Shown one piece after another: positions 1 through 64,000 of a stretch of 64,000 nt of DNA. The notes beneath the pieces are model-generated. The model was given only the letters and a program-made list of their open reading frames with translations. It was not told where the DNA came from and ran no database searches. Origin of the DNA: Methanomicrobiales archaeon (lineage in GTDB: Archaea > Halobacteriota > Methanomicrobia > Methanomicrobiales > JACTUA01); the NCBI GenBank assembly GCA_015660865.1, contig JACTUA010000001.1, positions 388,304-452,303 of the forward strand, given 5' to 3'. The translations under genes were made by a program, and so were the position numbers. Position 1 is the first letter of the stretch. Every line of letters starts with the position of its first letter.

Positions 1-287
1 AACAATTCCACAAGGTGTCGATTCGTAGGATTAGAATCCTCATCTCTTCCCTTGGAATTGATATAAGATTCTATATCTCCCCAGTCCTGACCGATCAGCA
101 AGATTTTTGCATATAGATCTCCCTGCCATATCGACCATGGGCCAATCTCTTCAGTATCAAATTGGGGATATTTGGAAGGATTTGTTAAATCCGAACACTT
201 TCGACAGAGTTTCCTCGCATTCACGAGGTTAAGATACCGGATTTTCTTTTCTGATGTTGACCCGTTTTCATGCTTTTCCAGATTCAT
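1..287 (-). CDS. Uracil-DNA-glycosylase-like protein, 3' part outside the window
   Basis: Reading the minus strand from an ATG at 287 gives an open frame that runs off the window edge, about 95 residues visible. A Shine-Dalgarno-like AAGGAAAAG lies about 10 nt upstream. The visible part has a CRKC motif near residue 27 and the stretch KILLIGQDWGD, which resembles motif A (GQDxx) of the uracil-DNA glycosylase superfamily, followed by a segment ending NPTNRHLVEL that is typical of the archaeal and bacterial 'UDG family protein' group. Known members remove damaged or deaminated bases; the catalytic second motif (H-x-S type) would lie in the missing part, so activity cannot be judged. Confidence 0.65.
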   Translation of the reverse strand, partial: MNLEKHENGSTSEKKIRYLNLVNARKLCRKCSDLTNPSKYPQFDTEEIGPWSIWQGDLYAKILLIGQDWGDIESYINSKGRDEDSNPTNRHLVEL

Positions 288-394
288 TTTTTTGTCTTTT
301 CCTTGATACGATTTATTTTATCTTTTACTATATGACAGCAACGGGGGGAGGGAATACGGAGGACCCGCCCCCCGTTCTTCGTTAGTTCTGGGCC

Positions 395-495
395 CCGTCC
401 CCGGATCAGCAGCTGTGTTCGGCCCCTTGATCGGCTGGCCTGGCCTTCGGCCTGCATCGCCGGCCCAGGCCCTGGGGCGGGGCGGTCCTCGAGCG
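395..495. repeat. GC-rich intergenic repeat, copy A
   Basis: A GC-rich block in otherwise AT-rich intergenic DNA. It carries the 20-base core GGCCCAGGCCCTGGGGCGGG (462-481), preceded by a GTTCGGCCCCTTGATCGGCTGG-like section and the palindrome GGCCTTCGGCC. The same sections recur at 3655-3880, 5225-5430, 14825-15035 and 18305-18405. Confidence 0.7.
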
Positions 496-496
496 G

Positions 497-676
497 GCAA
501 CGACTTAGATACCCGAAAGCCTTCCCAAAGATACATAATCCTGCGCCGTAGGTATTCGAGAGGAGAAGCCTGATCATATCGATCCCTACCCGCAACGCCA
601 GGTACCTGCTCACCTGCTCCATCCTGCCAGGATCAAGGCACGCCACGAGGGAAAGAAATTGTCCCTCCTCATGCAA
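497..676 (-). pseudogene. Possible fragment of an unrecognised gene abutting a GC-rich repeat
   Basis: A minus-strand frame starting MHEEGQFLSLVACLD gives about 60 residues with protein-like composition, then runs into low-complexity Pro/Gly/Arg sequence where it enters the GC-rich repeat at about 395-495. This looks like a gene end replaced by the repeat. No family was recognised. Confidence 0.2.
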
Positions 677-881
677 AACAATGTAATCCTGAAATTATAA
701 TGTATCACGCTGGTAGATACCCATCATGTTAATCCGTTGGCAGATTTACTTTTAACTTATCAAAAATATTATTATCTTATAAATCGTTGTTATAAAGGTA
801 AAAAATCACTACTTTTTACGGTCTTTTTGGCAAAGAAGACCATACAGAACAAGGAAAAATTTAAATTGTGAGGGATAAGAG

Positions 882-3596
882 ATGGTCGTTGAGAATCTTG
901 ACAAGATATTCAAACCAAAAAGTATAGCAGTCATTGGGGCAAGTGAAAAAGCTGGATCTATTGGTTACAGAGTTTTTAAAAATCTTATTGGTACAGGGTA
1001 CGAAGGTGTGGTATACCCGGTTAATCCCAATAGAGAGAGTGTACAGGGTGTTCAAGCTTATCCAACAATAAATGATGTACCTAAGATAGTCGATCTGGCT
1101 ATTATAATCACACCAGCAAAAACTGTTCCAGATATCTTGGAGCAATGTGGAAAAAGAGGTATAAAAGGAGTTTTAATCATTTCGGCAGGGTTTAAGGAAA
1201 CAGGACCGGACGGAGCATCTCTTGAACAACAATTATCTGAAATAAACAAGAAGTATAGAATGCGTATCCTTGGACCGAACTGCGTCGGTTTCATAATGCC
1301 TTACCTGAATCTCAATGCAAGCTTCATGGGCTCAACCCCGGATAAAGGGAATATTGCCTTGTTTTCACAAAGCGGTGCAATTTGTGGAGCAATTCTGGAT
1401 TGGGCAGCCGCAGCAAAGGTTGGGTTCAGCTCCTTTGTCTCTGTTGGTTCCATGATGGATGTCGATTTTGGGGACCTGATTGATTATTTTGGTCTGGATC
1501 AACACACAAGAAGCCTGGTTCTATACGTCGAATCTATTACCAATGCAAAGAAGTTCATGAGCGCTGCGAGGAGCTTTGCACGGGTAAAACCTGTGATTGT
1601 GATAAAAGCAGGCAGATATAGCGAGGGAGCAAAAGCTGCGGCATCACATACAGGAGCCCTCGCCGGGGAGGATGCAATATACGAAGCCGCTTTTGAAAGA
1701 GCAGGAATAGTGAGGGTTGATGATATCACTGATTTATTCAACTGTGCCTCGATTCTCGCAAAACAACCACGTCCAACCGGGCCAAATATCGCCATTGTTA
1801 CCAATGCCGGTGGACCCGGTGTCCTTGCAACAGATGCTGTTATTGAAAAAGGAGGTAAAATTGCGAAATTATCGGATGAAACAATAGAGAAACTGAATCA
1901 GGTGTTACCTCCCACATGGAGCAAGGCAAACCCTGTAGATATCATCGGGGACGGGGATGAGGTAAGATACCAAAATGTGATGGAAATTTGTTTAAACGAC
2001 AAGAACGTCGATGGTTTGATTGTCATATGTGTACCCCAGGTTGTGGCTGATCCGGATAAAGTGGCAGAAAAAATTGTTGATCTGGCAGGAAAAACAACAA
2101 AACCCATCCTCACCTCCTTTATTGGAGAGGCAAGTGTATCCCATGCGAGGCAGATTCTGAACAGCAGGAATATACCGACGTACAATTCCCCCGATGATGC
2201 AATTGAATCTTACATGTATCTCTATCACTACGCAAGACGCCTGGAACAACTGTATGAAACTCCTGTAGAGCTGGGGGTGGAAAATTCTTCACATAAAGAA
2301 GCGGTAAAAACAATTCTCGATGTAGCAATAAAAGAGAAAAGGGATCTCCTGAATGAAATTGAATCCAAGACCGTCCTCGAATTATATGGTATAAAAACCA
2401 CGAAACCCCAGGTTGCAGAAACAGAAGAAAAAGCTGCACAGATAGCAGGAAAAATTGGGTATCCTGTGGTCATGAAAATCCTCTCACCTCAGATAACCCA
2501 TAAAACGGAGGTCGGAGGAGTCGTTTTAGACTTAAGAAGCGATGGGGATGTCAGGAAAGCTTTTCAGGAGATGATAAAACGTGCACAGGAAAAAGTCCCG
2601 GATGCAGAAATTCTGGGAGTAACCATCCAGAAAATGGTAAAAAACAAGGAATATGAACTCATCCTGGGTTCAAAGAAAGACCCGGTTTTTGGCTCAGTTA
2701 TTGTGTTTGGATTGGGAGGTATCTTTACAGAACTGTTCAAAGACAGGGCCATTGGTTTTCCTCCCTTAAATCAGGTACTTGCACAGAGAATTATGGAAAA
2801 AACAAAGGCGTATACTCTTTTAAAGGGCTTCCGCGGAATTCAACCTGTTGATATGAAAAAAATGGAAGAAACCATGGTAGAGTTTTCACATCTCATCATT
2901 GATAATCCCGAGATAAAAGAAATCGATATCAATCCATTAATCCCGGAGGAAAATGACTTTATTGCGCTGGATGCCCGGATTATTCTCGATAAAGAACCAG
3001 AGAAACACCCACATTTAGTAATTTCACCTTATCCGACGAAATACATGAAAAAAGTACAATTGAAGGATGGGACAAAAGTTCTTTTAAGACCAATAAAACC
3101 AGAGGATGAGATGCTATGGCTTGATATGTTTAAAAGTTTCTCAGAAGAAACTGTATTCCGCACGGGTGACCAGGACCTGCTCCTCCTCCATGCCAAAGTA
3201 GGGGAGATATTCACATTTTTTAGAATTATAAAAGAAACACCACATGAACTTCGAACACGTTATTGTAATATAGATTATGACAGGGAAATCGGTATTGTAG
3301 CTGAAATAGAAAAAGACGGTCAGAACAAATTTATTGGTGTTACAAGACTTAGTTTAGATCCAGGCAGTATAGAAAGAGCTGAGTTTGCCCTTGTTGTAAC
3401 TGACGAATGGCATGGACTCGGGCTTGGTTCAGAATTTGTTGATTTTACTATTCATTTAGCTAAAGATAAAGGATTAAAAGTTATTCATGGTGTGGTTCTA
3501 AAAGAAAATATACCAATGATAACTTTGTGTCGTGAGAAAGGCTTCAAGGTTATGGATGGTGATCCTGGCGAATATAAAGTTGAATATTACTTATAA
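882..3596 (+). CDS. ADP-forming acyl-CoA synthetase (alpha-beta fusion) with C-terminal GNAT acetyltransferase domain
   Basis: 904 residues. Order: CoA-binding Rossmann domain (about 1-130, GASEKAGSIG), succinyl-CoA-synthetase-like ligase domains (about 150-460), an ATP-grasp domain (about 480-700) and a GNAT domain (about 720-904). The family converts acyl-CoA + ADP + Pi to acid + CoA + ATP. The phospho-histidine motif SHTGALAG is intact (His256), so the ligase half may be active. The architecture matches Pat-type protein lysine acetyltransferases, in which the synthetase-like part senses acyl-CoA and the GNAT part acetylates proteins such as acetyl-CoA synthetase. The Shine-Dalgarno GTGAGGG just upstream supports this ATG. 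The gene is AT-richer than the genes in the last 12 kb. Whether it makes ATP, acetylates protein, or both, is open. Confidence 0.9.
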   Translation: MVVENLDKIFKPKSIAVIGASEKAGSIGYRVFKNLIGTGYEGVVYPVNPNRESVQGVQAYPTINDVPKIVDLAIIITPAKTVPDILEQCGKRGIKGVLIISAGFKETGPDGASLEQQLSEINKKYRMRILGPNCVGFIMPYLNLNASFMGSTPDKGNIALFSQSGAICGAILDWAAAAKVGFSSFVSVGSMMDVDFGDLIDYFGLDQHTRSLVLYVESITNAKKFMSAARSFARVKPVIVIKAGRYSEGAKAAASHTGALAGEDAIYEAAFERAGIVRVDDITDLFNCASILAKQPRPTGPNIAIVTNAGGPGVLATDAVIEKGGKIAKLSDETIEKLNQVLPPTWSKANPVDIIGDGDEVRYQNVMEICLNDKNVDGLIVICVPQVVADPDKVAEKIVDLAGKTTKPILTSFIGEASVSHARQILNSRNIPTYNSPDDAIESYMYLYHYARRLEQLYETPVELGVENSSHKEAVKTILDVAIKEKRDLLNEIESKTVLELYGIKTTKPQVAETEEKAAQIAGKIGYPVVMKILSPQITHKTEVGGVVLDLRSDGDVRKAFQEMIKRAQEKVPDAEILGVTIQKMVKNKEYELILGSKKDPVFGSVIVFGLGGIFTELFKDRAIGFPPLNQVLAQRIMEKTKAYTLLKGFRGIQPVDMKKMEETMVEFSHLIIDNPEIKEIDINPLIPEENDFIALDARIILDKEPEKHPHLVISPYPTKYMKKVQLKDGTKVLLRPIKPEDEMLWLDMFKSFSEETVFRTGDQDLLLLHAKVGEIFTFFRIIKETPHELRTRYCNIDYDREIGIVAEIEKDGQNKFIGVTRLSLDPGSIERAEFALVVTDEWHGLGLGSEFVDFTIHLAKDKGLKVIHGVVLKENIPMITLCREKGFKVMDGDPGEYKVEYYL

Positions 3597-3654
3597 GGTC
3601 TTTAGGAAAGTTCAAGAATTAAAAAAGTTATTTTTTTTCCTCTGTTCTCGGTTC

Positions 3655-3880
3655 AGCCGTTGCGTTCAGCCCCTTGAATCCATCCGGCCTTCAGCTTGCA
3701 GGGCGGGGTGGACTTCGCCGGTTATTCGCCCTGTCCCTGGATCACCTATTGTGTTCGGAACTGATCAGCCAGCCGGCCTTCTGGATGTATCGCCCGGCCT
3801 ACCCCGGTCCGGGGCGGGGGGCCTTTCGGGGCCTTCCGATCACCCAGGCCCTGGGGCGGGGTGACGGTGTACGGGGGATG
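3655..3880. repeat. GC-rich intergenic repeat, copy B
   Basis: Longer copy of the repeat seen at 395-495. It includes a CCCTGGATCACCTATTGTGTTCGG section shared with copies at 5225-5430 and 14825-15035, a CCCCGGTCCGGGGCGGGG section, and the core ACCCAGGCCCTGGGGCGGGG at 3841-3860. Several open frames cross it but have only low-complexity Gly/Arg/Pro composition. Confidence 0.7.
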
Positions 3881-3943
3881 GGCTCTCCACCCCAACTGTG
3901 GAGAAAGTGAAAGAAGGGCGAGTTACTACAAATTCGTAGGCAT

Positions 3944-4099
3944 ATGAGTGAAGAGATCTTTAAGCGACTTGAGGCGAAGCTCGATCTTATTATTGATCTG
4001 CTCCAGGATCGAGTCCTCACGGCGGATGAGTTTGCTCTAATAAATGAAGCGGATAGAATGGTCAAATCAAGGAATTATCAAGGATTTGTTCGACTATGA
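3944..4099 (+). CDS. Small antitoxin-like protein (51 aa), possibly an orphan
   Basis: A 51-residue frame beginning MSEEIFKRLEAKLDLIIDLL, with a heptad-like amphipathic N-terminal helix and a C-terminal half rich in Asp/Glu/Arg (ADEFALINEADRMVKSRNY). Short proteins of this shape often pair with RelE/ParE-like toxins in archaea. No toxin frame follows: the next gene lies on the other strand. It sits among other toxin-antitoxin genes (HicB-like, VapBC), which supports the guess. The function is inferred from shape and context only. Confidence 0.45.
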   Translation: MSEEIFKRLEAKLDLIIDLLQDRVLTADEFALINEADRMVKSRNYQGFVRL

Positions 4100-4128
4100 G
4101 GAATTGAGGCTATTATCGGCCACTTTTT

Positions 4129-4347
4129 TTACTGCACCGCGACGTACGCCGCCGATGCATGGGACTTCGGGATCGGGAGGCCATCCTCGACGAGTCCCTT
4201 TATGTGGAGCTCGATCGCTTCATGCATCCTTTCTTCCACTTCCTCGCGGGTAGAACCGGTCGCAACACACCCGTGAAGGTTGGGAGAGTACGCAGAGTAG
4301 TTCTTTCCTGCTCTTTCGATGACAATGAGGAATTTGCGCATTCTCAT
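4129..4347 (-). CDS. HicB-family antitoxin
   Basis: 72 residues. MRMRKFLIVIERAGKNYSAY followed by SPNLHGCVATGSTREEVEERMHEA is the classic HicB partial RNase-H-like fold (beta-strand, 'SPDLPGC' turn, then a helix), with the end GLVEDGLPIPKS. HicB antitoxins neutralise HicA, an mRNA interferase. No HicA (small dsRBD-like, 'G(S/D)H' protein) is visible on either side; instead the upstream partner is another HicB-like frame, overlapping by ATGA at 4344-4347. A degraded copy of the 3' half of this gene lies at 21838-21925. Confidence 0.8.
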   Translation of the reverse strand: MRMRKFLIVIERAGKNYSAYSPNLHGCVATGSTREEVEERMHEAIELHIKGLVEDGLPIPKSHASAAYVAVQ

Positions 4348-4505
4348 TCCCTCTTTTCTGGATCATCCTCGAAATGGAGCTGCACGGCTTCCCGGATATT
4401 TTTCATCAGGGCATCGAGAGTCTTCCCCTGGGTGAAGATATCGACGCCGATACCACGGCCGCACCACCACGAACCATCGGAATAGACCTCGAATTTTACC
4501 ATCAT
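4344..4505 (-). CDS. Short HicB-like protein (53 aa)
   Basis: A minus-strand frame beginning MMVKFEVYSDGSWWCGRGIG, continuing DIFTQGKTLDALMKNIREAVQLHFEDD. The strand-turn-strand-helix layout matches short HicB-like antitoxins often mislabelled '2-oxoisovalerate dehydrogenase E1' in archaeal genomes. AGGATAAG lies about 7 nt before the start. Its stop overlaps the start of the 72-aa HicB gene (ATGA), so the two are translationally coupled. Normally such a protein pairs with HicA; here it pairs with a second HicB-like protein. Confidence 0.65.
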   Translation of the reverse strand: MMVKFEVYSDGSWWCGRGIGVDIFTQGKTLDALMKNIREAVQLHFEDDPEKRE

Positions 4506-4614
4506 CTCTTATCCTTTGCTCCTCGAGGGATCATGAGACGTGAAGAACCATATCTCTTTGGAACTATATTTCCCGGCGTAATCTTTTTCTTCTCGTGCAC
4601 CAATGCATGAGTGC

Positions 4615-4827
4615 ATGAAGACTATCACCATCCGCGACGAGACCCACCGTGCCCTCGCCAGGCTGAAGGAGGCGGATGACAGCTTCAGCGACGTCATCGA
4701 CCGTCTCATCGAGGAGAAGACCGGCGATATCCGCAGGTTCGCGGGCGTGCTGAGGGACTCGGAGATTCTCGATTCCCTCTCGGAGTTCACGAAGAGCCTG
4801 AGGGCTTCGGGAAGGCCGAGAGTATGA
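4615..4827 (+). CDS. vapB: VapB-type antitoxin
   Basis: About 70 residues from the ATG at 4615 (an in-frame ATG at 4603 is also possible). MKTITIRDETHRALARLKE is a ribbon-helix-helix DNA-binding start, followed by DSFSDVIDRLIEEK, the pattern of archaeal VapB antitoxins (UPF0330-like). The C-terminal tail probably wraps the toxin. Its end overlaps the VapC start by 4 nt, so this is a standard two-gene type II toxin-antitoxin module, probably autoregulated by the complex. Confidence 0.85.
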   Translation: MKTITIRDETHRALARLKEADDSFSDVIDRLIEEKTGDIRRFAGVLRDSEILDSLSEFTKSLRASGRPRV

Positions 4828-5228
4828 TCGTCCTCGACACCTCGTTCCTCATCGACTACTTCCGGGACCGCGAACTTCAGTCATACATACCGGATGAGGA
4901 GAAGGTGGCCGTTACGGTGATCTCGTACTATGAGATTATGGCCGGGATCAAACGTCTCCGGTCAAAACAGGAGGAGAGGTTCTTCCAGCACTTCTTCGGA
5001 ACGGTCGATATCCTGGGTGTCGATACCCCCTCGGCCGAGATCGCGAGCGATATCACGGCGAAACTATCAGGTCTTGGAATCCAGGTGAATGCCTTCGATG
5101 TCCTCATCGCCGGTACTGCGGTCGCCAGCCGCGCCACGGCCATCATCACCGCTGACCGGGACTTTGAGGAGATCGCGAAGTGTGCGGATATTGATATAAC
5201 ATTCTATTCACGCAGAGGAATTGACTGA
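4824..5228 (+). CDS. vapC: VapC-type PIN-domain toxin
   Basis: 134 residues, a full PIN domain. Acidic metal-binding residues are in the expected places: Asp5 (MIVLDTSFLIDYF), Glu37 (YYEIMAGI), Asp92 (NAFDVLIAGTA) and Asp111/Asp113 (TADRDFEEI). VapC toxins are Mg-dependent RNases that cut tRNA or rRNA to slow growth; VapB blocks the active site. The length is typical and no residue is missing, so the toxin is probably functional. The GC-rich repeat copy C begins right after the stop. Confidence 0.9.
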   Translation: MIVLDTSFLIDYFRDRELQSYIPDEEKVAVTVISYYEIMAGIKRLRSKQEERFFQHFFGTVDILGVDTPSAEIASDITAKLSGLGIQVNAFDVLIAGTAVASRATAIITADRDFEEIAKCADIDITFYSRRGID

Positions 5229-5430
5229 ACCGGGGTCATCGGGGAAAACGATCTCGGCCCTGGGGATATGCCCGGTTTTCGCCCAGTCCCTGGACCACCA
5301 ATCATGTTCGGTCCCTGATACGGGGCCGGCCTTCGGCCTGGGTCTGATCCTCAAGCGTGGATACCGGCGGTGGCGGGGGCCTTCGGGGCCTCGCTGGCCG
5401 GCCCAGGCCCTGGGGCGGGGTGGGACGGAC
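5225..5430. repeat. GC-rich intergenic repeat, copy C
   Basis: Contains CCCTGGACCACCAATCATGTTCGGTCC, GGCCGGCCTTCGGCCTGG, a section CTGATCCTCAAGCGTGGATACCGGCGGTGGCGGGGGCC that recurs in modified form near 19357-19400, and the core GGCCCAGGCCCTGGGGCGGG at about 5400-5419. The remaining bases up to 5748 are AT-rich with no gene. Confidence 0.7.
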
Positions 5431-5711
5431 GGGGGATTTCAGTTAAGACCACAATACAAGGACGGAGAAGAGGGCAGCGGAGGTGGGAGGGTGAGGAGGT
5501 GATAAAATTGACATCTGATTTTTAGGAATGTCAATAATTGAAAATACTGCAAAACAATCAATATGGGACAAATTACATCATAAAATTATTTCTTATTTTA
5601 AAATTATCTTTAAAATTAAACGGAATTATGTAAATATTCATGTATGCCTCCAAAAATTCGTTTGATCGAAAAATATTGAATATCTGTCGGAGAATACCTG
5701 TGAACAAAAGA

Positions 5712-5748
5712 TAATTTATTATATATCCATAACCGATAACGGGAACAT
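5712..5748 (+). promoter_or_regulatory. TATA promoter of the tubulin-GTPase operon
   Basis: TTATTATATATCC at about 5716-5728 lies some 27 nt before the ATG at 5749, which would put the transcription start at or next to the start codon. The first gene is therefore probably read from a leaderless mRNA; no Shine-Dalgarno site is visible. Confidence 0.5.
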
Positions 5749-6534
5749 ATGTTCCGTTTCAAGAAGCCCGTCTGGATAATCTGGATTTTCGTTGCTGTTG
5801 TTATCGGTATTTTCATTTTGCCGGGATCGGTCACGGCCATTTCAGATACCTCTTTGAACACAACCCAGCTGGAAGGAAATTCAATTCAACTTTCCTATAC
5901 GATCGATGCATATCCCAAACAGACAGCTGGTATCGAACTTGAAACGGATTTGGTGCACTACGGGAATGTAAGTCTCTGGAATATCGATAACAGTGAACAA
6001 TTCAATATCGCAAATCCTGACCAGGCCCTCAATGGGCAGAAGCTGCTCCTCACGCTCCCGGATGGATGGACCTCTCCAGTTCATATAACAATTGATGGGA
6101 AAGTTCCAACTATCACAGGCGTGAACCAGTGTGATGGCGTAGTTCTTACCAGGCAGCCGGATAAGAAAACCGGATTCATCTTTTACAGGATTACTACGCT
6201 TGATAAAAATGGGGACGTTGTGGGCACAGCCTCGACACAAACCTTTGATATAGACGTTCCTGCAGAAGATAGCTTCAGGAACCGGTTAAATGCCCTGGGC
6301 GATGAAAATTTGAAAAATATCATTATAAATATCCATGATGAAGGGCTCACGAAAGAGGCCGATACCCTCCTCGCCTATGCAGAACAGGAGCCGAGCCAGG
6401 TTCCTGTCCTGTACACAATCGGCCTCTCGATTCTCCTTATCATCATTGTAGGGTTTGGGGGGTACGTGATAGGGTTCCGGAAGGGGAAAGGAAGGAGAGA
6501 AGATGAAGAACCGGATGAAACGGAGATGGATTGA
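5749..6534 (+). CDS. Single-pass membrane protein with extracellular beta domain, first gene of the tubulin-GTPase operon
   Basis: 261 residues, unrecognised. A signal peptide or anchor occupies about 1-30 (hydrophobic WIIWIFVAVVIGIFILPG). An extracellular domain follows (about 31-215), rich in Asn/Thr and beta-strand-like (TLPDGWTSPVHITIDG), with one Cys. A second membrane helix (about 219-242, TIGLSILLIIIVGFGGYVIG) leads to a short, strongly charged cytoplasmic tail (KGKGRREDEEPDETEMD). The next gene starts 3 nt after the stop, so the two are surely cotranscribed. The tail could contact the cytoplasmic GTPases encoded downstream; that is inference from topology. Confidence 0.75.
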   Translation: MFRFKKPVWIIWIFVAVVIGIFILPGSVTAISDTSLNTTQLEGNSIQLSYTIDAYPKQTAGIELETDLVHYGNVSLWNIDNSEQFNIANPDQALNGQKLLLTLPDGWTSPVHITIDGKVPTITGVNQCDGVVLTRQPDKKTGFIFYRITTLDKNGDVVGTASTQTFDIDVPAEDSFRNRLNALGDENLKNIIINIHDEGLTKEADTLLAYAEQEPSQVPVLYTIGLSILLIIIVGFGGYVIGFRKGKGRREDEEPDETEMD

Positions 6535-6537
6535 ACC

Positions 6538-9500
6538 ATGGTAGACGTTGAAACAAAACCATTCCAGATGCCAAATGACCTGACAGTTATTGCTGTCGGG
6601 GGTTGTGGAAAGAGGCTTGTAAATCACCTTTGCGACCATGAATGGTTTTTCAGGCATTTCCTGACTGAGAACAAGACCCTGAATATCTATATCATGGATA
6701 CCGATACAAACCAGAGGCCGCAGGATCTCCAGATTGAGAAGAACAGGAAGGCACAGATTTTCAATTTGCAGAAGACCCAGGAAGGGTTTGGCGGTAAGAT
6801 CGAGTATTCATATTATTACCTGCCCGATCTGGCTCAGGTTGAACAGCCGACCGCTCTCACGTCCAGTGATGTAATCGCACAGATTAAAAGTCGCCGGGTC
6901 AGGCCGGAAGTCAAGGTATGGTGGATGAACGATCCACCGGCATGGACCTATGACAACATGAAAAAAATAGATCCGAATATCGTGAATGACTTCGGTGGAG
7001 GGGTCCATCGCCGGCGGGCAATCTCAAAGGCGGTCTTCTTCAAGGCCATCACACAGAGTTCCGGCCGGTTTCCCTCCTTCCAGGGATCCGGCGATACAGC
7101 CATCGTGGTTGGTCTCGGGGGAGGAACGGGGGGCGGGATGTTCATCGATCTTGCCCGTTACATCCATGATCGTAAGGGAGCTCATAGTAAAATCTGGCTC
7201 TTTGCAGTTCTTCCATCCACCGATGAAAGCCCCAATGAGCAGTTAAACGCTGCCATTACCCTTTTCGAACTGGAATACCTGAACCTTATTGAAGATAAAC
7301 TGTTCAATTTCATTGTCCTGTCATCGCTTGGACCAACGGGGTATAAACCCGGTCTGGATAATAAGAAGGAGGTCATCGATTTTGACAATGCCTTCCCGTA
7401 TCTCCTCATCAATGCGTTTTACCTGCCCCATTCGGATATTGCCGATATCATTGACGCGAAAAAGGATTATTCCGGTTTCATTGTCGGGGACGCTCATGTG
7501 ATAGAGTACCCGATTGAAGAATTGAAGAATTTGAAGACGGAATTTGAGAATATCATAAAAGAACTGGAAGATATTAAAATAAACCGTGAAAAATCCATTG
7601 GTGTCGTCGACGAACTTCTCAACCGGATCATTGTCCAGTTCCCTGAGCAGATCCGGAAGCCCGAGGAAGTTGCGGTAACAACCACCGATATTCTCCTGGT
7701 AAAAAAAGAGATCGAGAGACTCCGGAGATTATGGGATAACGAGATGGCATCTCTCCTGAGATACAAAACTCCGGAAGAGATCAACTCCTTTATCAAGAAC
7801 AATATGCCTGTCGATCTCAAGGTTCTCGAGAAGATCGATCTCTATGATAAGCTCATCGAATACGTCCAGAAGGTCTCAAGCTTCATGAAGATCGAGAATA
7901 AGCATCTCGAACATGAATCTGATAAATCCCTTTATGTCAAGATCCGTGATTCCCTTGATCTCATCGAATCATTCGCAAAGCTCCAGAAGAGAATTCTCGG
8001 TATAGAGGAAGAGAATGCACGGAATGCCCTGCTGAAGATCGTGAGAGCAGATGTTGACTTCGCCCAGATCCTCGGTGAGATCAATCAAAGAAAAGCCACC
8101 ATCCGGGCAGAACTTGTTGAAACACAGGTGAAGGAGAAGGAGAAGTCTGACGAAGTCGGGAACCTGAAAGAGGAGAGCAGGAAGATCGAGGGGCATGTGT
8201 CTGTCGTCTGTAATGAAGAGACCCCCCTTATCACGTTCTATACCGAGAACAGGAATAAATATCAGGCCTCGCAGAAGAATGAAGCACTTTTTATCGAAAA
8301 ATTTACATCGATGAGCAATACCGTTGCCCGGGAATATGGCAGGTACAGTGATGCCCAGCCACCGGGATATAACCGTAAGAAATGGCTCGAGATGGCCAAA
8401 GTTTCGGAGATCGAAGCGGTCATCGATAAGTTACCCGATGATACGGTGAGCACCGAATACCGGGAAATACTCAAGAAATTACCAGGCACCTATGCCGAGT
8501 ATTATTATTACGATTTCCGGATTGAAGTCGAGAAGAAGCCGGTCTCGGTATTTGCGAAGGTTGCCAGGGCGGTCATACATACTATTGACGGGATCGTCGG
8601 GGAGAAACCTGTCCTGAAACAATACGAGGATAAAAAACAGATAACACGGGAGTACCTCGAAAGGATTTCCCGACAGTCCAAGGGCACCATCATGCTTCGG
8701 AGTTCAATGCAGATGGATTTCCAGGGAGGATTCATATCAGATACGGCCCGGCAGAAGACCGAGGATATGAAGAACAGAATTCAGGGGGACCTTGCGAAGA
8801 AACTGGAGCTGTCTGAAGAGGAGATAAAACTCCTGGCCCCCGCATTTGAGAAAGGCGATGAAGATGGCATCAGGAATGAATTCAAGAAAATTCTCGGGGA
8901 TATCCTCCTCAGGAGAAATGCCGTTTCTGAAAAAGTAATGAAGAAAGAACAGGAGAGAGATGAGTTCATCAGGAGCGAGAATGAGCTCCAGCACAAGCTC
9001 TCGTTCTACGCCGAGATCGATCGTGTCATTGACGAAACCGTCTCCTTCCGGCGGGAATACAATCTGCACGTGGGACTCTTTGAACAGGGATTGAAAAAGA
9101 TTGACGAGAAAAAGAAGACCGGTATCGAGACGATCCGGGGGCTCTTCAGGTCGCGGCTCGGTGAGATCAATCCCCGGGTACTTCCTCTCATTGATGAACG
9201 TTCAGGTTCAGATATGGGGGCTCTCGATGGCAGCGAGGAAGGACTCCGTGAGATCGCCCGGCTCATCAATCTCGTTCATCAGAAGTCCAAGGATATCGTG
9301 AAAGCGGAGATGCTTGGCCTGAATAAATTTGTGATCGAATATGGGAACAATAACTGGTGCCTCGATAAAGCGGCTCTGGTTATTGCCTCAACATCCCATG
9401 CCATCTCTTCCCATATCGTGAATGAGGCAGACAATATAAGACGACCCCTTTCAATTAATACGCTCTCTCTCCGGAATCTGAATGACCTGGCAGTGGTCTC

Positions 9501-9816
9501 GCATAATTATACGAGACCGTGGGATGTTGCCATTACCTTCTTTGGGAGTGCAACATTTCTCGAAAATATTGCCCCCCTTATATCAGGCCAGGGGTATTGG
9601 GAGAAATATGACCGGAACCGGAATAATTTACTCCACCATGTCCTCTTCCTGCAGGACGGAAAATACCTCAGTCGCGAGGACCTGCTCAAAGATGTGGAAG
9701 CCGCGGAAAAGGCAAACATGGAACGGTTCGGCAGGGAGGAGCAGCGCAGGGAAGTCGTCAATGATATTCTGAAACTCTACAAGCTGAAGGATTTGAATGA
9801 GGCCGTGAAGAGATGA
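6538..9816 (+). CDS. Tubulin/FtsZ-like GTPase with very long coiled-coil region
   Basis: 1092 residues, far longer than FtsZ (about 350-400). The N-terminal nucleotide-binding domain (about 14-330) starts DLTVIAVGGCGKR, the first glycine loop, and carries the tubulin signature GGGTGGG at residues 194-200 (VVGLGGGTGGGMFID), as in the 'Tubulin_2'-type tubulin-like family. From about 335 to 930 the protein is Glu/Lys/Arg-rich with long heptad-like stretches, so probably coiled coil. The last 150 residues are again globular (AITFFGSATFLENIAPL) and might complete the tubulin fold. No membrane helix is present, so it should be cytoplasmic. Its stop overlaps the start of the membrane GTPase gene. 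Likely role: a filament-forming or complex-scaffolding GTPase; no substrate is known. Confidence 0.8.
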   Translation: MVDVETKPFQMPNDLTVIAVGGCGKRLVNHLCDHEWFFRHFLTENKTLNIYIMDTDTNQRPQDLQIEKNRKAQIFNLQKTQEGFGGKIEYSYYYLPDLAQVEQPTALTSSDVIAQIKSRRVRPEVKVWWMNDPPAWTYDNMKKIDPNIVNDFGGGVHRRRAISKAVFFKAITQSSGRFPSFQGSGDTAIVVGLGGGTGGGMFIDLARYIHDRKGAHSKIWLFAVLPSTDESPNEQLNAAITLFELEYLNLIEDKLFNFIVLSSLGPTGYKPGLDNKKEVIDFDNAFPYLLINAFYLPHSDIADIIDAKKDYSGFIVGDAHVIEYPIEELKNLKTEFENIIKELEDIKINREKSIGVVDELLNRIIVQFPEQIRKPEEVAVTTTDILLVKKEIERLRRLWDNEMASLLRYKTPEEINSFIKNNMPVDLKVLEKIDLYDKLIEYVQKVSSFMKIENKHLEHESDKSLYVKIRDSLDLIESFAKLQKRILGIEEENARNALLKIVRADVDFAQILGEINQRKATIRAELVETQVKEKEKSDEVGNLKEESRKIEGHVSVVCNEETPLITFYTENRNKYQASQKNEALFIEKFTSMSNTVAREYGRYSDAQPPGYNRKKWLEMAKVSEIEAVIDKLPDDTVSTEYREILKKLPGTYAEYYYYDFRIEVEKKPVSVFAKVARAVIHTIDGIVGEKPVLKQYEDKKQITREYLERISRQSKGTIMLRSSMQMDFQGGFISDTARQKTEDMKNRIQGDLAKKLELSEEEIKLLAPAFEKGDEDGIRNEFKKILGDILLRRNAVSEKVMKKEQERDEFIRSENELQHKLSFYAEIDRVIDETVSFRREYNLHVGLFEQGLKKIDEKKKTGIETIRGLFRSRLGEINPRVLPLIDERSGSDMGALDGSEEGLREIARLINLVHQKSKDIVKAEMLGLNKFVIEYGNNNWCLDKAALVIASTSHAISSHIVNEADNIRRPLSINTLSLRNLNDLAVVSHNYTRPWDVAITFFGSATFLENIAPLISGQGYWEKYDRNRNNLLHHVLFLQDGKYLSREDLLKDVEAAEKANMERFGREEQRREVVNDILKLYKLKDLNEAVKR

Positions 9817-11396
9817 TCATTCACAACAGGAAGCGGAGAGATATTTTAATCGGATCCATCATTCTGGGTATCATCACCGTCCTCCTTTTTATTTACCTTT
9901 CGGGTGTTTACCAGATCCCCCCCTTCCCCCCTCTCCTGTACCTCATCCTTTATAGCCTATCCGGTTTTTTTATCATCATCGCTGCCGGAATGCTCATATC
10001 CCCGGATTCGCGGATCAGCGGCATTTTATTTCTTATTATTTTTGTCAGCCTCACTCTTTACTTCGGACTTTCTAAACTTGCCCAGGGCAACATAATGAGT
10101 ATCTATGGACTCCTTGGAGGTGTCGGTGTGGCACTCCTCCTCATGATCTATATTATACGATTCAACCGTTTTGATGTCCTTGCCAGAAGCGCAAAGGCTC
10201 TTCTCACGGTATTTTTTGTGGTCATCCTTGCCTATTTCATATCCAGTTTCTATTTAACAAATGATGAGATCCAGGTTGCATCCCCTGGATCCACTGATAT
10301 CATGATACAGAATCTTTTTTTCTATGGTGTAGGGCTGGTAATTGCTATTCTCTTCTATATTCTGCTCCTTTATTCGGTGGTCGGTGTGAAGGCCTCTGAT
10401 ATCTTCATTTTTGGCCCGAGAAATTCCGGAAAGACCTATTTCCTTCTTGGCTTTTATGAATATATTACCCAGCCGGATATCGGCGGTGAAGGAGGGGAGA
10501 GTATCGTATTCTCCGAGAGTGAAATCGATGAAGAAAATCTCAAACTGGATACCATGTATTCCAAAGCCCATTTTGGAGAGGTCATCAGCCGGACCCCGAA
10601 TTACGTGATGGGAATTTATGAGCTCCTCGGATGGAAAATGTTCGCAGGGTATCGGATCACTCCTATCCGGTGGAAAATGGTGGATTATTCAGGAGAACAT
10701 TACGATATCCTCAATGGACAAAGTTTTAAAAAATCCATGGAATTCCTGAGCAAAACCCTGAACCTATCATTAATTGAGGTGTATAAGAAGGTTGCAACCA
10801 AACGATTTTACCGGGATATAAAACAGAATCACCGCGATAAACTGGGAGACGTTGAATTTCGACGGAGTCTCGTGATTTCAGCCCTGTACTCCCACCTGCT
10901 CCATGCGGGTAAGGTGATCTTCCTTGTTGACGGGGATAAACTCCTTGATCCATCCGGAAATCAGAAACTTGCGAGAGAGTTTGGGCAGTATTACAGGATC
11001 ATCAGGGATATTGAGGGATGGAAACTGTGGAACTTCCTTGGTGCGAATAAAAAATATGCATTCGTCGTGACGAAATCAGATCGTGTGGTAAATCAAAACC
11101 TTGGATCATCAGCAGATCCGAATGAACTCGTCACCATGCTCAGAAGATACGAGATAAAAATATTTCCGGATATTCCGGAAAATTCCGATCTGGCGGTGAA
11201 GGTGGAAGAGTATTTTCGCTCCCTGTTAAATGACATTGCGACTTACCGGGCCCTTGAGCATCACCTGAATGACATCAACCTCAACTTCATTGCGGTGAGC
11301 AGCGATCGGAATGCCATGTCATTTGAAACGGAAATGGCTACTCCACTCAAACTGCAGCCATGGAGGTTCAGCCAGATCTTTAAATTTGGGGCATGA
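9813..11396 (+). CDS. Polytopic membrane protein with TRAFAC-like GTPase domain
   Basis: 527 residues. About six hydrophobic helices lie in residues 10-195, then a cytoplasmic G domain. G-motifs: P-loop GPRNSGKT at 201-208, G3 DYSG at 291-294, and a G4-like TKSD at 420-423 (usual form NKxD). VIFLVDGDKLLD gives a further G-domain strand. The pattern fits GTPases found beside tubulin-like proteins in bacterial and archaeal gene neighbourhoods rather than a transport ATPase. Start ATGA overlaps the tubulin-like stop and the stop overlaps the next start, so translation is coupled. Likely a membrane platform whose GTP cycle controls, or is controlled by, the tubulin-like partner (inference). Confidence 0.75.
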   Translation: MIIHNRKRRDILIGSIILGIITVLLFIYLSGVYQIPPFPPLLYLILYSLSGFFIIIAAGMLISPDSRISGILFLIIFVSLTLYFGLSKLAQGNIMSIYGLLGGVGVALLLMIYIIRFNRFDVLARSAKALLTVFFVVILAYFISSFYLTNDEIQVASPGSTDIMIQNLFFYGVGLVIAILFYILLLYSVVGVKASDIFIFGPRNSGKTYFLLGFYEYITQPDIGGEGGESIVFSESEIDEENLKLDTMYSKAHFGEVISRTPNYVMGIYELLGWKMFAGYRITPIRWKMVDYSGEHYDILNGQSFKKSMEFLSKTLNLSLIEVYKKVATKRFYRDIKQNHRDKLGDVEFRRSLVISALYSHLLHAGKVIFLVDGDKLLDPSGNQKLAREFGQYYRIIRDIEGWKLWNFLGANKKYAFVVTKSDRVVNQNLGSSADPNELVTMLRRYEIKIFPDIPENSDLAVKVEEYFRSLLNDIATYRALEHHLNDINLNFIAVSSDRNAMSFETEMATPLKLQPWRFSQIFKFGA

Positions 11397-13069
11397 CGGG
11401 AGGTGAAAATGTGTCACTGCTCTATGGCGTCTTCACAACCGATGGCGAATACGAAAAAGGTAACTTCCAGGTGATAGACCAGGAATTTCCGGATCTTGTG
11501 AGGAAACTTGCCGACAGTGACGTCGCGCTTTACCTGAAGATCACGGAAACACAGATAATCATTGGATCTGAAATAAATCTCAAGATCAAGGGCGGCAGAA
11601 ACGATTCCCGGGTATTCATTCTGAGATATGGTAACGGGGGTACTCTTCAACCCATTGACCTTTCCGATATACTCAAGAGATTTTTTCCCTCAGCATTCGA
11701 GTATCTTCAGGGAGCGGATTTTCACATCCTCAATGTGTGGGGGGACGAGCAGTTCACCGGGAAGATCAAAAATCTGGAGGATACCCCTCTCCCTCCTGTC
11801 GGTGAAATATCGCAGGTTGTTGCCGGGAAACTGCTCACAGGAAAACCGGTCTATGTTGAAGCAAGGGACCTCTTCAAGGCAATTTGTCTTATCTCGGAAG
11901 TGGCGACGATCGTTCAACCCATCGACTATCTTGAATATACTTTTGTCATCTCACGTCTGAGTTTCGTTGATGCGGATCTTCTCGTGGGACCAAATAAGCC
12001 TTTGAACACAGAGTTTGATCTGAACCTGGATACTGGAAAAATCCTCGCTGTTGCAGGCCTGGAGCAAAAATATAAACAGATGGTGAAAAATTCGAAGAAT
12101 GAACTGATTTTAAAGAAAATATCGAATAAAGAATTTAAGACAAAGCAGGACCTGGCAACAGGTATTACTCAAGAATCCTGGAAGGGCCTTCCGGGGATAG
12201 AGAAGATGGAATGGGAAAAAATCGCCTCTCCCCTGGGTCTCCAGATTTCTCTCTCTGCGAAAGAGGCAATCGATGCTGTTCTCATAACCGGGAATATAAG
12301 TTACTGGAATCGGTATATCTCGAGTCCTGCCTTCAACATCCAGGAGTTCAAAGCGGCCATTTCAAAAGAACCGTGGAACAACTTCGAGAGATTCATTCAG
12401 CTTATCCGCCCATCCCTGCTGGCAGCCAGGGATCCCCTCAAAACTGCAATATACGACGTCCTCATGGAAACGATCAATGGCCTCCACGCACGAGCAGACC
12501 AGACAGCCGGCTTATTGGCAGGGATAAAACCCGAGATCAGGCAGATACCCGTCAGTGGAAAGTTCCCTCCAGAAGAAAAACCCTTGACAAGGAGGGGTCC
12601 ACGGAAGACATACCTTGTAATCGGGATTCTTGTCCTCATCATCGCTGTCGCGTTCGTCGCGATGATGTCAGTTCTAGGAGGGATGGCACCTGGTGAAGCA
12701 CCTTCGGAGCGTACCATATCCGAAAATGGGGGAACACTTGCAATTTTGAATCTAACGATGGGCAAGGAAAACATTACAAAGTTTGATACCCTGAACTCTA
12801 CTGCACTTCCGCAAGATCTTCCGAGAAATTATACCTCTAACAATCAGGAATATTCTCTGAATATATCCAAAATACTAAAAATAGAACCCGATAGTGCACA
12901 AATACAAGGTACGCTCACAATTTATACCCCTGAGCTCACAATCAGCACGGGTTTCATGGGTCATTATAATGCATCATCGAAGGAATGGGAAGAAATTATT
13001 CCCATAATTAATCAACCGGATTTCACGCTGCCAATTACCTCCGGAGGAATTTATGGGGTATTTTCCTGA
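11393..13069 (+). CDS. Membrane-anchored partner protein of the GTPase pair, unknown family
   Basis: 558 residues. A large cytoplasmic N-terminal region (about 1-400) begins LLYGVFTTDGEYEKGNFQV, and one membrane helix (about 403-425, YLVIGILVLIIAVAFVAMM) leads to a C-terminal extracellular beta-rich domain of about 130 residues. Family not recognised. Its fixed place directly after the GTPase, with a 4-nt overlap, suggests a GTPase-associated regulator or adaptor, but no GAP motif can be demonstrated by eye. The in-frame GTG at 11411 (VSLLYG) is an alternative start. Confidence 0.65.
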   Translation: MTGGENVSLLYGVFTTDGEYEKGNFQVIDQEFPDLVRKLADSDVALYLKITETQIIIGSEINLKIKGGRNDSRVFILRYGNGGTLQPIDLSDILKRFFPSAFEYLQGADFHILNVWGDEQFTGKIKNLEDTPLPPVGEISQVVAGKLLTGKPVYVEARDLFKAICLISEVATIVQPIDYLEYTFVISRLSFVDADLLVGPNKPLNTEFDLNLDTGKILAVAGLEQKYKQMVKNSKNELILKKISNKEFKTKQDLATGITQESWKGLPGIEKMEWEKIASPLGLQISLSAKEAIDAVLITGNISYWNRYISSPAFNIQEFKAAISKEPWNNFERFIQLIRPSLLAARDPLKTAIYDVLMETINGLHARADQTAGLLAGIKPEIRQIPVSGKFPPEEKPLTRRGPRKTYLVIGILVLIIAVAFVAMMSVLGGMAPGEAPSERTISENGGTLAILNLTMGKENITKFDTLNSTALPQDLPRNYTSNNQEYSLNISKILKIEPDSAQIQGTLTIYTPELTISTGFMGHYNASSKEWEEIIPIINQPDFTLPITSGGIYGVFS

Positions 13070-13126
13070 TTTTATTCGATTTTATTCAGTTGTGAAAATT
13101 GTCAGCAAATAAGGTGAATTTTTCAC

Positions 13127-14659
13127 ATGAAAGAACCCTTCTTCTGCCCGAATTTCAGGAAAAATCTCTCTCGAATGATCTTGCTCCTTCTCTTTCTCGC
13201 CCCTCTTCTTCAGCACGCGATGGCCGCAGATACCGGTACCCTCATTATTTCATCCTATCCGCTTGGTGCAGGCATCTACCTGGATGACAAGTTCATAGGA
13301 AACGCAACGCGGAACATCATTCTTGAGAACGTCGGCGTCGGGATACACTATGTAGAATGGCGAATGGAACATTACAATGGCTGTGTTAAGATTATCAGCA
13401 TAGACCAGGGCGAAATCGCCGCAGCCCACTGTGATCTGGTCCCCAGGTTGGGGAATATCAAGGTAGAATCCGACCCCCCGGGTGCAACCATCATTCTTGA
13501 TGAAACGACTGTGAAGGGCAAAACAAACATGATAGTAACAGATATTCTTGAGGGGCCCCATTCTGTGACATTGAGATTGCCTAACTACTATGATTGCGTG
13601 CTTCCGGTCGCGGTTGAGGAGATGGTGACGGTTCCTGTCCAATGCAATCTGGAAGAAATCCCCACAACAGGAACTATCAATGCGAATTCAACACCCCCAG
13701 GGGCAGATGTTTACCTGGATCAGATCTCGTTGGGTGTCTCGAACCTAAAAATTCCTAAGATTGAACCAGGGAGACATACGCTTTCCTTTATCAAATACGG
13801 ATATCATGATTGGTCAACCACCATTGATGTGGTCGCAGCGAAGACCTATGATATTAATGCAATATTGGTTCTGAAGAACGGGACCATATCTCTCACTTCG
13901 AACCCTTCGGATGTTGAGATAATTATTGATGGCCTGAATATAGGAAAGACTCCTTATCACGGTGAATTCTTCCAGGGAACCCACCGTGTCCTGTTCTCCT
14001 CTCCTGCTGGTTACCGGAATCTCACTACTACCATTATCGTTCCCTACGAAGGGACCAGCCTGGCGGTGACTCTCGAATGCGCGGCTCCTGACGCAATCAA
14101 TCAGGCTGAGAAGGATATCAACGACAATGCAATGTTCAACCCCGGTACGGCGCGAGGACTTCTGCAGGATGCTCGAAATCTCCTCGCATCAAACAGGTGT
14201 GTTGATGCTTTTGACATGGCAGCTAATGCTTCTGTTTGGGCAAAAGATATTGATAATGACGGAGTTCCAAATTTTCAGGATGTGTGGAAGAGCATTCCAA
14301 ATATTTTTGTATATTATACTCCTTTCATCATTGTGCTTTTCGGATTGATAGGTATTGCCTACCACCGGGGAATATCTCAATTGACCCCAAAGATCACCAT
14401 TGAAGAGCTCCCTCCCACCGATGACCAAGAGAGAACTATTCGGGTAACGACTCAGCTGAAAAAGATGCCGGAATTTTTCTATTGTGCTGTTTTAATCGAC
14501 GGCAAAGTTATCGATCAGCTGGATGCGCCCGGGACTAAGGATGTTCCACTCGGTAGATTGGATCCAGGCACGTATACAATCCAAGTGGATCTGGATGCTT
14601 ACCGGAACAAGCTCTGGCGAAACCATACCGAAGAGTCACGTGAAATCGTGGTTCCATAA
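13127..14659 (+). CDS. PEGA-repeat surface protein with membrane anchor and cytoplasmic domain
   Basis: 510 residues. Signal peptide at about 1-34 (LLLLFLAPLLQHAMA), then four PEGA-type beta repeats of about 70 residues each, recognised by GTLIISSYPLGAGIYLDDKFIG, IKVESDPPGATIILDE, INANSTPPGADVYLDQ and ISLTSNPSDVEIIIDG. A membrane helix (about 390-412) leads to a C-terminal beta domain on the cytoplasmic side. PEGA repeats bind cell-wall or S-layer polymers or other surface proteins. The gene follows the operon after a 57-nt gap, so it is probably cotranscribed, and would give the tubulin-GTPase assembly an external anchor (inference). Confidence 0.8.
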   Translation: MKEPFFCPNFRKNLSRMILLLLFLAPLLQHAMAADTGTLIISSYPLGAGIYLDDKFIGNATRNIILENVGVGIHYVEWRMEHYNGCVKIISIDQGEIAAAHCDLVPRLGNIKVESDPPGATIILDETTVKGKTNMIVTDILEGPHSVTLRLPNYYDCVLPVAVEEMVTVPVQCNLEEIPTTGTINANSTPPGADVYLDQISLGVSNLKIPKIEPGRHTLSFIKYGYHDWSTTIDVVAAKTYDINAILVLKNGTISLTSNPSDVEIIIDGLNIGKTPYHGEFFQGTHRVLFSSPAGYRNLTTTIIVPYEGTSLAVTLECAAPDAINQAEKDINDNAMFNPGTARGLLQDARNLLASNRCVDAFDMAANASVWAKDIDNDGVPNFQDVWKSIPNIFVYYTPFIIVLFGLIGIAYHRGISQLTPKITIEELPPTDDQERTIRVTTQLKKMPEFFYCAVLIDGKVIDQLDAPGTKDVPLGRLDPGTYTIQVDLDAYRNKLWRNHTEESREIVVP

Positions 14660-14692
14660 TAATCCGGTCTTCATAAAGATACAAAATTTTAA

Positions 14693-14809
14693 TCATCTGG
14701 TGGAGATGATTTCTCCTTCATTTTTCTCGAGCAACCATCCAATAGCCCCACCAAAGACCCCAAGAATACCGAAGATTAAGAGTACCCCGATAGCAACAAT
14801 TGCATACAT
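14693..14809 (-). CDS. Possible very small membrane protein (38 aa)
   Basis: From ATG 14809 the frame reads MYAIVAIGVLLIFGILGVFG, then a charged end (LLEKNEGEIISTR): one membrane helix with a polar tail. The frame continues upstream only into GC-rich repeat sequence. No strong Shine-Dalgarno site is seen. It may be a real small protein or a gene relic cut by the repeat. Confidence 0.35.
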   Translation of the reverse strand: MYAIVAIGVLLIFGILGVFGGAIGWLLEKNEGEIISTR

Positions 14810-14824
14810 AAATGACGCCTGCAG

Positions 14825-15035
14825 AGAAAACTGGCCTGCGTCGCCGGGCCACACCCCGGTCCGTAGCGGGGACCTTCGGGGGCGTCGCCGGCCTTGGCCC
14901 GGGATCACAAGTTGTTGTTCGGTCCCCGATCGGCTGGCCGGCCTTCGGTCCGGATCCGCGTACCTGAGGTGCGTCCGGGGCGGGGGGGCCTTAGGGGCCT
15001 TCGTCGGCCCGGGCCCTGGGGCGGGGGGGAATACC
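14825..15035. repeat. GC-rich intergenic repeat, copy D
   Basis: The longest copy. It holds GTCGCCGGGCCACACCCCGGTCCG (shared with the copy at 18305-18405), GGGATCACAAGTTGTTGTTCGGTCC (shared with copies B and C), GATCGGCTGGCCGGCCTTCGG (shared with copy A), and the core GGCCCGGGCCCTGGGGCGGG at about 15006-15025. It therefore joins modules seen separately in the other copies. Confidence 0.7.
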
Positions 15036-15137
15036 CTGAAGCGAGGAGTTGAATTTTAAAAATAGAATGGTTATTTGCGATATGTATCCATCCCCTGATC
15101 CAAATCATTTTGCCCCGGTACATGCCACCGTGATCCC

Positions 15138-16037
15138 ATGGATATTTTCACCCACGCGGTCGCCATCACGGTGATCCTCTTTGCAACAGGCAATGCCGTG
15201 TTCATCCCGTTTGGCGTCCTTGGGGCAGTGATTATCGATATCGACATGGCATACTCCTTCATCTCCCGTCGCGATCCCTCTCTCTTTCTCCTCTTTCATG
15301 GCGGGTTCACCCACAGTATTGCCGGAGCCACGATCCTTTCGGTCATTGCCTTCGGTACAACGCTCGTCCTCTCCTCCACAGGTTCCCTTCCGGGAACCGT
15401 ACCGGCAGGTTTTCTCATTCCGGCATTTGCCTGTGTGCTCGCCGGTGTTTACCTCCACCTGTTCCTGGATTACCTGGCATCCCCCGGCCTGCCGCTCCTG
15501 TACCCCTTCACTGAAAAACGGTTTGGCCTGGCCCTGTTCCCCATGCCCGTCTTTCTCCTTATCACGGTGCTTGCCCTTGTCTCGCTCGCAGTCATCTTTG
15601 TCCGGGGTCTCACGCATGAATTCGCGGCGGTATACGGGGCGGTATTCGTCGGAATGATCCTCGTCAGTTCAGCGACAAAATGGTTCGTGCACAGGAAGAC
15701 CCGCGGAAGATCCTTCCCCACCCTCCATCCCTTTCAATGGATTATCATACGGGAGGAGAATCCGTCCTACTCCGTCATGGTGTACGATATGTTCCGGGGG
15801 GTTATCCGGGAACTGAACTTTGAGAAATACCGGAATATCACACCGTCAGAGGTCCACCGGTACGACTCTCTCCCGGAACTCAGGCGCCACAGATATTTCT
15901 CCTATATCACCATCGTTGAAAAGAATGGCAGTGAGATCATATTCCACGATCCGGTTCGGGAAGAAGGCCTCATCTCCTTCCCGCCCTGGTATCCATCTGT
16001 CAAGGTAAACGCCAAAGACGTACAAACTATCGGGTGA
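15138..16037 (+). CDS. Membrane-bound metal-dependent hydrolase, YdjM/DUF457 family
   Basis: 299 residues. The start MDIFTHAVAITVILF with conserved His, then GVLGAVIIDID and FHGGFTHSIAGATIL, is the His/Asp-rich membrane pattern of the YdjM/LexA-regulated (DUF457) family. About five membrane helices fill residues 1-190; a soluble C-terminal domain of about 100 residues follows. Family members are thought to be membrane metal-dependent hydrolases, with unknown natural substrate. The next gene starts 6 nt after the stop, so they are probably one operon. Confidence 0.8.
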   Translation: MDIFTHAVAITVILFATGNAVFIPFGVLGAVIIDIDMAYSFISRRDPSLFLLFHGGFTHSIAGATILSVIAFGTTLVLSSTGSLPGTVPAGFLIPAFACVLAGVYLHLFLDYLASPGLPLLYPFTEKRFGLALFPMPVFLLITVLALVSLAVIFVRGLTHEFAAVYGAVFVGMILVSSATKWFVHRKTRGRSFPTLHPFQWIIIREENPSYSVMVYDMFRGVIRELNFEKYRNITPSEVHRYDSLPELRRHRYFSYITIVEKNGSEIIFHDPVREEGLISFPPWYPSVKVNAKDVQTIG

Positions 16038-16043
16038 ACACTC

Positions 16044-16712
16044 ATGGGATCGATCATCGCAATCAACGGAAGCCCACGAAAGACGTGGAACACCGCAACG
16101 CTGCTCGAACATGCCCTTCAGGGGGCTGCGTCAGAGGGGAAAGAGACTGAACTCATTCACCTCTATGATCTGGACTTTAAAGGGTGCACCAGCTGCTTTG
16201 CCTGTAAGCTGAAAGGCGGGAAGAGCTACGGGAGGTGCGCGGAACAGGACGATCTGACCCCCGTTCTTGAGAAGATCTGTGATGCCGATGCCCTCGTCCT
16301 CGGTTCGCCGATCTACCTGGGAACGGCCACTGGCGAGATGCGGTCTTTCCTGGAACGGCTGGTCTTCCCGTACCTTGTCTATGACCCCGACCGATCCTCC
16401 CTCTTTCCAAAAAAGATCCCGACAGGTTTTATCTATACCATGGGCGCGGACGAGGGCAGGGCAAAGGAGATGGGATATGAAATGCAGTTCCGGCTGACCG
16501 GGATGGTGCTCGAGCGGATCTTTGGGTCCTCCGAATCGCTTCTCGTGACCGACACCCTGCAGTTTGACGATTATGCAAAATTCGTGTCATCGGCATTTGA
16601 CCCTGAGGCAAAGGCGCGGAGACACCGTGAGGTCTTTCCGGAGGACTGCAAAAAGGCGTTTCGTTTAGGAAAATGGCTCGGACAGGCTGGAAAGAAAGTG
16701 CGAGGGAGATAA
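16044..16712 (+). CDS. Flavodoxin-fold NAD(P)H-dependent (iron-sulfur-flavoprotein-like) oxidoreductase
   Basis: 222 residues. The N-terminal INGSPRKTWNTATLLEHAL is the FMN phosphate-binding loop of the NADPH-dependent FMN reductase/flavodoxin-like family. GCTSCFACKLKGG and GRCAEQDDL carry the cysteines usual in the iron-sulfur flavoprotein (Isf)-like branch common in methanogens, and LVLGSPIYLGTATGEM is the second flavin-contact strand. The C-terminal part, about 60 residues, is more variable. Likely a cytoplasmic electron carrier or quinone/FMN reductase; the physiological partner is unknown. Confidence 0.85.
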   Translation: MGSIIAINGSPRKTWNTATLLEHALQGAASEGKETELIHLYDLDFKGCTSCFACKLKGGKSYGRCAEQDDLTPVLEKICDADALVLGSPIYLGTATGEMRSFLERLVFPYLVYDPDRSSLFPKKIPTGFIYTMGADEGRAKEMGYEMQFRLTGMVLERIFGSSESLLVTDTLQFDDYAKFVSSAFDPEAKARRHREVFPEDCKKAFRLGKWLGQAGKKVRGR

Positions 16713-16756
16713 AACCACCCCGAATTTCCTGTGTTTAGTCGGAAATGGTCCCGGGT

Positions 16757-17464
16757 TTACCACCTTTTCCCATACTCGTTGCCATACGTAAACGATTCAC
16801 TGTCTCTGCGCACTCTCAAATAACGTGATTTAACAGTCGGGTAACCCAGCCGGATCGCAAAGGATACAGCCATATACTCCGGTATTTTCAACATTTTCTT
16901 GATATCCTTCTGTTCAGGACCGCTGAATACGCTCATGATCTGAAAACCTATACCCAGCTTCTGAGCCATGAGCCACATGTTCTCCATGAGACAGCCGAGA
17001 CTTAGGGTTCCAAGCACATCTCCCTCTGATGCCGGAGCCCTTTTTCTTGTATCGTACACCACAACGAGTATTGTCGGACTTCCCTTGATCGTCTCATCCA
17101 ATGTTCCGGGAGTCGTATCCATCATGGCCATCTCAAGTTGTGCCTTATCCCGCCATGCAGGCGGAAACCCCATCCCCAGGATTCCAACTTTCTTCTGCAA
17201 TAACTCCTCTTCGGTCATTGACAGCTGCTCATAATTTTCCCTGATGAATTCCGGTGATGGGTAGGTCTTTATCTTTCCAACCTGTTCCAGGATTTTCTTA
17301 TTTTCAATAACGATGATCTCAAAATTTTGCATATTGTGTGCAGTTGGTGCCCACCGGCCTGCTTCGATGATGGTTTTTACATCGCTCTTCGGCACTTGCT
17401 TTTGCGGATCAAATGGTGCTCTCGTCGAATGCCTCTCCTGGATAATCTTGAGCAGGTCGTCCAT
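16757..17464 (-). CDS. Nitroreductase-family FMN oxidoreductase
   Basis: 235 residues from ATG 17464 (MDDLLKIIQERHSTR), chosen because GTGAGGG stands just ahead and because the family starts this way; the frame is open 40 codons further upstream. RHSTRAPFD is the conserved FMN-binding start, with AGRWAPTAHNMQNFEIIVI next and the C-terminal IRLGYP typical of the family. The central part GCLMENMWLMAQKLGIGFQ matches the dimer-forming helix. Such enzymes reduce nitro compounds, flavins or quinones with NAD(P)H or ferredoxin. It is a single gene, convergent with the flavodoxin-like gene. Confidence 0.85.
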   Translation of the reverse strand: MDDLLKIIQERHSTRAPFDPQKQVPKSDVKTIIEAGRWAPTAHNMQNFEIIVIENKKILEQVGKIKTYPSPEFIRENYEQLSMTEEELLQKKVGILGMGFPPAWRDKAQLEMAMMDTTPGTLDETIKGSPTILVVVYDTRKRAPASEGDVLGTLSLGCLMENMWLMAQKLGIGFQIMSVFSGPEQKDIKKMLKIPEYMAVSFAIRLGYPTVKSRYLRVRRDSESFTYGNEYGKRW

Positions 17465-17710
17465 GTTTTTTCCCTCACATTTTTCGTACAACTCTGGAAT
17501 GCACCTTTGCATTGAAAGATGTATCCCCACATCTTCGGATCCCGGGGCAATTTTCAGAAGACCTGCGACCTTCGAGAGCCGCACTTGGGCCGAAGGACCC
17601 CTTGCCTGGCTCTCGTCGATATCGAAGAAATAACGCAGAGGTGAAGGGGCTGACCAGGCGACTTATAAAATGTACGAAAATGATAAAATTATTTTTATTC
17701 TCAGAGCTTT

Positions 17711-18142
17711 ATGTCATATATGCAAACGAGGGGTTGGGCGGCTTTTTGCATCCTGGCAATCATAATATCCTGCATTCCGTGCGTAAATGCCCAGGCTGAC
17801 ATCACGAAAGGCTCAGATTACAAGTGGAGCTTTGCACAGACCTATTCAGAGAAGCAGCTCGCGGACAGCGGGATGAAAATTACTGATGCTGACATCGCAT
17901 TTGCCAGGATGAGGGTGGCAAGCGCAGAGAAGGACTGCTCCAGTATGGGCGGAATATGGTGTACCTACGCGAATGACGACAGAAACGCCCTCCAGAGAAT
18001 GCTCAACGTGCAGGCCAAGCAGCAGAATAATCCATCGCCTGTCGTGGTTGATACAAGCCCAATCCCGGATTTCACGAATATTATCCAATCGGCCTGGTCT
18101 CAGCTGGTAGCCATCGCAAAAGGCATCTTTGGGTGGGATTAG
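17711..18142 (+). CDS. Small secreted protein of unknown function
   Basis: 143 residues. A signal peptide at about 1-27 ends CIPCVNAQA. The mature part has two cysteines 8 apart (KDCSSMGGIWCTY), probably a disulfide, and a C-terminal hydrophobic stretch (IIQSAWSQLVAIAKGIFGWD) that could lie on the membrane. No family was recognised. A TATA-like stretch lies about 20-30 nt upstream (AAAATTATTTTTATT). Confidence 0.6.
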   Translation: MSYMQTRGWAAFCILAIIISCIPCVNAQADITKGSDYKWSFAQTYSEKQLADSGMKITDADIAFARMRVASAEKDCSSMGGIWCTYANDDRNALQRMLNVQAKQQNNPSPVVVDTSPIPDFTNIIQSAWSQLVAIAKGIFGWD

Positions 18143-18308
18143 GAGACAAAATACCAGAATACCATTCACAACTTTCTCCAGCGTTTTTGCTGGCAAATTT
18201 GTGCCAATCATCAGCTTCGCTTTTATTCGTGCAGAAAAACTCGCAGTCCTTCTGAATCATCTCGTTCAGAACAGGTTTCCCGCACATGAAACACTTTTGG
18301 TCCACTGA
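18140..18308 (-). pseudogene. Zinc-knuckle protein fragment running into a GC-rich repeat
   Basis: The minus-strand frame reads KCFMCGKPVLNEMIQKDCEF, with a second pair CEFFC and DDWHKF: a CxxC...CxxxC treble-clef-like knuckle. There is no clean start: ATG 18287 would drop the first Cys, a GTG lies just before, and the frame upstream is the GC-rich repeat copy E. The 3' end overlaps the convergent secreted-protein gene. Probably a gene relic truncated by the repeat. Confidence 0.35.
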
Positions 18309-18405
18309 TCCGGTGCCCGGCCTCCGGCCGGCGTCGCCGGGCCACACCCCGGTCCGGAGGGGCTTCGGGGCCTTCGCCGGCCCAGGCCCTGGGGCGGGTG
18401 GGCAT
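18305..18405. repeat. GC-rich intergenic repeat, copy E
   Basis: Contains GTCGCCGGGCCACACCCCGGTCCG (identical block in copy D), CTTCGGGGCCTTCGCCGG and the core GGCCCAGGCCCTGGGGCGGG at about 18379-18398. This is the last copy of the family in the window. Confidence 0.7.
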
Positions 18406-18501
18406 CGCCGGAGGCAATTACGGTCACCTCATCCCTCGTGGAATTATCTCAACTCAGTAAAACAAAACGAGACCTGCTCCATGCATCCCCTGACCTTGCA
18501 T

Positions 18502-19287
18502 TTAATAACGACCGCTCCCTGTTGAAAGAAAACCATTACCCTGTATCCATCCCTGCTGTCTGTACTCCACGGTTACTTCAATTGCCTCTCCATAAGAATT
18601 TCCAGACCATCCCAACTCCCACCACTGATTCATTCCTCCGCTTGAGATGGTTATGGTGAGATTACCTCCCTCTCTGGATGAATAGTGTACATAGATCGGA
18701 GCCATGTATTGGTAACATCGTCCAGGCTGATACGGACCCTGGCAGGGTACCGGTTGTAACAATGCTGGGTAGGAGAGTAACGGTTCCCGGTTGAGCGGAT
18801 TTTGAGTATCGATCGGTTGTTGAACTCTCTGTGAAATGCCAAACTCCAGTGGTATCAGTACCGGCGTCTCACTGGAATAGGCAGTTTCCGTTGGTGGCGG
18901 AGTCCCCATCGGTGTACTTCCCGGCTCTATGGGGATAGGATACCCGTGATATTCAGGCACTATTTTTCCTGCGAATATCTTCAGCATGGGAGTATCATTC
19001 ACATGTTCGAGGGATAGCCTCCAATCCGGGGGGATGCCATATCCGTCTCCCTCAGCGAGGGCCTCTCCGAGGAGGGAGTTGTTCTGGATAAAAGGCACGG
19101 GAAGGAGCAGGGTTATATTTTCAAGCACCGACGGAGTTGAAATTATCACCCGGTATTGAAGTTCATGATATTCACTCTCTTTCCTCATCACCATACCCTG
19201 CCAGAAAAACCAGGTAAGGATGATGACAATCAGAAGGATGGCGGTTATAAAGAGGAAGTGTTTCGACGAGAGAGTCATATTTGACAA
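18502..19287 (-). CDS. Signal-anchored extracellular protein of unknown function
   Basis: 261 residues. An N-terminal anchor helix (about 10-31, FLFITAILLIVIILTWFFW) is followed by an extracellular region with a Pro/Thr-rich linker near 125-150 (PGSTPMGTPPPTETAYSSET). Four C-terminal motifs of aromatic residues (NQWWELGWSG) suggest a beta domain. CQGPYQPGRC contains a likely disulfide. No enzyme motif was seen. Single gene, with repeat-like DNA on both sides. Confidence 0.6.
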   Translation of the reverse strand: MSNMTLSSKHFLFITAILLIVIILTWFFWQGMVMRKESEYHELQYRVIISTPSVLENITLLLPVPFIQNNSLLGEALAEGDGYGIPPDWRLSLEHVNDTPMLKIFAGKIVPEYHGYPIPIEPGSTPMGTPPPTETAYSSETPVLIPLEFGISQRVQQPIDTQNPLNREPLLSYPALLQPVPCQGPYQPGRCYQYMAPIYVHYSSREGGNLTITISSGGMNQWWELGWSGNSYGEAIEVTVEYRQQGWIQGNGFLSTGSGRY

Positions 19288-19339
19288 TGATACTCAGTCG
19301 CGGTAGTGAAAAGAATTTTGAATTAATTCCTAATTTTGC

Positions 19340-19455
19340 CCACTCGGCCTTCGGGATGGAACTGATAACCAAGCGTGGGTGCTGGCGGCGGGCGGGGGCC
19401 TTCCAGTGGTTCCCCGTATTCCAGGTCCTTCTCTGGTGGGCCGCCGCGAGCGATT
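19340..19455 (+). repeat. Chimeric fragment: GC-rich repeat piece joined to a piece of the 19994 gene
   Basis: The first part (CTGATAACCAAGCGTGGGTGCTGGCGGCGGGCGGGGGCC) resembles a section of repeat copy C at 5345-5383. The second part, about 19402-19450 (CTTCCAGTGGTTCCCCGTATTCC and on), is almost identical to 20198-20247 inside the downstream membrane-protein gene. No frame makes sense across the join. Confidence 0.6.
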
Positions 19456-19821
19456 ATAATCTAGGTTATCATAAGAGGGATGGAGACGAGGGCGTGATAA
19501 ACTGAAATCAAAATCGAGAGCGGATGAGATAAAAGCAATAGTGAAGAGACAAGAAATGCACGATTCTTTCTTTTTGCCTGATGAAAACTTTGATGTTATT
19601 CCTTATATTTGCCCATTATTTGTCCTTTTTTTCCTTTTTTCGTTGTTCTTTGACGGATTCTTGAGTCACTGTGCGTCTTCGGATTGTGGATTCTTTCTTT
19701 GGCAGCCATACAAGACCCCTACAATTCAATGATATATTATTCCTCTATATATAATTATCTTCATGGGAGATAGATCAGGGAATATCTGGGATTATTCCTT
19801 CCTTGTTACGGAGAGGATTCC

Positions 19822-19965
19822 TCATGTAAAATGGTTCGGGCAATAACGAATTGTATCCTCAAGCATTGACCAGATTGCGGTATGGAACATCTTTTTATTT
19901 TTTCCTGCAACCCTCGTCCCCATGATACGTATCTCAGTTTCATGCTTTAATTTATAAGCAGCCAA
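19822..19965 (-). pseudogene. Possible relic of a universal stress protein C-terminus
   Basis: The minus-strand translation contains IRIMGTRVAGKNKKMFHTAI and later RYCPNHF, which resembles the UspA nucleotide-binding end (MGTRGxGKxKKMFxGS...CPV). No start or N-terminal half is present: upstream lies the divergent 19994 gene. The rest of 19456-19993 shows no gene I can support. Confidence 0.35.
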
Positions 19966-19993
19966 TAGATGTGTAGCCCGGTGATTTACAGCA

Positions 19994-20725
19994 ATGACAC
20001 CAGAAACGACACAACCAATGTCACCTGCAACGGCAGAAAACCTGCAAAATGTGAACATCACGTCGCAAAACTTCGCCTCCGAGCTCCAGAGCTTCTTTGC
20101 CCTGTGCCTGATGAACCTGGTGTTCGGGTCGCTTGCCATGGCCTTCGGGATGCAGTTTATCGTCACCGCGGTGCTGGTAATGGCGGAGGCAGGGACCTTC
20201 CAGTGGTTCCCCGTATTCCAGGTCCTTCTCGGGTGGGCCGCCGCGGTGGTCGGGTTCCGGTGGATCCTCTCCAGCGCGAAGATCCTGAAAGGCGTGACGA
20301 AGATCCGGAGGGAGTACCGGGCGATGGAAGAACCGGTACCCGCCGAAGCCCTCACCCGGCTGATCGTCAGGATGATGGCCCACTACCGGGAGAACTGGAA
20401 GGCCATCTGGAGGATGAACCTGATCTCCACCCTGGGCGGCTGCATCTTCTTCATCCTTGGCGTGCTGAACCTCTTTGAGGGCATATCGGCGGTGCTTGCC
20501 GGGTCGGGGCCGGCATACGTCTTCATCGTCCAGGAAGGGCTGACCTCCGGGATTGGACGAACCCTGCTCATCTCCTTCTTTGCGGCCGCGATCAACCTGA
20601 CCATCGGAGTAGTGAGCCTCCGCTTCTCCTCCTGGTTCCGCCGGTATGCCCGGGCCTGGGACCGCCGGCTGATCGAGGCCTCCCATACGGAGGAGGCCCT
20701 GAAGCACGCGATGGAGCAGGGATGA
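19994..20725 (+). CDS. Multi-pass membrane protein of unknown function
   Basis: 243 residues with four likely membrane helices in two pairs (about 33-60 and 67-87, then 143-165 and 185-212), split by a charged cytoplasmic loop (SSAKILKGVTKIRREYRAME), and an amphipathic C-terminal helix. No family recognised. Its stop overlaps the start of a winged-helix gene (ATGA), so the pair is one transcript. A 50-base piece of this gene is copied about 0.8 kb upstream (19402-19450). Confidence 0.65.
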   Translation: MTPETTQPMSPATAENLQNVNITSQNFASELQSFFALCLMNLVFGSLAMAFGMQFIVTAVLVMAEAGTFQWFPVFQVLLGWAAAVVGFRWILSSAKILKGVTKIRREYRAMEEPVPAEALTRLIVRMMAHYRENWKAIWRMNLISTLGGCIFFILGVLNLFEGISAVLAGSGPAYVFIVQEGLTSGIGRTLLISFFAAAINLTIGVVSLRFSSWFRRYARAWDRRLIEASHTEEALKHAMEQG

Positions 20726-21003
20726 CCATGGCCGAGAGGAGGACCCCCTACGAGATCTACTGGGAGATCCTGATCTTCTGCAGGACGCCTCGCGCCTTCA
20801 CGAGCATCATTAACCGCTGCGACCTCAACTCGAAGACCGGCCAGGAGTACCTGGACTTCCTCACCGGTAAAGGGTACCTCACGGCGGTGAAGGAAGGGGA
20901 GAGGACCGGCTATACATCGACACCGCGGGCAAACGAGTATATCGAGCTCTTCACCCGGCTCTACCAGTCGGTGTTCGATAAGATACCAGGGTTCAAGTTG
21001 TAA
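20722..21003 (+). CDS. Winged-helix protein, predicted transcriptional regulator
   Basis: 93 residues. RTPYEIYWEILIFCRTPRAF is helix 1 of an archaeal winged helix (HTH_45-like), then NRCDLNSKTGQEYLDFLTGK is the recognition helix and GYLTAVKEGERTGYTSTPRA the wing. The C-terminal helix (NEYIELFTRLYQSVFD) is probably for dimer contact. Coupled to the upstream membrane protein by a 4-nt overlap, which suggests the pair may form a membrane sensor and regulator; that is inference. Confidence 0.75.
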   Translation: MTMAERRTPYEIYWEILIFCRTPRAFTSIINRCDLNSKTGQEYLDFLTGKGYLTAVKEGERTGYTSTPRANEYIELFTRLYQSVFDKIPGFKL

Positions 21004-21163
21004 GCGGGACAATCTCACAAGAAGTGACAAAGGTAAAAAATCCCATTTTTTCCTGCAGTAACCCAAAAAAATCATTCCTCGCCGCGGTAAAAGATCCGTC
21101 AAGATCTCCGATTCCTTGAAAAGAATTAGGTATCGGGTTGACACCTCACCGTTTCAACCGGCG

Positions 21164-21772
21164 TTACATCCCGATCATCGCACCGTACTTCGAATACACT
21201 TCCCTGACGAGTTCGCCGACCTTCGGATTTGTCCAGTCATGCATCCATTCCGATACCAGGGTCTCGACGGTCATGGGAACCACGCCGAGCTGCAGCATCC
21301 TCTTGATGCCATAGTAGTGCGCCTCGGGCGTGGAATCGCCGGCGGCATCCATCAGGCCGTACACCTCGTATCCCTCCTTCAGGGCATGGAGGGCGGTGTA
21401 CGCAAAGCACATGCTCGTCCACAGCCCGGAGATCACCATTTTCTTTCTCCCTGCTTTCTTCGCGGCGTTCCAGGTTCCCTCGTCCTCGAAGGCATCGAAG
21501 CCCGGCACCTTCCGGGCATATACCTCCTGCTTCGGGAATAACCGGGTAATCTCCGGGATAAACTCCCCGTTGTTCGCAGGATTGATGGATGAAAGGACAA
21601 CGGGAACTCCCAGGATGCTCGCAGCCTTTGCAGCGCAGATTGTAGCGATCTTGATCCTCACCTTATCGCTGGAAGCGACGCTCTTGAACATCGTGGGCTG
21701 ATAGTCGACCAGGACCAGGACACTGTTCTTGTCGGTCAGCAGGTCAAGCCTTCCGTCCCTTGAGTTTGCCAT
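21164..21772 (-). CDS. Isochorismatase-family cysteine hydrolase
   Basis: 202 residues from ATG 21772 (MANSRDGRLDLLTDK), selected because GGAGGTGG stands a few bases ahead; an upstream ATG at 21793 is in frame. The family triad is visible: Asp in VLVLVDYQPTMF, Lys in YARKVPGFDAFED and Cys in SGLWTSMCFAYTA, with the cis-peptide region just before it. YcaC-like members of this shape hydrolyse unknown amides or esters. The gene stands alone and is cytoplasmic (no signal). Confidence 0.85.
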   Translation of the reverse strand: MANSRDGRLDLLTDKNSVLVLVDYQPTMFKSVASSDKVRIKIATICAAKAASILGVPVVLSSINPANNGEFIPEITRLFPKQEVYARKVPGFDAFEDEGTWNAAKKAGRKKMVISGLWTSMCFAYTALHALKEGYEVYGLMDAAGDSTPEAHYYGIKRMLQLGVVPMTVETLVSEWMHDWTNPKVGELVREVYSKYGAMIGM

Positions 21773-21837
21773 TTTTCCACCTCCATGGACCATACTAACA
21801 TCGGATATTCGGATTTAAATTTATGGGAGCCCACACG

Positions 21838-21925
21838 TCACCGATTCACGGGACTTCAGGGCCGGGAGGCCGTCGTCAAGGAGTTCCCTGACGAGGAACC
21901 TGAAATAGCTTCGTGCATCCGATCC
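21838..21925 (-). pseudogene. Relic of a HicB antitoxin 3' half
   Basis: The minus strand reads GGATGCACGAAGCTATT, then a one-base shift, then codons for LVRELLDDGLPALKSRES, matching the intact HicB gene at 4129-4347 (RMHEAI...GLVEDGLPIPKSHAS) at DNA level as well. Only about 88 bases survive. Confidence 0.5.
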
Positions 21926-21948
21926 TCAGCCTCCCCATCACCGATCAT

Positions 21949-22488
21949 TCAGTGGTGGTGACCGCCCTTTCCCTCCCCATGGCCTCCCCTGCCGGCGATG
22001 CCTGCGTACAGGTGGTGGGCATACACCACGAACCCTATGAATGCCTGCACGTATGCCCGCCCTGCGGCGACGTTGTTCACATCATAGCGTGTCCTCTCCA
22101 TGACAGTCTTGAACCGCTGCTGCAGGTCTTCCTCCACGACATGAAGCATGAAGCTGATTACCTCTTCTGGATTCCCCTTGGCGATGGCTTTCTCGGCCCG
22201 GGGGACAACAGGACCTTCGTCGAGGCCCGCGGGCTTGAGCCCGGTGTACGGCGCCCCTTCGCCTGCCCGGTGGAGGCGCACAACAGTCTCGAAGAACCAG
22301 TCGTCTGCAAGATCCTGTGCCTCCTTCCCGACCTTTCTCACCCGGATCGCCCGGTTAAAGGCCATCTTCACCTCTCCCTCCGCTTCCTCGGGCACCCAGA
22401 TGAGGATGAGGTTCACGTTTCCCGCATCAAGGGCCCTCTTCGCCGCGGTGACGACAGGGCCGTCCCTTGTATCGCAGTGGGGTGGCAT
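21949..22488 (-). CDS. DUF6448 family protein with His-rich tail
   Basis: 179 residues. MPPHCDTRDGPVVTAAKRAL and DDWFFETVVRLHRAGEGAPY are the signature segments of DUF6448, a methanogen and bacterial family of unknown function with conserved His/Cys/Asp residues that look metal-binding. The C-terminus ends in a His/Gly tail (GGHGEGKGGHHH) that could bind nickel, zinc or copper. No signal peptide, so it is cytoplasmic unless exported another way. Alone on its strand, 120 nt from DUF6159. Confidence 0.8.
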   Translation of the reverse strand: MPPHCDTRDGPVVTAAKRALDAGNVNLILIWVPEEAEGEVKMAFNRAIRVRKVGKEAQDLADDWFFETVVRLHRAGEGAPYTGLKPAGLDEGPVVPRAEKAIAKGNPEEVISFMLHVVEEDLQQRFKTVMERTRYDVNNVAAGRAYVQAFIGFVVYAHHLYAGIAGRGGHGEGKGGHHH

Positions 22489-22608
22489 AAGCTCTCAGGT
22501 CCGATCCATGATTGCTGATCAGACGCATTCTGGATATCCAGTTACTTTAAGGTATCTCCGGGGGTGTTCGGGTCCCCCCAGACCGGAAACGAGAAGGAAA
22601 AAAGTAAT

Positions 22609-23463
22609 TCAGATATTCCCCGATCCGAAGGCCGGCTGCTTCGGCACGAACGCGTTCTCGAGGACCCCTTTCCTGAATCCCGTCGGGACATTTCCTGTTT
22701 TCGCGTAGGTGTAGAGGGCGGTCACGAAGATCCCCTGCATGGCGGATGCCACCACGCTCACGACGGCAAGGAGGATGACGACGAGGGCGATGGCAAGAAT
22801 GATCGCCGCGGCGCTCCCGGTGACGAGCGCTGCAAAGACGCCGAGGAGCCCGACAATCATGATAGCGCCGAAGATGACCCCGATGGAGATCGACCCCACG
22901 ACGCTCTCCCCCCAGGTCTTCCTGAAGAGGGCAACCGACTCCTTTGTTGCATCGATTACCCCTTTGTTCTCGAGGACAAGGACAGGGACCACGAAGATGG
23001 TGACCAGGCTCCATATCCCGCCGACAAGGGCAACGGCAATCTTCCCGATGAACCCGACACGGTTCTGGATTGTGCGGAGGATCATCCCAACGGTTGCGGC
23101 GATGAGGGCCCACGCGAGGATGGGCACGATGTGCCGGACCGCGTTGGATAACCCTTCGCTGATGCTCGTCTCCCGGCCCTGAAGGAGGGCATGGACGCAG
23201 GTGATGAGGGCCGTGTTGAAGAAGATGGCCACGAAGTACGTCACGACGTAGAAGAGGAAGAGGAGGACGTACCAGGGGGCCGGTCCCGCCGCCGCCTGCC
23301 CGAAGACCGCTCCTGAGAGGAAGAGCGGGATGATGAAGGAGATGACGACGAGGAGGGTGAAGATCCCTGAGAGGACGGGGAAGATCAGGAGCTTCCTGTC
23401 CTGGGAGAGGATCCTCCAGCTCATCTTCACAAGCTCCCAGCTACGGCCGATGCTTTCAAACAT
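22609..23463 (-). CDS. DUF6159 family membrane protein
   Basis: 284 residues. MFESIGRSWELVKMSWRILS is the typical amphipathic start, followed by a hydrophobic core with about six membrane helices (IFPVLSGIFTLLVVISFIIP; VLLFLFYVVTYFVAIFFNTA; AALVTGSAAAIILAIALVVI) and the GREtsiseGL-like motif (LLQGRETSISEGLSNAVRHI). Homologues are widespread in bacteria and archaea, of unknown function, loosely related to glycerophosphodiester phosphodiesterase membrane domains. No operon partner. Confidence 0.75.
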   Translation of the reverse strand: MFESIGRSWELVKMSWRILSQDRKLLIFPVLSGIFTLLVVISFIIPLFLSGAVFGQAAAGPAPWYVLLFLFYVVTYFVAIFFNTALITCVHALLQGRETSISEGLSNAVRHIVPILAWALIAATVGMILRTIQNRVGFIGKIAVALVGGIWSLVTIFVVPVLVLENKGVIDATKESVALFRKTWGESVVGSISIGVIFGAIMIVGLLGVFAALVTGSAAAIILAIALVVILLAVVSVVASAMQGIFVTALYTYAKTGNVPTGFRKGVLENAFVPKQPAFGSGNI

Positions 23464-23623
23464 ACTCTCCCGTTGGTCATGAATAGAGATGAAGGTTGGG
23501 AGGTTTCAGCTTCCTCATCATCCCCGGCCGACGGAAGCATCATGAACCCCGGCAGCCTCTCGGAAGGGACCGTGACACGACCAGCCCGAAAAAGCATTTA
23601 TCCTCCCCCGCCCATCGTGTGGT

Positions 23624-24001
23624 ATGCTTCGAACCATTCCCATCATCTTCCTCGCCATCGCCCTTATCCTCGTCGCCGGCTGCGCCGAGCATGCCCCGGC
23701 CTCGGTCGTCCCCTCGGGCGGCCTCTCGGCCTCGGTCTCGAAGGTGGAGGACCACTGGAACTTCGGCCTCGGCTGCTACTGGAAGCCCTCGGGGACCGTG
23801 TTCAACTCCGGAGATACCGAAGCCACGAACGTGGTCACCTTCGTCCAGCTCATCGATACCTCGACAGGGAATATCAGGGACAGCAAGACCATCGCCCTCG
23901 GGGACCTTGCCAAGGGAGATTCCCGGTCCTTCGAAGTATCCCTCGACGGCGAGTGCGACCGGAGCTACCGGGTCGAGGTTCGGCCGATGGAGCAGGCCTG
24001 A
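23624..24001 (+). CDS. Small lipoprotein with FxLYD-like beta domain
   Basis: 125 residues. The signal ends in a lipobox-like AGC (ALILVAGCAEHAP), so it is probably lipid-anchored on the outer face. The mature part WKPSGTVFNSGDTEATNVVT followed by DTSTGNIRDSKTIALGDL is the sequence pattern of FxLYD-type immunoglobulin-like domains. One extra Cys in the mature part may bind or crosslink. Role unknown, probably binding or structural. Confidence 0.75.
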   Translation: MLRTIPIIFLAIALILVAGCAEHAPASVVPSGGLSASVSKVEDHWNFGLGCYWKPSGTVFNSGDTEATNVVTFVQLIDTSTGNIRDSKTIALGDLAKGDSRSFEVSLDGECDRSYRVEVRPMEQA

Positions 24002-24039
24002 AAAAGAGGGATGGTTCCGAGCGGTTGAATCATCCACCG

Positions 24040-24336
24040 TTACTTCTTCGGTTCACACTTCGCTGCCAGGGCTCCCTTCGGCCAGATGAAGTGCAGGATC
24101 ACGAAGGCGATGATCGTCCAGATCAGGCAATCGATGACTGCGATGGGCCAGTCCACGACGGGCGGAGCTTGAAACGTCACGACCCGGTGGAGGTAGGGGA
24201 AGGGCGATCCCCACTGGAGGACATCCACGGTCTTGTCCGGGAAGAGCGGGGCAAGGAAACCGGAGAAATAGGTGATCGCTATGCCCACGATGAGCGCCCA
24301 GGCGGCGGCTACGTTGACCTTGGCACAGTTTATCAT
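24040..24336 (-). CDS. Small membrane protein, unknown
   Basis: 98 residues with two membrane helices (about 8-31, ALIVGIAITYFSGFLAPLF; about 62-85, WPIAVIDCLIWTIIAFVILH) and a Lys-rich C-terminus. No family recognised. Convergent with the lipoprotein gene. The stretch 24337-24509 upstream has no gene I can support. Confidence 0.55.
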   Translation of the reverse strand: MINCAKVNVAAAWALIVGIAITYFSGFLAPLFPDKTVDVLQWGSPFPYLHRVVTFQAPPVVDWPIAVIDCLIWTIIAFVILHFIWPKGALAAKCEPKK

Positions 24337-24509
24337 GTACGCACCGGGAGAAGGCTAAGCAGATCTTCTATTAAAATTTACCGAGATGGATCCATGGCGG
24401 CCACCTCTTGGCCTCATATCCTCCATGAGCCTGAGCGGCTCGCACAACTCCCATGCCCGAATGCCTGTTTCATTGACACAGGGGAGAAATACCTGTCCTG
24501 CGGAACGCG

Positions 24510-24899
24510 TTAATCGCGCTCTCCGGATTGGATCCTTCCAATGTATTTCTGAATATAGCCCGTGATATACGGAGTCACCAGCGGTATAATCATCAACAGC
24601 ATTTCATGCATGAAATCCGGGCGGCTCGTGTCCTTCTGCATGGTGACTCGTGATCTTTCCTGTGCATCTTGAACAGAAGCGCGTGATGTTATCAGTTTGA
24701 TAATCCCGTACACAACTGCCCCCGCAACAACTGCAGTAGCAGCTGTTGCAAACGGGTGCTCGCGTACCGTCTGACCTATTGACCTGTAAGCCCGGGATGG
24801 TGCCTGGACAACAGACTGTTTCAGCCGTCCATAGGATTCGGCGATCAAGGCTTCGGTGATGAGGAGGTCTTCTTCAGTAACACGCCTACGATTTTCCAC
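24510..24899 (-). CDS. Small membrane-associated protein of an envelope-stress operon
   Basis: 129 residues. An N-terminal charged helix (RRRVTEEDLLITEALIAESY) precedes REHPFATAATAVVAGAVVYG, a membrane helix reminiscent of the C-terminal anchor of ElaB/YqjD proteins, and a second hydrophobic stretch (LLMIIPLVTPYITGYI). Family not certain. Its start overlaps the end of the holin-like gene by 14 nt, making it the last gene of a four-gene operon. Confidence 0.6.
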   Translation of the reverse strand: MENRRRVTEEDLLITEALIAESYGRLKQSVVQAPSRAYRSIGQTVREHPFATAATAVVAGAVVYGIIKLITSRASVQDAQERSRVTMQKDTSRPDFMHEMLLMIIPLVTPYITGYIQKYIGRIQSGERD

Positions 24900-25260
24900 T
24901 TTTTATCATCTCCCTGGTTATCGGGGTCCTTAAAACGATTTTGTTCGATACGAGCACGTACGCGAAAATAACGCCGATCGCCCAGATGATGGCTGCGGTT
25001 ATCAGCAGGGCGGCCCAGAGCGGTACCATCGTTGCGATGAAGAGGATTACGCCTATCACCAGGGCCAGTGTGCCGGCTGCCAGTAATGTCACAATTACCG
25101 ACAGGTACAGGATCTGCCTGATCAGAAAGTCAAAGGGTTCGAATACATAGTGCTGCAGAAACAGATCTGTCTTCTGCCGCAGGTAGAGATCGATGTACTT
25201 AATTGTCCTCGCAAACTCCGATTCTATCGATGGTTCTTCATTACTGGCAGCCTTATCCAT
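24886..25260 (-). CDS. Phage-holin-family-like / YqjE-like membrane protein
   Basis: 124 residues. A charged N-terminus (ARTIKYIDLYLRQKTDLF) precedes two closely spaced membrane helices (about 52-78, LSVIVTLLAAGTLALVIGVI; about 80-106, LWAALLITAAIIWAIGVIF). The layout matches the small putative actinobacterial/archaeal holin superfamily proteins and E. coli YqjE, which sit beside YqjD (DUF883) as here. Function unknown; probably membrane organisation under stress rather than lysis. Confidence 0.65.
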   Translation of the reverse strand: MDKAASNEEPSIESEFARTIKYIDLYLRQKTDLFLQHYVFEPFDFLIRQILYLSVIVTLLAAGTLALVIGVILFIATMVPLWAALLITAAIIWAIGVIFAYVLVSNKIVLRTPITREMIKSGKS

Positions 25261-25272
25261 ACGATCCCTCTG

Positions 25273-25617
25273 TTAGTCGCGGGCTTTGAAGATCAACATG
25301 CCGATGAGGACACCCACGCCGACAGCGATCAGGACCGAGGGAACGGGGTGCTGGGCAATGATGGTCTCGACAGGCTCCACCCTTTTATGGTAATCTGCAT
25401 CAATTTTCTCATACCCCGCACCAACTGCGGCCTTGAACCGGTGTACCCGGCCCTCGACATCATGGAGGATATGCTTGACGTCCTCGCCTTTTGCGGATAC
25501 GTCAGCACTCCGCAGCTTGCGGGCAGCCTCCTCGAGCGCTTCGGCTGTCTGGAGCTTCAGATGTTCAGCGCTGGCAACTCCCGTATCCACCATACGGTCT
25601 GCTGTCTCATTCGACAT
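25273..25617 (-). CDS. DUF883 (ElaB/YqjD-like) membrane-anchored protein
   Basis: 114 residues. A long amphipathic helical region (TAEALEEAARKLRSADVSAK) ends in AQHPVPSVLIAVGVGVLIGM, the C-terminal membrane anchor and 'P-hydrophobic-GxGxGxxxG' end of the DUF883 family. In E. coli, relatives bind ribosomes at the membrane in stationary phase; here the role is inferred from family only. It starts 2 nt after the stop of a 42-residue gene and 12 nt before the holin-like gene. Confidence 0.8.
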   Translation of the reverse strand: MSNETADRMVDTGVASAEHLKLQTAEALEEAARKLRSADVSAKGEDVKHILHDVEGRVHRFKAAVGAGYEKIDADYHKRVEPVETIIAQHPVPSVLIAVGVGVLIGMLIFKARD

Positions 25618-25619
25618 GG

Positions 25620-25748
25620 TTATGCACCTTCCTCTGGTGCGTCCTTGATATGTTCGTACATTTTTTCCATCTCCGTTCGTTCCCTGATATGACGTTCTTC
25701 ATGATGTTCAGGAGGAATCATCCTGAAAGAGGGCAGGTTTTTCATCAT
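25620..25748 (-). CDS. Small acidic/basic protein (42 aa) heading the DUF883 operon
   Basis: From ATG 25748 the minus strand gives MMKNLPSFRMIPPEHHEERH and then RERTEMEKMYEHIKDAPEEGA, stopping TAA, with the DUF883 ATG following after 2 nt. It has a charged, coil-forming composition and fits exactly between the promoter element (25778-25836) and DUF883. No family recognised. The predicted transcription start lies only about 9 nt upstream. Confidence 0.55.
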   Translation of the reverse strand: MMKNLPSFRMIPPEHHEERHIRERTEMEKMYEHIKDAPEEGA

Positions 25749-25777
25749 ATCAGAGCAACCATTTATATAGCTGAAAT

Positions 25778-25836
25778 GTATATAAAAATCTTACCTTTTG
25801 TTGCGAAATCTGAATCAATCCAGAGTTTCCGGTGTT
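25778..25836 (-). promoter_or_regulatory. Shared 59-bp promoter element, copy 1 (DUF883 operon)
   Basis: On the minus strand it reads AACACCGGAAA, then an imperfect dyad CTGGATTGATTCAG, then the TATA box GATTTTTATATAC. By eye 53 of 59 bases match the element at 47843-47901 upstream of the LEA-like gene. The TATA box stands about 27 nt before the expected start of transcription; the dyad just upstream is where an activator would bind. Confidence 0.6.
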
Positions 25837-26119
25837 TTATCACAAGACCATTCAGCTCATACTCGGATCACTCCTGTCATCAGGATCCATGTGAAGATGC
25901 TGTTCGCTGCATTCAGATTCGACCATATCAACGGTCTCCACCGAGGAAACAAGGTATATTCTCGCAGAGGCTATCTGAAAAATCCAGAAAATTGAACGAG
26001 TATACATGAAAAGATGTGATGGACTTCTCATGTTTCGACCGTTCGGAGAGGAATGGAGAATTAAGTCAAGGTAATCGCAATGTTCAATAAATGAAATGAC
26101 TAGAAAAATATATATTCCG

Positions 26120-26185
26120 GATCGACGTTAGGGATAACTTAGCCGGCGTTAGGGATAATTCCGGCCAGGCGTGAGGAGTGATAAC
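26120..26185 (+). promoter_or_regulatory. Leader element of the first DUF3494 gene
   Basis: Two tandem copies of CGTTAGGGATAA (about 26125 and 26147). The second lies in a hairpin-capable 24-mer (26142-26165) with GCCGG and CCGGC ends. A TATA box (AATATATATTCC, about 26107-26118) lies just upstream. The same leader precedes the genes at 42263-43339 and 43917-46061. Confidence 0.5.
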
Positions 26186-27673
26186 ATGACAGGTACACAA
26201 AAAAATGCAAGAAAAAAGTTCTCCCTTGTTTTCACCGTGGCGTTGATCTGCCTGATGGCAGCCGCGATAACTCCCTGCGTGATGGGCGCTTCAACCGTGA
26301 GTCTTGGGACGGCCGGTAATTATGTGATTCTCGCAAAATCAGGAATCACGACCACAGGAACTACAATGATTACCGGAAATATTGGAGTGAGCCCCATCGC
26401 TGCGGGGGCCATAACTGGATTTGGACTCATCAAGGATTCCTCGAATCAATTTTCGACATCGTCCCTGGTGGTAGGAAGGGTATATGCGGCCGACTATGCG
26501 TCTCCTACTCCTGCTGTTCTCACAACGGCCGTAAGTGACATGGAAACTGCATACACCGACGCAGCAGGACGAGCAGGTCCCGATGCCACCGAACTGTACG
26601 CGGGAAATCTCGGTGGAAGGACCCTTGCCCCCGGCCTTTATAAATGGTCCACCGGCGTGCTCATACCGGCGTCAACGGCTCTCACTCTGGACGCGAAGGG
26701 CAATGGGGATGCTGTCTGGATCTTCCAGGTATCAGGAGACCTCACCATGAGTTCCGCTTCGCAGGTTGTATTGATCAACGGCGCAAAAGCGGAGAATATC
26801 TATTGGCAGATCGGTGGCGGCACGGGTGTGACTCTTGAAGCGGGTGCGCATGCTGAAGGTACCATCCTCGCGGCAAAGGCGATCACCATGAAGAGTGGGG
26901 CGTCACTCCATGGGAGGGCACTGGCACAGACCGCGGTTACCTTGATCGCAAATACCATAACGGCACCAACACCCGCCCCGGCACAAACCGCTGTACCAAC
27001 AACGGTACAAACCGTTGCAACAACACCGGCACAAACCGCTGCAACAACAACGGCACAAACCGCTGCACCAACAACAACAACGGCACCCACAGGAGCAGCC
27101 AGCACAACGAAAACGGTGAATGTCGGTGGAAACTCCGGGGTTTACCAGGCTAAGGTCACTGGCACCGGGAATACCGGGCTCACCGTCACCGGCACCACAG
27201 CATCCGGCCCCGGGCAGGGTATCCCACAGCCTTCCGGCACCGTATATCAGTATCTCGATCTCGCACCGGCACATTACACCACCATAGATCAGGCAGTGAT
27301 CTCATTCACCGTGCCGGTCTCGTGGCTCGACGACCATAATATCGCCCCCCAAAATGTCGTACTTCAGCATCTCGACGGCACCATGTGGGATTCATTGCCG
27401 ACTACACTCGTGCAAACGGTGGGTGGACAGGTGTACTTCACCGCAGTAAGCTCCGGATTCGGGCGATTTGCGATCACCGGACAGTATACATCAGCTGCCA
27501 CGACAGTGCAGACCATCGTATCTACCGTGGCACAAACCGCCCAGCCCACGTCGCAGCCCACGTCGTTACCGACAACAAAATCACCCGTCCCGGTCTGGGT
27601 GCCGGTAACTGCGGTGATCGGTGCACTGCTGATCATGGCAGTTCTTTCCGGCCGGAGCGGGAAAAATTCCTGA
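26186..27673 (+). CDS. DUF3494 (ice-binding-like) surface protein with PGF-pre-PGF domain
   Basis: 495 residues from ATG 26186 (GTGAGGAGTGAT ahead). Signal peptide about 1-35; DUF3494 beta-helix domain about 36-255 (GTAGNYVILAKSGITTTG...GNLGGRTLAPGLYKWSTGVL...GGTGVTLEAG); Thr/Ala/Pro repeats (about 255-305); a PGF-pre-PGF-like domain (about 308-435, VPVSWLDDHNIAPQNVVLQH); a linker and C-terminal membrane anchor (VPVWVPVTAVIGALLIMAVL) with basic tail. Some DUF3494 proteins bind ice; in methanogens they more likely serve as adhesins or surface coat. A nearly identical but shorter paralogue lies inverted at 42263-43339. Confidence 0.85.
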   Translation: MTGTQKNARKKFSLVFTVALICLMAAAITPCVMGASTVSLGTAGNYVILAKSGITTTGTTMITGNIGVSPIAAGAITGFGLIKDSSNQFSTSSLVVGRVYAADYASPTPAVLTTAVSDMETAYTDAAGRAGPDATELYAGNLGGRTLAPGLYKWSTGVLIPASTALTLDAKGNGDAVWIFQVSGDLTMSSASQVVLINGAKAENIYWQIGGGTGVTLEAGAHAEGTILAAKAITMKSGASLHGRALAQTAVTLIANTITAPTPAPAQTAVPTTVQTVATTPAQTAATTTAQTAAPTTTTAPTGAASTTKTVNVGGNSGVYQAKVTGTGNTGLTVTGTTASGPGQGIPQPSGTVYQYLDLAPAHYTTIDQAVISFTVPVSWLDDHNIAPQNVVLQHLDGTMWDSLPTTLVQTVGGQVYFTAVSSGFGRFAITGQYTSAATTVQTIVSTVAQTAQPTSQPTSLPTTKSPVPVWVPVTAVIGALLIMAVLSGRSGKNS

Positions 27674-27907
27674 CCGGAAATTTTTCTCTATTTTATTTTT
27701 GAAGTATACTATCATGTTAACTACCGACTCGTAAAGGAAATTACGAGAGAGAAATGGGGAAAATATCATACCCAAAATGCAGGTCGAAAAAAGAATACCT
27801 CCTTTCTCATGGTTAAGAGAAATTGTTCTCGATAATTTTATTGCTATGATACTTCTAAATTGTGGTAATTTGCCTTTAAACCTGCCCACTTGAAATGCGG
27901 AAGATCC

Positions 27908-28223
27908 ATGAAAAAGAGCACGTTTAACACCCCCCCGTTTTCATGCCCGACCTTAGCAGACGGGCAAAAATTTCTCCTGCGCCCAACTGATCCCCTGACA
28001 GCAGAAATAGTTGCCTTGATAACAGACGTGATGCACCTCTCACCGGGTACCGATGGGCGTGAGATCTTCGTCTGCGTAACCGAAAACTACGTTCAGGAGA
28101 GCATCCCAAAGGAGACGGGGCCATTGTGTGCTGCCTCTCCCCGGGAGTGGATAAGATCATGAAGGCGATTCAGATGTCTCAGCTGGCCCGATCCATCTAT
28201 GAACAACCGGAAAGAACCCGATG
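27908..28223 (+). pseudogene. Relic of an HPr-kinase-like (ScmC-like) gene, frameshifted and truncated
   Basis: MKKSTFN...LADGQKFLLRPTDPLTAEIV and DVMHLSPGTDGREIFVCV align with the N-terminus of the 38396 protein (LTNGQQWRFRPTDTGSAEVI, DVMRLSPVSSGTELFVTV). After a frame change near 28120 the match goes on (CCLSPGVDKIMKAIQMSQLA against CILPPGTDDAMQIIQMMDLT). The P-loop and peptidase parts are missing. It ends in the start codon of the nucleotidyltransferase gene, so the pair was once one operon. Confidence 0.65.
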
Positions 28224-29417
28224 ACGGATGTCAAAAAGCCAGACCTGGAGCAACTCGTGCCGTATGAGACACGTGATGAGATCGAGCTGATCCTGACTTG
28301 TTCCAAAGGGTCAATAACCAAAGATAACAGGGAAACTATCGCAAATCTTCTTAAAAAAGAATTAAACTGGGATTATATATACCGGCAGGCAGAGAGACAC
28401 GGGCTTATCCCTCTTCTTTATTATAACCTGAAGAACACCGCTCCTGAACTGGTGCCGGAAGATATCCTTCAGCGAATGAATGAGATCTATCTCCCCAGCA
28501 TGAAACGATCGATGATTCAGACCAGAGAACTGCTTCAGGTCATTCAGCTCGGAAAGGACCATGAAATACCCGTCATACCTTATAAAGGAGCACCCCTGTC
28601 ACAACAGATATACGGGGATATCGGCCTTCGGATATCTTCTGATATTGATATTATTGTTCGCCAGCAGGATGTGATCCGGGCCAAGGCTCTCCTCATTTCA
28701 CAAGGATATATTCCCCAGATATCTTTGACTCCTGAACAGGATAAAAAATTCATTCGGGTGCGATGCGAGTATGATTTATATCACCCTCGTCGGACTACCA
28801 TTGATATTCACTGGCAGTTTATTCCATGGTACTACTTAGCCCCCTTTGACGAAACCGACATCTGGTCAGGATTGAAGGTGTTATCCCTTGAGGGTCAGGA
28901 TATCTTTGCTCTTTCTACAGAAATGCTGATTATTGCTCTGTGTATCCATGGAGCAAAGCATCAATGGAAGGAACTCAGACAGATATGTGATATTGCAGGG
29001 ATCATTGCATCTGAGAAAGATATCGACTGGGAATTGATACTAAAAATTGCCAGAGAAAAAAGAATTGAACGGATAATTTCTCTCGGGTTGCGACTGATGG
29101 AGGAGTTGATGAAAACCGATCTTCCCCTCTTTGTATCCGAAGTAATCAGGCGTGATCGCGTCGTACAGCACCTGGTATCATCCAGTATTGATACTATATT
29201 CACAGAAGAGCAGAATCATGGAGGGGCTATTCAGGAGGTACTTTATTGGGTTTCGGTTCGCGAATGCTTATGGGATAAGCTCCGGGTTATTTCATTATTG
29301 GTATTCGAACCAAATGATGACGATTGGGCATATATTTCACTCCCCGGGATCCTTTCTCCATTATATTATATTATCCGGCCGATACGGCTGGCATTTGAAT
29401 ATGGAGTAACGGGATGA
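28221..29417 (+). CDS. Nucleotidyltransferase-family protein (NTP_transf_5-like), RiPP-cassette type
   Basis: 398 residues. PVIPYKGAPLSQQIYGDIGL followed by ISSDIDIIVRQQDVIRAKALL is the GD-IDI (acidic pair) active-site region of the uncharacterised nucleotidyltransferase group often found in lasso-peptide and PqqD-containing clusters. HWQFIPWYYLAPF and CIHGAKHQWKELRQICDIAG continue the family pattern. The substrate is unknown; roles in modifying a peptide or a sugar precursor are proposed by context only. It overlaps an HPr-kinase relic upstream and the next glycosyltransferase gene (ATGA), and is AT-richer than the flanking cassette. Confidence 0.75.
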   Translation: MTDVKKPDLEQLVPYETRDEIELILTCSKGSITKDNRETIANLLKKELNWDYIYRQAERHGLIPLLYYNLKNTAPELVPEDILQRMNEIYLPSMKRSMIQTRELLQVIQLGKDHEIPVIPYKGAPLSQQIYGDIGLRISSDIDIIVRQQDVIRAKALLISQGYIPQISLTPEQDKKFIRVRCEYDLYHPRRTTIDIHWQFIPWYYLAPFDETDIWSGLKVLSLEGQDIFALSTEMLIIALCIHGAKHQWKELRQICDIAGIIASEKDIDWELILKIAREKRIERIISLGLRLMEELMKTDLPLFVSEVIRRDRVVQHLVSSSIDTIFTEEQNHGGAIQEVLYWVSVRECLWDKLRVISLLVFEPNDDDWAYISLPGILSPLYYIIRPIRLAFEYGVTG

Positions 29418-32008
29418 CGGAAAAGATAAATAGATCATTAATAATTTTCACCGTATTCATTGTACTATTAAGTATTCTGCTCTTTTTCTCGATTGTATCC
29501 CCCGTTCATCGCTGGGGAGATGCTTCAACCTATTATATGCAGATATCAAGTATCGTAAATGACCATGATATTCAATATCAGCCGATTGATCTTCAACGTG
29601 CATTACAGACCAAATTTGATGATTTACCAGCAGGGCTTATTTTAATCAGAACAGCAACTGGAACATACTTTTATGGAAAAGAATTTTCATATGCCCTATT
29701 TACAGCCCCCTTTTTTGCATTGTTGGGCATTCAGGGCATTCTTGTATTCAATGCTCTGATGTTCTGGTCAATGATCCTGATGGGATTTTGGTATTTGAGG
29801 GAAAAAGGAAATTCAGACATCGTTGCATTTGGAACCTCTTTTATCTTTTTTACCGTATCGACCGCCTTTGTATATATTTTCTGGGTACACCCTGAGATAT
29901 ATAACATGTTCTTGTTGACTCTGGCTCTTTTTTTATGGATACACTCTATAGAAAAACCCGGGAGTGAAAAATTTTTACTCTGCTCCGCGTTCATATTTGG
30001 GCTGGCAACTGTTTCCAGAATTCCCAATGGATTACTATTCCTGCCTTTTCTTTTCTATGAGTTCTATTCCCGAAGGTTTAAAAGAGCACTATCCCTCTTC
30101 ATACTGTTTCTGATACCCCTTCTTTTGTTTTACGGTTATTTTTTTAGTGTTTCCGGCGTCGCTTCGTTTTATGGAGGAAATCAGTCAGGTTATTCCAGTA
30201 ATTATCCGTTCATGAGTTCCAGTAGTGGCGAAGTCAATAATTCATTAATTATACATGACGGAGATCAGTCAGGTTATTCCAGTAATTATCCGTTCATAAG
30301 TTCCAGTAGTGGCGAAGTCAATAATTCATTAATTATGGGGCATTTACAATCAATAAATTATTTGAATGGGTTGTATAATGGGTTTTATTTTTTCTTTGGC
30401 AGGTTCACCGGTCTTATCTGGTACTATCCCCTGGCAGCCTTCGCTCTTACCTCATTTCTGATTGTGGGGATAATCAGTAAAATGAGGAGAAGAAAAAATG
30501 ATAACCCTTTTTTAGAAGTGATGGAAAATCCTACACATTATTTGGTATTTGTTGGAATCATTTTAAACATTCTATTTTTTATTTTTCTTAATGGAAATAA
30601 TTATTTCGGGGGTCAGCATGCTGTAGGGAACAGATATTTCTGGGTGTATCCAGCCTTTTTATTTCTCATAAGGAGAGTAAATCTGAAGCTGATCATCCCA
30701 TTCATCCTGATTGCACTCGTCACCGTAGTACCGATTATTTCAGATCCGGTGAGCAATTCGCAAAGCCCACAGCGTCATACATTCATACCGCCCTATCCGT
30801 TATTCCCCTTTGAATATAATCAGGTACGCAATTTACCTTTATGGTCCCCACAACCACCAGCTCTGCAAGATATCTCCTTCTTGTATAAAGATTCGGAAGG
30901 TGGGATACCAAGATACCTTGGATCAAATACCTACTCCATTTCCGGGACCTCGCATTGGATTGTTCAAAAATACGGCACCATCGATCATGTAACCATGATA
31001 TTTAGAGATGCCAGAAAAGAAGCTAGCAATGTATTGGTTATATCCGGTAATTATACCAAGACTATGGAGATAAATTTTACAAATCCTGTTAAAATTACCA
31101 TCCCACTTCAACAACCAGAATATTACGGCAATCCCCCATTGAATGAAATATCTGTTCGTACAACAAGTGAAATAATAATGACGGTAGTAAGTGATGAAAC
31201 AGAAAATCAAGTGATACTGTATTCTGGCGGGTGGTATGATGAAGAGAAAAACAATAACCAATCCTTTCGATGGATGACCGATCAATCAACTCTGGTGGTT
31301 TATTCTGATTATGAGCAGAATAAATCAATACAATTTGATGCAATAAGCTTCTCCCGTCCGAATCATCTCAATCTGCAGGTTGATGGAAATAATTATATAT
31401 ATGATATAAATCCAGAAAATTATTCTACCATTACTTCACCGCTCCATCTTCATGCTGGGTATACTATCGTTCAATATAATGTACCGGAAGGATGTATTTC
31501 TCCCAGTGATAATTCAGGACTGAATACTGGTGACACTCGATGTTTGAGTTTAAATGTTCGAAACATGTCATTAATTGAACCATTGCCTTCAAAAAATGAA
31601 TCAGAAAAGCATGGGATACTGTATTGGTATTCTTATGGGTGGTTTGAGGAAGAGAAAGACAATAACCAGTCCTGGCGATGGATGACCGACCAATCAACTC
31701 TGGTGGTTTATTCTGATTATGAGCAGAATAAAACGATACAATTTGATGGATCGAGTTTTGGTTATCCTCGTGATCTCACGCTCCGTGGGGATGGATATTA
31801 TCAGGTATTTAGATTATACCCTAAAAACTATACCTCCATAACATCGCCAATCCATCTGAAAGCCGGGTATACCTTTCTTCAGTTTGATGTTCCGGCCGGA
31901 TGCACCCGTCTATCTGATGTATCTGATATTACTGGATTGATTATTGGATGGAAAACTGGCGATACCCGGTGCTTAAGCATACGTGTTCGAAATATGACAA
32001 TCTCTTAA
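29414..32008 (+). CDS. Polytopic GT-C-type glycosyltransferase with duplicated C-terminal domain
   Basis: 864 residues. About ten membrane helices lie in residues 1-460. An early extracytoplasmic loop RWGDASTYYMQISS holds an Asp in the GT-C position, as in GT39/GT83-like transferases that use lipid-linked sugars. The C-terminal region holds two copies of a roughly 125-residue beta domain (GGWYDEEKNNNQSFRWMTDQ and YGWFEEEKDNNQSWRWMTDQ). Between helices, a 28-residue unit (QSGYSSNYPF...SGEVNNSLI) occurs twice in tandem (30179-30346, 84-bp period), nearly identical in DNA, so it is recent. Likely adds sugars to surface proteins or lipids. Confidence 0.75.
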   Translation: MTEKINRSLIIFTVFIVLLSILLFFSIVSPVHRWGDASTYYMQISSIVNDHDIQYQPIDLQRALQTKFDDLPAGLILIRTATGTYFYGKEFSYALFTAPFFALLGIQGILVFNALMFWSMILMGFWYLREKGNSDIVAFGTSFIFFTVSTAFVYIFWVHPEIYNMFLLTLALFLWIHSIEKPGSEKFLLCSAFIFGLATVSRIPNGLLFLPFLFYEFYSRRFKRALSLFILFLIPLLLFYGYFFSVSGVASFYGGNQSGYSSNYPFMSSSSGEVNNSLIIHDGDQSGYSSNYPFISSSSGEVNNSLIMGHLQSINYLNGLYNGFYFFFGRFTGLIWYYPLAAFALTSFLIVGIISKMRRRKNDNPFLEVMENPTHYLVFVGIILNILFFIFLNGNNYFGGQHAVGNRYFWVYPAFLFLIRRVNLKLIIPFILIALVTVVPIISDPVSNSQSPQRHTFIPPYPLFPFEYNQVRNLPLWSPQPPALQDISFLYKDSEGGIPRYLGSNTYSISGTSHWIVQKYGTIDHVTMIFRDARKEASNVLVISGNYTKTMEINFTNPVKITIPLQQPEYYGNPPLNEISVRTTSEIIMTVVSDETENQVILYSGGWYDEEKNNNQSFRWMTDQSTLVVYSDYEQNKSIQFDAISFSRPNHLNLQVDGNNYIYDINPENYSTITSPLHLHAGYTIVQYNVPEGCISPSDNSGLNTGDTRCLSLNVRNMSLIEPLPSKNESEKHGILYWYSYGWFEEEKDNNQSWRWMTDQSTLVVYSDYEQNKTIQFDGSSFGYPRDLTLRGDGYYQVFRLYPKNYTSITSPIHLKAGYTFLQFDVPAGCTRLSDVSDITGLIIGWKTGDTRCLSIRVRNMTIS

Positions 32009-32381
32009 TTTATTCAGAGATACCCATGCTCCTCTCTACTCATCACCAGGTACTGTCCCATCACATGCCTGTCAAAATCCTGTATCCATACCCCATGAAA
32101 ACATCCGGACTGAACATGTGCATCGGGACAGGAAATATCCCCCATAGGGGAACTGAATCTTCAAGTACGCGGGATTATTCTGGCTCTTCGTCAATTTCAG
32201 TAAGTAAGATATTGGATTGCACCCAACAACCTTTCATGGTTGTTGCAGAGGAGCTCTTTCGATCTGTCCTTCACATGACTGCTCCCTGGACGAATTTTTC
32301 GATTCAATCCGGTGAGGGTGTGCGTACATTGGATATCCGGAGTGCATTGAACACATCGGATAATCTGAATCACAAACCATC

Positions 32382-33290
32382 ATGAATCCGTTAGTATCCT
32401 TGGTTATTGTAAACTGGAACCGGCGTGATTATTTATCAGAATGCCTGAATTCAATAAAGAAGCAGGATTATTCCCCTCTTGAAGTAATAATCGTGGATAA
32501 CCATTCATCTGACGGATCCCCCGAGATGCTGACCTCGATATTTCCAGAATATACCCTGATAAAATTGCCTGATTCTTCTTATGGGGCATGTGAAGCATTC
32601 AATATTGGATTTGCAAATACTAACGGTGATTTTATTGGCATACTTGATAATGACGTCGAATTGACCTATGATTGGGTCAGCTGTATCATTGACAGATTTA
32701 AAAAAGAGGACGAAGCCACCGCCATAATATCCACAAAAGTAATCGAACCAGATATGCCTGATTGGTACCTGCAATCCAATCACCTGGGTAAGGAACGGTA
32801 TATTAACACCTTTGCAGGATGCGGATCAATGGCCAGGGCAAAAGCTCTTCATGAAAATGGGTATTATGATGAAAAATTCTTCATCCATGCCAATGAACGG
32901 GATCTTGCACTAACGCTCATCTCTCAAGGGTATAAAATTCTTCATTATCCTGACGTGATAACCTATCACAAAAAACCCTTTGGTATTCATAAGGGAAATG
33001 ACAGGTTGTACTATTTTTTGCGAAATGCCATCTGGGTATTAGTGAAGCACTATACTGTGAAAGAGGTCATTCTGGCACTTGTATCACAGGTGAAAGGAAA
33101 TCTGCAGGATGGAAAAGGCAATACAATGGATTCAGAGAATCTCATCGTCGGGACTATTGGTATCAAAGATGCTATTTTCAGAGAGAAAGGGGGTATAACA
33201 ACTGCAATCAGGGCAGTTTTTGATGGACTGGCCGGTGCTCCACATTACATGAAATACCGATACTTCCTTAAAAAATATATTCAAAAATAA
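32382..33290 (+). CDS. GT2-family glycosyltransferase
   Basis: 302 residues. VSLVIVNWNRRDYLSECLNS and VIIVDNHSSDGSPEML are the nucleotide-sugar-binding start of GT2 enzymes; GILDNDVELTYDWV is the DxD metal motif; FFIHANERDLALTLISQGYK holds the acceptor-site 'E/D-D' region of the rhamnosyltransferase-like branch. A possible membrane-facing helix near the end (KYRYFLKKYIQK). It probably works with the GT-C enzyme upstream in surface glycan assembly. Bases 32009-32381 between them have an open frame of 119 or more codons whose sequence is not protein-like. Confidence 0.9.
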   Translation: MNPLVSLVIVNWNRRDYLSECLNSIKKQDYSPLEVIIVDNHSSDGSPEMLTSIFPEYTLIKLPDSSYGACEAFNIGFANTNGDFIGILDNDVELTYDWVSCIIDRFKKEDEATAIISTKVIEPDMPDWYLQSNHLGKERYINTFAGCGSMARAKALHENGYYDEKFFIHANERDLALTLISQGYKILHYPDVITYHKKPFGIHKGNDRLYYFLRNAIWVLVKHYTVKEVILALVSQVKGNLQDGKGNTMDSENLIVGTIGIKDAIFREKGGITTAIRAVFDGLAGAPHYMKYRYFLKKYIQK

Positions 33291-33328
33291 GCGATGAACA
33301 TGTATAATGGACTGAGAAATATTTTTCA

Positions 33329-33960
33329 TTATCGTTCCAAATCGGTAATGTGCATATAAATCTGTAAACCGGTACCATTCGGGATATCACGGGTAAAAAA
33401 TAGGGGACTGGTATGAAATATAAGGTCTGATGCCTGGCTGGGAGTGACCTGGAAAGAGGCTATTTGTGAACTGCCTGCTGCCAGTGCACCAATAAATTTC
33501 TGAAGCGGGGAGACCATGATACCATTTCCTGATGGGGTAATAATAATATCAGTAATCGCACCATTCCGGGAATTAACGAGGCTCAGATTGACACTATCTT
33601 TCTTTCCCACTACAAAATTAGCGGGCCTGTCCACAATTTTTGCATCACGGTCTTTTGAATCGATTTCAAACCTGAAGGGATAACTGATGCTTCCTGCTTC
33701 CACTGTTGAAACGGTAAATACCGGGAAATACGTTCCATCCTCACCTTAAACGGTTACCAGGAAGGAATAGGTCATTGTTGAGCCAGGCCCGAGATGGACA
33801 TTGGTATTATACGAGGCCTTGTTTGACACTGAAACATGAGTTTCAAGAATGTCAGGCTGGGACAATGTTACCGTCTGGTTACCGGAGTTAGTCAGTGTGA
33901 CCATGATAGGGAGTTCCCTTCACCGATATTCGTCAGGAACGGCTTTCCTTCGACGGAATC
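33329..33960 (-). pseudogene. Broken COG1361/S-layer-type surface protein
   Basis: The minus strand gives VTLTNSGNQTVTLSQPDILE, a CARDB/COG1361-like extracellular beta-sandwich fragment, then an in-frame TAA at about 33747 (LVTV*GEDGTYFPVF), then about 124 open codons (PFRFEIDSKDRDAKIVDRPA). Upstream another shift separates LPIMVTL from GKPFLTNIGEGNS. At least two lesions, so not functional. Confidence 0.55.
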
Positions 33961-34041
33961 CTGTCCGTTTTAGGAATTTGCGGTAACCGGGTTACAAATA
34001 CCAGAAAATTGTAGTTCTGTGATTATGACAGTTGACTATAA

Positions 34042-34073
34042 ATGGTTATATTTTTAAATTTACTACGGTCATC
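34042..34073 (+). promoter_or_regulatory. TATA promoter of the RiPP cassette (leaderless)
   Basis: GGTTATATTTTTAAATTTAC at 34044-34063 is an archaeal TATA region about 24 nt ahead of ATG 34074, and no Shine-Dalgarno site is seen, so the first PqqD-like gene is probably read from a leaderless mRNA. Confidence 0.4.
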
Positions 34074-34388
34074 ATGGAAGGGATTAGGCTTGCAAAAATT
34101 CCCGTGGCTAACCCTGCTGTTCTATCCCGGGACGGACTGGACGAGGGGAAGGTTATAGTAAACTGTGACACGGGTGCTGCGATTGCCGTCAACAGGACAG
34201 GTGCGCTGATATGGGCCCTGATCGACGGGCGGCGCAATGCCGAAGAAATTGCAGAAGCAGTCCGGCGGAGTTTTAGTAATGCACCGGATACGGTCAAGGA
34301 TGATGTCGCAGCGCTCCTCATAACCCTTTCAGAAGATGGTTTTATCGGGTATGAAGTCAAGAGCCTTGCAAATAATTACGGGGAATAA
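34074..34388 (+). CDS. PqqD-like RiPP recognition protein, first copy (ScmD-like)
   Basis: 104 residues from ATG 34074 (an in-frame ATG 42 nt earlier lies in the TATA region). GKVIVNCDTGAAIAVNRTGA is the beta-hairpin and LIWALIDGRRNAEEIAEAVR the helix of the PqqD fold, which binds leader peptides of RiPP precursors and presents them to radical SAM enzymes. The C-terminal helix (DDVAALLITLSEDGFIGYEV) is complete. Two PqqD-like genes in series ahead of two radical SAM genes suggest one partner each, or one per precursor. Confidence 0.8.
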   Translation: MEGIRLAKIPVANPAVLSRDGLDEGKVIVNCDTGAAIAVNRTGALIWALIDGRRNAEEIAEAVRRSFSNAPDTVKDDVAALLITLSEDGFIGYEVKSLANNYGE

Positions 34389-34417
34389 TTCATCAAAAAC
34401 CGGAGGGGGAAACAAGA

Positions 34418-34738
34418 ATGGAACCTGATAAAAACACTACCGGTCCAAACAAGACGGGCATTCGCCTGGACGGGCGGATAACCGCAAACCCGGTTGTTTC
34501 GTGCAGGATTGAAGGGGATAACGGTGCCCTCCTCTTCAATGCTGATACCGACAATACCCTGTTGATCAACCCCACGGGCATCATTGTATGGAACTTTATC
34601 AACCAGCCCCGCACGGTCGAAGAGATCGTTGAATATATCACCAGATCTTGCAGCAATAGTCCGGATCACGCCACGGTAAGAAAGGATATTGAAACGTTTG
34701 TTACGGATCTTGCCCCGGACTTTATATCGGAGGTTTAG
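34418..34738 (+). CDS. PqqD-like RiPP recognition protein, second copy
   Basis: 106 residues with a strong GGAGGGGG about 8 nt before the ATG. NGALLFNADTDNTLLINPTG and IVWNFINQPRTVEEIVEYIT give the PqqD hairpin and helix; the C-terminal helix ends DLAPDFISEV. It differs from the first copy by a longer polar N-terminus (KNTTGPNKTGIRLDGRI). The next gene starts 4 nt after the stop, so the radical SAM enzyme is cotranscribed. Confidence 0.8.
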   Translation: MEPDKNTTGPNKTGIRLDGRITANPVVSCRIEGDNGALLFNADTDNTLLINPTGIIVWNFINQPRTVEEIVEYITRSCSNSPDHATVRKDIETFVTDLAPDFISEV

Positions 34739-34742
34739 GGTA

Positions 34743-35888
34743 ATGCAGGAGCACCCGCTGTACGCTGACCTGACGGTTCCGCCAAAAGGGGTTGCACAGG
34801 CACCGATATCCGTAGATCTGGCCCTTACCGGGCGATGCAACCTCTCGTGTAAATACTGTTTTTATGCCGACAGCATGACCACCCGGACGGATCTTCCGGC
34901 CGGACGGTGGCTGGATTTTTTTACTGAACTCGGGGGGCTCGGGGTCCAGAGGGTGTGCCTTTCGGGCGGCGAGATCTTTGTCCGCCCCGATATCTTTACC
35001 CTGATAGATGGTGTGATTGAGAGCAGGATGCGGTACAGTATCCTGTCAAACGGGACGCTGATTACAGAAAAGGTCATCTCTTCATTTTCAGAAGGGAAGC
35101 GCCGGCTCAGGATGGATTCCATCCAGGTCTCTATCGACGGGTCCTGTGCTGAGATCCATGACCTTTCACGCCCGCATAAGAGCTTTGACCGGGCAGTCCG
35201 CGGCCTCCGGCTCCTTGTTGAAGCGAAATTTCCCGTAACCGTGCGGGTGACCTTAAACCACCATAATATCAATGACCTTGAAAAGATCGCCGGCCTTCTC
35301 ATTGATGATATCGGGCTTTCCGGCTTTTCAACCAATGAAGCCGAGGCGATGGGGACTGCCCGGTGCAGCGGCCAGAATATAATGCTCTCGGAAGAGGAGC
35401 GGCGGCAGGCAATGAAGGCTCTTTCAGAACTCAACAAACAGTACGGGGGCAGAATCGGGGCAACGGCCGGTCCCCTTGCCCGGGCAAAGATGGTAAAGGA
35501 GATCGAAGAGAAAATTTCCCGCGGGGAGACCGGGATACCGGGGCGCGGGACGCTCTGCTCGTGCGGCGGTGTTTTTGCAAAGATGGCCGTGCTCCATGAC
35601 GGCACGATGGTGCCGTGCAATATGCTCCCGACGCTGACCATGGGAGTGATCGGGATGCATTCCCTTAAGGAGGCATGGCTCAAATCGCCGGCTATCAATG
35701 CTGTTCGCAGGCGGCGGGAGATACCGCTCTCCGCACTGCCGGAATGTGCCGGTTGCCGGTATACCGGGTTCTGTTCCGGGGGTTGCCCGGCATCGGTGTT
35801 GGCCAAATCCGGCAGGCTGATCGGCACCGATTCCCTGTCCTGCTTCCGCGCCTATGCAGGGGAGGTAGAACCCCATGACACTCTGTGA
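34743..35888 (+). CDS. scmE: Radical SAM/SPASM peptide-modifying enzyme, ScmE-like
   Basis: 381 residues from ATG 34743 (GGAGGT ahead; an earlier in-frame ATG at 34689 overlaps the PqqD gene). CNLSCKYC (Cys32, 36, 39) binds the SAM-cleaving 4Fe-4S cluster; CLSGGEIFVRPDI is the GGE motif. The C-terminal SPASM domain has at least seven cysteines (CSCGGVFAKM, VPCNML, PECAGCRYTGFCSGGCPAS, SLSCFRAY) for two extra clusters. Such enzymes form thioether, C-C or other cross-links in precursor peptides. Assignment to ScmE rather than ScmF of the SynChlorMet cassette is by order and the 'CFYAD' motif, hence moderate. Overlaps the next gene by 14 nt. Confidence 0.75.
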   Translation: MQEHPLYADLTVPPKGVAQAPISVDLALTGRCNLSCKYCFYADSMTTRTDLPAGRWLDFFTELGGLGVQRVCLSGGEIFVRPDIFTLIDGVIESRMRYSILSNGTLITEKVISSFSEGKRRLRMDSIQVSIDGSCAEIHDLSRPHKSFDRAVRGLRLLVEAKFPVTVRVTLNHHNINDLEKIAGLLIDDIGLSGFSTNEAEAMGTARCSGQNIMLSEEERRQAMKALSELNKQYGGRIGATAGPLARAKMVKEIEEKISRGETGIPGRGTLCSCGGVFAKMAVLHDGTMVPCNMLPTLTMGVIGMHSLKEAWLKSPAINAVRRRREIPLSALPECAGCRYTGFCSGGCPASVLAKSGRLIGTDSLSCFRAYAGEVEPHDTL

Positions 35889-37038
35889 TCTCCCTGAAGA
35901 ACCCGTTCTGACTGAACAACAGGCCCGGACCATTGACCTGCCGGAGGGTGTGCCCCCGCTCCGGTCATTCTATCTCTACCTGTCAGCAAGCTGCAACCTC
36001 CGCTGCCGTCACTGCTGGATCACACCGGTGTATTCCGGCGGCAAACCCCTGCCGGGAAAGACCATTGACCCGGCAGCACTCCGGAATGCCGTTACCGAGG
36101 CAAAGACCTTAGGCCTGTCCGGCGCGAAACTGACCGGCGGAGAACCGATGCTGCACCCGCAGTTCAAAGAAGTTGTCGAGCTGCTCACGGCCGAAGGGCT
36201 CTCGATGAACATGGAGACGAACGGCACGCTGATGACGCGGGAGATGGCGCACTTTCTCAAGGAGAAATCCAAGGTAGGATTTATCTCGGTGAGTATCGAC
36301 TCGCCGGTGCCTGCGGAGCATGATGCGTTCCGTGGCGTGAAAGGGGCGTTTGATGCCGCAATCCGCGGGCTTGACTTCCTTGTTGAAGCAGGCTACACCA
36401 ACTGCCAGGTGATCATGGCAGTCCACCGCGGCAACCGGCACCAGATGGAAGCACTGGTAAACCTTGCCGCCAAACACAAGGCGGAGTCGGTGAAGTTCAA
36501 CCCGGTGACCCGGACCGGCCGCGGCATCGGCATGCACGAACGCGGCGAGGCACTGAACTTTTCTGAATATATGGAATTCTCCCGGTACGTGAACGAGGAA
36601 CTCCGCCCGAAGGCACCGATCACGGTTTTCCTGTCGATGCCGCCAGCCCTTACGCCATTTTCCGAACTCTGGCGGACAAACGGGAAGAGCTGCGACTGCG
36701 GGGTTTCAGGTATCCTCGGCATCCTTGGTTCAGGTGAGATTGCCCTCTGCGGGATTGGCCAGACCATTCCCGAGCTGGTGTACGGGCACCTCGGGAAAGA
36801 CGGTATCCGGGAGATCTGGCTGAATCATCCCGTAATCCTCGGGCTCCGGAGAGATCTCCAGAACTTCAGCGAATATCCCGGCATCTGCGGCTCCTGCATC
36901 CATGCAAAATCCTGCCGGACCGGCTGTGTCGCAAACAACTATGGCTACGGCGGAAAACTGGTCTCTCCCCCGTGGCTCTGTGATGAGGCTGAACGGCGGG
37001 GCGTGTTCCCCAAGAACCGGATGCGGATAAAAAAGTAG
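35875..37038 (+). CDS. scmF: Radical SAM/SPASM peptide-modifying enzyme, ScmF-like
   Basis: 387 residues. CNLRCRHC (Cys40, 44, 47) followed by WITPVYSGGK; KLTGGEPMLHPQF is the GGE motif. The SPASM-like C-terminus has CDCGVSGILGILGSGEIALC and GICGSCIHAKSCRTGC, with a final Cys in PPWLCDEAERR. YLYLSASCNLRCRHCWI matches the ScmF branch as I recall it. Partner of the preceding enzyme; the two share only general similarity, so they probably carry out different steps. A 34-codon Cys-rich gene follows after 130 nt. Confidence 0.75.
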   Translation: MTLCDLPEEPVLTEQQARTIDLPEGVPPLRSFYLYLSASCNLRCRHCWITPVYSGGKPLPGKTIDPAALRNAVTEAKTLGLSGAKLTGGEPMLHPQFKEVVELLTAEGLSMNMETNGTLMTREMAHFLKEKSKVGFISVSIDSPVPAEHDAFRGVKGAFDAAIRGLDFLVEAGYTNCQVIMAVHRGNRHQMEALVNLAAKHKAESVKFNPVTRTGRGIGMHERGEALNFSEYMEFSRYVNEELRPKAPITVFLSMPPALTPFSELWRTNGKSCDCGVSGILGILGSGEIALCGIGQTIPELVYGHLGKDGIREIWLNHPVILGLRRDLQNFSEYPGICGSCIHAKSCRTGCVANNYGYGGKLVSPPWLCDEAERRGVFPKNRMRIKK

Positions 37039-37168
37039 TGCATCCATCGGGGACTATATCATTCTGTAAGCTGCAGACGGTAAACAATTGCCACGTTTTC
37101 TGCTCCTGATATCAGGGTGAAAAAAGGGAGGAAATATCGGAACAGGGAAACTCCCTTCCGTAGTGGAG

Positions 37169-37273
37169 ATGACTGTTCAAGAGAAAAATATCGATACAGA
37201 GGATATTGGTGAATCCTCTGATCCCCCGATCACGTGGATCTGCCAGTGTTGCATTAACCGTGGACCTTTTTAA
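37169..37273 (+). CDS. Candidate RiPP precursor peptide (34 aa, CxCC)
   Basis: ATG 37169 to TAA 37273. The first 18 residues are acidic and leader-like (NIDTEDIGESSD); the last 13 are TWICQCCINRGPF, with three cysteines (25, 27, 28) and Pro-Pro at the junction. It lies 130 nt downstream of the two radical SAM genes on the same strand, with GGAGG 40 nt ahead and GTGGAG just before the ATG. Its 3' end meets the end of the seven-Cys precursor gene tail to tail (4-nt overlap). Not a known family; the size, leader-core split and place make it a good second substrate. Confidence 0.5.
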   Translation: MTVQEKNIDTEDIGESSDPPITWICQCCINRGPF

Positions 37274-37605
37274 GTCACGGTCCCACCGGTAGTGCTGCAG
37301 GACGCATGAGCGCTATTGCCACTGGTAGTGCAGGCAGCCAAAGTAGCGGAATTACCACTGGAAGTGCAGTAATCCCCCGCGGTAGTACCGGCAGTGCAGT
37401 AACCACCAGCGGTACTCCCGGATGAGCTGCAGTAACTCCCACCCCCGGTAGCGATAGTACCGGCACTGCAATAAGCTCCTGCTGCAGCCGTGCCTGCGGT
37501 ACAAATTCCTTTCCCGTCACTTAAATCGCCGATCCTGACCACGCGAGGCGGTGAGTAGACTGATTGGGAACCGGGTTTCATTGAATCATCTCCGAGGTCT
37601 GACAT
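37270..37605 (-). CDS. RiPP precursor with seven Cys/Gly/Ser/Thr repeats (ScmA-like)
   Basis: 111 residues. Leader 1-33 contains YSPPRVVRIGDLSDGKG, close to the YxxP...IG motif read by PqqD-like proteins in lasso and related systems. The core is made of seven units each with one Cys (35, 46, 59, 70, 80, 92, 103; spacing 10-13), of the type YC(S/T)(A/S)(G/S). Only Ala, Gly, Ser, Thr, Cys and a few Tyr/Asn fill it, as expected for a substrate of thioether-forming radical SAM enzymes. Two starts are possible: ATG 37605, leaderless from the TATA at 37629-37637, or ATG 37581 with GGAGATGA ahead. Transcribed towards the radical SAM genes. Confidence 0.75.
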   Translation of the reverse strand: MSDLGDDSMKPGSQSVYSPPRVVRIGDLSDGKGICTAGTAAAGAYCSAGTIATGGGSYCSSSGSTAGGYCTAGTTAGDYCTSSGNSATLAACTTSGNSAHASCSTTGGTVT

Positions 37606-37626
37606 GGAGTAGAAATCGGCTGTTGT

Positions 37627-37645
37627 CTATATATATTTTCCTAAT
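37627..37645 (-). promoter_or_regulatory. TATA promoter of the seven-Cys precursor gene
   Basis: On the minus strand GGAAAATATATATAG: a BRE-like GGAAAA joined to a TATATATA box, centred about 28 nt before ATG 37605. It is the strongest-looking archaeal promoter in the cassette, consistent with high precursor expression. Confidence 0.55.
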
Positions 37646-37839
37646 CACTCTCAAAAGATTAATTCTTCATATCGTCTGAATATGGAAACAGGAACCTTAT
37701 GGCACAGCATGAGTCACAACCTGGATCGCCAGCATCTTTTCAGGGAGGGATCCCCCAAAGCCAAAAACCCAGTAATCCGTTTTGATCGTATTTTTCAAAC
37801 AGGGGTGAATGATCATGGTTGCAATATTCTCATTCAACA

Positions 37840-38295
37840 GGCATTTCCTGATTACGGTGTGTCAGGAACGGTTGACAATGCTACTGGTACTCGTAGTCTC
37901 ATTCCGGCGGAGTGTTGCCCCTGCGGCAGTTCCTTGACGATATCCGGGGGTCATGGTCCCCGGGTGAGGAAAGGGGGGGTCGTCATGGAGGATCCGGGAG
38001 GAATCCCCGAGGAATTCCGCTCTGTAGAAATGCCTGGATAAAATCCGGGCGCTCACAGGGGCTTTTACCCCCCCGCCGCTGTGGCTCAGCGAAGATGCAT
38101 AAACATCTTCTCGAGCCCGCCCCTGCCAGCGGCAATGGCGGTATTCCCCCCAATTGCGATAACTTCCCGAGAAGGTAATACGCTCATCATCGCAAAGCGC
38201 AGGGGCGATCCGGGGACAGCATACCTGTCGAAAGACAGGTGTGATGGGCAGGTAGATTTCCATCAGGAAATCTTTGAACAGGCACTGTCCCCCTC
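37840..38295 (+). ncRNA. Candidate structured RNA inside the RiPP cassette
   Basis: No protein-like frame. Perfect stems by eye: TTCCTGA/TCAGGAA (37845-37868); CCGGGG/CCCCGG (37944-37963); CGCTG/CAGCG (38077-38091); GAAGATG/CATCTTC (38091-38110); a 9-bp long-range stem CGCCCCTGC/GCAGGGGCG (38118-38126 with 38199-38207); ACCTGTC-GAAA-GACAGGT (38223-38240, GNRA loop on the plus strand); AGATTTCC-ATCA-GGAAATCT (38254-38273). The last two are enclosed by GGGGACAG/CTGTCCCC (38212-38219 with 38285-38292), a three-way junction. It ends about 100 nt before the HPr-kinase/peptidase gene, so it may be its leader or a separate RNA. No known class fits. Confidence 0.4.
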
Positions 38296-38395
38296 CTCTC
38301 TCATGTAAGTAATGAATTAAATTTCAGATGATGAGGTTTTCTCAGAGCCGAATTTCGTTCACTTAATATCCCATGCAACAGAAAAAGTACCCAAA

Positions 38396-39934
38396 ATGCC
38401 TGCCGACAGCGATCCCTCAGCACCCTTGACAGGTATCCGGCTCACGAATGGACAGCAATGGCGTTTTCGCCCGACTGATACCGGATCTGCTGAGGTAATC
38501 CGGCGGATGGCAGACGTAATGCGACTCTCTCCTGTTTCATCCGGTACGGAATTATTTGTCACGGTCCGGCAGGGTAAAGATGAAGGCAGGGCCCGGGTTC
38601 CGGGCCAGAACCCGCTCACCTGCATTCTTCCTCCCGGAACAGACGATGCGATGCAGATAATCCAGATGATGGATCTCACCACAATGATCGCTTCCGAAAC
38701 CCTTCCCTGCGGAGGGCTGCTCATCCACGGGGCGCTGGCCGAACGGGACGGGTCCGGCGTCATCCTTGCAGCTCCCGGCGGGACGGGTAAGACTACGGCC
38801 AGCAACCGGATCCCCCCGCCGTGGCATTCGCTCAGTGATGACGCAACACTGGTGGTGCGGGATGGTTACGGGAACTATTTTGCCCACCCCTTGCCCACGT
38901 GGAGCCGTTTCTTCGATAACGGGCCCGGCGGCAGCTGGGAGGTGGAACGGGGGATACCGCTTGCTGCGGTCTTCTTCCTCACCCAGTCGCCGGAAGACCA
39001 AGCAGAGCCGCTGAATGCCGGTGAAGCGGCTGCGTACCTGATGGAATCCGTTCACCAGCTCATGGGCGTACCAGCACGGACGGAATGTATACGGGGAGAG
39101 TCCGAATCACTCTGCGAGATGGAGCTAGCCGCGGTGAGTGCACTGGTGAAGGTGATACCTGCCTACCTCCTGCACATCAGCCTGACCGGAAGGTTCTGGG
39201 AGGAGATCGATACCGTTCTCAAAGAGCGGACCGGGGCCGTTCCTGCCGATAGAAAGGAGAAGACTTCTCCAACCGCAAAGAAATTTCATAGGAGTGAGCT
39301 TCCCCATCCAGCGATTGATATGTTCGGCGCCGGGCATATCCCGATTGTGTATTCCGGGCCCAGCATGAACCCGACGCTCCGGGCACCCGACCTGCTGGAT
39401 GTCGTCCCCTACCATGGGGAGAAGCCTGCTGTCGGCGACATCATCTGCTTTACCCCGCCCGGCGATGAAAAGAATGTCATCCACAGAATTATACGGATTA
39501 CCGGTTCCGGCATCCAGACACAGGGAGATAATAATCCCTCGGCAGATCCAGCCCTTGTACAGGAGGACCGGATAATCGGCCGGGTGATCGGCGCAACCCG
39601 GGAAAAACACCATCGGAAAATTGCCTGTGGGACTCTCGGCCGGTTCACCCGCTGGAGGATGCACATCCGCAAGTCCGCTCTTGATAGAATAGTTAAGATT
39701 ATCCGACTCGCAAAACCGGCTCTTGTTCTCACCCGGGCAATCTCTCACCTTCTGCCCGGCCGGTGGAAGCCCCGCATCGTACTCTTCTCGTCCAGGAATA
39801 CCCGGATAATGAGGTTGTTCTTTGGGGCATCTGTCGCCGGGGAATTCAATACAATAGAGGGTAAATGGACAATCCGGTTCCCGTTCTGGCTTCTGGTCAA
39901 TGAAACTGCTCTTCCTACTGTTGAACGGCCTTAA
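38396..39934 (+). CDS. HPr-kinase-like protein (ScmC-like) fused to an S26 signal-peptidase domain
   Basis: 512 residues. The N-terminal part (about 1-280) has a Walker A loop GGTGKTT (128-134) followed by PPWHSLSDDATLVV, the pattern of HprK/PEPCK-like kinases in RiPP cassettes. The second part (about 300-400) is a signal-peptidase-I domain of the archaeal type: SGPSMNPTL with Ser323, NVIHRIIRI with His363, QGDNN with Asp378, the Ser-His-Asp set of S26B. The C-terminal 110 residues are unassigned. A kinase and a leader-type peptidase in one chain would suit precursor maturation, although signal peptidases normally act at membranes and no clear helix is seen next to the domain. A truncated relative lies at 27908-28223. 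Confidence 0.75.
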   Translation: MPADSDPSAPLTGIRLTNGQQWRFRPTDTGSAEVIRRMADVMRLSPVSSGTELFVTVRQGKDEGRARVPGQNPLTCILPPGTDDAMQIIQMMDLTTMIASETLPCGGLLIHGALAERDGSGVILAAPGGTGKTTASNRIPPPWHSLSDDATLVVRDGYGNYFAHPLPTWSRFFDNGPGGSWEVERGIPLAAVFFLTQSPEDQAEPLNAGEAAAYLMESVHQLMGVPARTECIRGESESLCEMELAAVSALVKVIPAYLLHISLTGRFWEEIDTVLKERTGAVPADRKEKTSPTAKKFHRSELPHPAIDMFGAGHIPIVYSGPSMNPTLRAPDLLDVVPYHGEKPAVGDIICFTPPGDEKNVIHRIIRITGSGIQTQGDNNPSADPALVQEDRIIGRVIGATREKHHRKIACGTLGRFTRWRMHIRKSALDRIVKIIRLAKPALVLTRAISHLLPGRWKPRIVLFSSRNTRIMRLFFGASVAGEFNTIEGKWTIRFPFWLLVNETALPTVERP

Positions 39935-40199
39935 CCGGTTCACCCTCAGGACATTTCCCGCAAACCAATGAATTCACCACGGTAGAGGGCGGTACCGGGT
40001 TCTGTGTATGAACATGCCCGGGCAGGTGATGGCAAAGAGCAGCGGTTCCCTGCGTTGATCCAGACGCATGTAATTAAAAATTATTCGCGGGAGATTGAAA
40101 CCGGTGGGGGAATGGGAATTATGGATGACGTGTATCCTGCATGTCCATAGTTCACCGTGGGATATTCCTGACTATGTTACATGCGGGATTTAATGGTCT

Positions 40200-42101
40200 T
40201 CATACCTCAGTTCCTTTTCTGTCATTACCACCCGTCATCCTGGATGGATCATTCTCCTGACCTGATTTAGAAATATACAGATCAGCCTGAGCTCTGAACA
40301 TTTCGGCGTATCGTCCGTTCAGTGCCATAAGATCTGCATGTGAGCCATGCTCGACAATTTTTCCCTGTTCAATCACATAGATCCGATCCGCCATCTGAAC
40401 GGTAGAGAACCGGTGGCTGATAATTACCGCAGTTCTATTCTGAATAACCTCCCTGAACTTCCTGAAGATCTCTGCTTCGGCGAGAGCATCGAGTGAACTT
40501 GCCGGTTCATCCAGAAGAATCAGTTCTGCATCCCTGAAAAAAGCCCGTGATAATGCAATTTTTTGCCATTCTCCGGTGCTGAGCTCCTGACCCCCGCTGA
40601 AGATTTTACCAAGCATGGTCTTGTACCCGTTCGGAAACCGTTGAATCATCCTGTCTGCTCCTGCTTTCCGGGCCGACTTCTCGATGCTTCCCGGTTCATC
40701 AGCACGTTCGATGTCCCCTACCCGGATATTTTCCTCCACGGTGAGCTGGTACCGGATATAATCCTGGAAAAGTACGGATAATCGTCGTCTCCATGCCTCC
40801 GGATCAATGCGATTCATGTCGATATCATCCACCGTGATCGTGCCTGCATCAGGGAGGTAGAGTCTGCACAGGAGTTTGAGGAGGGTGCTTTTCCCGGCAC
40901 CATTCTCACCGACAAAAGCGATTACTTCTCCCTTCCTGATGGTAATTGAAATATCCTGAAGAGCGGGTTTTTGTGCTCCGGGATAGGTGAATGAGACGGA
41001 GCTCAGCCGGATTTCGTTTACCGGATGATTCGGGAGCGGAGTTGGATGCTCAGGCGCTGCAATTGCCGGCTTTAAATCAAGAAACTGGAGAAAGTCCCGC
41101 AGAAAGAGGTGATCGTCATAGAGCAAGTTGAGGCTTGAAAAGATACTCCCGATATACCCGACACACATCTGAAACCCCATGAAGTACATCACCATGTCAC
41201 CAAGGGTTATCTTCCCATTGAGTGTCATAAACGCAATCACCGTAAACGATCCAAACACCGCAGCGGTAACCAGTCCCTGGGTGATGATATCCCAGAACGC
41301 TTTTGACCGGGAAATAGAGAGTTTTGAGAACCGGATTAATTGCTGGGTTTTATTGTATAATCCCCTGAAGAAGGGTCCGAGGGAAAAGAGCCGGTTCTCT
41401 TTGGCATAATGAGAATGGGTAAGCATGATATGATAATAGTTACTTTTCCGGTCCAGTTCGGTCTGCCTGAGAGTAAGATCATGGAGTTGTCTTGAATGCC
41501 AAATCCTGACAACCATTGCAGGAATAGCAGATCCTATGAGAATGATCCCTGCGAGTACAGAGAAAGAGAGGATGAGAGAACCGACCGCAGTGATGGAGAT
41601 GCAATTTTGTACAATCTGCACGAGATCATTTACTATATTTCCCGGACGGGAGGAACCACCGGTCTGGGCCCGTTGCAGGGTATCCTGGTAGACAGGGTTT
41701 TCGTAGTATGCAAGATCCAGTGCCATGGACTGGGTATGGACAAGGTCGGTGATCCCCTGGGTCAGCTCGAGGGACTGTACCTCATTCACATATGCAGAGA
41801 TGGCTCGAAAGCAGGCGGTAAGAAGTGCAATGATCACTGCTGCAAAGATGAAAAGAAAAAGTTCCTGTGAAACAGCGGCCTTGTCTCCGGCAGCAATACC
41901 GGCAGTCACGGTGTCCACGAGGAGTTTTATAATGTACAGGGATGCAAGGGGGAGAAGACCGAGGATGAACATAAGGAGGATGTTTGCTAACGTCCATCCA
42001 GGCGTGTACCGAAAGACTAGTCGTATTGCCCGGGGGATTTCGTCTTTCATGGATACGAGGGTATCATGGAGATCAAACCCGGAGAGTAGAGAGCCTTTCA
42101 T
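40200..42101 (-). CDS. ABC exporter, fused membrane and ATPase domains
   Basis: 633 residues. Six membrane helices in about 25-330, then the ATPase domain: Walker A GENGAGKSTLL, Q-loop LFQDYIRYQLTVEENI, signature LSTGEWQKIALSRAFF (LSTGE in place of LSGGQ), Walker B ELILLDEPASSLD and the H-switch VIISHRFST. It belongs to the half-transporter exporters used for lipids, drugs and peptides. There is no N-terminal C39 peptidase, so leader removal must come from elsewhere; the fused S26 peptidase of the neighbouring gene is a candidate. It lies convergent to the HPr-kinase gene, next to the right inverted DUF3494 gene. Confidence 0.9.
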   Translation of the reverse strand: MKGSLLSGFDLHDTLVSMKDEIPRAIRLVFRYTPGWTLANILLMFILGLLPLASLYIIKLLVDTVTAGIAAGDKAAVSQELFLFIFAAVIIALLTACFRAISAYVNEVQSLELTQGITDLVHTQSMALDLAYYENPVYQDTLQRAQTGGSSRPGNIVNDLVQIVQNCISITAVGSLILSFSVLAGIILIGSAIPAMVVRIWHSRQLHDLTLRQTELDRKSNYYHIMLTHSHYAKENRLFSLGPFFRGLYNKTQQLIRFSKLSISRSKAFWDIITQGLVTAAVFGSFTVIAFMTLNGKITLGDMVMYFMGFQMCVGYIGSIFSSLNLLYDDHLFLRDFLQFLDLKPAIAAPEHPTPLPNHPVNEIRLSSVSFTYPGAQKPALQDISITIRKGEVIAFVGENGAGKSTLLKLLCRLYLPDAGTITVDDIDMNRIDPEAWRRRLSVLFQDYIRYQLTVEENIRVGDIERADEPGSIEKSARKAGADRMIQRFPNGYKTMLGKIFSGGQELSTGEWQKIALSRAFFRDAELILLDEPASSLDALAEAEIFRKFREVIQNRTAVIISHRFSTVQMADRIYVIEQGKIVEHGSHADLMALNGRYAEMFRAQADLYISKSGQENDPSRMTGGNDRKGTEV

Positions 42102-42262
42102 AAATACTGAACATGTCCTCCTCTGGAATAATTAGTACTTTTTATTAGTGTGAAACAACATAAAGGCATGATATTTCTCCCATTTCTCTCTCGTAATTTC
42201 CTTTACGAGTTGGTAGTCAATAGGATACTATACTCAAAAATGAAATAGAGGATAATTTCCGG

Positions 42263-43339
42263 TCAGGAATTTTTCCCGCTCCGGCAGGAAAGAACTGCCA
42301 TGACCAGCAGGGCACCGATCACCGCAGTTACCGGCACCCAGACCGGGACGGGTGATTTCGTTGTCGGTAGCGACGTGGGCTGGGAGGTTTGTGCCAGTGT
42401 TGCGGTTGTCTGCGTGGCGACGGGCGTTCGCGTCCCGGTGGATACTGTCGGTGCGGCTGTCTGCACCGTTGTGGTGGGGGTCGTTCCTGCGGATGCCGGT
42501 GTTGTTGCAGCGGTTTGAGCCGTTGTTGGTGCGGTGGTTTGAGCCGGGGCGGGTGTTGGTGCGGTTACGGCATTTGCGATCAAGGTAACCGCGGTCTGTG
42601 CCAGTGCCCTCCCATGGAGTGACGCCCCACTCTTCATGGTGATCGCCTTTGCCGCGAGTATGGTACCTTCAGCATGCACACCCGCTTCAAGAGTCACACC
42701 GGTGCCACCGGCGATCTGCCAATAGACATTCTCCGCTTTTGCGCCGTTGATCAGTACAACCTGCGAAGCGGAATTCATGGTGAGGTCTCCTGCCAGCTGG
42801 AAGATCCAGACGGCATCCCCATTGCCCTTGGCGTCCAGAGTGAGAGCCGTTGACGCCGGTATGAGCACGCCGGTGGACCATTTATACAGGCCGGGGGCAA
42901 GGGTCCTTCCCCCGAGATTTCCCGCGTACAGTTCGGTGGCATCGGGACCTGCTCGTCCTGCTGCGTCGGTGTATGCAGTTTCCATGTTACTTACGGCCGT
43001 TGTGAGAATAGCAGGAGTAGGAGACGCATAGTCGGCCGCATAGACTCTTCCCACCACCAGGGACGATGTCGAAAATTGATTCGAGGAATCCTTGATGAGT
43101 CCGAATCCCGTTATGGCCCCCGAAGCGATCGGGCTCACACCAATATTTCCGGTAATCATGGTCGTTCCGGTTGTCGTGATTCCTGATTTTGCGAGAATCA
43201 CATAATTACCGGCCGTCCCAAGACTCACGGTTGAAGCGCCCATCACACCGGGAGTTATCGCGGCGGCCATCAGGCAGATCAACGCGACGGTGAAAACAAT
43301 GGAGAACTTTTTTCTTGTACTTTTTTGTGTACCTGTCAT
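42263..43339 (-). CDS. DUF3494 (ice-binding-like) surface protein, short form
   Basis: 358 residues from ATG 43339 (RBS GTGAGGAATGAT). Signal peptide, then a DUF3494 domain almost identical to the 26186 protein through about residue 255, then a short Thr/Pro/Ala/Gln linker and the same C-terminal anchor (VPVWVPVTAVIGALLVMAVL). It lacks the PGF-pre-PGF domain of the other copy, so either that domain was lost here or gained there. Same leader element and TATA upstream. Confidence 0.85.
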   Translation of the reverse strand: MTGTQKSTRKKFSIVFTVALICLMAAAITPGVMGASTVSLGTAGNYVILAKSGITTTGTTMITGNIGVSPIASGAITGFGLIKDSSNQFSTSSLVVGRVYAADYASPTPAILTTAVSNMETAYTDAAGRAGPDATELYAGNLGGRTLAPGLYKWSTGVLIPASTALTLDAKGNGDAVWIFQLAGDLTMNSASQVVLINGAKAENVYWQIAGGTGVTLEAGVHAEGTILAAKAITMKSGASLHGRALAQTAVTLIANAVTAPTPAPAQTTAPTTAQTAATTPASAGTTPTTTVQTAAPTVSTGTRTPVATQTTATLAQTSQPTSLPTTKSPVPVWVPVTAVIGALLVMAVLSCRSGKNS

Positions 43340-43363
43340 GATATCATTCCTCACGCCTTGATA

Positions 43364-43387
43364 GCCGGAATTATCCCTAACGCCGGC
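43364..43387 (-). promoter_or_regulatory. Leader element of the second DUF3494 gene
   Basis: Reads GCCGGCGTTAGGGATAATTCCGGC on the minus strand, identical to 26142-26165 ahead of the first copy. A diverged version (GCCGGCCTGAGGGACAATTC and on) lies at 46086-46109 ahead of the third DUF3494 gene. Confidence 0.5.
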
Positions 43388-43505
43388 TGGTTATCCCTCA
43401 TGCCGGTCCGAAATATATACTTTTCTTATTTCATTTATTGCAATGAGACCATCCAGTGAGAGTACCAAGAAAAAATGTTTTGAATCTCTTTATTACGTTT
43501 AGCTA

Positions 43506-43685
43506 TTACTTCTCAAAGACCTTCTTGATCTGTCCGACCTTTTCTTGAACTTTGCCGGCGATCTTTTCGACTTTGCCTTCTGCTTCCAGGTCGGGATTCT
43601 CGCTGAGTTTCCCGGCGATTTCCTTGATCTCACCCTTCACTTTGTGGATCTTGCCTTCTGCCTTGTCCTGTGTACTGCTTTTCAT
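43506..43685 (-). CDS. CsbD-family stress protein (59 aa)
   Basis: From ATG 43685, with GGAGGAA just ahead, the minus strand reads MKSSTQDKAEGKIHKVKGEI and then EIAGKLSENPDLEAEGKVEK and AGKVQEKVGQIKKVFEK. KAEGKIHKVKGEIKE is the CsbD signature; the family is small, hydrophilic and helical, made under general stress in bacteria, of unknown biochemical function. It lies downstream of the third DUF3494 gene, separated by a 230-nt stretch full of hairpins. Confidence 0.9.
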   Translation of the reverse strand: MKSSTQDKAEGKIHKVKGEIKEIAGKLSENPDLEAEGKVEKIAGKVQEKVGQIKKVFEK

Positions 43686-43916
43686 GGAATTCCTCCGTTT
43701 GTGAACGAATTCATCCTCTCTCGTGAATTGCGCGAGGAGCGCATCTCGTCGCTCCTTTCCGGATACATCCTTGAGCCCCCACGGGACCTCGTGTGCCTCC
43801 TTTCCGCAAGAACGGGGGGATCTTCATGCGACCCCCCCTCATCAGACGATACGTCTATTTCCCGCCTCGGACTGCGAACCGAGACGTATCCTGGATGCCC
43901 CCTCATAAAAAATTTG
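43686..43916 (-). promoter_or_regulatory. Hairpin-rich spacer ahead of the CsbD gene
   Basis: Stems seen by eye: AATTCA/TGAATT (about 43709-43728), AGGAGCG/CGCTCCT (43735-43756), GGGGGG/CCCCCC (about 43815-43838), and a compound stem GATACGT...CTCGG/CCGAGACGTATC (about 43848-43890). One of them may be the terminator of the upstream DUF3494 gene, the rest a leader. No gene in this stretch. Confidence 0.35.
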
Positions 43917-46061
43917 TTAGTGTTTGTCGTTGTTTTTATCGTTGAATCTATCAAAGAGATCCTTCTCACTCAAACGATCGTTATTGCAGTTATTACGACC
44001 ATCACTTTCATCCTTATCATAATAGTTCTCTTTATCATTGTTATCGCGCGGCTTTCCACATTCCTTGTGGATCTGGATGTTGCCGCCCTTCAGAGTGCCC
44101 GAAGCGCTGTAACCGTTCGAGAGTGTCAGACTGAAGCTGTCCTTGTTGCGGCCGGACTCGCCGTTGTCAACAACAACAACCGTGTAGGTGAAGGATCCTT
44201 TACCGTTGACCTTGGCAATGCCTTCGATCCGACGTGTCACGGCATCGATTACGGTGTAACCCGTAACACTCGTGCTCGTGACCTTCACACCATTCTTGCC
44301 GTGGTCATTGTATGAGAGGTCACCCCAGAACTTGCCGTTCTTGATGCCGCCGGAAACGCCGAAGGTCGCTTTGTCATTGATCCATCCACCACCGGTAACG
44401 AAATCACTGCAAGGCTTGGGCCTGGGGCAAGACTTGGGCGGAACTGTGCCGCCGCAGGTCGCGATTGTGTCTGTACTCATCGTCACTGCACCATTCAAAG
44501 CCAACATTTTACCGGACACGATTGTACTTGGTGGAGTGTTTGCGGCGGAGGTCATGGTAATGGTCGTGTAGGCAATAACGGTTCCCAGGAACTGAGAGCC
44601 ATCGATAGTCGCGGAGGAACCAACAGCCCAATACACGTTCGGACCAGTGCAAGTCTGACTCGGATTGTTGAGGGCGACGACTTTTGAATCAGCCATCGTT
44701 ACAAGCGTGGTGCCCGTCTGGAAAATAAACACCGCATTGGGGTCTCCCTGGAAATCAAGAGTAAGTGTTCCACCCACCTGCAAATTCGCAGACGGCGCGA
44801 ACTTATAAACGCCGGGCGTGAACGTCCTTCCATCCAGCTGAGTAACACCCGAGTAGGTAGTAGTGGGCACCTGGGCTACGAGATAATTGTACGTGGTGAC
44901 GGCATCATTATGAGCCGCAGCTGCGACAGGACCTCCCGCATATATCGTCCCGCTCACTAGCCCCAGCCCCGGTGTCACTGTCCCTGGACCCGAGATCCTG
45001 TTTGCTGGCGGCTGTTGGAAGCCGGTGATTGCGGTACCCGGGTAGACACCCAGATCTCCGGTGATGACTGATGCACCAGCATTGGTGACCGTCGTCGCAC
45101 CCAGCACCGCGAAATTGCTGGCCGACCCAAGAGTGACGAAATCACTGCAAGGCTTGGGTGTAGGTGTTGGTGTGGGTGTTGGTGGGCATGGTGGTGTTGG
45201 TTTGTGTGTGCATGGTGGTGTTGGTGTTGGTGGGCATGTTGGTGTTGGTGTGGGTGTTGGTGTAGGTGTTGGTGTGGGTGTTGGTGTTACCGTGCCACCG
45301 CAGGTCGTGGTTGTGTCGATTGCGTCATTAATCATCGTCACTTCACCATTCAAAGCCAGCATCCTGCCCGACACGATTGTAATAGGGGGATTGTTTGCGG
45401 CGGGAGTCATGGTAATGGACGTGGTGGCAATAACGGTTCCCAGGAACTGAGAGCCATCGATAGTCGCGGAGGAACCAACAGCCCAGTACACGTTCGAACC
45501 GCAAGACAGACTGCCGGTGCCGGTGTCGATGGCGACGATTTTTGAATTAGCCATCGCTACCAGCGTGCTGCCCATCTGGAAAATAAACACCGCATTGGGG
45601 TCTCCCTGGAAATCAAGAGTAAGTGTACCATCTACCTGCAAATTAGCGGCCGATGGAAACTTATAAACGCCGGGCGTCAGCGTGAGTCCATTCAGCTGAA
45701 TAACAGCATCCGGGTAGGTAGTAGTTGGGGCCTGGGCCCAGAGAGCATTGTACGCGGTCAGGGCATCAGCCTGAGCCTGAGCTGCGACAGCATCTCCCGT
45801 ATATATCGTCCCGCTTACGAGCCCCGGCGGGAAGCCGGTGACTGCGGTACCCGGGCTGACACCCAGATCTCCGGTGATCTGTGATGGCCCGACATTGGTA
45901 ACTGTCGTTGCACCGAGGACCCCAAAATTACCGGCCGTCCCAAGATTCACGGCTGAAGCGCCCATGACGCCGGGAATTATCACGGCCGTCATCAGGCAGA
46001 TCAACGCTACGGTCAAAACAATGGAGAACCTTTTTCTCGCACTTTTTCTTGTACCTGTCAT
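43917..46061 (-). CDS. Double-DUF3494 secreted protein with TP-repeat linker
   Basis: 714 residues from ATG 46061. Signal peptide (about 1-35), first DUF3494 domain (GTAGNFGVLGATTVTNVGPS...; about 36-255), a (Thr-Pro)n linker with paired Cys (PTPTPTPTCPPTPTPPC), second DUF3494 domain (GSASNFAVLGATTVTNAGAS; about 310-530), then a C-terminal beta domain (FVTGGGWINDKATFGVSGGI) and an Asp/Asn/Lys-rich tail. No membrane anchor at the end, unlike the other two copies, so it is probably released or crosslinked. The two DUF3494 domains in it are more alike to each other than to the anchored copies. Confidence 0.85.
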   Translation of the reverse strand: MTGTRKSARKRFSIVLTVALICLMTAVIIPGVMGASAVNLGTAGNFGVLGATTVTNVGPSQITGDLGVSPGTAVTGFPPGLVSGTIYTGDAVAAQAQADALTAYNALWAQAPTTTYPDAVIQLNGLTLTPGVYKFPSAANLQVDGTLTLDFQGDPNAVFIFQMGSTLVAMANSKIVAIDTGTGSLSCGSNVYWAVGSSATIDGSQFLGTVIATTSITMTPAANNPPITIVSGRMLALNGEVTMINDAIDTTTTCGGTVTPTPTPTPTPTPTPTPTCPPTPTPPCTHKPTPPCPPTPTPTPTPKPCSDFVTLGSASNFAVLGATTVTNAGASVITGDLGVYPGTAITGFQQPPANRISGPGTVTPGLGLVSGTIYAGGPVAAAAHNDAVTTYNYLVAQVPTTTYSGVTQLDGRTFTPGVYKFAPSANLQVGGTLTLDFQGDPNAVFIFQTGTTLVTMADSKVVALNNPSQTCTGPNVYWAVGSSATIDGSQFLGTVIAYTTITMTSAANTPPSTIVSGKMLALNGAVTMSTDTIATCGGTVPPKSCPRPKPCSDFVTGGGWINDKATFGVSGGIKNGKFWGDLSYNDHGKNGVKVTSTSVTGYTVIDAVTRRIEGIAKVNGKGSFTYTVVVVDNGESGRNKDSFSLTLSNGYSASGTLKGGNIQIHKECGKPRDNNDKENYYDKDESDGRNNCNNDRLSEKDLFDRFNDKNNDKH

Positions 46062-46610
46062 GTTATCACTCCTCACTCCTTGATAGTCGGAATTGTCCCT
46101 CAGGCCGGCTCATTATTGCCGGTCCTTGATATATACCTTTCTGTTCTTTCAGTTATTGCAATGAGACTATCCAATGAGAATACTAATATAAAGACGTAGA
46201 ATATTAAGATAAAAACGTTTTGAATCTCTTTATCGCATTGGACACCGGTATATTTATATATTTCAAAATCGCGTCCATATAGTTGACAAAACCTGCAATA
46301 ATCCAGGAGTTCGGGCCGGTGCGGTCGGGTCTTCGCAAGACTTATATCTGCCCGTTGACATATCCCCCAGTTCGGAGGGTATACAGGATTGTATATCACC
46401 TGCCGTATCTGCGGGTACCGGAGAGACGTGCCAAGGGCGACCTCGTGATCGGGAGACCGGAGCCGGTCACCGGCCTCGCGGGTGGACGCAGGATATGCCC
46501 GGTCCTTCACCCAACCGGGCGACCGGTATTCCATCCTGGAACCCGACAGCACCGCAGCCAGCCCGGACGGTGGCCGGTTGACAGAGCAGACAACGTGGAG
46601 CGTGCATGCG

Positions 46611-47126
46611 ATGGATAAAAATACCAGGGACCAGATCCTCATTCTTACGCTTGGAGTCCTCATCGGTGCGAGCGGGTACCTTGCCAACTCGCTTTTCCTC
46701 TGGAACGCGTCTGTGAACAAGGAAAAGAGCGACATTGCCGAGGGGCTCTATCTCGACGTCTCGTCGCTCGAGGACTCCCTCGTCGCCGCAGACCAGGAAT
46801 TCCTCGCGAACCCCGGTGACAAGTATATCTTCGTCCAGAGCACCCCGCTCTACTCGGAGAACGGCCTGTACTTCGCCTACCAGCGGGATATCCCAAAGCT
46901 GGACCGGAAGGTCGCACAGGACACGTTCACGTTCTATAATCACCTGCTGTCGGCGGAGCGGGACCGGAACAATATCTACGAGATCCAGCGGGAGGGGGAT
47001 CTTCGGGATCTCACCACGGCAGAGCGGAGACGGCAGCAGATCCTGACCCAGAATGTCGCCCATGAAGTGAACATATCGGTGAGCCTTCTGCCCCCCCTGG
47101 AACAGGAGCTGGGCGCTGCGACCTGA
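46611..47126 (+). CDS. Membrane-anchored protein of unknown function
   Basis: 171 residues from ATG 46611 (frame open upstream to 46482, but GTGGAG precedes this start and the helix follows). MDKNTRDQILILTLGVLIGA gives an N-terminal anchor helix; the rest is a soluble, helix-rich domain (SVNKEKSDIAEGLYLDVSSL; TFTFYNHLLSAERDRNNIYE), probably outside the cell, like a small sensor domain without output. No family recognised. The preceding 46062-46610 holds the promoter of the divergent DUF3494 gene and no other gene. Confidence 0.65.
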   Translation: MDKNTRDQILILTLGVLIGASGYLANSLFLWNASVNKEKSDIAEGLYLDVSSLEDSLVAADQEFLANPGDKYIFVQSTPLYSENGLYFAYQRDIPKLDRKVAQDTFTFYNHLLSAERDRNNIYEIQREGDLRDLTTAERRRQQILTQNVAHEVNISVSLLPPLEQELGAAT

Positions 47127-47398
47127 GATGAATCGCCATCTCCCTTGTTCTGTCGTGGTACGAGCCATACCCCCTATCGCGGGCGGTCACGATGAGTTTT
47201 CCATAGATCCGGCGCCTGCATCTGCAGAATAGGAAATATATTATGCATGACCATGCGTCATGGATAATGAAGATCTTCCATTTATGCTCGATAGTTGTTA
47301 GATCGGATCTAAGGGAAAAACGGGTGGATCAGGAGGTGCAATCTTCTTGCTGGGCATCGCCAGATCCTCTTTGTTTTTTATTCCCTCAGGGATCCTCG

Positions 47399-47554
47399 CT
47401 ACAATATGAACGTGACCACGGCAATTACAACGAAGATTATGACGAGCCATTTTGCGATTTCCATAGAGAAACCGGCTATCCCTTTTGCACCAAATATGTA
47501 GAATACCAATGCCAGTACAAGGAAAATTACCGCAAGATAGATTAAATCAGCCAT
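47399..47554 (-). CDS. DUF1328 (YtjA-like) small membrane protein (51 aa)
   Basis: From ATG 47554 with GAGGTGA ahead: MADLIYLAVIFLVLALVFYI, then FGAKGIAGFSMEIAKWLVII and FVVIAVVTFIL. Two membrane helices with the conserved GxxGxAGFSxxIAK centre are the DUF1328 hallmark. Function unknown; relatives are often stress-induced. It is the second gene after the LEA-like gene, 8 nt apart, under the shared 59-bp promoter. 47127-47398 has no supported gene. Confidence 0.85.
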   Translation of the reverse strand: MADLIYLAVIFLVLALVFYIFGAKGIAGFSMEIAKWLVIIFVVIAVVTFIL

Positions 47555-47562
47555 TGTTCACC

Positions 47563-47793
47563 TCATTTCTGTCTCTTCTTCAATTTTGATCCGGCCTCGT
47601 GTGCCGCGATTTTTGCATCAGACACGGCTTTGTGGACACCGATTTTTACATCATCTGATACTTTCTGTGCTTCTCCTCCCGCATCTTTGAGTATCTTACG
47701 TGCGGCGACCGTTGCATCATCATAGACGGCATGTGCAGCCACGCGGGCATTATCGACTGCTTTGCTGGCCTTTACTTTTGGATTATCAGTCAT
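47563..47793 (-). CDS. LEA-like / coiled-coil stress protein (76 aa)
   Basis: 76 residues, Ala/Lys/Asp/Val-rich: KASKAVDNARVAAHAVYDDA and KVSDDVKIGVHKAVSDAKIA. Irregular 11-residue-type repeats with charged and Ala positions resemble late-embryogenesis-abundant and YtxH-type stress proteins. No membrane helix. GGAGGAG stands ahead of the ATG. First gene of a two-gene operon whose promoter element is shared with the DUF883 operon. Confidence 0.7.
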   Translation of the reverse strand: MTDNPKVKASKAVDNARVAAHAVYDDATVAARKILKDAGGEAQKVSDDVKIGVHKAVSDAKIAAHEAGSKLKKRQK

Positions 47794-47842
47794 TATGTAT
47801 TCAACTCCTCCTCTATCGGAGGCAATGGGTATAGAGAGAGAA

Positions 47843-47901
47843 GTATATAAAAATCTTACCTTTTATTGCACAATCTGGAACAATCCAGAATTTCCGGTGT
47901 T
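47843..47901 (-). promoter_or_regulatory. Shared 59-bp promoter element, copy 2 (LEA-like/DUF1328 operon)
   Basis: Minus strand: AACACCGGAAATT, imperfect dyad CTGGATTGTTCCAG, TATA GATTTTTATATAC, as at 25778-25836 (53 of 59 by eye). The TATA box is some 27 nt before the expected transcription start and about 50 nt before the ATG. Confidence 0.6.
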
Positions 47902-48214
47902 GAATACCCATAAGAGCCAATATCCCCATATTCTGTTTTAAACCGGTTACCACAATTGACATAAAATCAACCTCGGAAGGCCGGTTTTTGAATTTCCCAC
48001 CTCATCAGCATTTTTAAGAGACCGGTAATTCATCCCGAAATCAATTGTGGCCATGCAAATTTTCGAACAAGACATTAGGTTTTTATACTATTCCCGTCAT
48101 ACACCGACTTGCTCTGGTATGGTTATGTAACCAGGTGAAATTACTGGATCTGGGAAACAAAGAACTGCATTGCGAGAATGATGAAAATATCTCAGGGAGA
48201 CTGTGGTGGTTTGC

Positions 48215-48844
48215 ATGGATGAAAAAACTTCACGGGATGATGAAAAAGGCCGGGAACTGGCGACAGAAAAGGGACGAAAACAGGAACAGGACATGCAGCA
48301 CGAGCGTGAACTGGCGACAGAAAAGGGACGAAAACAGGGACGGGAGGAGGAACGTGCACGGGAAAAGCCAAAGGGTGGTTTGGGAACCGGGACAAAGATC
48401 GTCATCTCCCTTATCGTTCTTGCCATCATTGTAGTGGTGCTAGCCATTCTGACGCTGTCTGTATCAGTTACGAATGCAGCACCAGGTATCTCGTTACCCT
48501 TTACTACCAACTATGGCGTTTCGTTCCCCGAAGGCAAGACAATAACAATCGGGAACACACATGTCACTGTGCTCTCGTACCAGAACGAGTTAATCTCGGA
48601 TATTGATGGCGACCGGCAGAAACTTGTGGTGGGAGAGGACAGGGTTGTCGCAGAACGGCATGCGGTGATCACTACACTCGGTGCAATCACGCTTATGGAT
48701 ACCGACTTCCAGATTAACCTTAAGTACAGAGGTGATCTGGAAAACCGGGCATACTTCGATATGGCGGTACATACCTCACGCCAGGTACCGGAGATGCTTC
48801 TCCACCAGCTGCTTCCAGCCGAGATAGATGCACGACCTGTCTGA
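48215..48844 (+). CDS. Membrane-anchored protein with charged repeat region
   Basis: 209 residues from ATG 48215. The N-terminal 55 residues are highly charged with a duplicated unit (RELATEKGRKQ twice, 54 bp apart in DNA and nearly identical). Then a membrane helix (about 60-88, IVISLIVLAIIVVVLAILTL) and an external beta-rich domain of about 120 residues (FPEGKTITIGNTHVTVLSYQ). Family not recognised. The cytoplasmic tail could be a binding platform. Confidence 0.6.
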   Translation: MDEKTSRDDEKGRELATEKGRKQEQDMQHERELATEKGRKQGREEERAREKPKGGLGTGTKIVISLIVLAIIVVVLAILTLSVSVTNAAPGISLPFTTNYGVSFPEGKTITIGNTHVTVLSYQNELISDIDGDRQKLVVGEDRVVAERHAVITTLGAITLMDTDFQINLKYRGDLENRAYFDMAVHTSRQVPEMLLHQLLPAEIDARPV

Positions 48845-48849
48845 ATCAC

Positions 48850-49041
48850 TCATGAACATACACCATTTTTACGGGTAAAATACCATTCACCATGAGTGCA
48901 ACCGGCCCGAGAGATCACTATATCGAGCGGGATGCTGCCGGATAGTTCAATCAGGGAGACAACGGTGAATCTCCCCCGCGGCAGTAAATATACGGTCATA
49001 CCGGTGATGAATTTATTTACTTGACTCTTGCACTCCTCCAA
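48850..49041 (-). CDS. Possible small protein (63 aa), weak support
   Basis: Minus-strand frame MEECKSQVNKFITGMTVYLL...GEWYFTRKNGVCS. The composition is protein-like, with three cysteines, and the frame fits between neighbouring genes, but there is no family match and no clear ribosome site. Treat as hypothetical. Confidence 0.25.
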   Translation of the reverse strand: MEECKSQVNKFITGMTVYLLPRGRFTVVSLIELSGSIPLDIVISRAGCTHGEWYFTRKNGVCS

Positions 49042-49134
49042 TCTCTGATGAGTTGTGGTTTTCGTTCATAGGGCAAGCCTATCAGGGCGAACAAATAATG
49101 AATCTGACGAAAATGTGATACTCCCCTATTTTTC

Positions 49135-49707
49135 CTAGAGGTGATTCATGATAAATTCCCTGATCTTTTTATGATCAGCCAGACGTCTGACGATATATTT
49201 TGTTACCTGGACTGTTTGTACATCAAATAATCTTGTTACAATCAACCCAACAATAAATATAAGCACGCCCATGAAAACCGCCAAAACAACACCTATTTGG
49301 CCAAAGAACGACACGTAAAAGAAAGTAACGACCATTGCAAGAACCGACATAAGAGCGGCCCTGATAATAAAATAGAGTCTCTGCAACCACGTAGAAAGCA
49401 ACAATGCCTTTATCACCGCTCTTTTTTCGATAACGCGGTCAGCTCCAGACGGAACACTTTCTATCTCGTGGAATATGCTTTTTGTATAATGAAGATCTGA
49501 TAATTGTAATATCTTTTTTGCATATTTGGCTTCTGATAAATCCTTAGAACTTGCGGTTTCAAGTTCCACCATAATTCTATGAGATATTTCAGCTATTTCG
49601 TTATCTATCAGAGATGGCATTTCCGAACCTGGAGAGTCTTTTGTCATAGTACATCTATCCTGCTCAGGAGTGGAGTGAGTCGTCGCTGGCAGTGTCTTCT
49701 TAATCAT
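49135..49707 (-). CDS. Two-helix membrane protein of unknown function
   Basis: 190 residues if started at ATG 49707; a TATA box (TATTTATATAAAG, about 49711-49723) would place transcription start near 49692, which favours the internal ATG 49647 (MTKDSPGSEMPSLIDNEIA) and a 170-residue protein. A helical N-terminal part carries many charged residues, then two membrane helices (about 112-137 and 141-163; LYFIIRAALMSVLAMVVTFF, GVLIFIVGLIVTRLF) and a basic cytoplasmic end. No family recognised. Confidence 0.6.
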   Translation of the reverse strand: MIKKTLPATTHSTPEQDRCTMTKDSPGSEMPSLIDNEIAEISHRIMVELETASSKDLSEAKYAKKILQLSDLHYTKSIFHEIESVPSGADRVIEKRAVIKALLLSTWLQRLYFIIRAALMSVLAMVVTFFYVSFFGQIGVVLAVFMGVLIFIVGLIVTRLFDVQTVQVTKYIVRRLADHKKIREFIMNHL

Positions 49708-49952
49708 TCTTTATATAAATATATTACTCGATCAACCAGAATCACTCCAGACGCACACAGAAGTCCATGCACAGACTTTCACATTGTGGAATGAATCACA
49801 CGTACGAGCCGCTTTGGAACTGATGTGGGGAGAGAGGGAATAGGGGAATGGCACGGAAAGGGTGAAAGTGCCACGGTATACATGCAGCGTCGTGAATGAA
49901 TAAAAATGGGTAAGGTACCATTCCAGCCCCCAACTTTTCTCCGGTACGTGGA

Positions 49953-50193
49953 TTATCCTCCGATTTTTAACCGTTCCGGATCCGCGCGATGATTGTATCG
50001 CCAGACGTATTCCGTACAGCGGTAATTTTCGACGTGTGATTCCTCCTTTTGATGCGAGCTTCCGTTTGAGGTACCCCCAGAATCCTCGAGGTCCGTTGAT
50101 GTGGTTTCCCCTCCCGTCGCTGTAGCTGCCCTCCCCGTGATGGACGAGGCGGTGGACGTATCCCCGGGCGGCGATCCCGGTGTATGAGTCCAC
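49953..50193 (-). pseudogene. IS1595-type transposase relic (C-terminal fragment)
   Basis: Minus strand: GYVHRLVHHGEGSYSDGRGN, then HING..GFWGYLKRKLASKGGI, then after a frame change ENYRCTEYVWRYNHRADPER and a stop. This matches the end of IS1595-family DDE transposases (NHINTIEGFWSLLKR...EFxFRYNxR). The N-terminal two thirds and the inverted ends are not visible. The rest of 49708-50183 holds no other gene. Confidence 0.6.
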
Positions 50194-50465
50194 CCCTGGA
50201 GTTCATCGAGACGCTGATGCCGAAATGGGAGGATTTCCTCGTAACCATGACCCCCGAGAAGAAAGAGGTGATGGGGGAGCACTTCGCTTACAACCGACGG
50301 CTCTTTGATGAGGGAAAGATCCTCCTGGGCGGGGCGGCGACCGACGGATCCATCGGCATCATCATCCTCAGGGTAGGTTCGGCGGACGAGGCACAGTAGA
50401 TCTACGAGAACAACCCTGCCGTGAAGGCGGGGATCGGCTACCCGGAACTCACCCGTTCCGGGTAG
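50184..50465 (+). pseudogene. YciI-like protein interrupted by an in-frame amber codon
   Basis: MSPPLEFIETLMPKWEDFLV...GEHFAYNRRLFDEGKILLGG...GIIILRVGSADEAQ, then TAG at 50397-50399, then in the same frame IYENNPAVKAGIGYPELTRSG and TAG. The second part is the normal end of a YciI-family ferredoxin-fold protein (AQEIYENDPAVKAG...), so a single base change (GAG to TAG) has split the gene, unless the amber codon is read through. YciI proteins are small dimeric proteins of unclear enzymatic role. Confidence 0.7.
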
Positions 50466-50538
50466 GTCTGTTCGCCGGTCAGAAACCGTGAAGGGAATGC
50501 TGTAACCAGCCTTGCGGCTAATACGGATCCGGATGCTG

Positions 50539-51078
50539 CTACGGCTTCCCTCGCCAGCGGTGAGTCGCCTTAGTCCTGCCTCCCATCTTCTCCAGGAGTT
50601 CGGCGAGACGCTCCCAGGACTCGACTGCGCCCGATTCCATTCCCGACGCGACCATTCCATCGAGATCCTCAAGATTCGCGTATCGGGCTATGCTCGTCAT
50701 CTTCGTCCTGCCACCCGGATCTTCCAGCGTCACGGTTTCAACCAGTTCATGGCCGGGGGGTATGCCTTCGAAGTTGAAGGTGTCCGAGAGGAGCCTCGGC
50801 GGGTCGATCCGCCTGTACAACCCGTGAAATGCGTATTCGTTGCCGCCTTCGTCGCGGGATACATAGCGCCATGAGCCGCCTGCATTCACATCCATCTTCT
50901 CAACAGTGGTGGTCTGGTTTCGGGGCCCCCACCATTGCGGTATGGCATTCGGGTCAGTGATGGTTTTCCACACTGTTTCCCGCGGCGCATCAAAGATGCG
51001 ATCAATCATGACCGTCAGTTCATCCCGTTTTACGGTGAAGTGAGTCTCTGGCATGCTCATTTCTCTTCCATCGCCCAT
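50539..51078 (-). CDS. SRPBCC-fold protein, AHSA1-like
   Basis: 179 residues. VMIDRIFDAPRETVWKTITD followed by PNAIPQWWGP is the typical start of AHSA1/Hsp90-ATPase-activator-homologue proteins; GGSWRYVSRDEGGNEYAFHG continues the START-like ligand-binding sheet, and SGMESGAVESWERLAELLEK is the long C-terminal helix. Such proteins bind small hydrophobic ligands; ligand unknown. An in-frame ATG eight codons later (MPETHFTVKRDEL) may be the true start. It follows phosphoglycerate kinase by 44 nt and may be at the end of the ATP synthase transcript. Confidence 0.85.
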   Translation of the reverse strand: MGDGREMSMPETHFTVKRDELTVMIDRIFDAPRETVWKTITDPNAIPQWWGPRNQTTTVEKMDVNAGGSWRYVSRDEGGNEYAFHGLYRRIDPPRLLSDTFNFEGIPPGHELVETVTLEDPGGRTKMTSIARYANLEDLDGMVASGMESGAVESWERLAELLEKMGGRTKATHRWRGKP

Positions 51079-51122
51079 AGCGGTGACTCCTCAATAAAGT
51101 ATCTAAAAATTGGTGATTCTTT

Positions 51123-52346
51123 TCACCCGAACTTCTTCTTCGAGATCTCCAGGGCCTCGACGGCGGGGAGCTTCTTTCCCGTGAGGAACTCGAGGCACGC
51201 CCCTCCGCCCGTGGAGACGTGGGTGATCTTCCCCCCGAGGCCGAGCTTCTCCACCATGGCGCCGGTATGCCCGCCCCCGATGACCGAGAAGGGCGCCTGG
51301 GCCGTGGCGTTGAGGAGCTCCACGGTCCCGAGGGCGAAGGCCTCCTCCTCGAAGACCCCGGCCGGGCCGTTGAAGACAACGGTCCCCGAGGACCGGATCC
51401 ACTCGGCCATCTCCTCGATAGCATCCACCCCTATGTCCATGACAGGGGTATCCCTCGGGATGGCATCCACGGAGAACTCCACCCGCTCCCCGTCCTTTCG
51501 CACCGCCACCCAGGTGGGGATATGGATCTCGTCGCCATGCCGTTCGAGGAGTTCCCGGGCGAGCTCGATCTCCTTCAGGTACTCGAGCTTGTGGATGAGC
51601 TGGGTGGAGGGCTCCCCGATGTCGTACCCCTGTGCGATGAGGAAGACGTTCGCCACGACCCCCGTCACGACGACGGCGTCGGCGATCCCGTGGTCGAGCA
51701 TGTGGGCCATGACCGCGATGGAGTCGTCCACCTTGGTCCCGCCCATCACGGCGGTCACCGGCTTCTGGGTGCCCGCGAGCACCCGGGAGAGCATCGAGAC
51801 CTCCTTCTCCATGAGGAGCCCGGCCACCGAGCGCATAGCAAGGGGGAGGCCGACCACGGTGGGCTGGGAGCGGTGCGCCGTCCCGAATGCATCGTTCACG
51901 AAGAGGTCGCCCATCACGGCGAGCTTCCTCACAAGGAGCGTCTTTACCGCCTGCTCGGCAGGGAGTTTCAGGTTCTCCTCGGCAGAGAACCGGACGTTCT
52001 CAAGCATCAGGATATCGCCGTCGGAGAGGGTCCGGACGGCCTCCTTCGCCCGTGACCCGACGATGTCGTCCATGTAGCGGACCGGCCGGCGGAGGAGCCT
52101 CCCGAGCCGCTCGGCGTGGGCCTCGAGCGTGGTGAAGTCCTTCTTGCCTGGCCGGGACTGGTGGGTGAGGATCACAACCTTCCCGTCCCGGAGGCGTTCG
52201 ATCGTGGGGATATGCTCCCTGAACCGCTTGTCGTCGAGGATCTGGTTCGAGAAGGGATCGATGGGGGAGTTCAGGTCGAGGCGGAGGAGGACGGTCCGTC
52301 CGGCCCACCGCACCTCGTCCAGGGTTCCGATGGATCCAGCCATCAC
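51123..52346 (-). CDS. pgk: Phosphoglycerate kinase
   Basis: 407 residues, usual length for archaeal enzymes. RTVLLRLDLNSPIDP is the 3-phosphoglycerate-binding start; ILTHQSRPGKKDF and ENVRFSAEEN are further substrate loops; MGGTKVDDSIAVM and GGGHTGAMVEKLGL, STGGGACLEFLTGKKLP form the nucleotide site. It converts 1,3-bisphosphoglycerate + ADP to 3-phosphoglycerate + ATP, used mainly for gluconeogenesis in methanogens. It starts 11 nt after the ATP synthase D gene, with GGAGGAGGTGAGGTG covering the gap, so it appears to be read from the ATP synthase transcript. Confidence 0.95.
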   Translation of the reverse strand: MMAGSIGTLDEVRWAGRTVLLRLDLNSPIDPFSNQILDDKRFREHIPTIERLRDGKVVILTHQSRPGKKDFTTLEAHAERLGRLLRRPVRYMDDIVGSRAKEAVRTLSDGDILMLENVRFSAEENLKLPAEQAVKTLLVRKLAVMGDLFVNDAFGTAHRSQPTVVGLPLAMRSVAGLLMEKEVSMLSRVLAGTQKPVTAVMGGTKVDDSIAVMAHMLDHGIADAVVVTGVVANVFLIAQGYDIGEPSTQLIHKLEYLKEIELARELLERHGDEIHIPTWVAVRKDGERVEFSVDAIPRDTPVMDIGVDAIEEMAEWIRSSGTVVFNGPAGVFEEEAFALGTVELLNATAQAPFSVIGGGHTGAMVEKLGLGGKITHVSTGGGACLEFLTGKKLPAVEALEISKKKFG

Positions 52347-52357
52347 CTCACCTCCTC

Positions 52358-52987
52358 CTAGTCCTTGTGGGTCGCCTTGATCTTCTTCAGCCTGAAGAGC
52401 TCTTCGCGCTCCATCTCATCAAGGCGCATCTTAATGAAGTCCCGAGCAGCGGTGAGCTCGGGGATGACCTTGAACTCGAGCGCGTTCACCCTCCGCTTCG
52501 TTGACTCGATCTCATCGAGGAGCCGCTTCATCGTCGTCTCGATCTCGGCGGCACGGACGATGGAGTCGACGAGCTCCTCGTACGCCGTCGCGGTCTCGTC
52601 CATCACTGAGGAGGTGGCTAAAAGGCCGTAGCCCCGGTCGAAGAGGCCCTTTCGCACCTTCGACGCCTCGATCTGGGGGACCACTACCCCCATGATGTTC
52701 TTTGATTTGAGCACGATCGAGGGTGTTTCCTTCACCGAGAAGGCTGCGGCCTTCAGGCTGATGGACCCCTCGACGGTGTTCGCGAGGTCGCTCATCCTCG
52801 CGGCCTTCCTGTACTTCTCCTGGAGGTCCTCCCGTGTCGTCTTCGCCTTCTCGAGGACATTGAAGAACTCCAGGATGAGCCCGTCGCGCTTCATCTTGAG
52901 GATGTTGTAGCCCCGCTCGGAGAGCTTGATCTTCCTCTTCAGCTGGATCAGCTCGGAGCGGGTGGGCTTGATGTCCCGGATGGCCAT
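52358..52987 (-). CDS. atpD: A-type ATP synthase subunit D (operon 1)
   Basis: 209 residues. IKPTRSELIQLKRKIKLSER and the C-terminal TKRRVNALEFKVIPELTAAR plus EREELFRLKKIK are the hallmark ends of the central-shaft subunit D, a long antiparallel coiled coil that turns inside the A3B3 head. It is the last of nine ATP synthase genes here, 6 nt after subunit B. A paralogue (229 residues) lies at 61709-62398. Confidence 0.95.
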   Translation of the reverse strand: MAIRDIKPTRSELIQLKRKIKLSERGYNILKMKRDGLILEFFNVLEKAKTTREDLQEKYRKAARMSDLANTVEGSISLKAAAFSVKETPSIVLKSKNIMGVVVPQIEASKVRKGLFDRGYGLLATSSVMDETATAYEELVDSIVRAAEIETTMKRLLDEIESTKRRVNALEFKVIPELTAARDFIKMRLDEMEREELFRLKKIKATHKD

Positions 52988-52993
52988 GGGAGG

Positions 52994-54406
52994 TTACCCC
53001 TGGGGCGCCGCTTGCGCGGGCGCTCCCTTCTTCTCGCCCCGGAACTTGGGGTGGTACTTCTCGATGAGCGGGCGGTCTATCCGCACGAGCTGCTCGACAG
53101 GCAGCATCGAGAGGAGCTCCCAGGAGAGGTCCAGGGTCTGGACGATGGACCGGTCCTCGTTCGGCCCCTGCCGGACGAAGCGGTCCTCGAACTGGTCGGC
53201 GAACTCGAGGAAGAGCCGGTCCCGCTCGGAGAGGGCCTCCTTCCCGACGATCGCCACGAGGCCGCGGAGGTCGTTCCCCTCGGCATAGGCCGCATAGCAC
53301 TGGTCAGAGACCTTCTTGTGGTCCTCCCTCGTATGGGCGGCGCCGATCCCCAGGTTCATGAGCCGGGAGAGGGAGGGGAGGACGTTGATCGGTGGGTAGA
53401 TTCCCTTCCGGTGGAGTTCACGGGAGATGACGAGCTGACCCTCGGTGATGTAGCCCGAGAGGTCGGGGATGGGGTGGGTGATATCGTCGCCGGGCATGGT
53501 AAGGATGGGGAACTGGGTGATGGAGCCCTTGACCCCGTGGATGAGCCCTGCCCGCTCGTAGATCGATGCAAGGTCGGTGTACATGTAGCCGGGGTATCCA
53601 CGCCGGCCGGGGACCTCCTCGCGGGCCGCCCCGATCTGCCGGAGGGCCTCGCAGTAGTTGGTCATGTCCGTCAGGATGACGAGAACGTGCATCGAGAGTT
53701 CGAAGGCAAGGTACTCCGCGGTGGTGAGGGCGAGTCGCGGGGTGATGATCCGTTCCACGGCCGGGTCGTCGGCGAGGTTGAGGAAGACCACGGCACGCTC
53801 GAGGGCACCCGTCCGCTCGAAATCTGCCATGAAATGGTTTGCCTCCTCCTTCGTGATCCCCATCGCGGCGAAGACCACGGCAAAGGGCTCCTTGGACCCG
53901 AGCACCTTGGCCTGGCGGGCGATCTGGAGGGCGATGTCGTTGTGGGGGAGGCCTGCGCCCGAGAAGATCGGGAGCTTCTGCCCGCGGACGAGGGTGTTCA
54001 TCCCGTCGATGGTGGAGATGCCCGTCTGGATGAACTCCTCGGGGGAGTGGCGGGCATAGGGGTTGATGGCAGCGCCGGTGATGTCAAGGCGCTTCTCGGG
54101 GACGATCTCCGGGCCGCCGTCGATGGGCTTCCCGCCGCCCGAGAGGATCCGGCCGAGCATCCCCTTCCCGACGGGCATCTTGATCGTCTCCCCGGTGAAC
54201 CGGATGCCGCTGTCCCTGCCGATCCCTGCCGTGGTCTCGAAGACCTGGACGACGACGAGCTCGTCGCTCGTGTCGAGGACCTGCCCCCGTTTTATGGATC
54301 CGTCGGAGAGGATGATGTTCACGAGCTCGCCATAGCCGACGGGCTCGGTCTTCTCGACGAAGACGAGGGGCCCGGCGATCTGGTTGATGGTCTTGTACTC
54401 CTTCAT
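52994..54406 (-). CDS. atpB: A-type ATP synthase subunit B (operon 1)
   Basis: 470 residues. [20 protein letters not shown] is the N-terminal barrel; [20 protein letters not shown] is the degenerate, non-catalytic nucleotide site where a P-loop would be in subunit [21 protein letters not shown] and [20 protein letters not shown] are conserved family blocks. B subunits alternate with A in the head and hold the noncatalytic sites. The start overlaps the end of subunit A by one base. About 60 residues at the C-terminus are variable with an Ala/Gln tail. Confidence 0.95.
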
Positions 54407-56142
54407 TATCCCGCCCTCATCGCTGAAAACTCGGCATCCATGGATGCCATGATCTTCTCAAGGGCCGGCTTGTAGTCCTTGATGAACTTGATCTGGGGGA
54501 GCTCGCCCTTGGACTTCACCGCGATGATCTGGGGGAGGAGGACCCCTGCCGCCTGGGCCGCGTAGGCATACTCCGAGTATTTCCTGATGGCCGTGAGCAT
54601 CGCGAACTGCTTCGTCATATCGCAGTAGGTATCCACCGGGTCGTAAGCGTTCTGCTGGAGGAAGATCTCCCGCACCATCCTCGCCACCTCGATGGTGATC
54701 TGCTGCTCCTCGGGGAGGGCATCCGAACCCACGAGCTGGACGATTTCCTGGAGCTCTGCCTCCTTTTCAAGGATCTCCATCGCCCAGGCCCGGACCTTGT
54801 TCCACTCGGGTGAGACCTCGCGGTCGTACCACCCCTGGAGGGCGTCGAGGTACAGGGAGTAGGAGTTGAGCCAGTTGATCGCCGGGAAGTGCCGCCGCTG
54901 GGAGAGTTTCGCGTCGAGCGCCCAGAAGACCTTCACGATACGGAGCGTGTTCTGCGTGACCGGCTCCGAGAAGTCGCCGCCGGGCGGCGAGACGGCGCCG
55001 ATGACCGAGACCGATCCGTTCTTCCCGTTCAGGTTGAGCACCCGTCCCGCCCGCTCGTAGAACTCCGAGAGCCGTGCCGCGAGGTACGCGGGGTAGCCCT
55101 CCTCGCCCGGCATCTCCTCGAGCCGGGATGAGATCTCGCGCATGGCCTCGGCCCACCGCGAGGTGGAGTCGGCCATGAGGGAGACGTCGTAGCCCATGTC
55201 CCGGAAGTACTCGGCGATGGTGATCGCGGTGTAGACCGAGGCCTCCCGAGCGGCGACCGGCATGTTCGAGGTGTTCGCGATGAGGACCGTCCGCTCCATG
55301 AGAGGCTTACCCGACTTCGGGTCCACGAGCTTCGGGAACTCGGTGAGCACCTCGGTCATCTCGTTCCCCCGCTCGCCGCAGCCGACGTAGACCACGATCT
55401 CCGAGTCAGACCACTTGGCGAGCTGCTGCTGGGTGACCGTCTTCCCGCTCCCGAAGGGCCCGGGGATGGCGGCGGTCCCGCCCTTCGCGATGGGGAAGAG
55501 GCCGTCCAGGATCCGCTGCCCGGTGAGGAGCGGGATGTCCGGGTTGAGCTTCTCCTTCACGGGCCTTGAGACCCGGACCGGCCATTTCTGCATCATGGTG
55601 ATCTGGGTCCCGTCCTCGAGGACGCAGACGACCTCCTCGACGGTGAAGGATCCCGGTTTGATACTCTTCACCACGCTGCCCTTGACCTTGGGAGGCACCA
55701 TGATCCGGTGGACGATGTTCGTCTCCTGCACCTCGCCAAGGATCGAGCCCGGGCCCACCCGGTCCCCTGCCTTCACCACGGGCTTGAACTCCCACTTCTT
55801 TGTCCGGTCAAGGCCGGGCGCCGAGACGCCCCGGGAGATGAAGTTCCCCTGCTTGGTGATGAGCACCGCCAGGGGCCGCTGTATCCCGTCGTAGATGCTC
55901 TTGAGGAGGCCCGGCCCGAGCTCCACCGACAGGGGAAGCCCGGTGTTCACCACGGGCTCCCCGGGCCGGATGCCCGAGGTATCCTCGTAGACCTGGATGA
56001 TGGTCATATCCTCCTGGATCTTGATGACCTCCCCCATGAGCTCTTCCTTCCCCACCTTCACCACGTCGTACATGTGGGCATCCATCCCCACCGCGGTGAC
56101 GACAGGACCTGCGATCCGCTTGAGAATTCCCTGATTCCTCAT
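54406..56142 (-). CDS. atpA: A-type ATP synthase catalytic subunit A (operon 1)
   Basis: 578 residues from ATG 56142 ([19 protein letters not shown]); the frame is open further upstream but that part is Arg/Ser-rich readthrough of the F and spacer region. P-loop GPFGSGKTV at about residue 230 and [20 protein letters not shown] carry the catalytic Lys and Glu; [20 protein letters not shown] is the Walker B region; [20 protein letters not shown] is the Arg-finger neighbourhood. The non-homologous bulge region (about 110-180) typical of A/V-type subunits is present. It makes ATP from the ion gradient built by methanogenesis. Confidence 0.95.
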
Positions 56143-56158
56143 GTATATCCCTCGCTTG

Positions 56159-56461
56159 TCACTTCCACAGGTCAACACCCACCGATCTCTTGATCTTCTC
56201 GCGGAGGGAGATCCCCCCCTCCTCTCTCCCGATGGCCACCACCGTCGGCCTGATGGAGTTCTCCAGGGTGGTGCGGAGGCGCACCGGTATCCTCTCGAAG
56301 TCGGCGGTGGAGAGGACGAGGATACCGACCTCCGGGTCATCCATGGCCCGCTGGATGGCAGCCTTCAGTTTCTCCTCACCCTCGGCGGGGTATGTCTTCT
56401 TGATCCCCGCGAGCCGGAAGCCCAGGACGAACTCACCGCTCCCAATGACTGCTATCTCCAC
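56159..56461 (-). CDS. atpF: A-type ATP synthase subunit F (operon 1)
   Basis: 100 residues starting with GTG 56461. [20 protein letters not shown] is the Rossmann-like start of subunit F, and [20 protein letters not shown] the second half; F sits at the end of the central stalk next to D. The stop codon of subunit C directly precedes the GTG, so translation is coupled. Length as usual (about 100). Confidence 0.9.
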
Positions 56462-57520
56462 TCAGATCACCAGGTACCGCTTGATCTCCTCGGTAGGGAT
56501 GTTCACCTTCTTCCCCCGGGCAATGGTCCGCAGGTTGGCGACCTCGTACTTCTTCTCCTCCAGGTACGAGAGGATGGGATAGATGGAGAAGGGGTGCATC
56601 TTGGACATGAAGCTCATCTGGTGGAGGAGGACCCGGGTGAGAGCGATCTCGATCTCATGGATCGGCCGCTCCTTCCGGAGATCCTCGAGGGCTGCCTGGA
56701 GGGGTTCAAAGCCGGCCTTCTTCTTCAGGGCGTCGATGAACTCCCCCCGGGCCTCGATGCCGTTCAGCCTGACGAGGTCTGCAACCGGTATCCCGCCCTT
56801 GGGGATCATGAGGGACAGGATATCCCCCTTCTCCTTATACTCCCTGAGCCTGAAGAGGTTCTGAATGTTCTTGAAGTCGATCTCCATCCTGAGCCAGTCT
56901 AAGAAGATCTCCCCCCCCTTCACCCCGCTCCCTGCCACGATGGCGAGGTCCTCGTAGTAGTTCTTGATGAGCTCGTTCTCCAGGGTCATGAGGGACGCGT
57001 CCGTGATCCCCGCGGCGAATATCCCCTCGATGATATGGGAGAACCTCACCCCCGAGAGGGCGGCCACGACCTTCTCCACCGAATCCTCGGTGAGGAGCCG
57101 GTCCAGGAATTCGCGGTCGAGATCCCCTGCCGGGATGAGGACCTCCTTGATCTTTCCCGCTTTCATCCCCTGGGCCTTGCCCCGGAGGATGTTGATGACG
57201 TTCTGGAAGTCCCAGCGCCGCAGGTATGCGGAGGCGAATCCGTGGAGGCCTTCCGGGACGATCTCCAGGATCTTGTGGAACTCCTTCGCCATGTTCCAGG
57301 AGAGGGCCATCTCGATGAGGTCGAGGTCCGTTCCCGCGCAGAGCGTCGAGAGTTCCCCGATCTCCTTCTTGTAGCCGGTCTCCCCGATGAACCTGATGAT
57401 CTCCGAGAGTTCCATGTTGAGCATCCGGAGGAGCTCCTCCCGGGGCAGGAGTGAGGATCGGCGGACCCGCAGCCGGGTGCACACATAGATGTACGAACCC
57501 GGGGCGCTTACCAGAGCCAT
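56462..57520 (-). CDS. atpC: A-type ATP synthase subunit C (operon 1)
   Basis: 352 residues. YIYVCTRLRVRRSSLLPREE is the N-terminal 'Y-x-R-x-K' region of the V/A-type d/C subunit, followed by three repeats of helical bundles (YLRRWDFQNVINILRGKAQG; EIFLDWLRMEIDFKNIQNLF; LSYLEEKKYEVANLRTIARG). It makes the funnel-shaped socket joining the central stalk to the c-ring. Between E and F in the usual operon order. Confidence 0.95.
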   Translation of the reverse strand: MALVSAPGSYIYVCTRLRVRRSSLLPREELLRMLNMELSEIIRFIGETGYKKEIGELSTLCAGTDLDLIEMALSWNMAKEFHKILEIVPEGLHGFASAYLRRWDFQNVINILRGKAQGMKAGKIKEVLIPAGDLDREFLDRLLTEDSVEKVVAALSGVRFSHIIEGIFAAGITDASLMTLENELIKNYYEDLAIVAGSGVKGGEIFLDWLRMEIDFKNIQNLFRLREYKEKGDILSLMIPKGGIPVADLVRLNGIEARGEFIDALKKKAGFEPLQAALEDLRKERPIHEIEIALTRVLLHQMSFMSKMHPFSIYPILSYLEEKKYEVANLRTIARGKKVNIPTEEIKRYLVI

Positions 57521-57532
57521 GCTACGATCCTC

Positions 57533-58111
57533 TCACCCGAACAGGACATCGGATGCATCCTTTAGCCCCGCTTCCCAGACCCGGTCCAGGAACATGCGGT
57601 AGCTGTAATCGATCTTCAGCTGCCCGCTCGCGCTCTCGATGATGATCCCGCCCGGGATATCCACGTTTCCCCCGAACCGGAACCCCGAGAACTCGGGACC
57701 TTCGGAGAGGATCGACTGTAAGGCCTGGGCATCCCGGCCGCTGCAGAAGACCGCACCCGCCGGGATCTCCTTCTTTGCCCTCGCGAGGAGGTTTTTGATG
57801 GTATCCCTCCGGAAGCTCTCAGGGAGCCGGCCGATGGCATCAAGGGTTGCCCGGTACACCTGGTCGAGGAGGTCCTTCTGGGTGTTGAGGAGCATCCTTT
57901 TTACGGCAAGCTTCGCCGAGGATTCCTCCAGTTCCGCCATGCGGGCCGCCTGCCGGTTCACGTCGTCCTCTGCCCCGCGCCTGATCTCCGCCGCACGCTC
58001 CTGTGCAAGAGAGAGGATCCTCTCGGTCTCCTTCCAGGTCTCTTCCTGGATGGCCAGAGCGTCCCGCTTCGCCTTATCCTTTATATCGAGAGCGACCGCT
58101 TCGAGCTCCAT
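57533..58111 (-). CDS. atpE: A-type ATP synthase subunit E (operon 1)
   Basis: 192 residues. Long N-terminal helix (KAKRDALAIQEETWKETERI) and globular C-terminal domain (GAVFCSGRDAQALQSILSEG; GGIIIESASGQLKIDYSYRM). E pairs with H to form the peripheral stalks that hold the head still. Length normal. 12 nt separate it from K upstream. Confidence 0.9.
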   Translation of the reverse strand: MELEAVALDIKDKAKRDALAIQEETWKETERILSLAQERAAEIRRGAEDDVNRQAARMAELEESSAKLAVKRMLLNTQKDLLDQVYRATLDAIGRLPESFRRDTIKNLLARAKKEIPAGAVFCSGRDAQALQSILSEGPEFSGFRFGGNVDIPGGIIIESASGQLKIDYSYRMFLDRVWEAGLKDASDVLFG

Positions 58112-58123
58112 CGCCCGCTCCCT

Positions 58124-58408
58124 TCAGATGATGAGGAGGAGCGCCACGACGAGGCCGAAGATGACGATGGTCTCCGGGATGACCGTGAGGATGAGGACCG
58201 AACCGAAGACCTCTGGTTTCTCGGCTGTGGCACCGACTGCCGCAGTCCCGATGGCGTACTCGGCGAGGGCCGTGGATGCGGCGGTTGTGCTGATGGCGAT
58301 GGATGCCGCAATCGCCTTTGTTCCTACCTGCGATGCCTTGATCAGATCCGGGGTCAATGCCGCCAGAGTCTGAACTGCTGTTGGTTCAATGGGAAGTGCC
58401 ATTTTCAA
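58124..58408 (-). CDS. atpK: A-type ATP synthase membrane ring subunit K (c, operon 1)
   Basis: 94 residues, two membrane helices (about 28-60 and 67-94) forming one hairpin, so a single-hairpin c subunit. The ion-binding carboxylate is Glu79 in VIPETIVIFGLVVALLLI. The first helix has the motif STALAEYAIGTAAVGATAEK with an acidic residue (Glu50) where other c subunits often have Gln. Without structure, sodium or proton choice cannot be told. Start overlaps the end of subunit I? No: it overlaps by 4 nt, the usual ATGA coupling. Confidence 0.9.
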   Translation of the reverse strand: MKMALPIEPTAVQTLAALTPDLIKASQVGTKAIAASIAISTTAASTALAEYAIGTAAVGATAEKPEVFGSVLILTVIPETIVIFGLVVALLLII

Positions 58409-60366
58409 TCCTCCGAAAATCTCTTTTCCATGCCAAATGGACGGTACTTCTTTCCTCCACCTTTGTAGAACTTGGTGAAGAACTCAACATACTGTAACCT
58501 CAGCGACTGCAGCCCGCCCCCGATGAGCCCGAGTGCCGTGTTGAGCAGGTGCCCTACGACGAGGACTGCAATCCCGATCAGGATCAGTACGATCCCCATG
58601 AATGTAAGAGTTTCTAAATTAGGTTCGATGAGTTTTGAGATCGCGATATAATTGATGACGATCGCGATGACCACCGATGAGAGCCCCACCGCGGCCAGCC
58701 GGGCGTAGGACATGGAGTTGGAGATGATGGTGGGGAGCTCGATGAGCTCGAGAGACGACTCCATGCCGATGAAGACGATGCCCGCGATGATCATCACCAC
58801 ACCCGCGAGAGCGGAGAGGGAGAGCCCCATGATGACGGGTGGCAGGGCGGTAAGGTTCGGCATGTAGGGTATGGGGAAGAGGGACCAGATCATGGAGAGG
58901 ATGCCGAACATGGTGACTATCCACCCCACCTGGCCCAGGATCCCCTTCATGCCGTGGTGGCCACGGCTCTGGTTGACGGCGTTGAGCACCCTGCCGAGGG
59001 TGATCTGGGCGATGGCTATCCAGACTGCAAAGACGAGTAGCCCGACGATATTCGGCCCTTCCCCGGCCTCACCACCGATAACAAGGTGCCGGGAGAAGAG
59101 GATGGGGTGCCAGGGGAACTCGAAACCGAAGAACTCGGAGAAGAGGAGGCCAAAGATGATGCTTGAGATGCTGCAGTTCCGGAGCACGGCGGATAACCGT
59201 GCCGCCTCCTTCGACGCGAGGATCTTCGGCAGGGCGAGGGCAGCGGCAAGGAGGACGGCGCCGTACCCCACGTCCCCCAGGATGATGCCGAAGAAGATGG
59301 GGAAGATGATGGCCACCGGGAGGGTGGGATCGACCTCAGAGTACCGGGGTCTTGAGTGGAGATCGGTGATGAGCTCGGTGGGCCGGGCGAAGGGGGGATT
59401 CTCGTAATCCACCGGGACATCCCTCGTTTCATGGCCCATCTCGATCTCGGCGATGTACACCTTTCCCCCGGCAGTCCTTGCCACTCCCTCCCTGAGGGCC
59501 TTCACCCGCTCGGTGGGGACCCAGCCCTCGGCTACGAAGGTCCCCTCGCTCGTGGCAAACCGGAGGGGTGCCTCGAACTGCTCTGCCTGGGTGGAGAGGA
59601 TCTCCTCGCATGCGAGGAGGAAAGCCTCGTGCTGCGAGCGTATCTCGCCGAGACGGTGGTCGGTCTCCTCCATCTCCTTCTTCACCCTGTCCAGATCCAC
59701 CCTGCATGCCCCGAGCCGCTCCTTCGGGTATCCGGAACCCTCAGGGATGGTAAGGGGCTGGAAACGGGCCTCCTGGAGGATCCCTTCCACCTCTCCCCGG
59801 TCCCCCGTCCTCACAAAGACGGCAATGAAGTGCCCCTCCACTGCCGAGGTGAAGAACTTCTCATGGGGGACCGGTATGTTCACATCATGGCTAATTTTTC
59901 CTGCAAAGACCGCGAGGCTGGAATACCCGCGATACATGTCCAGATCCAAGGGAGCGGCGGCGAAGGGCGTGAGGACGGCGATCTCCTCTTCGAGTTGCCT
60001 GACCCGGGGTTCCAGGAGATCCCGCTTCCTGGACACGAGGCCTTCCACCTCCTCCTCCAGGGAGGGCAGATCGCGCTCCATCCTGCCGGCGATATCCCCG
60101 GTCTTTGGCCTCTCCTTCACGGAAGCCTCCGGGGGATGGATGCCGAGGAGGGAGAGCACGCCCCGGAGCCGGACGAGTTCCTCGGAGATGGAGCCGGCTC
60201 TCGGGAGGGGCTTTCCCAGGACGAAACCCTCGTACTCCACGTCCTTTCCTTCCACGTACTCCCGGATGTGGAAGGCGTGCTGGAGGTAGAGTTCGCGGAT
60301 GGTCTCCTCCATCCTCTCCTTGAGACCCGTGATGAGGAGGTGGGTCATGGCCTTAGTCTTTAACAT
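58405..60366 (-). CDS. atpI: A-type ATP synthase subunit I (a, operon 1)
   Basis: 653 residues. A cytoplasmic N-terminal half (about 1-335) with two coiled-coil arms (LEEEVEGLVSRKRDLLEPRV) binds the peripheral stalks; the membrane half has about eight helices. LPVAIIFPIFFGIILGDVGYG opens the membrane part, and NSMSYARLAAVGLSSVVIAI holds the essential Arg facing the c-ring carboxylate. The C-terminal SLRLQYVEFFTKFYKGGGKKYRPF is the family end. It overlaps subunit H by 14 nt. Confidence 0.95.
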   Translation of the reverse strand: MLKTKAMTHLLITGLKERMEETIRELYLQHAFHIREYVEGKDVEYEGFVLGKPLPRAGSISEELVRLRGVLSLLGIHPPEASVKERPKTGDIAGRMERDLPSLEEEVEGLVSRKRDLLEPRVRQLEEEIAVLTPFAAAPLDLDMYRGYSSLAVFAGKISHDVNIPVPHEKFFTSAVEGHFIAVFVRTGDRGEVEGILQEARFQPLTIPEGSGYPKERLGACRVDLDRVKKEMEETDHRLGEIRSQHEAFLLACEEILSTQAEQFEAPLRFATSEGTFVAEGWVPTERVKALREGVARTAGGKVYIAEIEMGHETRDVPVDYENPPFARPTELITDLHSRPRYSEVDPTLPVAIIFPIFFGIILGDVGYGAVLLAAALALPKILASKEAARLSAVLRNCSISSIIFGLLFSEFFGFEFPWHPILFSRHLVIGGEAGEGPNIVGLLVFAVWIAIAQITLGRVLNAVNQSRGHHGMKGILGQVGWIVTMFGILSMIWSLFPIPYMPNLTALPPVIMGLSLSALAGVVMIIAGIVFIGMESSLELIELPTIISNSMSYARLAAVGLSSVVIAIVINYIAISKLIEPNLETLTFMGIVLILIGIAVLVVGHLLNTALGLIGGGLQSLRLQYVEFFTKFYKGGGKKYRPFGMEKRFSED

Positions 60367-60682
60367 ACACCTCCGTCTCGAACCGCGAAAGAAGGAGCCT
60401 CACCGCCCCGTCCAGGTTCTTCCCGCTCTGCTCCCGCAGGAGAGCGGCCTTCCGTTCGCCTTCCCGCAGGATCTCTTCACGCCTCCGGGCAGCTTCTCTC
60501 CTCGCGTCATCCAGGCGCTTCTTCTTGTACTCCCCGGATCCGGTCCCTGCTTTCATCACCAGGTTGTCTGCCTCAAGGGTAGCAGCGGAGAGACTGCGCT
60601 CCTTCTCGGCCTTTGCCCCGGCCATCTCTGCCTGGTACTCCTCCTCTGCCTTCTTGATCGCCTTTAAGACTTCAGTCTTCAT
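60353..60682 (-). CDS. atpH: A-type ATP synthase subunit H (operon 1)
   Basis: 109 residues, nearly all helix (KAIKKAEEEYQAEMAGAKAE; ARREAARRREEILREGERKA), the right-handed coiled-coil partner of E in the peripheral stalk. First gene of the operon H-I-K-E-C-F-A-B-D. GGAAGGAGCGTGGT gives a good ribosome site. Confidence 0.9.
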   Translation of the reverse strand: MKTEVLKAIKKAEEEYQAEMAGAKAEKERSLSAATLEADNLVMKAGTGSGEYKKKRLDDARREAARRREEILREGERKAALLREQSGKNLDGAVRLLLSRFETEVYVKD

Positions 60683-60727
60683 ACCACGCTCCTTCCGGTG
60701 CTAATACACCAAACTTGAGAAAAGTTC

Positions 60728-60835
60728 CGATATATGTGTTGTTATTTTGTACCGGGCGGTTTCCGAAGGGAACCGACACCTCATACGGGCGGTTTCCGAA
60801 GGAAATCGACAGCCGGTGCCAGCCGGTTTTGAAGG
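60728..60835 (-). promoter_or_regulatory. ATP synthase operon promoter with upstream tandem dyads
   Basis: Minus-strand TATA ACACATATATCGG (about 60728-60740), giving a leader of about 25 nt. Directly upstream are two direct repeats 33 bp apart, CGGGCGGTTTCCGAAGG at about 60753 and 60787, each able to pair with itself (CGGTTTCCGAAGGGAACCG and CGGTTTCCGAAGGAAATCG), then a weaker third unit (CCGGTTTTGAAGG). These look like tandem operator sites. 60836-60993 holds nothing else I can name. Confidence 0.5.
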
Positions 60836-60993
60836 GGGATCCGGGGTTCTCCGGCCATCCTTCCCTACCCGGTCACATACCGAAATTCGTTGCATTCAGG
60901 GGCCAGTCCCCTCTTTTCATCCGCAGCCCGAGCCCGATTTGGCCGAAACCTATATCGTTCCCCTTGATTATGGTAGCGTGAGGTGGAGCCGGC

Positions 60994-61344
60994 ATGCCGG
61001 ATGTCAGTGACCAGGAGCGGGGAAGAAGGGTCTTCCAGATCCAGAAGGAGAAGCACGCCGAGGAAGCCTTGGATAAGGCGCGGAAGAGTCTGGGTGAGAG
61101 CTGGAAGGGCCTCACCCTCGCAGAGATCAGGACCCTGAAGTTCATCCTTGGGGAGGCCTGGGTCTTCCTCGACCGGAAGTCCTGGGAGGGCTACTCCTTC
61201 TCCCGGCTCTCCCGGGGGGATCTGGATGAACTCCTGAGAATCGGAAGGGCGGTGGAGCGGAGGGAGAAGACCGGGCAGGATGCAGCAGACGAAGTCGGGG
61301 CGATCCTCCGGCGGGTTTCTGAGGAGCCCTCACGTCCTTCCTGA
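60994..61344 (+). CDS. Small protein of unknown function, paralogue 1 between ATP synthase operons
   Basis: 116 residues. MPDVSDQERGRRVFQIQKEK is shared with the next gene, as is the core LGEAWVFLDRKSWEGYSFSRL with RLSRGDLDELLRIGRAVERRE. Charged, helical, no membrane helix, no cysteine, so cytoplasmic. GTGAGGTGGAGCC lies before the ATG. No family recognised. Divergent from operon 1, whose promoter lies about 250 nt away. Confidence 0.7.
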   Translation: MPDVSDQERGRRVFQIQKEKHAEEALDKARKSLGESWKGLTLAEIRTLKFILGEAWVFLDRKSWEGYSFSRLSRGDLDELLRIGRAVERREKTGQDAADEVGAILRRVSEEPSRPS

Positions 61345-61407
61345 GGACCGGTCCCTTCACCGGAAACCTTTTGAAGCATGATAGGAGAGGGAGTGTGAGG
61401 GTGGGCA

Positions 61408-61737
61408 ATGCCCGAAGTGACAAGTGATGAACGGGGAAGGAGGGTCTTCCAGATCCACAAAGAGAAGGCGGCGGAGGATGCCATCGGGAAGATCCGCAAG
61501 TCCCAGGGCGTCGACTGGAAGGTCTTTACGTCCACCGACGTCGAGATCCTCAAGTACATCCTCGAGGAGACATGGGTCTCGCTGGACCGGGATAGCTGGG
61601 AGAAATGCGCCTTTTCACGGTTGAAACGATCCGAACTCGAATCCATCATCCGGATCGGGAACCAGGTGAAGAGAAGAGAGATGAGGGAGGATCGCGGTAT
61701 CGAGGAGGTCAGCCGGATACTATCGACGATGGCGTGA
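61408..61737 (+). CDS. Small protein of unknown function, paralogue 2 between ATP synthase operons
   Basis: 109 residues. MPEVTSDERGRRVFQIHKEK and LEETWVSLDRDSWEKCAFSRL with RLKRSELESIIRIGNQVKRRE align with the neighbour along its whole length, so the two arose by tandem duplication and have since diverged clearly. The 3' end overlaps the convergent subunit D gene of operon 2 by 29 nt. Their lasting place between the two ATP synthase operons hints at a linked role; nothing more can be shown. Confidence 0.7.
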   Translation: MPEVTSDERGRRVFQIHKEKAAEDAIGKIRKSQGVDWKVFTSTDVEILKYILEETWVSLDRDSWEKCAFSRLKRSELESIIRIGNQVKRREMREDRGIEEVSRILSTMA

Positions 61738-62398
61738 CGGGTGGTGCGGCGGCCACATCCCCGGGCGCTTTCTTCTTCCGGTCGATGATCTTCTTGACCT
61801 TTTTGAGCCGGAAGAGATCCTCCCGCTCCCGCTCATCGATGGTGTTCTTGATGTACTTTGCCTGGCTCTTCAGCTGGGGGATGAGAACCTGCTCCAATGC
61901 ATTCACCCTCCGGCGGGTCATCTGGATCTCTCCGCCGATCCTTTTTAACGCGGTCTCTGTCTCCGCAAGACCGATAACGAGATCGAGCTCACCTTCGAAT
62001 TTCTCTGCCGCCTCGTCAATCCTTCCTGATACGCTGATGATGCTGTAGCCCCGTTCAAAGACGGACTTTGAGATACGCTTCTTCTCGATGACCGGAACGG
62101 GGACCCCCATGATGTTCTTGCCCGTGATATCGAGCGAGAGGCCCCTCTTTGTCGCAAAGGACGCCGATTTCACCGTGACCGGATCATCTGTTGCCAGGGC
62201 GATGAGGAGAGATTGCTGTGCCACGTCCGCCATCGCATCGAGCTCATCCCGTGAACGGGAGACGTTCTGCATGATACGGAAGAATTCCTGGATCAGCGCG
62301 TCCATCTTCTCGCGGAGGAGGTCCCGGCCCTGCTCGGCCAGCTTTATCTGGGCGCTCTTCCGGATCAGCTCCATCCGCGTCGGGTTTGCCTGTTCCAT
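61709..62398 (-). CDS. atpD: A-type ATP synthase subunit D (operon 2)
   Basis: 229 residues. ANPTRMELIRKSAQIKLAEQ and MTRRRVNALEQVLIPQLKSQ, EREDLFRLKKVKKI are the D-subunit ends, clearly diverged from the operon 1 copy (for example IKPTRSELIQLKRKIKL). It has an extra C-terminal tail of about 20 residues (GDVAAAPPVTPSSIVSG). It starts 4 nt after subunit B. The gene order A-B-D matches operon 1, but no pgk follows. Confidence 0.95.
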   Translation of the reverse strand: MEQANPTRMELIRKSAQIKLAEQGRDLLREKMDALIQEFFRIMQNVSRSRDELDAMADVAQQSLLIALATDDPVTVKSASFATKRGLSLDITGKNIMGVPVPVIEKKRISKSVFERGYSIISVSGRIDEAAEKFEGELDLVIGLAETETALKRIGGEIQMTRRRVNALEQVLIPQLKSQAKYIKNTIDEREREDLFRLKKVKKIIDRKKKAPGDVAAAPPVTPSSIVSG

Positions 62399-62402
62399 GG
62401 CA

Positions 62403-63800
62403 TCATCCCGTCCTGTGGGCCGGATGGTACTTCTGGATGTACTCCATCTTGATCTTCTTCAGCTCCTCTTCAGGGAACATGGTGAAGAGGTCCCAGGCGA
62501 TGGAGAAGGTGTTCTCGATGGAACGGTTCTCGTCCGACTGGGTGATGAACTTCTTCTCGCACTCGTCTGCAAACTTGAGGTACTTCTTGTCCAGCTCGGT
62601 GAGTGCCTCCTCTCCGACGATGGCCACAAGCCTGCGGAGGTCCCGGCCATAGGCATACAATGCGTAGAGCTGGTCGGCAACGTTGCGGTGGTCCTCGCGG
62701 GTCTTTCCGGGCCCGATCCCCAGGTTCATGAGCCGGGAGAGGCATGGGAGCACGTCGATGGGTGGGTCGGCCCCTCTTCGGTAGAGCTCCCGCGAGAGCA
62801 CGATCTGGCCCTCGGTGATGTAGCCGGTGAGGTCCGGCACCGGGTGGGTGATATCGTCATCGGGCATGGTCAGGATCGGGAGCTGGGTGATGGAGCCTTT
62901 CTTTCCCTTGATCCTCCCTGCCCTCTCGTAGATGGAGGCAAGGTCAGTGTACATGTAGCCCGGGTAGCCCCTGCGGCCCGGCACCTCCTCCCGGGCAGTG
63001 GAGATCTCCCGGAGGGCCTCGCAATAGTTGATCATGTCGGTGAGGATGACAAGCACCTGCATGTTGTGGGTGAAGGCGAGGTACTCCGCAACGGTGAGCG
63101 CGCATCGGGGCGTCGCGAGCCGCTCGATGGTCGGATCATCGGCAAGGTTCATGAAGAAGACGACGCGATCGAGTGCCCCCGTGCGCTCGAAGTCCCTCAT
63201 GAAGAAGGAGGCATCCCTGTAGGTGATCCCCATCGCAACGAAGACCACGGCAAAGACCTCCTCCTCGCCCAGCACCCGGGCCTGCCGCGCGATCTGGGCG
63301 GCCAGCTTGCTCGCGGGCAGTCCTGCGCCCGAGAAGATGGGGAGTTTCTGGCCCCGCACCAGCGTGTTCAGGGCATCAATAGCGGACATGCCGGTCTGGA
63401 TGAAGTCCGCGGGCTTGTCCCGTGCGTACGGATTGATGGGCATTCCATTGATGTCCAGGGAAGCCTCCGGGATGATATCCGGTCCCCCGTCCCGGGGCTT
63501 CCCCCTGCCATCGAAGATCCTGCCAAGCATATCGATAGAGACATCGATCCGGGCTGCTTCTCCGGTGAACCGCACCCTGGTGAGTTTGTTGTCGATCCCG
63601 CTCGTCCCTTCAAAGACCTGCACCACAGCGAGATCCCGGGAGACATCCAGGACCTGCCCGGTCCTCACCTCGCCGGATGGGAGGATGATCTTTGCGATCT
63701 CACCGAAGGAGACCCCCTTGACGAACCGCACAAAAATAAGGGGACCGGAGACGTAACTCACGGTCCTGCTCTCCTTGATGGCAAGGCTCTTTGGGGTCAT
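62403..63800 (-). CDS. atpB: A-type ATP synthase subunit B (operon 2)
   Basis: 465 residues. [60 protein letters not shown] and [20 protein letters not shown] align with all B-family blocks. Many substitutions against operon 1 show an old duplication or separate acquisition, not a recent copy. All conserved blocks are intact, so the second complex is probably functional. Start overlaps subunit A by ATGA. Confidence 0.95.
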
Positions 63801-64000
63801 CGCTCCACCTCGAGAGTTGCGACCGCCTTCTCGATTCCGGGAATCAGGCCCTTGATCCGCTCGACCTCTGAGAGTTCCTTCATTCTCCCGATCTCGGCCT
63901 TCACCGGAAGTTTCAGGATCTTGGAGAGGGTGATCCCCTTGGCCATCGCCTCGGTGATGCGATCATAGAAAGCGAGGATCACCCGCAGCATCCAGTACTG
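63797..64000 (-). CDS. atpA: A-type ATP synthase subunit A (operon 2), C-terminal end, rest outside the window
   Basis: The last 67 codons are visible ([20 protein letters not shown]...[18 protein letters not shown]). The ending ..[12 protein letters not shown] differs from the operon 1 subunit ([20 protein letters not shown]) but fits the same C-terminal helical domain. Placed by its position directly ahead of subunit B and by the 4-nt overlap. The rest of operon 2 lies beyond base 64000. Confidence 0.8.

Follow-up and report, generated by a model that had tools for sequence, protein, structure and literature searches.

The window, a 64,000-nucleotide stretch of a Methanomicrobiales genome, contains five genes, referred to here as P1 to P5, encoding an anchored protein, a tubulin-like protein, a polytopic membrane GTPase, a putative GTPase regulator and a surface protein. 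All five open reading frames were confirmed on the forward strand, with gaps of 3, -4, -4 and 57 nt from P1 to P5 (Table 1), in agreement with the original prediction of a single operon. By predicted topology, four of the five proteins are membrane-spanning, which supports the proposed layout from cytoplasm to cell surface. A TATA-like AT-rich box lies approximately 20-38 nt 5' of the P1 ATG, and Methanomicrobiaceae relatives display a similar box, AAATATTTAA, at a comparable distance. The predicted TATA promoter is backed by the sequence, and its leaderless character is plausible, the leader being possibly short or absent.

Table 1. Coordinates of the operon features in the window.
Feature	Position	Strand	Remarks
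Putative TATA-type promoter	5700..5748	+	TTATTATATATCC at about 5718-5730, just 5' of P1; from sequence
P1, secreted/anchored protein	5749..6534	+	Signal/TM 10-28, ~185-aa external domain, C-terminal TM 218-236, short charged tail
P2, FtsZl1-type tubulin-like protein, 1092 aa	6538..9816	+	Pfam Tubulin_2/Tubulin, AlphaFold2 and Foldseek
P2 tubulin/FtsZ nucleotide-binding domain, residues 13-325	6574..7512	+	Beta-alpha order in AlphaFold2 model; conservation
P2 T4 signature GGGTGGG, residues 194-200	7117..7137	+	Near-invariant, 28 homologues
P2 long helices/coiled coil, residues 326-920, diverged	7513..9297	+	AlphaFold2 helices 326-861; identity about 0.40
P2 conserved C-terminal domain, residues 921-1092	9298..9813	+	Identity 0.58
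P3, polytopic membrane GTPase: six TMs, then TRAFAC-type DO-GTPase2-like G domain	9813..11396	+	
P3 G1/Walker A GPRNSGKT, residues 201-208	10413..10436	+	G201, G206, K207 invariant
P3 G3 DYSG, residues 291-294	10683..10694	+	D291, Y292, G294 invariant
P3 G4 TKSD, residues 420-423 (guanine specificity)	11070..11081	+	T420, K421, D423 invariant
P4, cytoplasmic longin/DENN-like putative GTPase regulator, C-terminal TM, external beta domain	11393..13069	+	AlphaFold2, Foldseek, P3 adjacency
P4 longin/roadblock-like beta2-alpha-beta3-alpha domain, residues 9-107	11417..11713	+	AlphaFold2; Foldseek
P4 alpha/beta segment, residues 110-199	11720..11989	+	AlphaFold2
P4 all-helical segment, residues 224-372	12062..12508	+	AlphaFold2
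P4 TM helix, residues 409-427	12617..12673	+	Topology prediction
P4 external beta-rich domain, residues 431-558, rich in N-glycosylation sequons	12683..13066	+	Sequon density
P5, surface protein, four PEGA repeats	13127..14659	+	Signal, TM 393-411, ~95-aa cytoplasmic tail

An Rfam search of window positions 1-25000 gave no match. No long repeat flanks the operon, just a GC-rich core of about 20 nt, GGCCC[AG]GGCCCTGGGGCGGG, present in five copies (462-481, 3841-3860, 5400-5419, 15006-15025 and 18379-18398; four exact, one with two mismatches) where none is expected by chance. The copies share one orientation, lie on both sides of the operon and possibly represent a dispersed REP-like or mobile element. 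A stand-alone PIN-domain (VapC-like) gene occupies positions 4824-5228, just 5' of the operon.

The tubulin fold, the GGGTGGG signature and the probable coiled coil attributed to P2 from its sequence were all recovered. Profile searches gave Pfam Tubulin_2 (PF13809, 37.4 bits, cut-off 27) and Tubulin (33.4 bits, cut-off 33) above their cut-offs, and the FtsZ/tubulin C-terminal domain was not detected by Pfam; against PDB sequences, the P2 profile reached FtsZ/tubulin only at borderline values (E 0.04-0.2). The AlphaFold2 model, obtained from 28 sequences, has a mean pLDDT of 73.8 and a pTM of 0.48, at which domain packing is not reliable, and displays the strand-helix alternation of the tubulin fold. 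Using Foldseek against the PDB, this model matched CetZ2, FtsZ and gamma-tubulin at probability 1.00 over ~300-335 columns, with TM-scores of 0.40-0.46 when normalised to CetZ2/FtsZ, as expected if only the nucleotide domain is common to these proteins and P2. Among the 28 homologues, G194-G198 and G200 of the signature (GGGTG[S/G]G; GGGTGSG in relatives, GGGTGGG in the window) and G21, G22, G24 and K25 of the T1 loop are invariant. Mean pairwise column identity is 0.65 for residues 1-343, ~0.40 in the coiled-coil middle and 0.58 over the last 172 residues, the GTP-binding loops being the best-conserved portion of the protein. The C-terminal domain carries the motif W[DE]...LTF...xFLDNI.PL..GGGYW..Y...LHH..L..GKY..R, shared with haloarchaeal members and missing from the bacterial ones aligned.

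The canonical T7 motif of FtsZ (NxDxxD) is absent from P2 and was not found in an alignment of 17 members, with D306, a lone acid kept in nearly all archaeal members aligned, as a weak candidate. Given the missing T7, assembly-coupled GTP hydrolysis may be absent from P2. The lack of a T7 motif matches the description by Makarova and Koonin of a T6-H7/T7 region that is unidentifiable in FtsZl1 (PMC2875224). The possibility that the last 170 residues complete a tubulin C-terminal domain that the coiled coil, as an insertion, has split was also considered; it fits the conservation (0.65/0.40/0.58) and the strand order, but residues 994-1042 have a pLDDT <50 and the model is too uncertain for such a claim. 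In the P2 tree, the window protein is placed beside a Methanoregula sequence, within the clade of five-gene loci and apart from the Methanosarcinaceae/Methanofollis clade. The window genome has another tubulin-family match elsewhere, which is shorter (409-aa frame).

P3 is indeed a polytopic membrane GTPase as first proposed, with all three G motifs present and invariant (consensus G....GK, DYxG and TKxD across 29 homologues) behind six predicted TM helices. The DO-GTPase2 family (PF19993) matches P3 at 22.1 bits, below the cut-off of 27, and 16 of the 29 homologues at E<=0.01 (best 2.4e-8); against PDB sequences, the P3 profile gave a borderline match to SRP-receptor-beta (E 0.025). In three haloarchaeal loci (L069, L071, L072) the FtsZl1 gene is followed by a five-TM P3-like protein without a P-loop, and the locus also has a P-loop GTPase. 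By hhalign, this GTPase matches the P-loop-less paralogue at 99.7 % and P3 matches the GTPase at 98.3 %.

P4 had been presented as anchored in the membrane and carrying an external beta domain. The TM helix and the external location of the last ~130 residues stand, whereas the bulk of the protein (~400 residues) is cytoplasmic: five K/R residues precede the single TM and one follows it, which places the N-terminal ~405 residues inside. Sequon density is consistent with this topology, amounting to 3.39 per 100 aa in the external domain against 1.21 expected from composition, and to 0.44 against 0.49 in the cytoplasmic part. The AlphaFold2 model (30 sequences) has a mean pLDDT of 80.5, with residues 10-370 mostly above 85-90, and agreed with a longin-like beta2-alpha-beta3-alpha start that had been predicted from the alignment before modelling. 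Among 350,542 PDB chains, the best Foldseek match was DENND1A (E 4.9e-4, probability 0.97), followed by DENND10, TagF and a chain of the FLCN GAP complex, and further down by the C9ORF72-SMCR8 complex, GATOR1/KICSTOR chains, the MglA-MglB complex and Ragulator. The matches are largely GTPase regulators, in a list that also contains unrelated beta proteins. Full-alignment TM-scores are low (0.20-0.30; DENND1A 0.20-0.27) with large rmsd, and the longin-like domain reaches 0.53, by target length, against a 120-aa Ragulator complex chain (6wj2_B). The order of secondary structure in the model fits that of the tripartite longin/DENN/d-DENN module of Zhang et al. 2012 (PMC3521125), and no DENN/longin similarity was found at the sequence level in an HMM search of 22 homologues or with the profile against PDB sequences. 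We also considered P4 as a GAP1 protein, for which HMM and hhalign searches gave no support: the GAP1 N, M and C domains had no HMM match in the 22 homologues, PF20013 was not found in the window genome, and hhalign against GAP1, with two weak targets only, gave no match.

All 21 strong P4 genes among 345 genomes sampled from the phylum lie downstream of P3 at a distance of -19 to +101 nt (21/21 genomes), one of these genomes (G195) having no detected P2. Since this pairing is so tight and was also seen without a detected P2, P4 belongs with the GTPase no less than with the tubulin. Three genomes from a single Methanomicrobiales genus (L036, L037, L038) carry the P3-P4 pair and gave no tubulin when searched; the gene preceding the pair in L036 codes for a protein of 667 aa and about 14 TM helices. 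By hhalign, similarity between P4 and the downstream genes of Geoglobus, Methanoperedens and haloarchaea was marginal at best. On the basis of the model, we tentatively suggest that P4 may be an archaeal longin-DENN-type regulator of a membrane GTPase, found outside Asgard and tied to a tubulin-family scaffold, and a relative or precursor of the DENN module, although this seems rather doubtful at present.

A survey of gene neighbourhoods confirmed that the genes travel together. With the tubulin fold recovered as well, neither of the two outcomes that would have refuted the original prediction (no tubulin fold, no linkage) was observed. P2 is present in 33 and P3 in 35 of the 232 genomes of the class, with P3 directly downstream of P2 in 32/32 assessable genomes, the 33rd being cut at a contig end. 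All five genes are intact, in the same order and strand, in 16 relatives, other loci being cut or broken. Methanosarcina, Methanolobus and Methanosalsum have P1-P2-P3-P4 and no PEGA gene, Methanofollis has P1-P2-P3, and Geoglobus and Methanoperedens have P1-P2-P3 with unassigned membrane proteins; haloarchaeal loci were also found. In Methanomicrobiales, Methanosarcinaceae, Geoglobus and Methanoperedens, the tubulin gene is immediately preceded by a P1 homologue. The description of P5 as a four-PEGA-repeat surface protein with a cytoplasmic tail is borne out by the Pfam stretches (E 1.8e-44) and by the predicted TM helix and tail. It is not central to the system: P5 was seen only in Methanomicrobiales among the loci examined, and those of Methanosarcinaceae, Geoglobus and haloarchaea lack PEGA. 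Judging from these locus contents, the old core is P1-P2-P3, usually with P4, and P5 is a Methanomicrobiales addition. Within its family as searched, where most other genomes are incomplete, P2 was detected in the window genome alone, making the distribution patchy.

Some loci deserve separate mention. One genome (G086) has a very diverged second P2 paralogue (about 25% identity) directly after P5 (L012, 14280-17567), for which the genome search reported one in-frame stop; in L023 it has a third P2, with a P3 of its own. A contig binned as 'Bacteroidota bacterium' (L043) carries an archaeal five-gene operon very close to that of Methanoculleus UBA430 (L045) and is probably mis-binned. In Methanogenium cariaci (L062), P1, P2 and P4 are each broken into several frames, either as pseudogenes or through sequencing errors.

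To account for these observations, we give about an even chance to a scheme that casts P2 as a tubulin-family scaffold with a role other than division, located at the inner face of the membrane and switched by the polytopic GTPase P3, the regulator P4 and envelope-facing proteins. P2 would bind GTP and self-assemble, as a filament or raft, on the cytoplasmic face of the membrane, with P3 acting as a membrane switch for its recruitment or release. P4 would be a dedicated regulator of P3, its cytoplasmic module docking on the G domain in a GEF- or GAP-like manner, and its TM helix and sequon-rich external domain would couple this activity to the envelope. P4 would set the nucleotide state of P3, on which the condition of the envelope would also act by way of P4, P1 and P5, P1 and, here, the PEGA protein P5 being further envelope-facing sensors or anchors. 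The output would probably be local organisation or remodelling of the cytoplasmic membrane or S-layer rather than cell division. A division or FtsZ/CetZ-replacement system, which the place of P2 in the tubulin superfamily might suggest, is very unlikely considering its sporadic distribution, the shorter tubulin-family match elsewhere in the window genome, the C-terminal FtsZ/tubulin Pfam domain not detected in P2, and the typical coexistence of FtsZl1 with FtsZ (Makarova and Koonin, PMC2875224).

We consider it improbable that the operon is a DO-GTPase-type biological-conflict (anti-phage or suicide) system, with the GTPase and P4 as sensor or threshold switch and a polymerising tubulin-like effector. 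The conflict systems predicted by Kaur et al. combine N-terminal-TM DO-GTPases, a downstream GAP1, coiled-coil tubulins and PEGA/beta-sandwich parts, with a few archaeal cases (PMC7159879); the patchy distribution of P2 (33/232 genomes) and the haloarchaeal loci with a GTPase and its P-loop-less paralogue point in the same direction. However, the operon has no GAP1 domain by HMM and no effector domain, PADLOC identified no defence families among the five operon proteins and ten flanking proteins of relatives, and the flanking genes are ordinary (ATP synthase D, GAPDH-like, antiporter, transporters). Moreover, all five genes are under purifying selection, external parts included, with pN/pS in close pairs of 0.02-0.13 for P2, 0.05-0.31 for P3, 0.09-0.34 for P1 and P5, and 0.11-0.49 for P4, whose external part is not clearly faster. 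Because of this selection, the empty PADLOC result and the ordinary flanks, a role in cell architecture is favoured and a conflict system disfavoured. A regulated complex for envelope stress or surface anchoring, with P2 as a non-polymerising scaffold and the coiled coil as its working part, also appears unlikely. It would agree with the T7 catalytic motif missing from P2, the conservation of P1 and the GTPase with P2, the membrane-crossing nature of 4/5 proteins and the predicted action of DO-GTPases in membrane stress (PMC11237479), but the GTP-binding loops are the best conserved part of P2 (0.65), which is unexpected if nucleotide-driven assembly had been lost.

FtsZl1 was predicted in 2010 to be a membrane-remodelling machine (PMC2875224), and no experimental study on it was found in the open-access literature searched. 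The four- to five-gene unit offers a compact set of tubulin, GTPase, putative regulator and surface parts in cultured methanogens (Methanosarcina, Methanogenium, Methanomicrobium mobile), and yields the specific prediction that P3 is controlled by P4.

In comparison with known systems, the operon represents the archaeal branch of FtsZl1, a family still uncharacterised, in its Methanomicrobiales form. Novelty of the operon as a kind is not upheld, since FtsZl1 and its operons were described in 2010 (PMC2875224) and the bacterial DO-GTPase/tubulin/PEGA parts in 2020 (PMC7159879). Makarova and Koonin named FtsZl1, noted its operons with a diverged GTPase, membrane-associated in archaea, and distinguished an archaeal branch (PMC2875224). 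The window shares with it the N-terminal FtsZ-like domain with GGGTG(S/T)G, the extended coiled coil, the mostly helical C-terminal domain and the linked membrane GTPase (32/32). In contrast, it has no vWA or protein-kinase gene; Pfam detected no vWA domain among the five proteins, and this gene, found in the majority but not all of FtsZl1 operons (PMC2875224), is accessory rather than family-defining. The main text of that paper does not identify P1, P4 and P5, nor does it describe a PEGA protein or a longin-like P4. The link of the putative regulator encoded by gene 4 to the FtsZl1 system is new. Archaeal elements combining a Tubulin_2 protein with PEGA proteins are also known from Borgs, all of which reportedly encode large homologues of FtsZ-tubulin (Tubulin_2) along with numerous PEGA proteins (PMC9605863, PMC9879509).

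The bacterial loci of Kaur et al. (2020) contain DO-GTPases, coiled-coil tubulins, PEGA/beta-sandwich parts and the three-domain protein GAP1, whose gene usually follows that of the GTPase (PMC7159879). The operon resembles these DO-GTPase/GAP1-N2/tubulin loci in its DO-GTPase2-like G domain with N-terminal TMs, its coiled-coil tubulin, its PEGA or beta-sandwich surface parts and a partner encoded directly 3' of the GTPase, P4 having the position and the three-part layout of GAP1. The haloarchaeal GTPase/pseudo-GTPase pair likewise recalls the paired GTPases behind the DO-GTPase name. The operon differs in the absence of GAP1, FNIII, HSP70 and vWA, in a PF19993 score below cut-off, and in being under purifying selection outside any defence context. 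We do not file it as a DO-GTPase/GAP1 conflict system because P4 has no GAP1 domain by HMM. By analogy, the operon may work like these systems and, judged by position and three-part layout, the GAP1 proteins of bacteria may be equivalents of P4.

With the eukaryotic longin-DENN regulators (DENND1A, DENND10, FLCN, C9ORF72 and NPRL2 types), P4 shares in its model the order longin-like, alpha/beta, all-helical, and a GTPase as partner gene; the prokaryotic roadblock/longin-type MglB and TagF are also comparable. Unlike them, P4 shows no sequence similarity, has a TM anchor and an external domain, and is paired with a polytopic TRAFAC-type GTPase instead of a Rab. The DENN and d-DENN parts were regarded as eukaryote-only. 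If P4 is truly longin-DENN-like, regulation of membrane GTPases in connection with a tubulin-type cytoskeleton would be older than the Asgard-eukaryote lineage or fall outside it. We find the greatest interest of the operon in its obligate P3-P4 pair and the possible longin-DENN fold of P4.

Follow-up and report, generated by a model that had tools for sequence, protein, structure and literature searches.

A divergent SynChlorMet-type cassette of a Methanomicrobiales archaeon and a CxxG-repeat peptide as the likely substrate of its radical SAM enzymes

SynChlorMet is, to our knowledge, described solely through its enzyme families (the Scm proteins of the TIGRFAM notes), to which no precursor has been assigned, and none of the open-access papers searched treats SynChlorMet, ScmE, or ScmF by name. 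Archaeal radical SAM RiPPs have almost no characterized products (PMC12144867). The 64,000-nucleotide stretch of Methanomicrobiales DNA analyzed here (the window) carries genes of this kind, which raises the question of what its enzymes act upon and what becomes of the product. The explanation that we favor as a whole, with a probability of about 0.72, is a RiPP cassette in which a precursor would be modified by ScmE and ScmF, phosphorylated, freed of its leader, and exported. Two PqqD-like proteins, two radical SAM/SPASM enzymes, a repeat precursor, an HPr-kinase-like/signal peptidase fusion, and an ABC exporter had been listed in an earlier sequence-only reading of this DNA, and that list was confirmed; the genes are all present at 34074-42101 with open, intact frames. 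Together with three genes upstream, they are as follows.

28221-29417, forward strand: PF14907 nucleotidyltransferase (206.6 bits)
29414-32008, forward strand: glycosyltransferase-like membrane protein (weak NF047440 match, 40 bits); cassette membership uncertain
32382-33290, forward strand: GT2 glycosyltransferase-like gene (PF00535, 95 bits); cassette membership uncertain
34074-34388, forward strand: RRE 1, PqqD-like, D1 lineage, probable chaperone that binds the leader (PF05402, 57 bits; TIGR04248 ScmD, 49 bits)
34418-34738, forward strand: RRE 2, PqqD-like, D2 lineage (PF05402, 35 bits; TIGR04248 ScmD, 49 bits)
34743-35888, forward strand: ScmE-like radical SAM/SPASM enzyme (TIGR04250, 371 bits; CxxxCxxC and seven-Cys SPASM set complete)
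35875-37038, forward strand: ScmF-like radical SAM/SPASM enzyme (TIGR04251, 349 bits)
37270-37605, reverse strand: candidate precursor peptide, 111 aa (homologues in loci L047 and L049; design shared with Scm cassettes)
38396-39934, forward strand: kinase/signal peptidase fusion, 512 aa (NCBIfam matches to both halves)
38396-39250, forward strand: ScmC domain of the fusion, HPr-kinase-like (TIGR04249, 175.8 bits; invariant motifs; HprK/PEPCK fold)
39251-39934, forward strand: signal peptidase I domain of the fusion, archaeal type (TIGR02228, 54.9 bits; cut-off 51.85)
40200-42101, reverse strand: MsbA-type ABC exporter, permease plus ATPase (PF00005 ABC_tran, 113.9 bits; MsbA-type NCBIfam matches)

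The genes for both RREs and the ScmE-like and ScmF-like enzymes overlap or abut as a tight operon, in which the ScmE-like gene starts with an ATG preceded by GGAGG, and ScmC, ScmD, ScmE, and ScmF are all co-localized inside 34074-39934. PF11999 ice-binding-like proteins lie on the flanks of the cassette.

Profile searches returned the four SynChlorMet models as the NCBIfam top matches of the window enzymes. The ScmC domain, at 175.8 bits against a TIGR04249 cut-off of 125, is the only Scm protein here to pass its threshold; the ScmE-like enzyme (371.3 bits; TIGR04250 cut-off, 400), the ScmF-like enzyme (349.1 bits; TIGR04251 cut-off, 400), and the two RREs (49.2 and 49.3 bits; TIGR04248 ScmD cut-off, 100) fall below theirs, and for each the Scm model is still the best of all families. 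Both enzymes match the radical SAM domain PF04055. The SPASM domain PF13186 is above its cut-off in ScmE and below it in ScmF, whose SPASM Cys set is nevertheless visible, and ScmE has invariant Cys columns in our alignment (A1). Because ScmE and ScmF also match WgkB, AhbD, StsB, PqqE, and other radical SAM families with middling scores, sequence alone leaves the type of bond undecided. In the ScmE phylogeny, built by maximum likelihood, the window enzyme groups with those of L047, L049, L048, and L051 (support, 100/98) and lies outside a separate 26-row branch that holds the canonical ScmE enzymes (100/100); the ScmE of L055 from the Anaerolineae, 57% identical to the window enzyme, falls near the window clade at lower support (83/45).

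The SynChlorMet-type assignment of the sequence-only reading thus stood in part: the best matches are to ScmE, ScmF, ScmC, and ScmD, and the radical SAM enzymes are of RiPP type, but ScmE, ScmF, and ScmD score under their cut-offs. Because these three miss their equivalog cut-offs and ScmE is placed separately in the tree, we class the window cassette not as a textbook member of the Scm type but as a divergent sister branch of it. It shares with SynChlorMet the four enzyme families as best matches and the same neighborhood. In canonical cassettes, too, CxxG-repeat precursors occur together with a signal peptidase (S26), a nucleotidyltransferase of the PF14907 family, and, in most cases, an ABC exporter. 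It differs in having two RRE lineages where canonical cassettes have one, in the fusion of ScmC to the signal peptidase, and in its leader (YSPPRVVRIGDL in place of YEKPxLIDLS).

In the 111-residue candidate precursor, whose unmodified form has a monoisotopic mass of 10,410.5 Da, that leader places a Tyr at residue 17 (Y17), and a core beginning at about residue 33, CTAGTAAAGAYCSAGTIATGGGSYCSSSGSTAGGYCTAGTTAGDYCTSSGNSATLAACTTSGNSAHASCSTTGGTVT, comprises seven CxxG/CxxxG repeats of which the first Cys is Cys35. All seven Cys have a Gly at +3 or +4, which 30 of 100,000 composition shuffles equaled, and they are spaced 10 to 13 residues apart, with equal regularity in 18 of 100,000 shuffles. Homologues occupy the same position in L047 (one) and L049 (two). 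The precursor is ∼41% identical to its L047 homologue, compared with 87% for ScmE, while the leader and the Cys and Gly residues are retained; the ORF is fast evolving while these elements stay. A comparison with related cassettes, which the sequence-only reading had proposed, recovered precursors of the same design, and since the enzymes match Scm families and related cassettes carry precursors, neither of the two outcomes that it had named as refuting arose.

We evaluated how general this association is in relatives gathered through ScmE (199 genomes of the order and 84,980 species genomes) or ScmC, never through the precursor. Complete Scm-type cassettes were defined as loci holding ScmE, ScmF, and ScmC (n = 29); L067, L068, other low-scoring loci from the ScmE search, and L180 to L182 were not counted as Scm cassettes. 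A precursor was called when an ORF within 3 kb combined a [YWF]..P leader with three or more C(x2-3)G motifs downstream of it. An ORF that joins a [Y/W]xxP leader to CxxG(xxA) repeats was found in 27 of the 29 complete cassettes, 26 by the rule plus L191, whose ORF has an additional upstream Cys that defeated the rule; these counts include several related archaeal loci and are not fully independent, whereas the spread over phyla is. The ORF scan found no precursor in L060 and L189. Two loci outside the 29, L051 and L179, have precursor-like ORFs with YxxP leaders under looser inspection. Around other radical SAM genes, 2 of 66 control loci pass the rule, both with GC-rich ORFs that lack a convincing leader and are apparently spurious. 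The precursor-bearing loci come from archaea, Chloroflexota, Acidobacteriota, Lentisphaerota, Chlorobiota, Nitrospirota, and "Deltaproteobacteria."

The cores share a common design. Among 331 core Cys, a count that includes one false ORF (L192, 6571) with no material effect, 77% are followed by Gly at +3, 4.0 times the background frequency, and 317 (96%) by Gly at either +3 or +4; Ala stands at +6 in 36% (3.5 times background), with Pro and Val enriched there too, and the following Cys is mostly at +9 to +13. The leader consensus is [Y/W]-E-K-P-x-[L/V/I]-[I/V]-D-L-S, in which the P is set by the search rule, and the distance from the Tyr or Trp to the first Cys is mostly 17 to 22 residues (median, 20). 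Some loci encode several diverse precursors, with about nine in L046. Gene content, precursor family, leader, and CxxG-repeat design are in this way established by comparison among loci, and the CxxG-repeat ORF is, on this pattern, the most likely substrate of the SynChlorMet enzymes. No Pfam or NCBIfam family matched the scanned precursors over cut-off; as far as family models and the open-access literature go, the assignment appears to be new. With a precursor family that recurs in these cassettes, an orphan system becomes open to laboratory tests that need only a single peptide and a small number of enzymes.

What the enzymes would do to this peptide we infer, the thioethers from the motif design and one analogue. 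A PqqD-like RRE would bind the YxxP leader and present the precursor to ScmE and ScmF. Both of these enzymes have a SAM cluster and a SPASM domain, and they would act upon the repeat core. Hydrogen abstraction from the Gly of a CxxG(xxA) unit, or from the Ala, Pro, or Val three residues on, would allow the carbon to be joined to the Cys sulfur, yielding small thioether rings, unnested and at most seven in number, about one per CxxG, at a cost of 2 Da each. Since the repeat has two conserved positions besides Cys and there are two enzymes, ScmE and ScmF may divide the work. We favor an S-C thioether for the CxxG units, whose design is suggestive of a sactipeptide or ranthipeptide, because the SPASM radical SAM enzyme of streptosactin joins Cys31 to Gly34 within a CxxG (PMC8172795). 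The system of streptosactin, an unnested sactipeptide (GggA/GggB), has in common with the product proposed for the window small unnested rings, one of them with CxxG spacing, and a SPASM radical SAM enzyme; it differs in that streptosactin is a 14-mer with two rings made with one radical SAM enzyme, with no kinase or NTP transferase described, while the window has up to seven repeats and two radical SAM enzymes (PMC8172795).

The same precursor could instead receive C-C or C-O links, have its Ala or Gly epimerized, or be altered at +3 or +6 by the radical SAM pair, with the Cys serving as disulfides, metal ligands, or thiols. PqqE, which forms a C-C bond, and SkfB, which forms a thioether, are the nearest solved structures to ScmE in the PDB and among the nearest to ScmF, PqqE being the best match; two enzymes suggest two reactions, and a non-Cys target for one of them is plausible because Ala, Pro, and Val are also enriched at +6. 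We nonetheless consider this alternative unlikely, given that conservation in the core is highest at Cys and at the Gly three or four residues on (96% of Cys) and that one characterized SPASM system closes its CxxG by a thioether (PMC8172795).

A second question is whether the duplicated components serve one pathway or two. From two PqqD-like proteins and two candidate precursors, the sequence-only reading had suggested two products or two successive modifications; only one precursor was found, a second being sought in the window by a six-frame leader-motif search and low-stringency tblastn without success. The D1 and D2 RREs form distinct lineages, each conserved in its own right, that accompany one precursor type in the window clade, both being present in five sampled cassettes (window, L047, L049, L051, and L179), and in L055 two RREs lie within one 203-aa protein. 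Because the lineages are stable, go with one precursor type, and occur as a fused didomain in L055, we rejected the view that a pair of RREs points to two products; both appear to be permanent components of a single pathway. That two RREs and two radical SAM enzymes handle different products or precursors is improbable: both lineages are retained and L049 holds two precursors, but those two are alike in leader and repeat design, the window has a single precursor, and an ScmE-ScmF pair with one RRE and one precursor is common elsewhere.

It is very improbable that the Cys-repeat ORF is an unmodified secreted repeat protein, such as an antifreeze-like β-solenoid, and that the radical SAM enzymes modify something else. 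Insect antifreeze repeats bear a superficial resemblance to Cys repeats of 10 to 13 residues, and the PF11999 proteins flank the cassette; against this, the N terminus is a YxxP leader of the RRE-binding type rather than signal peptide-like, the ORF accompanies Scm enzymes in nearly all complete loci and across phyla, tblastn returned no ice-binding homologue in Scm loci, and repeat length varies. A β-solenoid or antifreeze reading was also tried by single-sequence AF2 modeling, which gave no fold (pLDDT, 39.8; a weak indication), and was rejected. Least credible of all is a small PQQ- or mycofactocin-like redox cofactor made from one residue pair with the remaining peptide discarded, which the PqqD-like and PqqE-like proteins and the PqqE structural match would suit, but which sits poorly with the many repeats of the motif, with loci that encode several dissimilar precursors, with a kinase and an exporter dedicated to the cassette, and with cores that are hypervariable where cofactor precursors are near-invariant.

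The ScmC domain has a P-loop, GGTGKTT, at residue 128 and a catalytic DD at 148-149, and nine ScmC sequences all retain the P-loop Lys and both residues of the Asp-Asp pair. In an AF2 model of the fusion, the kinase half is confident and has an HprK/PEPCK-type fold (PEPCK, Z 14.6; HprK/P by Foldseek), and the signal peptidase half is of low confidence. The latter domain carries a Ser in GPSMNP, a His in IHRI, and an Asp in QGDNN (residues 321 to 380), motifs kept in nearly all Scm signal peptidases; our motif pattern overlooked some AHR, THR, and VHR variants that are visible on sequence inspection. The fusion occurs in four sampled sister-branch cassettes (window, L049, L051, and L179). The window exporter is 50 to 58% identical to the exporters of L042, L047, L049, and L051.

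A close parallel to this part of the cassette is provided by the LPP peptides (2026), linear polyphosphorylated peptides of the lpp cluster of Paenibacillus alginolyticus, for which it has been demonstrated that LppS, the signal peptidase (S29, H68, D93), cleaves the leader with RRE assistance and that the kinase polyphosphorylates a Ser (PMC13381572). Both systems have an RRE, an HprK-like kinase, an archaeal-type signal peptidase I as (in the window, putative) leader peptidase, an NTP transferase, an MsbA-like exporter, and a YxxP leader, and this LPP gene set is complete in the window, where the Ser/His/Asp of the signal peptidase parallels that of LppS. They differ in that the LPP leader is YxxPxVLxHQxIxFETxxS, a motif absent from the window precursor, which has YSPPRVVRIGDLSDGKG; in that no Cys-repeat core has been reported and LPP is described from Bacillota only; and in that the Scm cassette has two radical SAM enzymes besides, which the LPP paper does not mention (PMC13381572). 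The HprK-like ScmC domain would phosphorylate a Ser or Thr, and the fused signal peptidase domain is probably the leader peptidase. With LppA's spacing, in which the leader Tyr is at -16 from the cleavage site (PMC13381572), applied to the window precursor, an RRE-assisted, LppS-like cut would fall near residues 31 to 33, just before the first Cys; the Y/W-to-Cys spacing of the family fits such a cut. The MsbA-type ABC protein would then be the probable exporter of the finished peptide. Paeninodin-type lasso peptides are likewise RiPPs acted on by a kinase (PadeK) and a nucleotidyltransferase homologue (PsmN), with a discrete RRE and a [Y/W]xxP leader (PMC9266682), PadeK being HprK-like (PMC13381572); lasso clusters differ in using a macrolactam cyclase and a B2 protease, neither of which appeared among the scanned cassette genes, where the window cassette has radical SAM enzymes and a signal peptidase, and the core sequences are unrelated.

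The nucleotidyltransferase lies outside the interval that the sequence-only reading had covered, 5 kb upstream of RRE 1 with the two glycosyltransferase-like genes between. A PF14907 gene is present in 34 of 35 Scm genomes and within 6 kb of the cassette in 27 of the 35, with cassette limits for this distance set by hand, and tblastn with the window protein as query found no homologue in the 66 control loci. The cassette thus probably extends upstream to 28221-29417, and further elaboration of the phosphorylated residue may fall to the nucleotidyltransferase together with the adjacent glycosyltransferases. This ties a radical SAM system to the kinase, signal peptidase, and NTP transferase maturation module of LPP, and the module is broader than Bacillota, since it is also present with Scm radical SAM cassettes. 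We tentatively suggest, at somewhat less than even odds, that Scm cassettes of archaea and some six bacterial phyla represent an undescribed RiPP class, a phosphorylated and perhaps nucleotidylated or glycosylated ladder of CxxG thioethers whose leader would be removed by an RRE-guided protease of the signal peptidase type, fused to the kinase in the window branch.

Within the phylum, ScmC was detected in 13 of 392 genomes (E, 1e-8), and among 11 sampled genomes of its family only the window genome has a strong ScmE. This patchy distribution fits horizontal transfer and hints that the product serves competition or signaling.

The archaeal-type signal peptidase I domain of the cassette (39251-39934, + strand), fused to the HPr-kinase-like protein ScmC and probably the leader peptidase, shares with the Scm signal peptidases of other loci a C-terminal extension of roughly 100 residues. 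This extension lies outside the region covered by signal peptidase family models and ends in a motif resembling W-[RQ]-I-R-x-P-F-R-L-F-[IV]-[DN]-E-x-x-L-P.

A distinct leader was found on both precursors of the related cassette L048 (genome G177):
11864-12133, precursor
12339-12629, precursor
Here KLDDKDLEHVSGGEG precedes the same Cys-Gly repeats. Because this leader differs and weakly matched a double-glycine bacteriocin-type motif, its sequence suggests that a leader peptidase other than that used elsewhere may process these precursors.

In two related cassettes, L045 and L046 (G163 and G167), the Scm precursor gene is multiplied into an array of about five to nine members, which have as many as 10 CxxG units and are interspersed with repeated PqqD and truncated ScmE copies; the precursor-RRE-enzyme module looks to have been amplified in tandem. 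In L049 (G173), the ScmE radical SAM gene (about 9497-10618) is interrupted in frame by a TGA codon at the precise position of one of the conserved cysteines of the SPASM domain; this codon may reflect mutation, sequencing error or recoding. A detached C-terminal ScmF piece (7622-7732) is flanked by two precursor genes in the same locus.

Three ice-binding-like proteins (PF11999) lie on both sides of the window cassette:
26171-27673, ice-binding-like protein
42263-43354, ice-binding-like protein
43917-46076, ice-binding-like protein
No homologues were found by tblastn beside other Scm cassettes. Elsewhere, the window encodes:
6538-9816, 1092-residue protein with the tubulin-like signature GGGTGGG
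52358-63800, ORFs resembling A-type ATPase subunits
The former adjoins a possible GTPase (9813-11396), and the latter look like two subunit sets side by side.
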